In this document: positions 1-34,680 of the stretch, piece after piece
Layout of the letters: each line of letters starts with the position of its first letter
Position numbering within the stretch: position 1 is the first letter of the stretch
Program-made: the position numbers and the translations under genes
Notes under the pieces: generated by a model
The model's input: the letters and a program-made list of their open reading frames with translations, nothing else
The model's database searches: none
What the model was told of the DNA's origin: nothing
DNA from: Acidobacteriaceae bacterium
GTDB taxonomy: Bacteria; Acidobacteriota; Terriglobia; Terriglobales; Acidobacteriaceae
NCBI GenBank assembly: GCA_030038195.1
Contig: JASHPJ010000011.1
Location: 1 to 34,680 of the forward strand
Reading direction: 5' to 3'
DNA length: 34,680 nucleotides

Positions 1-31
1 GACATATAAGCGAGCAGAAAATAAAGGGCTT

Positions 32-96
32 GTCATCCTGAGCGAAGCAGGTGCGATTTTTTGCACCTGCGGAGTCGAAGGATCTGCGGTTGCTTT
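32..96 (+). repeat. Variable-arm hairpin repeat, copy A
   Basis: The left flank GTCATCCTGAGCG (32-44) is followed by a perfect 8-bp hairpin, GCAGGTGC (47-54) and GCACCTGC (63-70), with a T-rich 8-base loop. The right flank is GGAGTCGAAGGATCTGCGG (71-89) followed by TTGC. The flanks recur at 293-375 and 27231-27300, but the hairpin arms have a different, still complementary sequence there. No coding content. Confidence 0.8.
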
Positions 97-188
97 CCGT
101 CATTCCCCGCGTACTACGCCCGATTTCCGGCCTTTCTTGCCAAGCCTATATGTCGATACGGCCTAGGGAAGCTCTGATGAAGCCCCTG

Positions 189-217
189 TTTTGAAAGGGC
201 ACGATTTGAGTCGTGCC
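189..217 (-). repeat. GGCACGA palindromic repeat, copy 1
   Basis: Seven-base arms GGCACGA (198-204) and TCGTGCC (211-217) surround a 6-base loop and are preceded by TTTTGAAAG. Read on the minus strand the unit ends in CGTGCCCTTTCAAAA. The same tail occurs at 18917-18945 and 31055-31076 on the plus strand. It is a short dispersed intergenic repeat. Confidence 0.7.
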
Positions 218-257
218 TTAATCTTCATCGGACCACTTATTCAGAGCTTCCCTGGTA

Positions 258-375
258 TCCTGAGTCTGAAGTTCGCATCATCAATAATAAACGGTTATCC
301 TGAGCGGAGTTTGGGGCGTTTTTTGCGCCAAACGGAGCCGAAGGTCGAAGATCCGCCGTGGCGGAACCTGCGGTT
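258..375 (+). repeat. Variable-arm hairpin repeat, copy B, with left end of the 27.2-kb element
   Basis: Bases 258-281 are identical over 24 positions to 27198-27221, the left end of the element at 27195-27331. After this come TTATCCTGAGCG (295-306), the hairpin GTTTGGGGC (309-317) with GCGCCAAAC (325-333, one mismatch) around a T-rich loop, and a diverged right flank with GATCCGCCGTGGCGGA. No right inverted end is found downstream, so this copy is truncated or decayed. Confidence 0.7.
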
Positions 376-650
376 TGCCTCCTGCGCCACGAATTTTCGG
401 GAAAACCCAACAATCTTGGCCAGCGGTCAACCGGCTATATGTCGATACAGCCCGGCGTACCCGCCGCTCATTTCCCAAGTAATGTCCGTTTTTCGGTCCC
501 GTTTTCGTATTGATAAGTGTGGGGGACAACCAGGCGGGCGATTCACTGCACCCGCGCAAGCGGGAAAGGCGTCCGGGGCGGCGGTAACCGCTTGATGGCC
601 GCAGCGCGCCGAGGCTTGCCCTCAAACGATCTTCTAAACGGAGGTTCAGG

Positions 651-3600
651 ATGCGTGTGATTCCTCGTTATGCTTTGGTTCTGGCGTTGTTTCCAATCGT
701 GGTTGCTTCAACAGCGGGAAGCCAGGCAGTCGCGAGCGCGTCTCCTAGCCGCTCAGTGCTGCCGGCAAAACAAGCCGCCATCGCGCAGGACTACGGCAAG
801 CTCCCGCTCAGCTTCGAAGCAAACCAGGGCCAGGCTGACCCGCAGGTGCGTTTTCTCGCGCATGGCAGGGGGTACTCGCTTTTGCTCACAGGCGATAAGG
901 CCGTGCTGGTCCTGCATAAGCCGCAAAAGGCTGACGCTCCGGCACAGGCCAATGCGCACGCGGTCAAAGCCGATGTGATCCGGATGCAGCTCGTTGGAGC
1001 CAATCCGTCACCGCAAATCGCTGGCGAGCAGAAGCTCCCTGGCACGGCGAATTATTTCATCGGCAGCGACCCGAGCAAGTGGCACAGCGATGTATCGACC
1101 TACGCGAAGGTCCGGTACAGCAACGTCTACCCCGGCGTAGACCTGGTCTACTACGGCAACCAGGGGCAGCTTGAGTACGACTTCGTCGTTGCGCCAGGAG
1201 CGGACCCTGAATCCATCCGGCTATCCTTCGCTGGCGCGAAGAAGATTAAGCTCGGACATGATGGCAACTTGCGCCTGCTTGCCGGTGCAGGGGAAACGCA
1301 GCTTCGAAGTCCAGTGATATATCAAACGATGGCAGGCAAGAGAAAGCCAGTGGATGGGCATTTCCGCTTGCTTGCCGACGGGACAACGAGTTTCCTACTG
1401 GGAGAATATGACCATTCGCTGCCGCTGGTCATCGATCCAGTATGGGTGTATGTCACATATCTGGGAAGCACGGAGGGTTCACAGGCCAATAGCGAGATTA
1501 ACGCGATTGCCGTAGATGCGAGCGGGAATGCTTACGTGACGGGCTATACAGATGTGAGCGATTTTGTTACCACCCCAGGTGCATATCTCGGATACGATCC
1601 TGACCCCAACAACGTTTCATTTGTCACAAAGATCAACCCTGCTGGTACCGCGTTGGTCTACTCGACATTTCTTGGTGGAACTGGAAACACATACGGAAAC
1701 GGTGAAGGAGATCTCGCTGAAAGCCTGGCCATTAACTCGACTGGAGAGGTGTACGTCACCGGCTTGACCTATTCGTCCGATTTTCCCGTCACCACCGGCG
1801 CCTTTCAAACCACGAACAAAGCAGCTGGCAATTCCGGCTTACCTGCTGGTTTTGGTGCAACTGGATTTGTCACGCATCTCAGCGCCGATGGAAGTTCCCT
1901 TATCTATTCAACGTATCTGGGTGGAAGCAGTCGGGATTTGCCGTCATCTCTTGCTCTGGATACCTCTAATGACGCGTATATCGCAGGGATCACTTTCTCG
2001 GCAGATTTCCCGACCACGTCAGGTGCGTTTCAGACAAAGAACAACTCCGCCTCCAACAAAAATGGCTGGAATGCTTTTGTTGCGAAGCTAAATCCTTCCG
2101 GATCAGCTCTTGAATACTCTACCTACCTTGGTGGAAGCGGCGAGAATGAAATAAGCGGTGGTCTGGGATCGATTTGTGCGTGTGCACTTGCAGTAGACGG
2201 CTCCGGTGATGCATATATTGGCCTTGGTAATGTACAGTCAACGGATTTTCCCGTCACAAGCGGAGTCTATCAGTCTTCCTATCCGCAAAACGGGGCTTAT
2301 CCGGGTGTGGCCACATTAACAGAATTGAAACCGGACGGAAGCGGGTTGGTGTATTCCACCTATCTCTTTAACGCAAGTCTTGGGGCGCTGGCGTTGGATA
2401 GTTCTGGGAATGTGTATATTGGGGGCACTACCGCAACGGGTTTTCCTGCTACCACTGGAGCTTTTCAGACTGCGCCTGCAGGAGATGAATCCGAGCCGGC
2501 ATACGTCGCGAAGGTCAACTCTACGGGAACTGCTCTCGTCTTTGCCACACTCTTAGGTGGGACAACTAGGGATATGGATTCAGTGTTAGGAATCGCATTG
2601 GATTCTTCCGGCAACTCCTATCTGGTCGGATGGACTCAGTCGCCGAATTTTCCAACAACACCGGATGCGCTGGTGCTGACTGGGGCTGCCACTTCCTGGT
2701 CTCCATTTTTTACGATATTGAATTCCGATGGTTCGAGTTTGAAATTCTCTACATTCCTCGCGGGGGGGGGAGGTTTTTTGGGAACTGACTATGGAAGTGG
2801 TGTGGCTCTGGGCACGAATGGACTTGTTTATATTGCAGGAAATGGTGGATTGCTTGGCGGGGGGACACTATCTCCAATCGGTTTCATGCCTGAATGCTTA
2901 GATTTCGGCTGCCCCTATGTCCTTGAGATCAACCTCAACGAACCCACGCCAGCGCAGACGCCAACGTTCTCCCTGGCATCCGGCACATACGCTTCATCCG
3001 TCACGGTTTCCATCAGAGACACAACCCCGAACGCGACGATCTACTACACCACCGATGGCAGCACGCCGACGACCTCATCGACCGTCTACACCGGCGACCT
3101 GACGATCAACGGCACAGAAACAGTTCAGGCCATCGCAACAGCTCCGGGCTTTGGGACGAGCGCCGTGGCCTCGGCAACGTACACAATTACCGCCGCCACG
3201 CCGACGTTTTCTCCCGCAGCCGGAACCTACACCTCGGTGCAGACGGTGACGATCAGCGACGCCACCAGCGGCGCGACGATCTACTACACAACCGACGGCT
3301 CGACGCCGACGACATCTTCGACTGAGTACACGGGGCCGATCACGGTAAGCAGTTCGGAGACGATCAGCGCAATCGCCGTTGCGAGCGGCGTCTTGAACAG
3401 CAGTGTAGCGACGGCCACATACACCATCAACCTGCCCGCCGCGGCCACGCCGGCGTTTTCTCTTGCGGGTGGGACCTATGCCTCGACGCAGACGGTAACG
3501 GTCAGCGACGCAACGAGCGGCGCGACCATCTATTACACAACCGACGGCTCGACGCCGACCACTTCTTCCGCCCAGTACACCGGAGCTATTACGGTCGCTT

Positions 3601-6600
3601 CCACGGAGACCATCGAGGCAATTGCCGTGGCCTCCGGCTATTCAAACAGCGCAGTAGCCAGCACAACGTACACCATCAATAATCCGACCGTCACCGCTAC
3701 GCCAGCCTTCGATCCTGTCGAAGGAGAATACGACTCGCTGATTTCCGTCACCATCACGGACACGACGCCGGAAGCAACCATATACTACACAACCGATGGC
3801 TCAACGCCGACGACCAGTTCCGCTGTCTACACAAGCGCCATCGCTGTCACGCCCCCCGAAATCCTTGAGGCAATCGCGACCGCCAAAGGTTACGGAAACA
3901 GCGCCGTCGCAATCGCAAAATACACCGTCAAGGAGCCCCTTGCCGCAACGCCGACATTCAAGCCTGCACCAGGGGTCTATCCCACCGCGCAATCCGTCAC
4001 AATCTCGGACTCGACGCCGGGCGCCGCCATCTATTACACCACCGATGGAACTCAACCCACCACGGCGTCTACCCCCTACGAAAGCCCGATTCCTGTTGGT
4101 CAGAGCACTACCATCAAGGCGTTTGCCACGGCCCCGGATTATGTCGACAGCAGCCTCGGGACGGCAGCATACGTGATCGAAATGCCTTACTACAATCTGC
4201 CTCCGGGGGGATCGGCCACCGGCGGCGCGATCGACCAGTTCGGCAACACCAATCCGGTGGTGGGGTCGGGACTCTCCTATCCCAGCGGTGTCTCCATAGA
4301 TGGCCAGGGCAACCTCTACTTTGGAAATGTGACCTTCAATCCCGTTCGCATCGATCTGATGGAGCGAACCACAGCCGGGGCGGTCACAGATCTCGGCAAC
4401 GTGCTCGACACCTCCGGTGGAACCATCCAAATCCTTCCCTCGGAGTTCAGCGTAGCAGCGGATCTCGCCGGCAACGTCTACTACATGACGCCGACCTGGA
4501 ACAGCTCGAATGGCACGGTGCCAGGTGCACTTTACAAGTTCGGAACCAAAGCTCCTCTGGTCAACAATCTGTCCTATCCAGCAGGCATCGCTACCGACTA
4601 CGCCGGCGATGTCTATTTCGCTAACCTCATAACCAGTCCGTTTCATGTGGAACTGATGGAGTACACCACTGACGGAGAGGTGAACGACCTGGGCACGATT
4701 TTTCAGACCTCGAGTGCGGTCGAGATAGGGGGTTGGGCTTTTGACCTCGCGGTAGACCCAAGCGGGAACGTTTACTATAACGTGCCAAGCACCGCAACGG
4801 GCAGCGCGCAGCCGAATGGCGCAATTATGCAATTCGTCGGCATCGGAGCAACCCCAATATCTATTGCACCGGACCTCGATCATCCGACCGGGCTCTCGAC
4901 AGACGTGTATGGCGACATCTTCTTCAACGATTTCAACTACGCGAAGGGGACTGTCGAACTTGAAGAGCTTCCCAGTGGAGGCACAGTCCAGCAACTCGGC
5001 CAGACCTACCAGGGTGGATTCCAACTGGGCCCGTGGGCTTTCGACGTAGTCGCTTTCCGGCCACCCACAGCAACCCCAGGATTCAGTCCCGTGCCGGGCA
5101 ACTACACGAAAATTCAGTCGGTCACGTTGTCTGACTCCACGCCAGGCGCCCAGATCTACTACAACATCAATGGCGCGAATCCGCCCACCACAAGTTCCAC
5201 CCTGTACACCGGTCCCATCGCGGTACTACAGTCTGAGACCATCAGCGCCATCGCGGTGTCAACCGGATATGTGCCCAGCAGCGTGGCCAACGGAACCTAC
5301 AACATTTACCCGCAGGCAGAGACCCCTGTCATTTCTCCGGCCGGGGGCACCTACACCTCGGTGCAGGCAGTAACGATCAGCGACGCCACGAGCGGAGCGA
5401 CGATCTACTACACGACTGACGGCTCGACGCCGAAGACTTCTTCCACCGAGTACACCGGACCCATTACGGTCGGCAGTTCGGAGACGATCAACGCGATTGC
5501 CGCAGCCACGGGCGATTCAAACAGCGCCGTGGCTAGCGCAACTTTCACCATCAATCTGCCAATTGCGGCTACGCCGACGTTTTCTCCTGCGGCGGGGACG
5601 TACACCTCGGCACAGACGGTAACGATTAGCGATACGACGAGCGGCGCGACGATTTATTACACGACCGATGGCTCAACTCCGACCGCCTCCTCAACCAAGT
5701 ACAGCGGGCCGATTACAGTCAGCAGCACGGAGACGGTCAGCGCCATTGCCACAGCCAGCGGTTACACGGCAAGCGCCGCAGCAATAGCCTCGTACACGAT
5801 CAATCTGCCGCCGGAACCGGTTGTCACACTTTCTCCCACGAGCCTTACCTTTGCCGCGCAGAACACCGGTTCCACCAGTACAGCGCAGACCGTAACGCTC
5901 ACCAATGGCGGTGCGGCTGCGTTGAGCATTGCGTCCATCGCCACATCCGGTGATTTTGCAGAGACCAATACCTGCGGATCGAGTGTGGCTGCCGCAGCGA
6001 GCTGCGCTATCTCGGTCACTTTCACCCCGACCGCAGGCGGAACACGCACCGGATCTCTAACCATCACCGACAACGCCAGTGGCTCTCCGCAGACCGTGTC
6101 GTTGAGCGGAACCGGCAGTACTGTGACGGAGTCATCTTCGCCCAATTCCTTGACCATCAGCTCCGCAGGCGGATCGGCAACCGACACGATTCAGCTTTCC
6201 TCTGCTGGCGGCTTCTCGGGAACGGTGAATCTGAGCTGCTCGGTCGCGTACAAAGGCTCGGGCACAGCCTCGGATGCGCCGACATGCACATTGAATCCAA
6301 CTCAGGCGCAGATTTCGTCGGGCTCTTCATCGAGTACAACGCTGACCGTCTCGACGACGGCGTCAAGTTCGGCGCGCCTTAACAATCCATTCCTGCCCTT
6401 GGGCGGCGGCGCGCTTGCCGCTGTGCTGATCTTCGTCGGAGTGCCGCGCCGCAGGTGGCGGGGCCTGAGCCTGGTGGTCATTCTGGGCATGGCGATTGCC
6501 GGAATGTGCATCGGATGCGGCGGCTCTGGCGGGAGCAGCGGCAACAACCCGCCTGCGAATCCCGGCACCACGACCGGCAACTATAGCGTGACCGTGACAG

Positions 6601-6653
6601 CGACAAGCGGAACCATGACAGCGTCCGTGTCCATTCCGCTTACAGTGCAATGA
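651..6653 (+). CDS. Giant secreted SBBP beta-propeller / chitobiase-C repeat / choice-of-anchor-D surface protein
   Basis: The 2000-residue product is a probable cell-surface or secreted adhesion/scaffold protein; its ligand is unknown. A signal peptide (about 1-30) is followed by the conserved N-terminal domain that precedes SBBP propellers (LSFEANQGQ near residue 55, YPGVDLVYYG near 165). SBBP-type propeller repeats span about 265-765. Five chitobiase/beta-hexosaminidase C-terminal repeats (IYYTTDGSTP signature) span about 766-1176. An NHL-like segment is at about 1180-1470, and three more chitobiase-C repeats reach about 1717. A choice-of-anchor-D/ASPM-SPD2-Hydin domain lies at about 1722-1823. 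The tail holds hydrophobic segments around 1905-1955 and a Cys/Gly/Ser-rich stretch. The start is supported by GGAGG (640-644) six bases ahead of ATG. The protein is very long, is repeat-built, and contains a G9 tract at 2762-2770. The domain order resembles secreted Acidobacteria proteins. The function is inferred. Confidence 0.9.
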   Translation: MRVIPRYALVLALFPIVVASTAGSQAVASASPSRSVLPAKQAAIAQDYGKLPLSFEANQGQADPQVRFLAHGRGYSLLLTGDKAVLVLHKPQKADAPAQANAHAVKADVIRMQLVGANPSPQIAGEQKLPGTANYFIGSDPSKWHSDVSTYAKVRYSNVYPGVDLVYYGNQGQLEYDFVVAPGADPESIRLSFAGAKKIKLGHDGNLRLLAGAGETQLRSPVIYQTMAGKRKPVDGHFRLLADGTTSFLLGEYDHSLPLVIDPVWVYVTYLGSTEGSQANSEINAIAVDASGNAYVTGYTDVSDFVTTPGAYLGYDPDPNNVSFVTKINPAGTALVYSTFLGGTGNTYGNGEGDLAESLAINSTGEVYVTGLTYSSDFPVTTGAFQTTNKAAGNSGLPAGFGATGFVTHLSADGSSLIYSTYLGGSSRDLPSSLALDTSNDAYIAGITFSADFPTTSGAFQTKNNSASNKNGWNAFVAKLNPSGSALEYSTYLGGSGENEISGGLGSICACALAVDGSGDAYIGLGNVQSTDFPVTSGVYQSSYPQNGAYPGVATLTELKPDGSGLVYSTYLFNASLGALALDSSGNVYIGGTTATGFPATTGAFQTAPAGDESEPAYVAKVNSTGTALVFATLLGGTTRDMDSVLGIALDSSGNSYLVGWTQSPNFPTTPDALVLTGAATSWSPFFTILNSDGSSLKFSTFLAGGGGFLGTDYGSGVALGTNGLVYIAGNGGLLGGGTLSPIGFMPECLDFGCPYVLEINLNEPTPAQTPTFSLASGTYASSVTVSIRDTTPNATIYYTTDGSTPTTSSTVYTGDLTINGTETVQAIATAPGFGTSAVASATYTITAATPTFSPAAGTYTSVQTVTISDATSGATIYYTTDGSTPTTSSTEYTGPITVSSSETISAIAVASGVLNSSVATATYTINLPAAATPAFSLAGGTYASTQTVTVSDATSGATIYYTTDGSTPTTSSAQYTGAITVASTETIEAIAVASGYSNSAVASTTYTINNPTVTATPAFDPVEGEYDSLISVTITDTTPEATIYYTTDGSTPTTSSAVYTSAIAVTPPEILEAIATAKGYGNSAVAIAKYTVKEPLAATPTFKPAPGVYPTAQSVTISDSTPGAAIYYTTDGTQPTTASTPYESPIPVGQSTTIKAFATAPDYVDSSLGTAAYVIEMPYYNLPPGGSATGGAIDQFGNTNPVVGSGLSYPSGVSIDGQGNLYFGNVTFNPVRIDLMERTTAGAVTDLGNVLDTSGGTIQILPSEFSVAADLAGNVYYMTPTWNSSNGTVPGALYKFGTKAPLVNNLSYPAGIATDYAGDVYFANLITSPFHVELMEYTTDGEVNDLGTIFQTSSAVEIGGWAFDLAVDPSGNVYYNVPSTATGSAQPNGAIMQFVGIGATPISIAPDLDHPTGLSTDVYGDIFFNDFNYAKGTVELEELPSGGTVQQLGQTYQGGFQLGPWAFDVVAFRPPTATPGFSPVPGNYTKIQSVTLSDSTPGAQIYYNINGANPPTTSSTLYTGPIAVLQSETISAIAVSTGYVPSSVANGTYNIYPQAETPVISPAGGTYTSVQAVTISDATSGATIYYTTDGSTPKTSSTEYTGPITVGSSETINAIAAATGDSNSAVASATFTINLPIAATPTFSPAAGTYTSAQTVTISDTTSGATIYYTTDGSTPTASSTKYSGPITVSSTETVSAIATASGYTASAAAIASYTINLPPEPVVTLSPTSLTFAAQNTGSTSTAQTVTLTNGGAAALSIASIATSGDFAETNTCGSSVAAAASCAISVTFTPTAGGTRTGSLTITDNASGSPQTVSLSGTGSTVTESSSPNSLTISSAGGSATDTIQLSSAGGFSGTVNLSCSVAYKGSGTASDAPTCTLNPTQAQISSGSSSSTTLTVSTTASSSARLNNPFLPLGGGALAAVLIFVGVPRRRWRGLSLVVILGMAIAGMCIGCGGSGGSSGNNPPANPGTTTGNYSVTVTATSGTMTASVSIPLTVQ
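2762..2770 (+). repeat. Nine-base poly-G tract inside the surface-protein gene
   Basis: Nine consecutive G residues, followed after AGG by six T, lie in frame in the SBBP region and encode part of a Gly-rich turn. A one-base length change would frameshift the gene after about 700 codons. Confidence 0.85.
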
Positions 6654-6705
6654 GGCGTTGACTTGTTGGGATTGGCGGGCGGCCCAGATCTTGGAGGCAC
6701 TCAAT

Positions 6706-6749
6706 CCAGCACGAAAAATGGGTGCCCCAGGTCTCCTTGGAGACTGGGG
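6706..6749 (-). terminator. Hairpin between convergent genes, probable terminator of the sigma/kinase operon
   Basis: CCCCA-G-GTCTCC (6725-6736) pairs with GGAGACTGGGG (6739-6749), with one bulged G. On the minus strand the hairpin is followed a few bases later by TTTTT (6713-6717), as in an intrinsic terminator for the kinase gene that ends at 6773. The sequence also carries GGTGCCCCA and CCAGCACGAAAA, both found again in the gap near 11.5-11.9 kb, so it doubles as a dispersed repeat. Confidence 0.5.
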
Positions 6750-6772
6750 AAAGCATGCCGGCAGCCGCAGCA

Positions 6773-9442
6773 TCACCTAGAAGCCCGCACGGTTGCGGTT
6801 GCCGGTTCGGCTTTGAATTGCTCTGCTTTCTGCGGCTCGCCGAGCGCCGCGTAGGCGGCGGCGAGATCGCGTCGCGTGCCTTGAACCCAGCCTGAACCCG
6901 GATTCATCTGCTTGCTGAGTATCTGGTAGCCTGCCAGCGATTGCTCCACGGACGCACTGTATTTGTGGTCCTGGAGAAGCGCCATGCCGAGCCGCGCCCG
7001 CGCCATCCCCGTCTGGATGTTGCCGGCTCCAAGCGCGCGTGTGAAGCGGCCAATGACGTCCACAAGCATACTTTCGCATTTCGCATAACGACGTTCCGCC
7101 TGGTAGACGCTGGCGAGATTGCCCAGTGCAACAGCCACGCGATAGTCCCCGTCGCCGTAGGCTCGACGATAGATATCCGCAACCTGGGAGTCGTCTCTCT
7201 CCGCCGCCTGAAACTGCTTCTCACCCAGCTCGACCGACGCTGTTGCGTTGAGCACATAGGCGACCCGCGGATGCTGCGGGCCATAAACGCGTTCCTGAAT
7301 CGCGAGAGCGCGCTGAAGAAGTTTTCCCGCTTCGTCGTTCTTCTTCTCATACATAAGGGTGCTTGCCAGCGTGGTCAGCTTGCGCGCCGTCTCCGGATGA
7401 TCCGGCCCATACCATCTCTCCATGATCGCCAGCGCCTCCCGTTCGAGCGGCTCGGCCTGGGCATAGTAGCCGCGGACCTCCTGTGTCTGCGCCAGGTTCC
7501 CTAAATCTTCGGCGACGTGCGGATGAGTCTCGCCGTAAACAGCGCGGTCGATCATGAGTGCTCTCTGGTTGAGGGCATCGGCCGCGTCGTAGTTACCCGT
7601 GTAAATCTGCGCATCGGCGAGCTTACCCAACGCCCGCGCCAGTTCCGGCGAATGCGGCCCATCCGCGGCTTCTATGGTCTTCGCCGCATCTCCGAGCACA
7701 GGAGTAGCCTGCTTCTGTTCGCCGGCAGCGACCATCACTGTTCCCAGCGCCAACTCCGTTCGGCCAAGAAGAGGCTTATCGACGGGGGTGCGGCTCCGAA
7801 TTGCATCCAGCGACTGGCGCACGAGCTGCTCTGCCGCCCTGGTTTTGCCCTCGTCCGCGTACACGAGCCCCAGCGCAGTCTGGGCGCTCGCAATTCCAGC
7901 CGGGTCCTCATCCTGCAACGATTCCCGGTCTTTGAGCGCCTTTTGCAGCAGAGATTCGGCCTGGTCCAGCCGGCCTAATTTCTGCGAGAGCGTTCCCAGG
8001 GTCTGGTACAGGTCCGCCTGGATCAGCGGCTGGTTATGGAGCGTGCCGGCCAGTTGCACGCCGCGGTCAACCATCGCGGTGACAGGCAGGTCCGCCTCCG
8101 GACCGGCATCCTGGTCGCCGCCCTGGAGCAGGTTGTTCATGAAGCTCTGGATGTACCGCACGCGTGCCGCTTCGGCCACGGCATGGCTTCGTTCTTTCGC
8201 CAGCCGCCATGTGAAAAAGACCGCCATCGAGACGACCAGCAGCAGCGTTGCCGCAGAAGCCAGCACTGCTCGCCGGTATCGCCGTACAAATTTTCCCGTG
8301 CGATAGAGCAGCATTGCGGGTTGCGCGTCCAGGGGCTGATTGTTCAGGTAATGGTCGATGTCCCGAATCAGTGATTCGACAGAAGCATACCGCTGCCGCG
8401 GGTCCGGGTGCATCGCCGTAAGACAGAGTTTGTCCAGGTCTCTCCACTCCCATCGGGAAAGGCTCGGCTCAGGGCTGTCGGAGTTTCCTTGAACAACGGC
8501 TGCGGAAGGCTTTTCGGGAGGCCGGCGCCTGCTTTCATCCTCGGTGGAAACGGACGCCTGTGTGAGTTGCCTGTAAGGATGCCTGCCGGTGAGCGCCTCG
8601 TAGAGAATCACGCCGAGTGCGTATACGTCGGTATAGACGCCCACCTGGCCATCACTTTTCCATTCGGGCGCTGCATAGTCATACGACATGAACCGCAGGC
8701 CCGGACTTGTCGCGTCCACCGGCCCGTCGGCATTCTGCAACTGCCGCGCAATGCCAAAATCGACGATGCGGGGCGTCCCGTCCTTCGCCACAAGAATGTT
8801 GGAAGGCTTCAGGTCCCGGTGAATGATTCCCTGCAGATGCGCATGGAGTACCGCTTCACAGACTGAGCGAAAGAGCCGCAATCTTGCTTCGATAGAACGG
8901 CCAGGCAGGCGGCAATAGGTAGTAAATCGCATGCCCCGGATGTATTCCTCGACATAATCCATGACGAAAAACGGCGTTCCATCCTCCAAAGCGCCCGCAT
9001 CATGGAAACTGACGATGTAGGGATGCCGGAGTCGGGCGAGCGTATTGATCTCATCGGCGAAGCGCTTGCGCCGCATCTCCGGCAACTGGCCCTGCGGAAG
9101 CAGGAACTTGATCGCCATCGGCTGGCCTGTATCGGCGCGCAGGGCTTTCCAGACAGCGCCCATGCCGCCCCGGCCCAGAAACTCCTGGCGCTCGTACGGA
9201 CCGATCCTTTCGGGAGGGACATAAGCCGGAGAGTCTCCGAACACCTGATCAACGGCTTCGGCCACTCCGCGCCGGAGCCACGAAACGCCCCGCCGATCCT
9301 CGTCCAGCATGGCCAGCACTTCATTTTTGATCTCCGTGCTGCCATCGCAGGCTGCGTCCAGGAACACCAGCCTCTCTTCCACGGGGCGTTCGAGCACCGC
9401 GTGGAAGAGGTCCACGATCTTCGACCAGGCTGCGCCGTCCAT
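6773..9442 (-). CDS. Membrane-anchored Ser/Thr protein kinase with C-terminal TPR repeats
   Basis: The 889-residue kinase has an N-terminal helical region (1-60) typical of kinases paired with ECF sigma factors. The kinase domain spans about 83-365: Gly-rich loop GRGGMGAVW (90-98), Lys112, catalytic HRDLKPSN (208-215), DFG (228-230) and APE (258-260). One transmembrane helix (about 391-413) puts the kinase in the cytosol. The rest, about 430-880, is a tetratricopeptide array of the kinesin-light-chain type (AEPLEREALAI, AGKLLQRALAIQE), probably for protein-protein contacts. Its start lies 4 bp after the sigma factor stop, and no good Shine-Dalgarno is visible, so translation is probably coupled. 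The likely role is phosphorylation-based signalling with the linked sigma factor. The substrate is unknown. Confidence 0.93.
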   Translation of the reverse strand: MDGAAWSKIVDLFHAVLERPVEERLVFLDAACDGSTEIKNEVLAMLDEDRRGVSWLRRGVAEAVDQVFGDSPAYVPPERIGPYERQEFLGRGGMGAVWKALRADTGQPMAIKFLLPQGQLPEMRRKRFADEINTLARLRHPYIVSFHDAGALEDGTPFFVMDYVEEYIRGMRFTTYCRLPGRSIEARLRLFRSVCEAVLHAHLQGIIHRDLKPSNILVAKDGTPRIVDFGIARQLQNADGPVDATSPGLRFMSYDYAAPEWKSDGQVGVYTDVYALGVILYEALTGRHPYRQLTQASVSTEDESRRRPPEKPSAAVVQGNSDSPEPSLSRWEWRDLDKLCLTAMHPDPRQRYASVESLIRDIDHYLNNQPLDAQPAMLLYRTGKFVRRYRRAVLASAATLLLVVSMAVFFTWRLAKERSHAVAEAARVRYIQSFMNNLLQGGDQDAGPEADLPVTAMVDRGVQLAGTLHNQPLIQADLYQTLGTLSQKLGRLDQAESLLQKALKDRESLQDEDPAGIASAQTALGLVYADEGKTRAAEQLVRQSLDAIRSRTPVDKPLLGRTELALGTVMVAAGEQKQATPVLGDAAKTIEAADGPHSPELARALGKLADAQIYTGNYDAADALNQRALMIDRAVYGETHPHVAEDLGNLAQTQEVRGYYAQAEPLEREALAIMERWYGPDHPETARKLTTLASTLMYEKKNDEAGKLLQRALAIQERVYGPQHPRVAYVLNATASVELGEKQFQAAERDDSQVADIYRRAYGDGDYRVAVALGNLASVYQAERRYAKCESMLVDVIGRFTRALGAGNIQTGMARARLGMALLQDHKYSASVEQSLAGYQILSKQMNPGSGWVQGTRRDLAAAYAALGEPQKAEQFKAEPATATVRASR

Positions 9443-9446
9443 AAAA

Positions 9447-9977
9447 TTATTGCTTTGTGCCGGTGTTCACCCTGCTCGCCAACCAGGCGTTGGCCGCCCG
9501 AAGATCCCGCTGCACGGTCTTGGCCGAAACCTTCAGCATGGCCGCGATCTCCTCGGCTGTGGACCCGAACCAGGAGGTGTATATGACAACGAAGGCGTGG
9601 CGCGGGTTCATCTGAATGAGTTCGTCCAGGGCCCGATTCAGGTCCAGAAACTCGACCGGGCCGAGCGTGGTTCGCCGCGCCCGTTCCGTCAGTGGCACAA
9701 ATTTCAGTCCGCCGCCGTTTTTGACCCCAAGTTTCCTTCGCGCCGAGTCCACCAGCACTTGCCACATGGCTACCGCGGCAAGCGGCATAAAGTGCGGATC
9801 GTCGCTCGGCGGTAAATCGGGCCAGGCGTGTATCTTGATCAGCGCCTCGTGAACCAGCGCAGTAGGAGACAGGGTCCAACTCGGGCAGCGCCAGTGGAGC
9901 GCCCGTGCCATCTGCAGCAGCGTCTTGTATTCATCGCCGGAGATGGAAGGAATCCGGGATTGCGCAGGCTGGCTCAT
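9447..9977 (-). CDS. ECF-family RNA polymerase sigma factor (acidobacterial/planctomycete type)
   Basis: The 176-residue protein matches the ECF sigma group often found beside Ser/Thr kinases. LSPTALVHEALIKI (about 37-50) is the hallmark of the region-2 start. The region-4 helix-turn-helix is at about 139-166 (STAEEIAAMLKVSAKTVQRDLRA, shown here in part). The frame is open to 10112, but the ATG at 9977 is chosen because GGAGG lies 8 bases upstream on the minus strand and homology begins there. It is the first gene of a two-gene operon with the kinase-TPR protein. No anti-sigma factor is visible nearby, which suggests control by the kinase, as known for ECF/kinase pairs. The target promoters are unknown. 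Confidence 0.9.
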   Translation of the reverse strand: MSQPAQSRIPSISGDEYKTLLQMARALHWRCPSWTLSPTALVHEALIKIHAWPDLPPSDDPHFMPLAAVAMWQVLVDSARRKLGVKNGGGLKFVPLTERARRTTLGPVEFLDLNRALDELIQMNPRHAFVVIYTSWFGSTAEEIAAMLKVSAKTVQRDLRAANAWLASRVNTGTKQ

Positions 9978-10356
9978 GCGGATTGCCTCCACTGCCGCAG
10001 CGACAAGGGCAACTTGCCCCATGAGCCACTCGTCATGACCGTCTTTTCCTCTGACTTGCGTATTTGTGCGTGCGGACGAGAGCTTTCCAGGGAGTGGCCC
10101 CAATGCTAGCATTTGCCGCCGCGCCCCCGCAATCCGTGCTTTCGGGGCCCTTCACACGCTTCTCTGGAGCTCTTCGCGCCGACATATTTCTTATCCAGCC
10201 CTGTCCGGTTTTTCCACTCGTTTTTTCGTTTTCTCATGCAGGGCAGTGGCTCCGCGAGACAGCAGCTCTGGTTTCGCTGCAGGCCGCTGGTTCGCAGCAA
10301 GGTCTGGCGGCGTGGACGTCGCCAGTACAGCCGGCTTGGAGGCCGGCGCTACGGAA
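9978..10356. other. Intergenic gap between galT and the sigma factor gene
   Basis: This 379-bp gap must hold the promoter of the sigma/kinase operon (minus strand), but I cannot pick a convincing -35/-10 pair. Apart from the GCCGGC palindrome next to the galT stop (10330-10347) I see no gene. The frames crossing it lack ribosome binding sites and homology. Confidence 0.6.
10330..10347 (-). repeat. GCCGGC hairpin repeat just after galT
   Basis: GCCGGC-CTCCAA-GCCGGC on the minus strand forms a 6-bp stem 10 bases after the galT stop codon. It is embedded in the GTAGCGCCGGCCTCC...GCCGGCTGT type of short repeat that is common in GC-rich soil bacteria. No T-tract follows, so any terminator role is uncertain. 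Confidence 0.55.
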
Positions 10357-11415
10357 TCAGCTCCTTGGCCAGAAGTGGGTTTCGGAGCAGGCGCGAAGGC
10401 GGTCGGCGGCGGATTCAGGCGTGATGTCGCGCTGCGGCATGCCGAGCATTTCAAAACCGACCATGAATTTGCGCACCGTGGCCGAGCGCAGCAGCGGCGG
10501 ATAGAAGTGTGCGTGGAAATGCCACTCGGGGTAATCCTTTCCATCTGTCGGCGACTGGTGGAAGCCCATGGTGTAAGGGAAACTGGTTTCAAAGAGGTTG
10601 TCGAAGCGGGTGGTGAGGCGATGGAGCGCGTCGGCGAGTGCGTCGCGCTCATCGCTCGAGAAGTCAGGGAATGCGCCGGCGTGGCGGCGGCTCAGGAGCA
10701 GCACTTCAAAAGGCCATACAGCCCACCAGGGGACGAGCGTAGTGAAGTGCGCATTCTCGAAGATGATCCGCTCGCCATTGCCAGGGTTGCCGGCGCGCTC
10801 GGTCTCGAGGTAATCGCAGAGCAGGCACCGGCCGGTGCGGGCCAGGTGGTCGTACTGTGCGGCGGTTTCGGCGGCGGGCTCGTCGGGGATGAAGCTGGTG
10901 GACCAGATCTGGCCGTGCGGATGCGGGTTGCTGGCGCCCATCATGGCGCCGCGGTTCTCGAAGATTTGCACGTACTGGATCCAGTCGTGCGCACCGAGTT
11001 CCTGGTATTCAGCGGTCCAGGCGTCGACGACGGGGCGAATCTCTTCGCGGGTCATGCGCGCCAGGGTGAGCGAGTGATCGGGGTGAAAGCAGAGCACCTT
11101 GCAGATGCCGCGGGCAGGCTCGGCCTGGAGCAGCGGACTGGAGGCGGCAACGTCGAGAGCGGGCGCATCGGGCAGGAGCGCCGCGTAATCGTTTACAAAG
11201 GAGAACACGCTAGAGTAGGTGGGGTTCTCGGCTCCGCCGGCGCGCTTGTTGCCGGGGCAAAGGTAGCATTCGGGGTCATAAACGGTGGCGGAGGGGAATG
11301 TTTTCTGTCCGACTTCGCCCTGCCAGGGGCGCTGCGTGCGGTGCGGCGAGACGAGGACCCAGCTCCGGCGGAGCGGGTTCCAGCGGCGGTGCGGGAATTG
11401 CCAGTTGTTTTGCAT
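10357..11415 (-). CDS. galT: UDP-glucose--hexose-1-phosphate uridylyltransferase
   Basis: The 352-residue enzyme of the Leloir pathway exchanges UMP between UDP-glucose and galactose-1-phosphate in the cytoplasm. The metal-binding CYLC (Cys50, Cys53) and the catalytic HPHGQ at 165-169, whose second His is uridylylated, are visible. The C-terminal WHFHAHFYPP completes the HIT-like fold. The length is normal for the family. The frame is open to 11877 without homology, so the ATG at 11415 is chosen: it has GGGAG six bases upstream and begins at the conserved RWNPLRRSWVLVSPHR. The gene stands alone, with no galK or galE beside it, and is flanked by repeat-rich gaps. Confidence 0.95.
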   Translation of the reverse strand: MQNNWQFPHRRWNPLRRSWVLVSPHRTQRPWQGEVGQKTFPSATVYDPECYLCPGNKRAGGAENPTYSSVFSFVNDYAALLPDAPALDVAASSPLLQAEPARGICKVLCFHPDHSLTLARMTREEIRPVVDAWTAEYQELGAHDWIQYVQIFENRGAMMGASNPHPHGQIWSTSFIPDEPAAETAAQYDHLARTGRCLLCDYLETERAGNPGNGERIIFENAHFTTLVPWWAVWPFEVLLLSRRHAGAFPDFSSDERDALADALHRLTTRFDNLFETSFPYTMGFHQSPTDGKDYPEWHFHAHFYPPLLRSATVRKFMVGFEMLGMPQRDITPESAADRLRACSETHFWPRS

Positions 11416-11482
11416 GCTTGCTCCCGGAAGCATTGTACGGTGTGAAGGGGGCGATTGAGGGCAGGGCTTATGGTTTCCCGCC

Positions 11483-11517
11483 GGGTGCCCCATCCTTGAA
11501 TCGTTCTTTGATTCAAG
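11483..11517. repeat. GGGTGCCCCA hairpin repeat
   Basis: GGGTGCCCCATC (11483-11494) is followed by perfect 8-bp arms CTTGAATC and GATTCAAG with a 7-base loop. GGTGCCCCA also heads the hairpin at 6721-6749, where the arms are a different sequence (GTCTCC/GGAGAC). Confidence 0.6.
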
Positions 11518-11714
11518 CGCGGGAAGAGCGCAGACAGGATCTTCGCTCAGGCATTGCAGATAATTGCCGTAGACCGCGGCAAGATAATCCCAGCGTGATA
11601 TGTATCTGTCTCCATGCGGTCCGGGAAGGAGAAAGATCAAACCTGGACTGTGAAACTGTGAAGTCGAAAAATCTACTCCAGCTAAAAAACTTGCGCGCAA
11701 GACCCTCACGATTT

Positions 11715-11735
11715 CACAGCTTTTGTGAAGCTGTG
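11715..11735. repeat. Perfect 8-bp hairpin CACAGCTT/AAGCTGTG
   Basis: CACAGCTT (11715-11722) and AAGCTGTG (11728-11735) surround the loop TTGTG. No T-run follows on either strand. It could be a protein-binding palindrome or a weak terminator of the operon that ends at 11919 on the minus strand. Confidence 0.5.
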
Positions 11736-11843
11736 GAGCACAGCCCGATGAGCCGTGCAACTCCGCGCCCCATCTTGTCGTCCGCCGCGGCGGATTGTCC
11801 GTCGACAGGATGGGAATGCATCCCCATCCCGGCCACATTCGTC

Positions 11844-11869
11844 CCAGCACGAAAAGGGGGGTTTCGTGC
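11844..11869. repeat. GCACGAAA/TTTCGTGC hairpin
   Basis: GCACGAAA (11847-11854) and TTTCGTGC (11862-11869) are perfectly complementary. CCAGCACGAAAA (11844-11855) is also present at 6706-6717. The hairpin lies ~50 bp downstream of the GyrI-like gene stop on the minus strand and may help end that transcript. Confidence 0.5.
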
Positions 11870-11918
11870 CTGCTCACGGGATGGGCAGAGTGCTGGACGA
11901 CAGAACGAATCGCGCGCG

Positions 11919-12374
11919 TCAGGCGATGGGGAAGAGGAGTTCGGTAACGAGCTGGTCTTCGGGCGTGACGCGCGGATCGTTGACGTAGTTTTCGATGTTG
12001 AAGCCGTCGCGGAGCGGAAGGGCAAGCTGGCCAGCGAGCTCGAAGGCGCGGCCACAGGCCTGGGCAAGCTGCGCGTAGGAGCCGGTGAGGATGAAGCGGG
12101 TGTACTTGCCGCCGGGGAACTTTTCGTATTGCAAGCCGTCAGGGAGATGGATGGGAGCCGTGGCGACGGCGACTCCGGCACGGTAGACCTGCGGGCCGAC
12201 TTTGTAGAGGCTCATATAGCCGGTGATCTGGTTGTGCTCGGCGACGGCGGGAACAAGCTCATGAACTTCTCCCCATGCGGCTGGCGCGTTCTGCAGGAAG
12301 GGGCCGACCTTCTCCAGGAAGACGTAGTGGGTTTCAGGCCATTGGACAGCGTCGGGAATTTCGTTTAGGCTCAT
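11919..12374 (-). CDS. GyrI-like / AraC effector-binding domain protein
   Basis: This 151-residue stand-alone domain resembles the GyrI/Rob small-molecule-binding fold. It starts with a short strand and helix (YVFLEKVGPFLQNAPAAW), contains the central GYMSLYKVGPQVYRAGVAV, and ends with an amphipathic segment, GFNIENYVNDPR. There is no DNA-binding domain, so it is probably a cytosolic ligand-binding protein or minor hydrolase rather than a regulator. The start is supported by AGGAG five bases ahead of ATG on the minus strand. It begins 15 bp after the stop of the ATP-grasp gene, so the two form an operon. The ligand is unknown, and family assignment is by overall pattern. Confidence 0.75.
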   Translation of the reverse strand: MSLNEIPDAVQWPETHYVFLEKVGPFLQNAPAAWGEVHELVPAVAEHNQITGYMSLYKVGPQVYRAGVAVATAPIHLPDGLQYEKFPGGKYTRFILTGSYAQLAQACGRAFELAGQLALPLRDGFNIENYVNDPRVTPEDQLVTELLFPIA

Positions 12375-12389
12375 GGGGTCTCCTGGGGG

Positions 12390-13598
12390 TTAAGTGGGCG
12401 TCAAACGTTCCAGCGGCGGCAGTGCGGCCAGGAAGCGGGCGGCGAACTCGCTGCTGTACTCGTCAAGAAGCTGCTCGACGCGGCGCGGATCGTCGGAGCG
12501 GACGATCAGGCCGGCGTGATGGTGCTTCTTTATGCGATGGACGATCTCGGGCGCGTTGAAGGCGGAGGTATCGGGCTCGGCGGTTTGGGCGAGGCAGAGG
12601 ACGCTGCCGGCGTAGCTCTCGCTTGCCGCCGGGACGGCGTAGGGCGTGCCGCGGAGGTTGGCAACTTCAACCTTGGCCCATTCGCGCCATAGATTGATGC
12701 CGGTGGCGAATTCGACCAGGTCGGCAATGAAGGCTCCGCCGACGCGGGCGGCGATCTCAAGAAAGTAGAAGCGTCCATCAGCATGGGAGCGGATGAACTC
12801 GGCGTGGGTGACGCCGCGGACCATGCCAAGGCCGGGCGAGAGGCGGGCGTTGATGGCGGTTAGCTCCTGCCAGTCGCGGCTGGAGCGGTCGACGGTGCGG
12901 GTAGTAAAGACACCGCCCTCATGCATGACCTGTAAGGGCGGGCGGCCGTAGCGATGGACGGCGGAAAAAATGACCTTCGATCCTGAGACGATGGAGTCGA
13001 CGTGATAAATGTCGCCGGGGACGAACTGCTCCAGGACGAAATGGCTCTGGCGGTCGCCCAGCTCGTCCAGCGTGCGCCAGAGCTGCTCGGGTTCCTGGAT
13101 GCGGCGGATGCCGGCGGCTGAAGCCTCCGTGCGCGGCTTGAGCAGCCATGGCGGCGGGACGCGGTCCATGTATGCGCGAAGCTCGTCGTAGTTGAGGACG
13201 CGGCAGAAGTCGGGAACCAGAAAACCCAGGGCCCGGGCGATGACGCGCATGGCCAGCTTGTCGCGATAGCAGGCCGCAGTGGTGATGCCCATGCCGGGGA
13301 TGCGCATGTGCTCGCGAATCTGCGCGGCGGTCTGCAGGTCGAACTCGTCGAGCGCAACGACGCGGTCGAAGCGGCGGCCGCGGACCATCCAGGAGACGGT
13401 GTTGAGAATCTGCTCGCGGGTCAGGTCGGAGGGCATGGAGGCCAGGTCTTCGAGAGCTTCACGCGGCCACGCAGCGTCACGGAGGCCGTCGAGCGTGAGC
13501 AGGGTGCTGCGGATGCCCAGGTCGGCGCACTGGCGCATGAAGTCATGGCCCTTCTCATAGCTGGCCAGAAGCAGGAACCGCTCGGTTGGATCGGGCAT
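12390..13598 (-). CDS. ATP-grasp domain protein (carboxylate-amine ligase type)
   Basis: The 402-residue protein has an N-terminal pre-ATP-grasp domain (FLLLASYEKGHDFMRQCADLG, shown in part), then ATP-grasp features: RDKLAMRVIARALGF, PWLLKPRTEASAAG (nucleotide-binding lysine) and HFVLEQFVPGD. The metal-binding region is FLEIAARVGGAFIADLVEFA. The family couples ATP hydrolysis to ligation of a carboxylate to an amine or thiol. The substrate cannot be told from sequence. The frame opens at 13652, but the ATG at 13598 is preferred because GGAGG lies four bases upstream. It shares a ~100-bp divergent promoter region with the DUF4254 fusion gene and leads the operon with the GyrI-like gene. Confidence 0.85.
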   Translation of the reverse strand: MPDPTERFLLLASYEKGHDFMRQCADLGIRSTLLTLDGLRDAAWPREALEDLASMPSDLTREQILNTVSWMVRGRRFDRVVALDEFDLQTAAQIREHMRIPGMGITTAACYRDKLAMRVIARALGFLVPDFCRVLNYDELRAYMDRVPPPWLLKPRTEASAAGIRRIQEPEQLWRTLDELGDRQSHFVLEQFVPGDIYHVDSIVSGSKVIFSAVHRYGRPPLQVMHEGGVFTTRTVDRSSRDWQELTAINARLSPGLGMVRGVTHAEFIRSHADGRFYFLEIAARVGGAFIADLVEFATGINLWREWAKVEVANLRGTPYAVPAASESYAGSVLCLAQTAEPDTSAFNAPEIVHRIKKHHHAGLIVRSDDPRRVEQLLDEYSSEFAARFLAALPPLERLTPT

Positions 13599-13622
13599 CG
13601 GGCCTCCATGCGAAAATGCGTC

Positions 13623-13652
13623 TTGGACCTCGAATGAGGATAGTTCTACCAT
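13623..13652 (+). promoter_or_regulatory. Possible sigma70-type promoter for the DUF4254 fusion gene
   Basis: TTGGAC (13623-13628) and TACCAT (13647-13652) are separated by 18 bases, about 50 bp before the start codon. They sit in the narrow divergent region shared with the ATP-grasp operon. The match is moderate. Confidence 0.35.
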
Positions 13653-13702
13653 ATCGGTGCGATTTCATCTCTTCCCCACGATGAAAGGAAGGAAGGATCG
13701 GC

Positions 13703-14680
13703 ATGTGGAGGTTCGCATACCGGAAGAGATTTCTGGCCGGCGTCCTGGTGGGCTGCTTGGCTGCTGCTTTGTCGTTCGATGTGCATGTCCTGAGCAGGAT
13801 GTCTCCGGTTGAGCTGTTCGGGATAATCGAGTTTTTTGGGCGGGTGCTGGTGATTCCCGGCGTGCTGCTGTCGATTGTGCTGAGCGGGAATGTGCATGCG
13901 TTTCCGCTGTGGCCGGCGGCAGCGGCCAACTGCGCATTCTGGATCGCGGCGTGCTGGATGCTGGGCGCGCTCTATACCAAGCTGGAAGCGCGAAGGCGAC
14001 CGGCCGGTTGGGAGCCGCTGGTGAAGGTGCGGGAGACGCCGTCGCTGGTGCGGGATGCTGCGCCGGTGCTGGACGCGATTGCGGTGACGGCGCTGCACGA
14101 CCGGTGCAACCGGTTATGGCATGCAAATTCGGAAGATACCGGGCCACGCGGCGGAAGCGAGTGGCTGGCCGCGGTGGAGCGGCAGCACCACGCGAACTTC
14201 GACCTGTGGCACATCGAGGACGAGGCGCGGACGCCGAATGCGACAGACCAGGACCTGGCGGGCGTGAAGCGGCGCATCGATGTCACCAACCAGTTGCGCA
14301 ACGACTTGGCCGAGGAGCTGGACCGGGTTCTGCTGGGCTGGCTGGAAGGGAACGGGTTGCCGAATCCGGGAGCACCGCTGAACTCCGAGTCGCCAGGGCT
14401 GATCATTGACCGGCTCTCGATTCTGTCCTTGAAGATTTATCACACGCGGGAAGAGGCAGCCCGCCACGATGGACCGGTCGGGCACGAAGAGCGGAACCGG
14501 GAACGACTGGCGCTGTTGGAAGAGCAGCGCAACGACCTGACCGACTGCCTGGATGCGCTGTGGCAGGAGACGCTGGCCGGCACGCGGCGGTTCAAGCATT
14601 ACCGGCAACTGAAGATGTACAACGATCCGGACCTAAATCCGGCGATTTATCGTCGGACAGCCAACGAAGAGCATGTGTGA
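13703..14680 (+). CDS. Membrane-anchored DUF4254 domain protein
   Basis: The 325-residue protein has three predicted membrane helices (about 9-27, 36-62 and 70-91), then a DUF4254 domain (about 120-315). The family signature is clear: NFDLWHIEDEAR (165-176), VKRRIDVTNQLRND (188-201), and the late IDRLSILSLKIYH. DUF4254 proteins are usually soluble, about 200 residues long, and tied to surface-polysaccharide gene clusters by context only; the function is unknown. Here one continuous frame adds an N-terminal membrane region. The start has a strong GGAAGGA seven bases ahead of ATG. The gene is divergent from the ATP-grasp operon. The fusion could place the domain at the inner membrane face. Confidence 0.8.
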   Translation: MWRFAYRKRFLAGVLVGCLAAALSFDVHVLSRMSPVELFGIIEFFGRVLVIPGVLLSIVLSGNVHAFPLWPAAAANCAFWIAACWMLGALYTKLEARRRPAGWEPLVKVRETPSLVRDAAPVLDAIAVTALHDRCNRLWHANSEDTGPRGGSEWLAAVERQHHANFDLWHIEDEARTPNATDQDLAGVKRRIDVTNQLRNDLAEELDRVLLGWLEGNGLPNPGAPLNSESPGLIIDRLSILSLKIYHTREEAARHDGPVGHEERNRERLALLEEQRNDLTDCLDALWQETLAGTRRFKHYRQLKMYNDPDLNPAIYRRTANEEHV

Positions 14681-14784
14681 ATAGGCTGCGCGCCGCAGGG
14701 CGGAGGCGTCTTTTTCCTGAGAAGAAAGGCTCTGGAGCGTCAGCCGCCGGAAAGCTGCTGTAGACTGGAGCTTTGCCGCGGGAA

Positions 14785-14880
14785 GAGACCCATTGACGTC
14801 TTGCGGGGTTATGCGTATAAAGATGGCTCAAGCAGCGTTGAGCCTGCACGCAGGCCGGGGCCCCGCGAGCAATGGGACTC
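14785..14880. repeat. Long interrupted inverted repeat overlapping a promoter
   Basis: GAGACCCATTG (14785-14795) pairs with CAATGGGACTC (14870-14880) with one mismatch. Directly inside, CTTGCGGGG (14800-14808) pairs with CCCCGCGAG (14861-14869) with one G-T wobble. A perfect 7-bp hairpin, GGCTCAA/TTGAGCC (14825-14844), lies within. The left arms overlap a -35 element, so the structure is either a DNA-level cruciform/operator or a non-coding RNA that predates or competes with the promoter reading. Confidence 0.6.
14793..14821 (+). promoter_or_regulatory. Strong sigma70-like promoter before the TPR gene
   Basis: TTGACG (14793-14798) and TATAAA (14816-14821) are separated by exactly 17 bases, close to the consensus. 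Transcription would begin near 14828, giving a leader of about 87 bases that starts with the GGCTCAA/TTGAGCC hairpin. Confidence 0.65.
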
Positions 14881-14914
14881 AGATGGTGCGGCAAGGAGTG
14901 CGCGCTAAAAAAAT

Positions 14915-15475
14915 ATGACGCAAGAGGCCAGAACTGCGGCTGCGAGCCGCAAAAAAACTCCCCCCACGGCTTCAAAGCCGGACGGCCATGCAACAGCGGC
15001 GGGTCCGATGTTTCAACAGTATCAAGCTGCAGTGCAACTGCTGCAGCAGGGCAAATATGAGAAAGCGCTGGCAGCGCTGGAAAAATTGCTGCCCGAGGCT
15101 CCGATGGAACTGAAAGAGCGGGTGCAGATGTACATCAGCACCTGCCAGCGGCAGTTGCAAAAGCCGATACTCGAGTTTCTTACGCCCGAGGAGCACTACG
15201 ACTTTGCGGTGTCGCAACTGAACACGGGCAACTACGACGACGCTCGTGAGCAGTTCAACCTGATCCTGTCGAAGCATCCGGGCGCCGACTACGCGTTCTA
15301 TGGACTGGCGGTGCTGGACGCGATTACCGGCCGGGTGCAGGAATGCCTGAATAACCTGGCGCAGGCGATCGAGCTGAATCCCAGGAACCGGCTGCAGGCG
15401 CGGGTGGATAACGACTTCCAGAACATGGTGGATGATCCCCGGTTTACGGAGCTGCTGTATCCTGAAGTTCCATAA
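14915..15475 (+). CDS. TPR-repeat protein
   Basis: The 186-residue soluble protein has a Thr/Ala/Lys-rich, likely disordered N-terminus (1-30), followed by tetratricopeptide-like helical repeats (YQAAVQLLQQGKYEKALAAL, then HYDFAVSQLNTGNYDDAREQF, then the third repeat near NNLAQAIELNPRN). Such repeats mediate protein contacts, and no catalytic domain is present. A stop codon in frame at 14906-14908 limits the start to the ATG at 14915 or the internal ATG at 15008. The AAGGAG at 14893-14898 is 16 bases away, which is unusually far. A strong promoter lies 100 bp upstream. The partner is unknown. Confidence 0.8.
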   Translation: MTQEARTAAASRKKTPPTASKPDGHATAAGPMFQQYQAAVQLLQQGKYEKALAALEKLLPEAPMELKERVQMYISTCQRQLQKPILEFLTPEEHYDFAVSQLNTGNYDDAREQFNLILSKHPGADYAFYGLAVLDAITGRVQECLNNLAQAIELNPRNRLQARVDNDFQNMVDDPRFTELLYPEVP

Positions 15476-15602
15476 GGAATCTCCACGCGGGGATGTCCAC
15501 ATCTTCCGTTCTGGCGGGTAAGAGATTGTCTCTGCGCGATATGGGGTTATTCTGCGTCATTTTCGATGTCCTTGGCATATTCAGGGGATCATTAAGGCTG
15601 CT

Positions 15603-16682
15603 TTGAATCCTGCAATCTCCCGAACCGGCGAAGAGCCGCCGAAGGTATCCTTCGACGCGGAAATGCCGATTACCACGCGGCAGCCGCTGCGCGTGGTGGC
15701 GATTGGAGGCGGCACGGGGCTCTCTACGCTGCTGCGCGGGTTGCGCCGCCACGTGGCTGTGCCCGGACAGGCTGGCTCAGAGGACGGCGCGATTGCTGAT
15801 CTGGCCGCGGTGGTGACGGTGACCGACGATGGCGGCTCGTCCGGCCGGCTGCGGCAGGACTTCAACATGCTGCCGCCAGGCGACCTGCGCAACTGCATGG
15901 TGGCGCTGAGCGAGGAAGAGGACCTGCTGACCAGGCTCTTTGGCCACCGCTTCCGCGGCGGCGACTCGCTCAGAGGGCACAACGTAGGCAATCTGTTTGT
16001 TGCCGCGCTCACTGAGATTACCGGCGACTTTGCGCAGGCGGTGCAACTGGCGTCGAAGATTCTGGCCACGCGGGGGCGCATCTATCCGGCGACTACGGCG
16101 AATACGACGCTGGTGGCGCGGATGGACGACAGCAGCCTGGTGCGCGGCGAAACCAACATCACGGCGAGCCGGCGGCGGATTGTGGAGCTTACGCTCGATC
16201 CGCCGAGCCCATCGTCGTTGCCGGAGACGCTGGAGGCGATCGAGCGGGCCAGCCTGATCACGGTGGGGCCGGGATCGCTCTATACGTCGCTGATTACGAA
16301 TCTGCTGGTAGACGGGATTCCGCAGGCGCTCGCCCAGGCGCAGGGGCTGCGCGTTTACATCTCGAACCTGATGACCCAGGCCAACGAGAGTTTAGGGCTG
16401 ACGGCCTCGGAACACATCGAGCGGATCTACGAGCACACGCGCGCGCCCATCTTTGATTGCGCGCTGGTGAATACGGCGCCGTTTTCCCCCGAGACACTGA
16501 CGCGATACGCGGCCGAGGGTGCATCGCCGATTGAGGCGGATATCGAGCGTATCGAGAAGATGGGCGTGCGGTGTATCGCCGGCGACTTCGCCAGCGAAGA
16601 GAGCGTGGTACGGCACAACGCCAACCGCGTGACCGGGGCGCTGCTGTCGCTAGGGCGGGTTGCGCCGCCGGTGCGTGGCTGA
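15603..16682 (+). CDS. YvcK/GlmR family (CofD-like) protein
   Basis: The 359-residue protein carries the YvcK/CofD-like fold: AIGGGTGLSTLLRGL (about 33-47), TVTDDGGSSGRLR (72-84), PPGDLRNCM, HNVGNLFVAAL and TVGPGSLYTSL. In Bacillus, GlmR binds UDP-sugars and stimulates GlmS to feed peptidoglycan synthesis, especially under gluconeogenic growth. The same cytosolic role is inferred here. The N-terminus extends about 28 residues beyond the usual family start. The frame opens with TTG at 15603 (AAGG five bases upstream), and an internal ATG at 15663 is a good alternative. The neighbouring RapZ and WhiA genes seen in Firmicutes are absent. Confidence 0.88.
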   Translation: MNPAISRTGEEPPKVSFDAEMPITTRQPLRVVAIGGGTGLSTLLRGLRRHVAVPGQAGSEDGAIADLAAVVTVTDDGGSSGRLRQDFNMLPPGDLRNCMVALSEEEDLLTRLFGHRFRGGDSLRGHNVGNLFVAALTEITGDFAQAVQLASKILATRGRIYPATTANTTLVARMDDSSLVRGETNITASRRRIVELTLDPPSPSSLPETLEAIERASLITVGPGSLYTSLITNLLVDGIPQALAQAQGLRVYISNLMTQANESLGLTASEHIERIYEHTRAPIFDCALVNTAPFSPETLTRYAAEGASPIEADIERIEKMGVRCIAGDFASEESVVRHNANRVTGALLSLGRVAPPVRG

Positions 16683-16726
16683 TCCTGCGTCGATCTGACC
16701 CAAGCGGGCCGTTCCGGTTAATCCTG

Positions 16727-16763
16727 ACGTGAAACGGGCGCGTTGTGAAATGGGATTTCACGT
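16727..16763 (+). promoter_or_regulatory. Competing TGAAA/TTTCA hairpins upstream of the DUF3617 gene
   Basis: ACGTGAAA (16727-16734) can pair with TTTCACGT (16756-16763), while GTGAAAT (16745-16751) can pair with ATTTCAC (16755-16761). The two structures are mutually exclusive and lie about 100 bp before the gene. They could be an operator or an attenuator-like switch, or one may act as the YvcK transcript end. Confidence 0.35.
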
Positions 16764-16863
16764 GATTTCAATGCCGGAAGGCTGTTGCGTGCCTGTACAT
16801 TGAGGTCGTGTCCCGTGGGTTGCGGACGACGGATGTTGTTTTGCGATAGCGCAAGGAGGCCGG

Positions 16864-17391
16864 ATGAAGCTTGTGGCAAAGGTGCTGGTGGTGTGCGCGG
16901 CGGTGGTGGCGCTGGGTTCGATGGCGTGGGGACAGGAGGGAAGAAAGCCGGGATTGTATGAGATTACGACGACAATGACCTGGCAACAGTCGCCATTTCC
17001 GGCTGGGATGCAACTGCCTCCGCAGGCAGCGGCGGCGTTTGGCGGCGCTCCGCGCACAACGCAGGTTTGCCTGACGCAGGAGATGATCGACAAGTACGGT
17101 GCGCCCATACCACAGCAGTCGCCACGGGCGAGTTGCCAGATCTCCAATGTGCAGAAAGCTGCAACCGGCATGAGCGCGGATTGGATATGCACGGGTGCAA
17201 TGAGCGGAAAGGGATCGATCGAGTCGCACTGGAGCGCTGATGGAACGGCGACAGGCAAGGTGCACTTTGTAGGCATCATGCAGATGGGGCCGAATCCGAC
17301 GCCGATCGAGTGGACGAGCGAGTCGACGTCGGTCTACAAGGGATCGGATTGCGGGAGCGTGAAGCCGCTGCCGATGCCGAAAGATCAATAG
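16864..17391 (+). CDS. DUF3617 family secreted protein
   Basis: The 175-residue exported protein has a signal peptide (about 1-23, ending at AWG-QE), then the DUF3617 pattern: KPGLYEITTTMTW (about 28-41), a central QVCLTQEMIDKYG, and Cys residues spaced for disulfides (VCLT, SCQI, WICTG, DCGS). DUF3617 proteins are common in Acidobacteria and Proteobacteria. They are predicted periplasmic and have no known function. AAGGAGG four bases before ATG fixes the start. Convergent with rlmN. Confidence 0.85.
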   Translation: MKLVAKVLVVCAAVVALGSMAWGQEGRKPGLYEITTTMTWQQSPFPAGMQLPPQAAAAFGGAPRTTQVCLTQEMIDKYGAPIPQQSPRASCQISNVQKAATGMSADWICTGAMSGKGSIESHWSADGTATGKVHFVGIMQMGPNPTPIEWTSESTSVYKGSDCGSVKPLPMPKDQ

Positions 17392-17471
17392 GGATTGTTG
17401 ATAGGCTCGCGCGGCCGATGAACGCCGGGGAGGCGGTGAGCTACCGGGAGTTGAGTGGGATGTTTTGAAGG

Positions 17472-18755
17472 CTATGCTTCGACCGTGCGCTTGAGCTGGC
17501 CGCAGGCGGCGTAGATGTCCCGGCCGCGTGGCTGGCGCAAATAGACGGGAATGCCTTCGGCAGCGAGTGCGGCTTTGAAGCTTTCTACCGATTCGGGTGT
17601 AGGTATTGCGTAAGGGATGCCGGGGCCGGGGTTCCAGGCAATGAGATTGACTTTGGCCGGAAGGTTGGCGCGGCGGACCAGGCGCGCGACCTCCTGTGCG
17701 TGCTCGGGACGGTCGGTGACGCCGCTGAGCAGGACGTACTCGAAGGTGATGCGCTCGTGCGGACGCAGCGGGATGCGGCGCACGGCATCCATGAGAGACG
17801 CGATGGGCCACTTGCGGTTGATGGGCATCACTGTGCTGCGGACCGCGTCGTTGGGCGCGTTGAGGCTGATGGCCAGCTTGGGACGCAGGTCAGGGGGCTC
17901 CTGGGCGAACTGTTCGATGCCGGGGACGATGCCGGAGGTGGAGACGGTCATCCGGCGCGGGCTCAGGCCCACTTCGCGGACCAGCAGGCGGACAGCGGCC
18001 ATGAAGCTGGCGTAGTTAAGAAACGGCTCGCCCATGCCCATAAATACAAGATTCAGCCGGTCGCGGCCAACTTCGACTTTGTGGCGGTCCATGACGGAGA
18101 CGACCTGGCCGGCGATCTCTCCAGCGGTGAGGTTGGCCGCCGCCGCAGCCAAGCCGAGTTTGGCGGTAAGGCAGAACTGGCAGTTGACGGCGCAGCCGAT
18201 CTGGCTGGAGACGCAGATGGTGGCGCGAGACCAGGACTTGGTCCTGGAGGAACTGGCCGGTTGCGGTTCGCGAGATATCCTTTCGTCTAATGAAGAGCGC
18301 CGAAAGAATGGAGCGCCCAGGGTTTGTGTCTCCTCTGTGTCGGATTCGTCGCCGGTTTCGCCACCGTCGCCTTCAGGCATCCAGACGGTTTCAACGGTTT
18401 CCGGGACCACGGTTTTCATAGCTGGCAGGTTGTTCCCGTTCCGGCACTCGACGAGATAGCGTTCGGTGCCGTCGATGGAGCGGAAGATTTGGGCGATGCG
18501 CGGCCGGCCGATCTCCCAGCCGGAGTCGGCCAGCCGGCGGCGAAGAATGGCTGGGAATGTGGAAATCGCGTCGATCTCCGTAATATGTTGACGATAGATG
18601 GCTTCGGCAAGCTGACGGCTGCGAAAGGCGGGCTCGCCCAGCTCCGCGAGCAGCGTGGCGAGGCTTTCGGTATCCAGGCCGAAGAGGGATTTGCGGCTTT
18701 CGCGGGCCGTGGTTGGCGCGTCTAAACGAACGAGTTGGCCGGAATCGGCGGGCAT
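17472..18755 (-). CDS. rlmN: Radical SAM 23S rRNA (adenine2503-C2)-methyltransferase with an insertion
   Basis: The 427-residue enzyme methylates C2 of A2503 in 23S rRNA (and A37 of some tRNAs) using S-adenosylmethionine and a [4Fe-4S] cluster. Visible features are the N-terminal helical domain, the radical SAM motif CAVNCQFC, the GMGEPFLNY motif, and the C-terminal catalytic Cys in AACGQL. Between VETVWMPEG and ATICVSSQIGC there is an extra stretch of about 45-50 residues, rich in Asp/Glu/Gly, then Ser/Arg. It is absent from the usual ~370-residue enzyme and lies in a surface loop before the cluster motif. The start at 18755 has no clear ribosome binding site. The gene is divergent from the M16 peptidase. 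Confidence 0.93.
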   Translation of the reverse strand: MPADSGQLVRLDAPTTARESRKSLFGLDTESLATLLAELGEPAFRSRQLAEAIYRQHITEIDAISTFPAILRRRLADSGWEIGRPRIAQIFRSIDGTERYLVECRNGNNLPAMKTVVPETVETVWMPEGDGGETGDESDTEETQTLGAPFFRRSSLDERISREPQPASSSRTKSWSRATICVSSQIGCAVNCQFCLTAKLGLAAAAANLTAGEIAGQVVSVMDRHKVEVGRDRLNLVFMGMGEPFLNYASFMAAVRLLVREVGLSPRRMTVSTSGIVPGIEQFAQEPPDLRPKLAISLNAPNDAVRSTVMPINRKWPIASLMDAVRRIPLRPHERITFEYVLLSGVTDRPEHAQEVARLVRRANLPAKVNLIAWNPGPGIPYAIPTPESVESFKAALAAEGIPVYLRQPRGRDIYAACGQLKRTVEA

Positions 18756-18916
18756 GACTGGGGTCAGAATAGAGCATTTGGCCTGCGCATGCAGAGAACG
18801 CCGGCCGTGGCGGCGCGGATTGGCCTACAATCAAGTTTTGGCTGCATTGCTTTTTGTTGAAGAAGAGAAAATGTCCCTCGGCGGCTGAAGCCCGTAAGTC
18901 TTTTGCGGGCGTAGAC

Positions 18917-18945
18917 GGCACGACGGAAGCCGTGCTCTTTCAAAA
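18917..18945 (+). repeat. GGCACGA palindromic repeat, copy 2
   Basis: GGCACGACGGAAGCCGTGCT (18917-18936) plus CTTTCAAAA has the same order as the copy at 189-217 on the other strand. Complementary arms GCACG/CGTGC surround the loop. It lies between rlmN and the M16 peptidase, inside a frame that can be read into the peptidase, and therefore argues for the downstream peptidase start. Confidence 0.65.
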
Positions 18946-18982
18946 CAGCGCTTATGCAGGCAGTTCTCAATTTTTCGATCTG

Positions 18983-20263
18983 ATGCGCATGAATACTGAG
19001 CGAAACCTTCGCCGCACTGTACTGCCCAACGGCCTGATCGTCCTGACCGAGCGCATGGAGCATCTGCGCTCGGTGGCGATGGGCGTGTGGATCAAGTCGG
19101 GTTCCCGGTGCGAGCCGGCGGAAACCAACGGAATTTCTCACTTTGTGGAACATATGCTTTTCAAGGGCACGCGGTCGCGCTCGGCGCAGCACATTGCGCG
19201 GGAGATGGACTCGATCGGCGGCAATCTCGATGCGTTCACCGGCAAAGAGACCATCTGCTTCAACGTGAAGTCACTCTCTGACCACGTGCCGATTGCGCTG
19301 GACGTACTGTCGGACCTGGTGCTGAATCCGGTGTTTGCGCCGTCCGATATCGAGCGCGAGCGCGGCGTGATTCTGGAAGAGATCAAGATCGACGAGGACA
19401 ATCCGGACGTGCTGGTGCACGAGCTGTTCACGCAGAACTTCTGGAAGGGGCATCCGCTGGGCAAGCCGATTCTGGGCACGACGGAGACGGTGGCGCGATT
19501 GGATCAGCAGAAGCTGTTTGCGTATCACGGCGACCGGTTCCATGGCGGGAATATGGTGTTTTCCGCGGCGGGAAATCTCGATCATGACCTTTTCACCGAG
19601 GCTGTGGCCGGCAAGTTTGCCTCGCTGCCGGGCCGCCAGACGCTGCACGAGCTTTCCGCGCCCGAGCCGAGCGCGCGAATTCTGCTGCGCAACAAGAAAT
19701 CGCTGGAGCAGGTGCAGATCTGCATGGGCGTGCCGGCGCCTCCGATCACGGATGACAACCGCTACGCCACGCTGATTCTGAATACGGTGCTGGGCGGCGG
19801 CATGAGCTCGCGGCTGTTCCAGACGATTCGCGAAGAGCGGGGGATGGTGTACTCGATCTACTCGGACCTGAGCCCGTATCGTGATACCGGGATGCTGTGC
19901 GTGTTTGCCGGGACCTCGGCGGCGAAGGCGCTCGAAGTGGTGGATCTGGTGCTGGTGGAGTTCCGCAAGCTGAAGGAGACGCCGCTGGGCACGGACGAGC
20001 TGACACGTGCCAAGGACCAGCTCAAGGGAAATATTTTGCTGGGGCTGGAGAGCTCGAATGCGCGCATGGCCAACCTGGCGCGGCAGGAGATGTACTTCCG
20101 GCAGTTCTTCCCGGTGGACGAGATCATTGCGCGGATTGACGAGGTGACGGCGGCGCAGGTGCAGGCCATGGCGCAGCGGCTGTTCGATCCGGAGAGAATT
20201 GCGGTGACGCTGCTGGGAAGGCTGCAAGGGGTGAAGCTGAAGAGAGAGATGCTGGAGTGCTGA
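18983..20263 (+). CDS. M16 family zinc metallopeptidase (mitochondrial-processing-peptidase-like)
   Basis: The peptidase carries the inverted zinc motif HFVEH (HxxEH) and a downstream Glu in RERGVILEEIK. It also has the second-domain signatures (LNTVLGGGMSSRLFQTIREERGMVYSIYS, shown here in part) of the two-domain M16B type. The length of ~427 residues is normal. It degrades or processes peptides, in the cytosol or periplasm; no signal peptide is evident. The frame extends back to 18854, but that part overlaps a dispersed repeat. The ATG at 18983 (or 18989), just before NTERNLRRTVLPNGL, is preferred. No good ribosome binding site is seen. Confidence 0.9.
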   Translation: MRMNTERNLRRTVLPNGLIVLTERMEHLRSVAMGVWIKSGSRCEPAETNGISHFVEHMLFKGTRSRSAQHIAREMDSIGGNLDAFTGKETICFNVKSLSDHVPIALDVLSDLVLNPVFAPSDIERERGVILEEIKIDEDNPDVLVHELFTQNFWKGHPLGKPILGTTETVARLDQQKLFAYHGDRFHGGNMVFSAAGNLDHDLFTEAVAGKFASLPGRQTLHELSAPEPSARILLRNKKSLEQVQICMGVPAPPITDDNRYATLILNTVLGGGMSSRLFQTIREERGMVYSIYSDLSPYRDTGMLCVFAGTSAAKALEVVDLVLVEFRKLKETPLGTDELTRAKDQLKGNILLGLESSNARMANLARQEMYFRQFFPVDEIIARIDEVTAAQVQAMAQRLFDPERIAVTLLGRLQGVKLKREMLEC

Positions 20264-20521
20264 AAAGCAGGGAGTAGGGAATAGGGAATGGGGAACTGGG
20301 TTCAGAGAGTCCGGGCGCGGGTAAGGGAATTAGGAAACCTGGGTCCAGCAAGAACATGGGGTACCACGACCCAACATCAGTCCAAATCTTCTATTCCCTA
20401 TTTCCTATTCCCTAGTTCCTTCCTTCCCGAGCGTCCCCTTTTCCTTACGCGTCATACGTTGTAGCATTTTCACGAACGGGCCTGAAGCGGCTGGCCTGCT
20501 CCTGTGAGGGACTGGAATTCC
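20264..20521. other. Gap with GGGAATAGGGAA-type repeats
   Basis: No gene is supported. GGAGTAGGGAATAGGGAATG (20270-20289) and its reverse-complement counterpart TATTCCCTATTTCCTATTCC (20392-20411) face each other across ~100 bp and could pair. Shorter GGGAATAGGG copies lie near 22291 and 27150. The start region of the pilin gene follows. Confidence 0.6.
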
Positions 20522-21067
20522 ATGGACTGCACGATTTTTGGCCGGCGCGGACGCGCGCGCGGCTCCCAAAAGATGTTGGGCACGCCCAATGGCTTTACGC
20601 TGATGGAACTGCTGATCGTGATTGCCATCATCCTGATCCTGATGCTGATGGCGATTCCGACCATCGGGGTGATGAAGAAGCACGCCAACGACACATCGGC
20701 GATCAACTCGCTGCGGGCGATTACCCAGGCCGAGATCCAGTACGAGTCGACGTATCCGGCGCAGGGGTATGCGTGCTCGCTGACGGCGCTGGGCGGCGAT
20801 CCGAACTCGGGTCCGCCAACGCCGCAGGCGGCACAACTGCTGCAGGCCGATCTTGCCTCAGGCTATAAATCGGGCTATGTGTTCAATATCTCAAATTGCA
20901 CCAAGGTGACGGTCAATAACCAGGACCGCGTGACCGGCTACACGCTGACCGCCATTCCGCAAGCGGTGGGCAAGACGGGTGACCGCGGTTTCTGCACGGA
21001 CCAGTTTGGCGGATCGCCGAAGTACGATTCGGCAGGCGGCACCAACTGCACGCAACTGCTGCAATGA
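20522..21067 (+). CDS. Type IV pilin / type II secretion pseudopilin-like protein
   Basis: About 181 residues. It has a basic leader (GRRGRARGSQK) and the prepilin peptidase site G-FTLMELLIVIAI, with Glu at position +5 of the mature protein, followed by a hydrophobic N-helix (about 20 residues). The globular part has four Cys (YACSL, NCTKV, GFCTD, TNCTQ) that could form two disulfides. Pilins assemble into extracellular or periplasmic fibres after cleavage. The frame opens with GTG at 20504; the ATG at 20522 and a later one at 20573 are alternatives. The stop codon overlaps the start of the next gene (ATGA). No pilus assembly genes are in the window, so its machine is encoded elsewhere. Confidence 0.85.
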   Translation: MDCTIFGRRGRARGSQKMLGTPNGFTLMELLIVIAIILILMLMAIPTIGVMKKHANDTSAINSLRAITQAEIQYESTYPAQGYACSLTALGGDPNSGPPTPQAAQLLQADLASGYKSGYVFNISNCTKVTVNNQDRVTGYTLTAIPQAVGKTGDRGFCTDQFGGSPKYDSAGGTNCTQLLQ

Positions 21068-21732
21068 GCCCGCGGTGGCCGTGGATGCGCAGCTTTGCTC
21101 TGGCGGCTGCGGGGCTGTTCTGTGTTTGCCTGAACGCTCAGCAGCGCTTACCGTCCGCGCAGGACTTGGCGAAGCGCGTAGACCGGCACTACGACAGTCT
21201 GCGCTCACTCAAGGCCGGGTTTACCGAGAGCTATAACGGGCTGGGGCTGACGCGCACCGAGAGCGGCACGCTGCTGCTGGCCAAGCCCGGACGCATGCGG
21301 TGGGATTACAGCTCGCCGGCCGGGAAGGTGTTTCTGCTGGATGGCAGGTATGGGTGGTTTTATACGCCCGGCGATCCGCAGGTGCAGCGGATTCCGGCTA
21401 AGGACCTGGACGACCTGCGCTCGCCGCTACGCTTTCTGCTGGGGCACACAGAGCTTGAAAAAGAGATGAGCCATTTGACGCTGGCTCCGGCGGCGAACAG
21501 CGACTTTATGCTGAGCGGGCAGCCGAAGGGACAGGAGAACCGGATTGCGCGGCTGGCGCTGACAGTGACCGCGGCGGGAGTGATTACCGGGATCGAGGTG
21601 CAGGAGATCGACGGCGCGGTAACCCGGTTTACGTTCACCGGCGAGCAGGCGAATGCGCCGGTGGCGGCGAATGCGTTCCGGTTCAAGGCACCGGCAGGAG
21701 TGCCTGTAGTGGACGGAATGCCGCCGGTGTAA
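21064..21732 (+). CDS. LolA-like outer membrane lipoprotein carrier protein
   Basis: The 222-residue periplasmic protein has a signal peptide (about 8-25) and the LolA fold: LAKRVDRHYDSLRSLKAGF, then GTLLLAKPGRMRWDY, then KVFLLDGRYGWFYTP, and later LRFLLGHTELE. LolA ferries lipoproteins from LolCDE to LolB. Acidobacteria often encode several LolA-like proteins, so this one need not be the main carrier. The ATGA overlap with the pilin-like gene means translational coupling, an uncommon pairing. No LolB or LolCDE is nearby. Convergent with secG. Confidence 0.85.
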   Translation: MSPRWPWMRSFALAAAGLFCVCLNAQQRLPSAQDLAKRVDRHYDSLRSLKAGFTESYNGLGLTRTESGTLLLAKPGRMRWDYSSPAGKVFLLDGRYGWFYTPGDPQVQRIPAKDLDDLRSPLRFLLGHTELEKEMSHLTLAPAANSDFMLSGQPKGQENRIARLALTVTAAGVITGIEVQEIDGAVTRFTFTGEQANAPVAANAFRFKAPAGVPVVDGMPPV

Positions 21733-21778
21733 GAGATTTGTGGAGTGCTTGATGTGAACGGAGATGAACTATGATCGC

Positions 21779-22087
21779 CTACTTACCGGGCCTGGCAGGA
21801 GCAGTGGGAGCGGGCTTTACACCTTCGAGAACGGAGTGGGTGCCGGTGGAGCGCTGGTAGAGAACGACCAGCACGATCGAGGTGCACATGAAGATGACCG
21901 CCGACCAGGTGGTCAGGCGGGTAAGCACGTTGGCCGCGGCGCGCGGACCGAAAGCTGTCTGCGAGCCCTGGCCGCCGAAGGCGCCGGCGAGGTCGGCCGA
22001 GCGGCCCTGCTGGATGAGCACGATCAGGATAAGGAAGAGGCACACCAGCACATGCAAGGTAACAACGAACCAGAAGAGAATCTGCAT
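21779..22087 (-). CDS. secG: Preprotein translocase subunit SecG
   Basis: The 102-residue membrane protein has two helices (about 3-25 and 56-77) linked by the conserved LIQQGRSADLAGAFGGQGSQ loop (shown in full). SecG assists SecYEG-mediated protein export. The C-terminal tail is Pro/Ala-rich. It lies downstream of the tRNA-Leu gene on the same strand and may be co-transcribed with it. In Escherichia coli secG also neighbours tRNA-Leu(GAG), but in the opposite order. Confidence 0.93.
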   Translation of the reverse strand: MQILFWFVVTLHVLVCLFLILIVLIQQGRSADLAGAFGGQGSQTAFGPRAAANVLTRLTTWSAVIFMCTSIVLVVLYQRSTGTHSVLEGVKPAPTAPARPGK

Positions 22088-22108
22088 TGGCGCTAACTGC
22101 TTTCTATA

Positions 22109-22156
22109 GCGCTTCCGGTGAAGGGCTCAGGACCGGGAAAGCGCACGATCTTTTTT
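22109..22156 (+). terminator. Hairpin with T-tract between tRNA-Leu and secG
   Basis: GCGCTTCCGGT (22109-22119) pairs with ACCGGGAAAGCGC (22132-22144) with a two-base bulge. On the plus strand TCTTTTTT follows from 22149. It would stop plus-strand transcripts that run on from the lolA-like gene. On the minus strand no T-run follows, so the tRNA-secG transcript would pass. Confidence 0.45.
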
Positions 22157-22240
22157 GGTGCGGAAGGCGGGACTTGAACCCGCATGCCGTGAGGCGCCAC
22201 CCCCTCAAGATGGTGTGTCTGCCAATTTCACCACTTCCGC
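22156..22240 (-). tRNA. tRNA-Leu (anticodon GAG)
   Basis: On the minus strand the sequence folds as a type-II tRNA. The 7-bp acceptor GCGGAAG/CTTCCGC has discriminator A and an encoded CCA (22156-22158). The D-arm is GTGGTGAAATTGGCAGAC. The anticodon stem CCATC/GGTGG has loop TTGAGGG, so the anticodon is GAG. A long variable arm and the T-arm GCGGGTTCAAGTCCCGC complete it. GAG reads CUC/CUU leucine codons. The identity is firm. Confidence 0.97.
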
Positions 22241-22352
22241 ACGTGAACCTGCTCATTATAGCAAAAGGAGATGATGAATTTCAGGGGCCAGGGAATAGGG
22301 GGCGAGGCTCGCGGGGCGATATACACTCGTGGCAAGACTATGCGGCAAGACT

Positions 22353-23672
22353 ATGTGGAATGACGCGTTGCTTGCACTGCTCCTGGCTGCTGCTCCGGCG
22401 CTGGCCTGGGCGCAGGCGGGGAGCGTTCCACAATCGACGCAGATGAGGGCGAAGACATTGACCCCGGAAGAGGTAGAACGCACCGCGATTGTGATCGATG
22501 GGCACGCGGATACGCCACAGCGGTTTCTGGATGAGCAGTTCGACCTTGACGATCCATTGCATGGCGGGAACTTCAACCTGGAGAGAGCGCGCAAGGGCAG
22601 CCTGGGCGCCGAGTTTTTTGCCATCTGGGTGGAACCGGGACGATATAAGGGGCAGTACGCGCACCGGGCGCTGGAGCTGATTGACGCGGTGAAGCAGCAG
22701 GCGGCGAAGCACGCGGCAGAGATGGAGCTGGTGACCTCGCCGGAGGGGATCGAGCGAGCGCATGCGCAGCGCAAGTTTGCGGCGCTGATGGGGATCGAAG
22801 GCGGGCACGCGATCGAGGATTCACTTGCGCTGCTGCGGCAGTACTACGCGCTGGGCGCGCGCTACATGACGCTGACCTGGAACAGCTCGAATGGATGGGC
22901 AGACAGCTCGGGCGATATCGACGATCCGCATGTGCCGCATACCAGGGAAGGGTTGAGCGAGTTCGGCAAGGACGTGGTGTATGAGATGAACCGCCTGGGG
23001 ATGATGGTAGACGTGTCGCACGTGTCGGACCGCACGTTCTTCCGCACGCTGATCATCTCGCGCGCGCCGGTGATTGCGTCGCACTCGGGTGCGCGTGCGC
23101 TGTGCGACTCGCCGCGCAACATGACCGACGATATGCTGCGGGCGATTGCCAACTCGGGCGGACCGGACTCGAAGGGTGGCGTGGTGATGGTGAACTTCTA
23201 CTCCGCGTTTGTTTCGCAGGCGTACCGGGATGCGCTCAAGCAGATGCAGCCGGAGATCGACAAGGCTGTGGCCGATGCGGCGGCCAAGGCTGAGGCCGCG
23301 GGACAGCCGTTTCCGGCGGTAGACGAAGCCAAGATACGCAAAAGCAGGATGGACCGGATTCCGCGGCCACCGCTCTCGGCGCTGATTGACCAGATTGATC
23401 ACATCGTCAAGGTGGCGGGGATCGATCACGTGGGGCTGGGGTCGGATTTCGACGGCATCTTTAGCCAGTTGCCGGAGGGAATCGACTCGCCGGCGGATTT
23501 GCCGAAGATCACGGCGGCGCTGATGGAGCGCGGCTACTCGGCGGAGGACTGCCGGAAGATTCTGGGCGGGAATCTGCTGCGCGTATTTCGCGAGGTAGAG
23601 GCGGTCTCGCGGCAGTTGCAGACAGAGAATCGGCCGCGGATCAGCGTGAAGCAGCCGTTTGCCAAGCAATGA
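22353..23672 (+). CDS. Secreted M19 membrane-dipeptidase-like zinc peptidase
   Basis: About 439 residues, with a signal peptide (about 1-20, ending AWA-QA). The M19 metal ligands are visible: HAD (His51, Asp53), Glu in GIEGGHAIEDS, His in DVSHVSD, His in SHSGARAL, and Asp in GLGSDFDG. The family hydrolyses dipeptides, often with D-residues, in the periplasm or outside the cell, so it may help recycle peptides. The frame opens at GTG 22329; the ATG at 22353 is preferred because the signal peptide begins there. A 12-bp tandem duplication, GGCAAGACTATG, surrounds the start. The S10 peptidase gene follows after 150 bp. Confidence 0.92.
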   Translation: MWNDALLALLLAAAPALAWAQAGSVPQSTQMRAKTLTPEEVERTAIVIDGHADTPQRFLDEQFDLDDPLHGGNFNLERARKGSLGAEFFAIWVEPGRYKGQYAHRALELIDAVKQQAAKHAAEMELVTSPEGIERAHAQRKFAALMGIEGGHAIEDSLALLRQYYALGARYMTLTWNSSNGWADSSGDIDDPHVPHTREGLSEFGKDVVYEMNRLGMMVDVSHVSDRTFFRTLIISRAPVIASHSGARALCDSPRNMTDDMLRAIANSGGPDSKGGVVMVNFYSAFVSQAYRDALKQMQPEIDKAVADAAAKAEAAGQPFPAVDEAKIRKSRMDRIPRPPLSALIDQIDHIVKVAGIDHVGLGSDFDGIFSQLPEGIDSPADLPKITAALMERGYSAEDCRKILGGNLLRVFREVEAVSRQLQTENRPRISVKQPFAKQ

Positions 23673-23822
23673 GCACAGGGCAGAGGCCGGAACTGGGCGC
23701 ATGCATGTTGCGGGCAGAAAGGCGCGCCGAACAGCCTTTATCGGAGACGAATTGTGGCTGATTCCTGAATTCTGCGCATTATACTGGGGTCTTTAGCTCA
23801 TCTCTTGCCCGGAGAAAAATCG

Positions 23823-25469
23823 ATGAGTCCAGCGTGCCGACGTTTGGCTGCCGTTGTGGCGGCGGCTTTGCTGCTGTTGCCTGTTGCGATGCGAGCAGAC
23901 GATGAGAAACCCGCGGCCAAGGCTGCGGCGACAGACAAATCTGCGGAGAGCGCTCCGCCCGCCGACTCGACCACCGAGGGCACTGTGGATGCAGGCGGAC
24001 AGCACATTGCGTATACCGCTACTGCCGGCATCCTCACGGTAGGCGCGACCGATGCGCAGGACGCGCAACTGGGCATGGACGGAAAGCCGTTGCCGGGTTC
24101 GCAGCTTGCGATCTCTGCGCCGAAAGACCCGGCGGATGCCCCGCCCGTGGCGCGGATGTTCTATGTGGCATATTTCAAAAAGGACGCACAGCCTGAGGAC
24201 CGGCCGATTACCTTCTTCTATAACGGCGGGCCGGGTAGCTCGACGGTGTGGCTGCATATGGGATCGCTGGGACCCAAGCACGTGGTGACGGATAGCGACC
24301 AGCACCTGCCGGCAGCGCCCTACAAGCTGGAGGACAATGCCGAGACACTGCTGGACGTAAGCGACCTGGTGTTTATCGATGCGCCGGGGACGGGGTTCGG
24401 ACGGCTGATCGGCAAGGATGCCGACAAAGCATTCCTGGGCGTGGACGAGGATGGCGGCGCATTTGCGCGGTTCATCGCCCGATTCATTACCAGGTATGGG
24501 CGCTGGAACTCGCCGAAGTTCATCTTTGGCGAGAGCTATGGGACGACGCGGTCCGCGGTGCTGGCCAAGATGCTGGAAGACAGGAAGTCGATCGATCTGA
24601 ATGGCGTGATTCTGCTGTCGCAGATCTTCAACTTCAGCGTGTTTCTCGACGGGGCCGAAGGCAATCCGGGCGTGGACCTGCCCTATGAGCTGGCGCTGCC
24701 CACGTATGCAGCAACGGCGTGGTATCACAAGAAGCTTTCGCCGGAGCCGCCAGCGCTGGAGCCTTTCCTGAAGGAAGTGGAAGAGTATGCGATGGGTCCG
24801 TATGCGCATGCGCTGGCCGAGGGCACGGACCTGGGCGATGCGGAAAAGCAGGCGGTCGCCGAAAAGCTGCACGACTATACCGGGCTGCCGGTGGCGTACT
24901 TCATCAAGGCCCGCTTGCGTGTGGACGGCGGCGAGTTCGAGAAAAACTTTGAGGATGCCGAGGACCTGACAACGGGCCGCTACGACACGCGGTTTACGGG
25001 GCCGACCATCGATCCGCTGAGCAAAGAGGCGGATTACGATCCGCAGAGCGCAGCGATCTCGTCTGCGTATGTTTCGCTGCTAAACGACTACATGCGGAAG
25101 ACACTGAAGTACGGCGCAGGGCAGACGTATCTGCCGGACATCGATGTGTGGGGCGGCGGAACGCACTGGGACTTCAGGCATGGCGACAATCCTCTGAACC
25201 TGAATGTGTCCAGCGACCTGGCCGATGCGATGAAGACGAATCCGCGGCTGAAGGTAATGCTGAACGGCGGCTACTACGACCTGGCTACGCCGTTTTTCGA
25301 AGCACAGTATGAAGAAAAGCATCTGCCGATTCCGCAGTCGCTGGCCAAAAACATCCAGTATGACTGGTATGAGTCAGGGCACATGGTCTACGTGCGGAGC
25401 GAGTGCCTGAAACAACTGCACGACCGGGTGGCCGCGTTTATCAAAAGCGCGTCGGGCGGGTCGCAGTAG
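23823..25469 (+). CDS. Secreted S10 serine carboxypeptidase-like protein
   Basis: About 548 residues, with a signal peptide (about 1-25) followed by an Ala/Lys/Asp-rich linker. The alpha/beta-hydrolase S10 features are the oxyanion loop NGGPGSSTVW (134-143), the nucleophile Ser238 in GESYG, a late Asp in GYYDLATPF and His in ESGHMVYV. It removes C-terminal residues from peptides outside the cytosol. GGAG eight bases before the ATG at 23823 decides the start over TTG at 23805. It follows the M19 peptidase in the same direction, so both may act in peptide scavenging. A -10-like TATACT lies at 23780. Confidence 0.92.
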   Translation: MSPACRRLAAVVAAALLLLPVAMRADDEKPAAKAAATDKSAESAPPADSTTEGTVDAGGQHIAYTATAGILTVGATDAQDAQLGMDGKPLPGSQLAISAPKDPADAPPVARMFYVAYFKKDAQPEDRPITFFYNGGPGSSTVWLHMGSLGPKHVVTDSDQHLPAAPYKLEDNAETLLDVSDLVFIDAPGTGFGRLIGKDADKAFLGVDEDGGAFARFIARFITRYGRWNSPKFIFGESYGTTRSAVLAKMLEDRKSIDLNGVILLSQIFNFSVFLDGAEGNPGVDLPYELALPTYAATAWYHKKLSPEPPALEPFLKEVEEYAMGPYAHALAEGTDLGDAEKQAVAEKLHDYTGLPVAYFIKARLRVDGGEFEKNFEDAEDLTTGRYDTRFTGPTIDPLSKEADYDPQSAAISSAYVSLLNDYMRKTLKYGAGQTYLPDIDVWGGGTHWDFRHGDNPLNLNVSSDLADAMKTNPRLKVMLNGGYYDLATPFFEAQYEEKHLPIPQSLAKNIQYDWYESGHMVYVRSECLKQLHDRVAAFIKSASGGSQ

Positions 25470-25563
25470 AGCGTGTTTCAAAAATGGACTCTGTAACAGG
25501 GCACAAGGGGGCTCTGTTACAGGACACGACTTCAAACCTGCCCTGAGCCTGCCGAAGGGTGCT

Positions 25564-25590
25564 GCCCCTCCATAAAATCAGGGGCTTTCT
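25564..25590 (+). terminator. Intrinsic terminator-like hairpin after the S10 peptidase
   Basis: GCCCCT (25564-25569) and AGGGGC (25580-25585) form a 6-bp stem with a 10-base loop, followed by TTTCTT. The T-tract is short, so this is moderate evidence for a transcript end. Confidence 0.45.
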
Positions 25591-25592
25591 TG

Positions 25593-25649
25593 ATTGCTGC
25601 ATAAAGAATGTCCGGTTGTCATCCTGAGTCCCCCCTTTTATGCAGCAAT
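25593..25649. repeat. 13-bp inverted repeat enclosing a GTCATCCTGAG core
   Basis: ATTGCTGCATAAA (25593-25605) and TTTATGCAGCAAT (25637-25649) are perfectly complementary and enclose 31 bases, including GTCATCCTGAG (25618-25628). The layout, inverted ends around the repeat core, matches the element at 27195-27331 with different end sequences and no internal variable hairpin. Confidence 0.65.
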
Positions 25650-25919
25650 TTGGACGTATCTGTCCACGGAAAAGGATGAAAAGCGCTGGAATAAGGATGA
25701 AGCTCACCGCCTGCCAACAACCTCGCTCCCGGAGGGAGCCATCGAAGTGAGCCCAGGGTGGAGTCCGGCGCGGCGGGCCGAAGATCCGCCCGTAGCGAAG
25801 CACCCGTTTTCGCGCCGGGGTCGAGCTTTGCCCGGGATGCAGCCATTTAGATAAATCGTTTTCTAAGAGATATTTGCCGGTCTGCTGGCGGATTTTTGCA
25901 GAGGTGCTGCTGATTTTTG

Positions 25920-25948
25920 TTGCAATGTATTGCGGATTGCGATATAAC
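25920..25948 (+). promoter_or_regulatory. Promoter of the XRE-NfeD-flotillin-PspA operon, with direct repeats
   Basis: TTGCAA (25920-25925) and TATAAC (25943-25948) are separated by 17 bases, a good sigma70-type match. ATTGCGAT occurs at 25936-25943 and again at 25950-25957, flanking and overlapping the -10, with a related ATTGCGG just before. These direct repeats could be operator half-sites for the regulator encoded next. Confidence 0.6.
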
Positions 25949-25967
25949 TATTGCGATCTGCGATGGA

Positions 25968-26567
25968 ATGGCGGCGAAGAAACGAATCCGGTTCGAGGAT
26001 GGACAGGAAAGAGCAGAGATGAAGCTGGGAGAAAAAATCCGGTATCTGCGCGAGGTGGAGGGAAGTTTGCGCGGGCTGGGGCGGGCGATGAGCCAGCTTG
26101 AGCTGGTGCGGGCCATCGAGGCGGAGACGAGGTCGAAGCTGAGCCAGAGTTACCTGTCGCAGATCGAGTCCGGCGCGCGGCCGCACCTGACGAATACCAC
26201 GCGGCAGACGCTGGCGGCGTTTTTCAAGGTGCATCCCGGCTACCTGGTGGACGATCCGGAGGGCTACTCGCCGGAGCTGCAGAGTGAGCTGCGCAACATG
26301 GAGGACAAGCTGGACCTGTGGCTGATCTCGGGCGCCGAGCGGTTCCGGCGCGACCCGGAGCTGAAGCAGGCGCTGCTGACGCTGGCCCAGCATGAGCACT
26401 CGCGGGAGTGCCTGCTGCTGCTCGAGGCGATTATGGAGACGCCGGGACTGATGCCGCGGCTGGCCGAAGTGCTGAGGCCGAAAAGCGGCGGCCAGGAATC
26501 GGGGAATCCTGCACCGGCCAGGGAACAGCAGAGAGTGCGCGGCAGGAAAGTGGGTGTACGCAGATGA
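25968..26567 (+). CDS. XRE-type helix-turn-helix regulator
   Basis: The conserved part starts at MKLGEKIRYLRE (ATG 26019, giving 182 residues). An earlier ATG at 25968 adds 17 residues. Both start codons lie after the promoter at 25920-25948. The Cro/CI-type helix-turn-helix covers about residues 1-75 from 26019, with the recognition region LSQSYLSQIESGARP and a loop before it longer than usual. The C-terminal half (TLAQHEHSRECLLLLEAIM) is helical, perhaps for dimerisation. It leads an operon with membrane-microdomain genes and overlaps the next start by ATGA. It may repress or activate its own promoter through the ATTGCGAT repeats. Confidence 0.8.
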   Translation: MAAKKRIRFEDGQERAEMKLGEKIRYLREVEGSLRGLGRAMSQLELVRAIEAETRSKLSQSYLSQIESGARPHLTNTTRQTLAAFFKVHPGYLVDDPEGYSPELQSELRNMEDKLDLWLISGAERFRRDPELKQALLTLAQHEHSRECLLLLEAIMETPGLMPRLAEVLRPKSGGQESGNPAPAREQQRVRGRKVGVRR

Positions 26568-27157
26568 CATGGGCGTCGTTTTACCTGGTCTGCTTTCTGG
26601 TTGGACTGATGCTGAGCGCGGTGTCGCTGCTGGGCGGCATGGGGCATTTTGGCGGGCATGTGCATATTCTGCACGTGCCGCACACGGCGCATATCCCGCA
26701 TGGCGCGGGACTGAAGGCTGTGTCGGGCGCAACGGTCCCGTGGTGGAATGCATTTTCGCTCACCGTATTTCTGTGCTGGTTTGGTGCGGCGGGCTATCTG
26801 CTCACGCGCCATGGGAGCCTTGTGGCCGCGGTCGTGCTGGTGCTGGCGGCTGTCTGCGGCGTGATCGGGGGGGCACTCGTGTTTCTGTTTCTGACGCGCG
26901 TCCTGCTGCCGCATGAGAAAGAGCTGACGGCGGACGAGACGGATGTGGTGGGCGCAGTGGGGCGCATCTCCATGCCCATTCGCGTGGGCGGAACGGGCGA
27001 GTTGGTGTATGAGCAACTGGGCGCGGTGCGGTCAGCGCCGGCGCGGTCAGAGGATGGATCGGCGATTGGCAGGCAGGAAGAGGTGTTCGTGGTGCGGTAT
27101 GAGAAGGGCATTGCGTATGTGCGGCGGTGGGAGGAAGCTGCAGGGAACGGGGAATAG
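26564..27157 (+). CDS. NfeD/YuaF-like membrane protein
   Basis: The 197-residue protein has two or three membrane helices (about 3-25, 60-77 and 83-108), a His-rich extracytoplasmic loop (HFGGHVHILHVPHTAHIPHG), and a C-terminal OB-fold-like domain (about 125-190; VVGAVGRISMPIRVGGTGEL, VFVVRYEKGIAYVRRWE) like that of NfeD/YuaF. In Bacillus, YuaF is encoded with flotillin and shares membrane microdomains. Flotillin follows here after the small ORF. The start overlaps the regulator stop (ATGA). The family assignment rests on topology, the C-terminal pattern and context. Confidence 0.75.
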   Translation: MTWASFYLVCFLVGLMLSAVSLLGGMGHFGGHVHILHVPHTAHIPHGAGLKAVSGATVPWWNAFSLTVFLCWFGAAGYLLTRHGSLVAAVVLVLAAVCGVIGGALVFLFLTRVLLPHEKELTADETDVVGAVGRISMPIRVGGTGELVYEQLGAVRSAPARSEDGSAIGRQEEVFVVRYEKGIAYVRRWEEAAGNGE

Positions 27158-27194
27158 GGAGCAGTTTTTCGCATGAGAACGACGATGCTCTCTA

Positions 27195-27331
27195 GTGTCC
27201 TGAGTCTGAAGTTCGCATCATGAATACGCTGTCATCCTGAGCGTAGCAAGCCGCGTTTTTGCGGCTTGCGGAGTTGCAGGATCTGCGGTTGCTTTTTGCA
27301 AATGGTGCCAGGAACTTCAGACTCAGGACAC
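27195..27331. mobile_element. MITE-like element with perfect 20-bp inverted ends
   Basis: GTGTCCTGAGTCTGAAGTTC (27195-27214) and its exact reverse complement (27312-27331) bound 137 bp. Inside are the core GTCATCCTGAGCG (27231-27243), the perfect 9-bp hairpin GCAAGCCGC/GCGGCTTGC (27246-27269), and GGATCTGCGGTTGC (27279-27292). It encodes no transposase, and no clear target duplication is seen. A partial second copy (left end plus core) lies at 258-375. It sits between the NfeD-like gene and the small membrane ORF. Confidence 0.75.
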
Positions 27332-27359
27332 GAAAGACTGGTGGATGAGTTGGAGGTAT

Positions 27360-27476
27360 ATGACGGACCAGACGATGCTGATTACGAATATGGCAGTGCT
27401 GGCAGGGATTTTTCTTGTCGGGCTGCTGGCGAAGATGTTTCCGCGCAATGGGCGCAAGTCCGGCTCGCGGGAATGA
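27360..27476 (+). CDS. Small single-pass membrane protein (38 residues)
   Basis: An ATG at 27360 opens a 38-codon frame with a polar N-terminus (MTDQTMLITN), one hydrophobic helix (MAVLAGIFLVGLLAKMF) and a basic C-terminus (PRNGRKSGSRE). GGAGG ends three bases before the ATG, which is strong but unusually close. It lies between the NfeD-like and flotillin genes on the same strand and so would be co-transcribed. No family is recognised. The topology suits a small membrane partner of the microdomain proteins. It is too short for routine gene finders. Confidence 0.6.
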   Translation: MTDQTMLITNMAVLAGIFLVGLLAKMFPRNGRKSGSRE

Positions 27477-27551
27477 GATGACGGCAATCCCCAAGACGAT
27501 GGACGGAACCAATCAACGGTTAAGCTCTCGGAAGAAAGGACCGGGAAGGCG

Positions 27552-29000
27552 ATGATGAACGTAATTTCGAGTGACGTTGTTCTGTATGCAGGACTCGCAG
27601 GGCTGGTGCTGATCATCATCCTTGGCATTCTGGCCAGGATGTATCGCAAGGCGGGGCCGAATGAGGCATTGATCGTGTACGGGTTTCGCGGGCCGCGGGT
27701 GATCAAGGGCCATGGCACGGTGATCTTTCCCATGGTAGAGAACTGCCGCGAGCTGAGCCTGGAGTTGATGAGCTTCGACGTGGCGCCGCAACAGGACCTA
27801 TACACCAAGCAGGGCGTAGCGGTGACGGTGGAGGCCGTGGCGCAGATCAAGGTACGCAGCGATCAGCAATCGATTTTGACCGCGTCCGAGCAGTTTTTGA
27901 CCAAGGCGCCGCCGCAGCGGGAAGGGCTGATCCGTCTGGTGATGGAAGGCCACCTGCGCGGAATCATCGGGCAGTTGACGGTAGAGCAGATTGTGAAGGA
28001 GCCGGAGATGGTGGGCGATCGCATGCGCTCCACCTGCGCGGACGACATGAGCAAGATGGGCCTCGAGGTGATCTCGTTCACGATCAAGGAAGTGCGTGAC
28101 AAGAACGAGTACATCTCCAACATGGGCCGGCCGGATGTGGCGCGCATCAAGAGAGACGCCGACGTGGCGACGGCTGAAGCCGAGCGCGATACCGCGATTC
28201 AGCGTGCCAATGCGCAGCGCGAGGCCGCAGTGGCCAGGGCGCAGGCTGACCAGGATCGGGTGATTGCCGAGACCGCGTCCCAGGCGCGGCAGGCCGAGGC
28301 GCAGCGCGACCTCGACATCAAAAAGGCGCAGTTTGCCGAGCAGAGCCGCCGCCAGCAGGCGCAGGCCGACAAAGCCTATGAGTTGCAGACCAACGTGATG
28401 CAGCAGCAGGTGATGGCCGAGCAGGTGAAGGTGCAGCAGGTGGAGAAGGAGGGCCAGATCAAGGTGCAGGAGGCCGAGATTCAGCGCCATGAGAAGGAGC
28501 TCATCGCCACGGTGCTGAAGGGCGCGGAGATCGAGCGGCAGAGGATCGAGAACCTAGCGGAGGCGGAGAAGGCGCGGCTGCAGACAGAAGCCGAAGGCCG
28601 CGCGGCTGCGATTCGCGCGCAGGGCGAGGCTGAGGCCGCCATCATCTTCCAGAAGGGCGAGGCGGAAGCGAAGGCCATGAACGTGAAGGCCGAGGCTTAC
28701 CAGGAGTGGAACCAGGCGGCGGTGGTGGACAAGCTGCTGACCAACCTGGCCGATGTGGTGCGCGCCATGGCCGAGCCGCTGGCCAAGGTGGACAAGATCA
28801 CCATCGTGTCCACGGGTGGAGACGGCGCTGCCGGCGTGAACAAGATCACCGGCGACATGACGAAGATTGCGGCGCAGGTTCCGGCGCTGTTTGAGGCGCT
28901 GAGCGGAATGGACATCAAGCAGTTGATGTCCAACGTGCGGGCGATCCGGCAGAAGCCGGAACAGAACGGCGGCGATCCGCAGAATGGGTCGGCGAGTTAG
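27552..29000 (+). CDS. Flotillin family protein (SPFH/Band 7)
   Basis: The 482-residue protein has an N-terminal membrane helix (about 11-31), the SPFH domain (about 32-205; ALIVYGFRGPRVIKGHGTVIFP in part, then QQDLYTKQGVAVTVEAVAQI), and a long coiled coil (about 205-400) rich in Glu-Ala repeats (EAEGRAAAIRAQGEAEAAI). The C-terminus (EPLAKVDKITIVSTGGDG) is like that of YuaG/FloT. Flotillins oligomerise as scaffolds in ordered membrane domains. The start is ATG 27552 or the next ATG at 27555, with GGGAAGG just upstream. It sits between the small membrane ORF and a PspA-like gene. Such NfeD-flotillin pairing is typical. Confidence 0.95.
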   Translation: MMNVISSDVVLYAGLAGLVLIIILGILARMYRKAGPNEALIVYGFRGPRVIKGHGTVIFPMVENCRELSLELMSFDVAPQQDLYTKQGVAVTVEAVAQIKVRSDQQSILTASEQFLTKAPPQREGLIRLVMEGHLRGIIGQLTVEQIVKEPEMVGDRMRSTCADDMSKMGLEVISFTIKEVRDKNEYISNMGRPDVARIKRDADVATAEAERDTAIQRANAQREAAVARAQADQDRVIAETASQARQAEAQRDLDIKKAQFAEQSRRQQAQADKAYELQTNVMQQQVMAEQVKVQQVEKEGQIKVQEAEIQRHEKELIATVLKGAEIERQRIENLAEAEKARLQTEAEGRAAAIRAQGEAEAAIIFQKGEAEAKAMNVKAEAYQEWNQAAVVDKLLTNLADVVRAMAEPLAKVDKITIVSTGGDGAAGVNKITGDMTKIAAQVPALFEALSGMDIKQLMSNVRAIRQKPEQNGGDPQNGSAS

Positions 29001-29037
29001 AGAGTCTGCGGTTCGTGCCGGGTGCAGTTTGCAGGTT

Positions 29038-29083
29038 CCCACCCTTTCGTCTGAATCCGCCGCGGCGGAGCCGAAAGGGTGGG
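29038..29083. repeat. Two-part palindrome between the flotillin and PspA genes
   Basis: CCCACCCTTTCG (29038-29049) pairs perfectly with CGAAAGGGTGGG (29072-29083). Between them lies the perfect palindrome TCCGCCGCGGCGGA (29056-29069). In RNA this is a very stable stem that could slow the polymerase, protect the flotillin transcript 3' end or tune PspA expression. The outer arms look like a dispersed repeat. No T-tract follows. Confidence 0.7.
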
Positions 29084-29113
29084 TCACGGGGCTTGGTGGG
29101 ACAGGAGGGAAGT

Positions 29114-29785
29114 ATGTCATTGCTGGAGAGAGTGAGCACGTTGCTGCGGGCCAATCTGAACGATCTGGTGGAGAAGGCGGAAGATCCGGAGCGGATGTTG
29201 AAACAGATTGTGCTGGACATGGAGAACCAGTTGCTGCAGGTAAAGACGCAGGTAGCAATTGCCATTGCGGACGAGCATCTGCTGGAAAAAAAGCGCGCCG
29301 AGCAGGAGCAGCATGTGGCCGAATGGCGGCGCAAGGCGGAGTTGGCAGTGCAGAAGGGCCACGACGACCTGGCGCGCGGCGCGCTGGAGCGCGTATTGAG
29401 CCACGAGCAGTTGGCCGCCGGCTTCAAGCTGCAGGCCGAGGACCAGAAGCATGAGGCCGACAGCCTTCGCCAGGCGCTGCACAAGCTGGAGCAGAAGCTG
29501 AACGAGACGCGCGCACACTGCGAGATGCTGGTGGCCGAGCACCGGCGCGCCAGGATTGTGGGCCGCGCGACCAAGGCGCGGCAGGCCGTGGGCAATGGGC
29601 AGGAGGCCGCGCTGAACCGGATGAAGAGCAAGGTGCATGTGCAGGCTGCCGAAAATGCCGCGGCCAGCGAGCTGCTGGCTCCGGAGACGCTGGAAGACAA
29701 GTTCCAGGCGCTCGAAAGCGAAGACCGCGTGGAAGCGCTGCTGAACGAGATCAAGAGCCGGCAGGTGGAGCAGAAGACGGCGTAG
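29114..29785 (+). CDS. PspA/IM30 family membrane-stress protein
   Basis: The 223-residue protein is almost wholly alpha-helical coiled coil, typical of PspA/Vipp1: SLLERVSTLLRANLNDLVEKAEDPERML at the amphipathic N-terminus (shown in part: LLRANLNDLVEKAEDPERML), then IVLDMENQLLQVKTQVA and the long helical hairpin. Such ESCRT-III-like proteins bind stressed inner membranes and maintain integrity and proton-motive force. AGGAGG four bases before the ATG at 29114 fixes the start. It is the last gene of the regulator-NfeD-flotillin operon and ends 2 bp from the convergent DUF763 gene. No PspF, PspB or PspC is seen, so control is probably through the operon's own regulator. Confidence 0.93.
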   Translation: MSLLERVSTLLRANLNDLVEKAEDPERMLKQIVLDMENQLLQVKTQVAIAIADEHLLEKKRAEQEQHVAEWRRKAELAVQKGHDDLARGALERVLSHEQLAAGFKLQAEDQKHEADSLRQALHKLEQKLNETRAHCEMLVAEHRRARIVGRATKARQAVGNGQEAALNRMKSKVHVQAAENAAASELLAPETLEDKFQALESEDRVEALLNEIKSRQVEQKTA

Positions 29786-29787
29786 CT

Positions 29788-31002
29788 TCAGAAGAGATTG
29801 AGCTGGCCGCTCGCGGGTTTTCTGGCGGACGTGGGTTTGTCGTCGAAGACGGTTTGGCCGCCGAGCGAAGGTGAGATGCGGCGCTCATGTGCGACTGCGG
29901 CTGCGAAGTCGGCGAGTGGATCACGATCTTCTTCGACGGCGCGGGTGAGGCGGTCGAGGCGGCGGAAGCCTTCCATCTTTTCGCTGTGATCGAAGCGCGC
30001 GGCGTCGAGCGAGCGCCGCAGCACGCCGAGCGAGTCGTCGTAGGTTTTGAGCGGAACGGGAAAGGGATGGCCGTCTTTGCCGCCATGCGCGAAAGAGAAA
30101 CGCGCGGGATCGGAGAAGCGCGCCGGCGCTCCGTGCACGACTTCTGCAATGAGCGCGAGCGACTGCAGGGTGCGCGGGCCCAGGCCTTCCAGCAGCAGCA
30201 GCGATGCGAAGTCGCGCAGCTCCTGCTCGTGCGCGACGGCAAGGACTGCGCCCAGGCGCTTGAGATCGACGTCGGCGGGGCGCACATCGTGATGCGCGGG
30301 CATGATGAGTTTGCGCGCTTCCTGTAGATTGGTTTCGACCGGCTCGCGGACAAGGTCGAGTAGCGCCTGCTGTGCGCGGGATGCGCGTGCGTCCACTAAA
30401 TTCAAAATTATGCCCTGCGGCTGGCCGTGGATGGCGGTGTGCGGATTGGAGACGAAATCGCGCACAGCGGCGGAGTGCCAGTGGTAGCGGCGCGCCAGGC
30501 GATTCTGTTCGTTCATGCCCTGCTGCACAACGGCCCATTCTCCTGAGCGATGAATCACGAAGGCGTGCAGGTAGAGCTGGAAGCCGTCGGCGATGGCGTT
30601 GTTGTCGACCCGCGCGGTGAGGCGGCTGATGCGCGCGAGCGCTTTGCCGTCAAGGCCGGTTTGTGCGGCGAAGGCGCGCAGTTCGTCGGGCGTTCTACGG
30701 GAATGGCGGCCGCGGCCTCCGCAGATAGTAAAGCCGAGATCGGAGAAGCACGGGTTGAGTCCGCGCTTGAGCGCGCCCATCACCGAGGTGGTGATGCCGG
30801 AGGAGTGCCAGTCCATGCCCATCACGCAGCCGAGAGCCTGGAACCAGAACGGATCGCTCAGGCGGGTGAGGAATGCAGAGGGGCCGTAGATCTCGACGAT
30901 GTGCCTGGCGATCGCCGTGCCGAGTCGCGTCATGCGCTCGCCCAGCCAGGCGGGAACGCGTCCACCGTGGAGCGGGAGGTCGGCTGTACCGGAGCGCTTC
31001 AT
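29788..31002 (-). CDS. DUF763 domain protein
   Basis: The 404-residue protein carries the DUF763 hallmark at its N-terminus (MKRSGTADLPLHGGRVPAWL) and the conserved LGCVMGMDWHSSGITTSV and FSDLGFTICGGRGRHSRR. A helix-hairpin-helix-like segment (LLLEGLGPRTLQSLALI, about 268-284) hints at nucleic-acid binding. The C-terminus ends FDDKPTSARKPASGQLNLF. The family is known mainly from archaea and thermophiles and has no established function. The frame opens at 31074, but the ATG at 31002 begins the family consensus, with AGAGGT immediately upstream (very short spacing). It has no operon partner. Confidence 0.9.
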   Translation of the reverse strand: MKRSGTADLPLHGGRVPAWLGERMTRLGTAIARHIVEIYGPSAFLTRLSDPFWFQALGCVMGMDWHSSGITTSVMGALKRGLNPCFSDLGFTICGGRGRHSRRTPDELRAFAAQTGLDGKALARISRLTARVDNNAIADGFQLYLHAFVIHRSGEWAVVQQGMNEQNRLARRYHWHSAAVRDFVSNPHTAIHGQPQGIILNLVDARASRAQQALLDLVREPVETNLQEARKLIMPAHHDVRPADVDLKRLGAVLAVAHEQELRDFASLLLLEGLGPRTLQSLALIAEVVHGAPARFSDPARFSFAHGGKDGHPFPVPLKTYDDSLGVLRRSLDAARFDHSEKMEGFRRLDRLTRAVEEDRDPLADFAAAVAHERRISPSLGGQTVFDDKPTSARKPASGQLNLF

Positions 31003-31054
31003 ACCTCTATTTTCGCCTGAATTACGCTTTTGGCTATAGCCATGCGCAAAATAA

Positions 31055-31076
31055 GTGAAGCCGTGCCCTTTCAAAG
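31055..31076 (+). repeat. GGCACGA palindromic repeat, copy 3 (partial)
   Basis: GTGAAGCCGTGCCCTTTCAA (31055-31074) continues with AG and matches the right half of the copies at 189-217 (minus strand) and 18917-18945. The left arm is degenerate. It lies between the DUF763 and dehydrogenase genes. Confidence 0.5.
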
Positions 31077-31193
31077 CTCTTGCTTTGCCTGGATGAGTTT
31101 TTGGACAGATTCTTGAGAAAAAGGAGTCCGCCGTGCGGACACGCCACCGGCCATACCGCGTGAACGGGAAAACTGCTCTAAACTGAAGTTGTT

Positions 31194-32795
31194 ATGACTG
31201 CTACTGTGCTTCCTACGTCTATTCAGCCGCGGACGCCCAGGGGTGTGTTCGCAAACGAGCCGTTTGTCGATTTCAAGCAGCCTGGGAACGAGCGCGCGAT
31301 GCGCGAGGCGCTGGAGCGCGTAAGGCTCGAGCTCGGGCGCGAGTACAGCCTGGTCGTTGGCGGCGAGCGCATAAAGACGAAGGACAAGATTCGCTCGCTG
31401 AATCCGGCCAATCCAGCGCAGGTGGCGGGCGTGCACCAGAAGACTGGTGCGGAACATGCGGAAAAAGCCATGTCCGCGGCGCTCCGCGCTTTCGAGTTTT
31501 GGAGCAGGGCATCGACCGATGAGAGGACGTCACTGCTGCTGAATGCGGCCCAGATCATCCGCGAGCGCAAGTTCGAGTTCATGGCTTGGCTGACCTACGA
31601 AGTGGGCAAGAACTGGGCCGAGGCCGACGCCGATGTAGGCGAGACGATCGACTTTCTGGAGTTCTACGCGCGCGAGGCGCTGCGGCTGGCGAAGGCGACG
31701 CCGCCGATCCAGTATCCGGGCGAGAAGAACGAGCTGCTGTATATTCCGCTGGGCGTAGGCGCGGTGATTCCGCCCTGGAATTTTCCATTTGCGATCATGG
31801 CCGGCATGACGGCGGCCTCGATTGTGACCGGGAATACGGTGGTGCTGAAGCCTTCGAGCGATTCGCCGACGATTGCCGCGAAGTTTGTGGAGGTGCTGGA
31901 AGAAGCAGGCATGCCCGAGGGCGTGGTGAACTTCTGTCCAGGGTCGGGCGCGGCGTTTGGCAATGCGATTGTGGAGCATCCCAAGACGCGATTCATCGCC
32001 TTTACCGGCTCGAAGTCAGTGGGGTTGGAGATTCACGAGCGCGCGGCGAAGACCATGCCCGGTCAGATCTGGATCAAGCGCACGATCCTGGAGATGGGTG
32101 GCAAGGACTCGATCATCGTGTGCGCGGATGCCGACCTGGACGCCGCACTGGAGGGCGTGGTTGCGTCGGCCTTTGGGTTCAGCGGGCAGAAGTGCTCGGC
32201 GTGCTCGCGCGCGATTATCGAGGCGCCGATCTACGACGCATTTGTGGAGCGGTTGCGTGAGCGCGTGGCGAAGCTGACAGTAGGCGATCCGGCTGAGAAT
32301 CCGAGCATGGGACCGGTGATCAACAAGGCGGCACTGGCGACGATGCTCGAGTACATTGAGACAGGCAAAAAGGAAGCCCGGCTGGTGGCCGGCGGGTCGC
32401 TGTGGCGCCCATCGCAGTCGGCGGAAGGCGGATACTTCCTGGAGCCGACGGTCTTTGCTGACGTTGCGCCGGATGCGGTGATTGCGCAGGAGGAGATATT
32501 CGGGCCGGTGCTGGCGCTGATCAAGGTGGCCAGCTTCGAAGAGGGGCTGCGCGTGGCCAACAACACCGAGTACGGGCTGACGGGCGCGGTCTATACGAGC
32601 GACCGCGGAAAGCTTGAGGTTGCGCGGCGCAAGTTTCACGTGGGGAATCTCTACTTCAACCGCAAGTGCACGGGTGCGATGGTGGGCGCGCATCCCTTTG
32701 GCGGGTTCAACATGAGCGGGACGGACTCGAAGGCGGGTGGGCCGGATTATCTGTATCTGTTTACACAGGCCAAGAGCGTGGCGGAAAAGCTGTAG
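31194..32795 (+). CDS. 1-pyrroline-5-carboxylate dehydrogenase (L-glutamate gamma-semialdehyde dehydrogenase)
   Basis: The 533-residue NAD-dependent enzyme oxidises glutamate semialdehyde to glutamate in the second step of proline (and arginine) breakdown. Visible aldehyde dehydrogenase residues are PPWNFPFAI (193-201), Lys219 in VLKPSS, Gly-rich FTGSKSVG (270-277), Glu300 in LEMGGKD, catalytic Cys334 in GQKCSACSR, and EEIFGPVL. NERAMREALERVRLELG at the N-terminus and the Cys motif match the stand-alone RocA/PruA-like type. No proline dehydrogenase is adjacent. The start ATG at 31194 has no strong ribosome binding site. Confidence 0.92.
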   Translation: MTATVLPTSIQPRTPRGVFANEPFVDFKQPGNERAMREALERVRLELGREYSLVVGGERIKTKDKIRSLNPANPAQVAGVHQKTGAEHAEKAMSAALRAFEFWSRASTDERTSLLLNAAQIIRERKFEFMAWLTYEVGKNWAEADADVGETIDFLEFYAREALRLAKATPPIQYPGEKNELLYIPLGVGAVIPPWNFPFAIMAGMTAASIVTGNTVVLKPSSDSPTIAAKFVEVLEEAGMPEGVVNFCPGSGAAFGNAIVEHPKTRFIAFTGSKSVGLEIHERAAKTMPGQIWIKRTILEMGGKDSIIVCADADLDAALEGVVASAFGFSGQKCSACSRAIIEAPIYDAFVERLRERVAKLTVGDPAENPSMGPVINKAALATMLEYIETGKKEARLVAGGSLWRPSQSAEGGYFLEPTVFADVAPDAVIAQEEIFGPVLALIKVASFEEGLRVANNTEYGLTGAVYTSDRGKLEVARRKFHVGNLYFNRKCTGAMVGAHPFGGFNMSGTDSKAGGPDYLYLFTQAKSVAEKL

Positions 32796-32867
32796 GCGTG
32801 ACGCGAATACTGGGCGAGTGATCGAGCGAGTGGGAAGAAAAGATTTTTTCCCGACGATTCGAGCGCG

Positions 32868-32919
32868 CAAAAAGCAACCGCAGATTCCGCCGTGGCGGAT
32901 CTTTGCTCAGGATGGCAGC
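32868..32919 (-). repeat. Variable-arm repeat, degenerate inverted copy E
   Basis: GCAACCGCAGAT (32874-32885) and GCTCAGGATGGCAGC (32905-32919) are reverse-complement versions of the right and left flanks of copy A (32-96). Between them lies only the short palindrome TCCGCCGTGGCGGA (32886-32899), also present in copy B. The long variable hairpin is lost. Confidence 0.6.
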
Positions 32920-32964
32920 TTCTTTCTAAAAAACTAAAGCAATCCTGGAGAATCGATTGAATTC

Positions 32965-33801
32965 ATGACAGCGCTCGAGTTCGCAGTTGTGGTGTGGGGA
33001 TTGTCGGCGCTGGCGGGATTTCTGGGTGCGCTGACCGGGCTGGGTGGCGGCGTGGTGGTGGTGCCGGCGCTTACGCTGGCTTTGGGCGTGGACATCAAGT
33101 ATGCGATTGGCGCGTCGCTGGTGTCGGTGATTGCGACATCCTCAGGCGCGGCTGCAGCATATGTGCGCGAAGGGTTCTCGAATATTCGCATCGGGATGTT
33201 CCTGGAGATTGCAACCACGGTAGGCGCAATTGTGGGCGCGTACCTTGCGGGCCATGTGAGCACGCACGCGCTGGCCATCGTCTTTGGGCTGGTGCTGGTT
33301 CATGCGGCGTATTCTTCGCTTGCCAAAGGAGAGGATGGCGCGCACATCGTCCAGTCTGACACGCTGGGCAAGAAGCTGCGGCTGGGCAGCGACTACCCGG
33401 TCGATGGGCGGCGCGAGGAGTATGGCGTGCGCAACGTGGGCACGGGATTCGGGCTGATGTTTGGCGCCGGCGCCCTGTCGGGGTTACTGGGGATCGGGTC
33501 GGGCGCGGTGAAGGTGATCGCCATGGACCGTGCGATGGAGATTCCCTTCAAAGTATCGACGACGACGAGCAATTTCATGATCGGCGTAACCGCGGCGGCG
33601 AGCGCGGGCGTGTACCTGAGCCGGGGGTACATCGATCCGCGAGTGGCGATGCCGGTGATGCTGGGCGTGCTGCTGGGCGCGCTGCTGGGAACCAAGGTGC
33701 TGGTGCGGGCACAGGTAAAAACGCTGCGCTTGGTGTTTGGTGTCGTGATTTTCGCGCTGGCGGTCGAGATGATCGTGAACGGAATTCTGGGAAAGGTGTA
33801 G
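32965..33801 (+). CDS. TauE/SafE family membrane transporter (putative sulfite/organosulfonate exporter)
   Basis: The 278-residue protein has seven to eight membrane helices. The family signatures are GFLGALTGLGGGVVVVPAL (about 13-31), GASLVSVIATSSGAAAA (near 50), and the second half GALSGLLGIGSGAVKVIAMD with PFKVSTTTSNFMIGVTA. Members move sulfite, sulfoacetate or related anions across the inner membrane. The substrate here is unknown. It is followed 5 bp later by a DUF1634 gene, a frequent partner. GGAG lies far (14 bases) from the ATG, and no better start was found. Confidence 0.9.
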   Translation: MTALEFAVVVWGLSALAGFLGALTGLGGGVVVVPALTLALGVDIKYAIGASLVSVIATSSGAAAAYVREGFSNIRIGMFLEIATTVGAIVGAYLAGHVSTHALAIVFGLVLVHAAYSSLAKGEDGAHIVQSDTLGKKLRLGSDYPVDGRREEYGVRNVGTGFGLMFGAGALSGLLGIGSGAVKVIAMDRAMEIPFKVSTTTSNFMIGVTAAASAGVYLSRGYIDPRVAMPVMLGVLLGALLGTKVLVRAQVKTLRLVFGVVIFALAVEMIVNGILGKV

Positions 33802-33806
33802 AGGCT

Positions 33807-34172
33807 ATGGACGACCGGCGGCTCGAAAACATCATCGGGCAATTGTTGCGCAGTGGCGTTCTACTCTCGGCAGGGATTGTGACGTTGGGCGGAATTCTGT
33901 ACCTGGCCCGCTTCCACGCGGCGCCGGCAAGCTTTCGCAGCTTTGCCGCCGGTGGGGCAGACATCCGGACGGTGCAGGGAATTCTGCGGTCGGCGGCGCA
34001 GTTCAGGGCCGAGGGGCTGATGCAGGTGGGGCTGGTGCTGCTGATCCTCACGCCGGTGGCGCGCGTGGTGCTGGCGGTGGTGGGGTTTGCGCTGGAGCGG
34101 GATCGGCTCTACACAGTGGTGAGCCTGTTGGTACTGGCGATTCTGGCGTTCAGCCTGCTGCACGCGCGCTGA
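33807..34172 (+). CDS. DUF1634 membrane protein
   Basis: The 121-residue protein has three membrane helices (about 18-36, 72-94 and 101-118) and the pattern LENIIGQLLRSGVLLSAGI at the N-terminus. DUF1634 proteins commonly lie just after TauE/SafE genes, as here with a 5-bp gap, and may be an accessory transporter subunit. The role is inferred from context only. Confidence 0.85.
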   Translation: MDDRRLENIIGQLLRSGVLLSAGIVTLGGILYLARFHAAPASFRSFAAGGADIRTVQGILRSAAQFRAEGLMQVGLVLLILTPVARVVLAVVGFALERDRLYTVVSLLVLAILAFSLLHAR

Positions 34173-34196
34173 GAGGTGTGGCGTCGCGTAGAACCG

Positions 34197-34680
34197 CTAC
34201 GCGACGGCTCCTGAGGCGGCCTGTTCTTCGGCTTCTAGCTTGCTGCCTACTTCAGCCGCTGCCTGGGCCAGCACGCGGTGGTGGATGGTGAAGAGCGCGA
34301 GTTCCAGGCGATCGCCGACGCCGGTCTTGTCGTAGATGGAGCGTAGGTAGTTCTTGATGACCTGCTCGGTGGTCTTGAGCCGGATGGCGATCTCGCGGTT
34401 TTTGCAGCCCTGGACGATGAGCGCGACGATGCGCATCTCCTTGGGCGTAAGGCGGTCGCGAACGCGGGTGCCCACCAGGTCGTCTGCCGGGGAGTCAGGC
34501 TGCATGATCTGCGGGGGCAGCCAGGTACTGCCGGCGGCAACCTGGCGGACGCATTCCACTAAAGTGGGGCCCGTGACGCTGCGGAAGACCACGCCTTTGA
34601 AGCCCTGCTGCAGGTAGCCGGCGGCGGAGTCACTGTTTTCCGCGATGACGATGCCGCGGCTTCCCATGGACTCGAGCAGC
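34197..34680 (-). CDS. LuxR-type (NarL/FixJ family) response regulator, 5' end beyond the window
   Basis: About 160 residues are visible, and the frame is still open at the window edge, so the N-terminal part of the receiver domain is missing. The visible part begins in the receiver domain's late region (AGYLQQGFKGVVFRSVTGP), then comes a linker and a LuxR helix-turn-helix: DRLTPKEMRIVALIVQGCKN followed by REIAIRLKTTEQVIKNYLRS. The ATG at 34667 is internal, not the true start. It probably controls transcription in response to a sensor kinase. The signal is unknown. Confidence 0.88.
   Translation of the reverse strand, partial: LLESMGSRGIVIAENSDSAAGYLQQGFKGVVFRSVTGPTLVECVRQVAAGSTWLPPQIMQPDSPADDLVGTRVRDRLTPKEMRIVALIVQGCKNREIAIRLKTTEQVIKNYLRSIYDKTGVGDRLELALFTIHHRVLAQAAAEVGSKLEAEEQAASGAVA

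Follow-up and report, generated by a model that had tools for sequence, protein, structure and literature searches.

A conserved NfeD-flotillin-PspA locus of Acidobacteriota with an EspR-like regulator, a predicted tandem operator and a flotillin anchor-like small protein

Background

Do five neighbouring membrane-care genes of a soil bacterium, all lying on the same strand, form one regulated system, and what would switch it on? Flotillins and PspA are widespread membrane-care proteins with poorly understood signals. The five genes occupy positions 25920-29785 of the window, by which we mean the whole stretch of 34,680 nucleotides that was analyzed; all features reported below are on its + strand. 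Our main reading, to which we assign a probability of about two in three, is that the locus serves membrane maintenance in Acidobacteriota as an autoregulated NfeD-flotillin-PspA operon, in which a dedicated repressor is lifted by stress and a small protein tunes the flotillin.

Gene content and conservation of the locus

An earlier note on this DNA listed a regulator, an NfeD protein, a small membrane protein, a flotillin and a PspA protein, and all five genes are present. The regulator gene (26019-26567, 182 amino acids) is overlapped at its stop by the start of nfeD (26564-27157), which encodes a protein of 197 amino acids. This protein has no Pfam match in the window, and 5 of the 13 aligned members match Pfam NfeD weakly (best E 0.0034). 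Its structure model consists of three long N-terminal helices, transmembrane by inference from the model, followed by a C-terminal five-stranded barrel. In Foldseek, the best PDB match of the predicted fold is YuaF of Bacillus subtilis (2k14, E 2.6e-5) and the second is QmcA-YbbJ of Escherichia coli (8z5g). This match to YuaF overturns the missing Pfam hit as an argument against NfeD. The locus thus combines the N-terminal helices, the C-terminal OB-like barrel and the adjoining SPFH gene that define NfeD-SPFH pairs. The alignment also bears out the predicted His-rich loop, which lies between the first two helices (residues 28-46; 26645-26701) and contains 7 His.

The third gene (27360-27476) encodes 38 residues with one hydrophobic stretch, in agreement with the proposed small transmembrane protein. 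The flotillin (27552-29000, 482 amino acids) has both the SPFH domain and the flotillin C-terminal region, with matches above cut-off to Band_7 (PF01145, E 5e-29) and Flot (PF15975, E 1e-7); the score to the NCBIfam FloT model is 321 bits, under its cut-off of 700. The last gene (29114-29785, 223 amino acids) encodes the PspA/IM30 protein expected of a PspA-based Psp response system (PspA_IM30, PF04012, E 9e-39, above cut-off). It is the only PspA found in its own genome, and reaches 116 bits with the NCBIfam PspA equivalog, under the 243-bit cut-off of that model.

Gene order in relatives had been proposed as a check of the locus, and it is conserved. Among 80 named loci, some of which are contigs shared with another set of relatives, the adjacency of regulator and NfeD is kept in 74/74 testable loci, that of NfeD and flotillin in 66/66 and that of flotillin and PspA in 56/56. 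PspA is therefore accompanied by a linked regulator and membrane partners, as in Psp response systems. The record titles of the relatives with the operon are Acidobacteriota or groups within it, and the relatives include a cultivated soil bacterium, Terracidiphilus gabretensis S55 (L187). In a wider survey of 297 genomes of the phylum, the regulator occurs in 23, and these include all 22 of the best flotillins (E 3e-245 or better), the next one dropping to E 3e-116. All four genes encoding regulator, NfeD, flotillin and PspA are in order at 20 of the 22 loci read from this survey; no PspA match was found in the stretch read of L133, and L134 has the regulator and a weak flotillin match only. 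Judging from the families involved, a role in membrane stress, as originally suggested, is the likeliest reading.

Promoter and predicted tandem operator

The promoter described at the head of the operon can be read directly, with the -35 element TTGCAA at 25920-25925 and, 17 bases past it, the -10 element TATAAC at 25943-25948 (9/12 in score). Relatives back it. Out of 93 scored upstream regions, the best -35 is TTGACA, TTGACG or TTGACT in 53, and a spacer of 17 comes out best in 71, with ties settled in favor of 17. A generic promoter scan listed none in 25300-29900, and missed TTGCAA-17-TATAAC because it demands T at the last -10 position.

The direct repeats noted at the same place proved to be a conserved pair, but of a different nature, namely two imperfect palindromes of 17 bp each, arranged in tandem within the promoter. 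Site 1, TATTGCGGATTGCGATA (25928-25944), lies between the -35 and the -10 and is conserved in relatives. As a -35, 61 of the 93 upstream regions have a TTGAC-like sequence 8 bases ahead of site 1. Site 2, TATTGCGATCTGCGATG (25949-25965), covers the expected transcription start, 21 bp from site 1 centre to centre. In the window, 5/8 base pairs are complementary in one site and 4/8 in the other.

A tandem site scoring at least 28/34 was detectable in 94 of 102 non-redundant upstream regions, while the highest score among 2,040 mononucleotide shuffles was 26. Four more upstream regions show the tandem once a longer stretch is read, which brings the total to 98/102; the full tandem site was not found in the other four (L133, L134, L176 and L236). 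Two loci, L174 and L215, were excluded from this count because their contigs start less than 80 bases before the regulator. The gap between the sites is 4 bases in 88 of the 94 and 5 bases in 6.

Within its own genome (4.17 Mb), site 1 is the sole zero-mismatch match to the pattern TATYRCRNNTTGCRATA; when up to 2 mismatches are allowed, the single-site search returns 38 matches and the control pattern 17. Of 35 genomes scanned for the tandem, 28 have it at a single place, which by coordinates always adjoins the regulator, and the reversed control pattern gave zero tandem matches in the same scan. There was no tandem match in 7 of the 35 genomes, which have the regulator or the flotillin; one of them has the 5-base spacing that the pattern excludes. 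Since the tandem pattern was composed after viewing the relatives, the genome count is not blind. As the tandem is found at one place and always beside the regulator, the regulator looks dedicated to its own operon, and a wider regulon is unlikely for the full tandem.

Regulator and direction of regulation

The XRE-type assignment of the regulator holds through a match to HTH_3, although at E 6e-4 this is under the Pfam cut-off. We rejected an upstream start at TTG 25917, as in most orthologues the homology begins at ATG 26019; the matches of L034 and L037 extend further upstream. In a profile search of the PDB at E 0.1, the only matches were to EspR (E 1e-6), and covered only residues 26-91 of the regulator. 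Foldseek with the regulator model, which is of moderate quality (pLDDT 70), placed EspR chains at ranks 1-13, the best at E 7e-3 and none reaching E 0.001. The regulator resembles mycobacterial EspR over the HTH.

On the basis of sequence, the tandem site is the predicted operator of this protein, which is probably a repressor of its own operon. An activator or dual regulator is an unlikely alternative: both sites fall inside the core promoter (site 1 in the -35/-10 spacer, site 2 directly past the -10), whereas activators usually bind upstream of the -35, and the tandem occupies a single place per genome. In its favor, ClgR, the regulator of a mycobacterial pspA operon, is reportedly an activator in earlier work. 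The description of ClgR in PMC11237479 nevertheless speaks of repressors. EspR, for its part, is described as activating espACD from distant sites and as also lowering its own expression under certain conditions (PMC3315491).

Inverted repeats and the number of transcription units

Between nfeD and the small gene lies a 149-bp element with 26-nt inverted-repeat ends of 92% identity (27189-27337). The element has 47 matches in its own genome, many of them partial. Among the 20 copies read, both arms are visible only in L047, the window copy aside, and the label 'MITE' is therefore a guess. A second, repeat-like inverted repeat with 15-nt arms (93%) and diverged copies in the genome separates flotillin and pspA (29038-29083). 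The two might split the operon transcript. The genes would then form two units, regulator-NfeD and flotillin-PspA with a start of its own, rather than a single operon. A terminator-like stem at 27272-27290 within the 149-bp element would favor this arrangement, as would the 113 bp, second inverted repeat included, that part flotillin from pspA, a gap that exceeds 400 bp in 14 relatives. Against it, none of the 5 relatives aligned carries the 149-bp element in the corresponding gap, the gene order is conserved at every testable adjacency and the promoter scan gave no sigma-70-like promoter for a second start in the region covered, although it misses the conserved promoter too. We consider two units improbable.

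The 38-residue protein and the flotillin leader hairpin

The small protein is under selection. Pooled pN/pS is 0.32, pN is lower than pS in 171/171 pairs and variation is greatest at third codon positions, which led us to reject a chance ORF. The protein also resembles the N-terminal anchor of the flotillin itself. When its profile was run against 79 genomes of the genus (E 0.001), the 40 matches comprised 23 small genes, one in each of 23 genomes, 17 flotillin starts and nothing else, and likeness to any transmembrane helix was rejected for this reason. Seven of the 17 flotillin starts were confirmed against flotillin coordinates, and the other 10 were judged by place (each lies in a frame of 95-510 amino acids and follows the small gene at a distance of 47-264 bases). 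At the DNA level, the small gene and the flotillin 5' end were compared in 10 loci: 7 beat all 300 shuffles, the exceptions being the window, L035 and L039, and the leaders alone beat shuffles in 2/10. The small gene is probably a duplicated flotillin 5' end.

The flotillin leader contains a conserved 6-bp hairpin (27526-27546), with the Shine-Dalgarno-like GAAAGGA in a 9-nt loop, that would present the Shine-Dalgarno of the flotillin. The hairpin is shared by the small-gene leaders of 9 out of 18 loci, the window not being among them, and by 5 flotillin leaders among the 54 loci that lack the small gene. These 5 had been hand-picked, and the script behind that choice favored start codons with the hairpin; the full scan of the 54 loci found the same 5. 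A strict pattern, with zero mismatches allowed, so that G002 and G009 with their variant stems escape it, gave 8 matches in 7/15 genomes, all within the operon; the hairpin as a general genome motif was accordingly rejected. There is modest covariation: 3 cells have both sides changed (as high in 3/500 shuffles), but pairs with both sides changed (1; 307/500) and further pair types (5; 246/500) are as in shuffles. We set aside a CsrA site, as GGG takes the place of GGA in many loops.

Could the small ORF be spurious, a duplication leftover or a leader for translation instead of a working protein? Its likeness to the flotillin 5' end and its location in an insertion-tolerant gap are consistent with this, and so is its distribution: it was found at 18 of 72 loci with a readable gap, each of which belongs to the 25 whose regulators are closest, whereas L178, from the same genus, did not yield it. 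The codon variation, the Shine-Dalgarno hairpin kept in half of its leaders and its recurrence in the genus make this quite unlikely. Weakest of all, and very unlikely, is that the operon answers metal stress sensed by the NfeD loop and signalled to the regulator: H32 and H34 are invariant in 13/13 members and the loop would be cytosolic provided that all three helices are membrane-spanning and the barrel faces the cytosol as described in Staphylococcus (PMC11222466), but loop length and His number vary, the loop of L040 is His-poor and no metal-handling family is among the five genes.

Proposed mechanism and its implications

For the autoregulated operon that we favor, we infer the signal, the protein contacts and the role of the small protein as follows. 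The EspR-like regulator would occupy two palindrome-like sites spaced by two helical turns, over the -35/-10 spacer and the transcription start, and would thereby shut off its own operon. Perturbation of the membrane would lift the repression, most likely through capture of the regulator at the membrane by one of the products of its own operon, by analogy with PspF and PspA. NfeD and flotillin would assemble into a scaffold at the cytoplasmic face, to which PspA would be brought to shore up the bilayer, much like YdjI and PspA in B. subtilis. A copied flotillin 5' end may, in the closest relatives, have become a separate 38-residue membrane protein, which would sit among the flotillin anchors and tune their assembly. 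We hold a bolder version to be unlikely, in which the free-standing anchor copy, at half of its loci still bearing the flotillin-type leader hairpin, would insert in the flotillin assembly and act there as a cap, a spacer or a competitor. Its translation would keep pace with that of the flotillin, and a one-target EspR-type repressor would read the assembly state.

A regulator with one target, according to the scan, and a sharp operator across several families of the phylum offer a direct experimental handle. A short promoter fragment could report which stress induces the operon, and the operator eases the finding of orthologous systems. The anchor-like protein would lend itself to probing what sets the size of flotillin assemblies, and its gene suggests a route from the 5' end of a gene to a new membrane peptide.

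Comparison with known systems

YuaF-FloT of B. subtilis and YbbJ-QmcA of E. coli likewise pair NfeD with an SPFH partner, and the NfeD fold of the window matches both YuaF and YbbJ; to our knowledge, these pairs include neither PspA nor an EspR-like regulator. The pspA-ydjGHI operon of B. subtilis also joins PspA, an SPFH protein and membrane partners, and the SPFH protein YdjI is reported to be needed for PspA at the membrane (PMC8581546). As described there, that operon differs in its control by sigma W, in a YdjI without membrane anchor and in having no NfeD or HTH gene. XRE-type control had been thought unusual for pspA, which is not the case: ClgR, encoded in the mycobacterial operon clgR-pspA-pspM-pspN, has a Cro-like HTH (PMC11237479). 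No flotillin or NfeD is listed in that operon as described.

EspR itself has the consensus TTTGC[TC][GA] and binds its own promoter at two places (PMC3315491); the half-sites in the window hold TTGC, and here too two predicted sites lie at the regulator's own promoter. EspR is described as nucleoid-associated, with 165 loci, unlike the regulator of the window with its one tandem site per genome in 28/35.

The closest precedent is the network of Popp et al. 2022 (PMC9239133), which describes operons of an HTH regulator, NfeD, band7/flotillin and PspA in Acidobacteriota, so that the gene set, contrary to what the earlier note had supposed, is not undescribed. In that phylum, band7_Flot is reported next to 11 of 19 pspA genes, NfeD is named as a partner and HTH regulators are mentioned in the PspA operons. 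Phylum, four protein families, the operon idea and, in gene order, the co-occurrence of HTH, NfeD, band7_Flot and pspA are the same here. The network is a consensus at the level of domains, and the parts of it consulted give no operator, identity of the HTH protein, small membrane protein or leader hairpin. Relative to those parts, the predicted tandem operator, the likeness to EspR, the anchor-like small protein and the flotillin leader hairpin are additions.

Gene order and conservation of the operon

The five operon genes all lie on the + strand (26019-29785), as previously proposed. They encode a regulator (26019-26567; HTH_3, below the Pfam cut-off), an NfeD-like protein (26564-27157), a small protein of 38 residues (27360-27476), a flotillin (27552-29000; Pfam Band_7 and Flot) and PspA (29114-29785; Pfam PspA_IM30). 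The NfeD/YuaF-like identity suggested for the second gene holds despite the absence of any match in the Pfam search: its predicted structure combines a five-stranded barrel with three long helices, and the top Foldseek match is YuaF (E 2.6e-5), followed by E. coli QmcA-YbbJ. Searches of the own genome (4.17 Mb, 97.5% complete) found one PspA, and for flotillin only that of the operon and one weak band-7 match. Elsewhere in the window, the - strand encodes at 6773-9442 a Ser/Thr protein kinase domain with many TPR repeats behind it, and 651-6653 encodes a protein of 2,000 residues that opens with a DUF7948/SBBP region and contains eight repeats of the chitobiase C-terminal-like type.

The gene set is real and conserved, and of a described kind. 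A flotillin query gave some match, mostly weak, in 50 of 60 close genomes. We examined wider stretches around 14 of these places and found regulator, NfeD, flotillin and PspA in that order at 12. At locus L044 the contig starts within flotillin, with PspA present and the regulator absent; L045 has a flotillin of approximately 33% identity and none of the other operon genes. The earlier note had pointed to gene order across Acidobacteriota as one thing to check, and the order proved conserved. We kept the best 80 of 292 regulator relatives, some on the same contigs as the 14 places, and all 80 bear titles of Acidobacteriota or groups within. Among these best 80, every long-enough contig retains the adjacency of regulator and NfeD (74/74), of NfeD and flotillin (66/66), and of flotillin and PspA (56/56, with a gap limit of 1,300 bp).

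The distribution of the system is patchy. Across 297 genomes of the phylum, the regulator was detected in 23 (E 1e-15) and flotillin in 88 (E 1e-40). The 22 top flotillins (E 3e-245 or better) all occur in regulator-bearing genomes, after which scores drop to 3e-116. Within the family, 18 of 31 genomes listed carry the regulator, and it is absent from some complete ones. All four genes are present at 20 of 22 loci examined from the 297-genome survey; L133, from the same survey, gave no PspA match, and L134 has the regulator and a weak flotillin match alone.

Several loci depart from the basic arrangement. In 5 of 12 relatives (L033, L034, L037, L038, L039) flotillin and pspA are separated by an additional gene, roughly 210-270 codons long; it is a DUF2059 gene in the three tested (L037, L038 and L174, the last on the same contig as L033). 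A 150-codon ORF with no Pfam match occupies this position in L035. In several metagenome assemblies, flotillin (L169, L173, L176, L194) or PspA (L197, L239) is split over two frames, through either assembly error or decay.

Predicted tandem operator sites in the core promoter

In the alignment of upstream regions from the genus and two further genomes, one block is conserved and the remainder is not. In a larger set, this putative operator is a 17-bp unit resembling TATTGCAA-N-TTGCAATA and present twice. The copies of the window (25928-25944 and 25949-25965) are imperfect palindromes, with 5/8 and 4/8 pairs. Among 102 non-redundant upstreams, the window included, 94 reached a tandem score of at least 28 of 34 within 130 bases, a count that is not blind because the pattern was composed after the relatives' upstreams had been viewed. 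The maximum in 2,040 mononucleotide shuffles was 26. When six of the eight low-scoring upstreams were rescanned over 320 bases, four reached 32-34. A full site pair is lacking in L176 and L236 (320-base rescan) and in L133 and L134 (130-base scan). In the 94 upstreams, both copies always have T3, C6 and G12 and nearly always A2, A15 and T16, and the two sites are separated by 4 bases in 88 and by 5 bases in 6.

A tandem search with up to three mismatches matched 28 of 35 genomes, at one place each, and by hand comparison of coordinates this place adjoins the regulator in 28/28. There was no match in G057, G142, G267, G287 and G343, nor in G008 (5-base spacing, compare L171) and G014 (contig ends), and a reversed control pattern matched none of the 35 genomes. 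In the own genome, site 1 is the sole zero-mismatch match to the single-site pattern.

With respect to a sigma-70-like promoter, site 1 occupies the spacer and site 2 directly follows the -10 element. In 26 of 94 upstreams site 2 runs into the start codon, and the message there should therefore be leaderless or nearly so. The overlapping regulator ATG is seen in L115, L117, L197, L204, L231 and others. Judged from sequence, tandem sites in the core promoter are the layout of a dedicated autorepressor, and the regulator would bind the predicted operator and repress. Further upstream, a perfect 13-nt inverted repeat (ATTGCTGCATAAA) at 25593-25649 encloses a TCATCCTGAG stretch resembling one in a 149-bp repeat element of the operon.

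A small protein resembling the flotillin N-terminus

A separate copy of the small protein was found at 18 of the 72 loci where both NfeD and flotillin were readable, all 18 among the 25 with the closest regulators, and the gene is present in 23 of 79 genus genomes. The small protein is under constraint at the protein level: pooled pN/pS is 0.32 for 19 sequences, pN is lower than pS in all 171 pairs, and entropy by codon position is 0.59, 0.38 and 1.21. In hhalign, its profile aligns with the N-terminal part of flotillin (probability 96.9, E 1.9e-10). The best control for this likeness is the whole-genome profile search of the 79 genomes (E 0.001): of its 40 matches, 23 were the small genes and the other 17 were starts of flotillins (seven checked against flotillin coordinates, ten assigned from their position and the length of the frame), and nothing else matched. 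In an unrooted tree built from a short alignment (49 sequences, 34 residues), the small proteins cluster as a single group (support 100).

The DNA-level case for kinship is mixed. Likeness between small gene and flotillin exceeded all shuffles in 7 of 10 loci for leader plus start, and in 2 of 10 for the leader alone; leader plus start of the window's own pair did not. We infer that copying went from flotillin to the small gene, because the distribution of the latter is narrower.

The flotillin start is preceded by a stem-loop (27526-27546) whose loop holds a Shine-Dalgarno-like sequence. This hairpin is found at 18/18 loci with the small gene and 5/54 without it. It also occurs in 9 of 18 small-gene leaders. 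The leaders of the three remaining genes gave 0/51, and 9,000 random stretches gave 33 matches with a tighter pattern and 148 with a looser one. A pattern search of 15 genomes gave 8 matches in 7 of them, every one in this operon. Among the leaders of the genus (11 sequences), pairing holds in 94% of cells, falling to 23-61% when the partner is slid by one to three columns, and counts of changed pairs and pair types showed no excess over shuffles. Three related sequences have U-A in place of G-C at one pair.

The small-gene leader of the window has no hairpin, perhaps because of the repeat element there. This element (149 bp, 26-nt inverted-repeat ends, 27189-27337) is absent from the same place in the 5 relatives aligned. 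It has at least 47 own-genome matches (40 of 123 candidates scored), many partial and some hitting the same place twice; copies lie at roughly 40 genome places, often reduced to the left 50-100 bases, and one further arm-like sequence occurs at 256-274. A weaker inverted repeat between flotillin and pspA (29038-29083) has 11 own-genome matches counting itself, in diverged copies, one of them at 11763-11816. Both repeats could affect expression between the operon genes.

Comparison with known systems

In the mechanism that we propose, loss of repression would allow the NfeD-flotillin scaffold to be made, together with PspA. Repression could be released by PspA holding the regulator, in analogy to PspF-PspA, where PspA holds the regulator PspF. 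Two studies describe an NfeD-flotillin contact and a cytosolic barrel in Staphylococcus (PMC11222466) and localisation of PspA by the SPFH protein YdjI in B. subtilis (PMC8581546); we infer that similar behaviour may apply here.

The gene set had been put forward as probably undescribed. This is not supported: Popp et al. 2022 (PMC9239133) already reconstruct, for Acidobacteriota, a network in which a single operon unites PspA, band7/FloT, NfeD and HTH regulators. The main text of PMC11237479 contains no word starting with 'acidobacter'. For three features of the gene set we found no description: topic searches of the open-access literature brought up no title on the operator or the likeness to EspR, on the small protein, or on the hairpin.

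At an E threshold of 0.1, the regulator profile matched EspR alone in the PDB, over residues 26-91 in the best case (E 1e-6). In a Foldseek search with a model of moderate quality (pLDDT 70), EspR chains take ranks 1-13 (best E 7e-3), ahead of DdrO, SinR and other Cro/XRE repressors. According to PMC3315491, EspR has the ChIP-seq consensus TTTGC[TC][GA] and is autoregulated via two sites at its own promoter; the operator sites described here are likewise built on TTGC. EspR occupies 165 loci and behaves as a nucleoid-associated protein (PMC3315491), whereas the operator here occurs at one tandem place per genome in 28 of 35. We therefore do not call the regulator an EspR proper; by analogy, a fair description would be that at its own promoter it works as EspR does.
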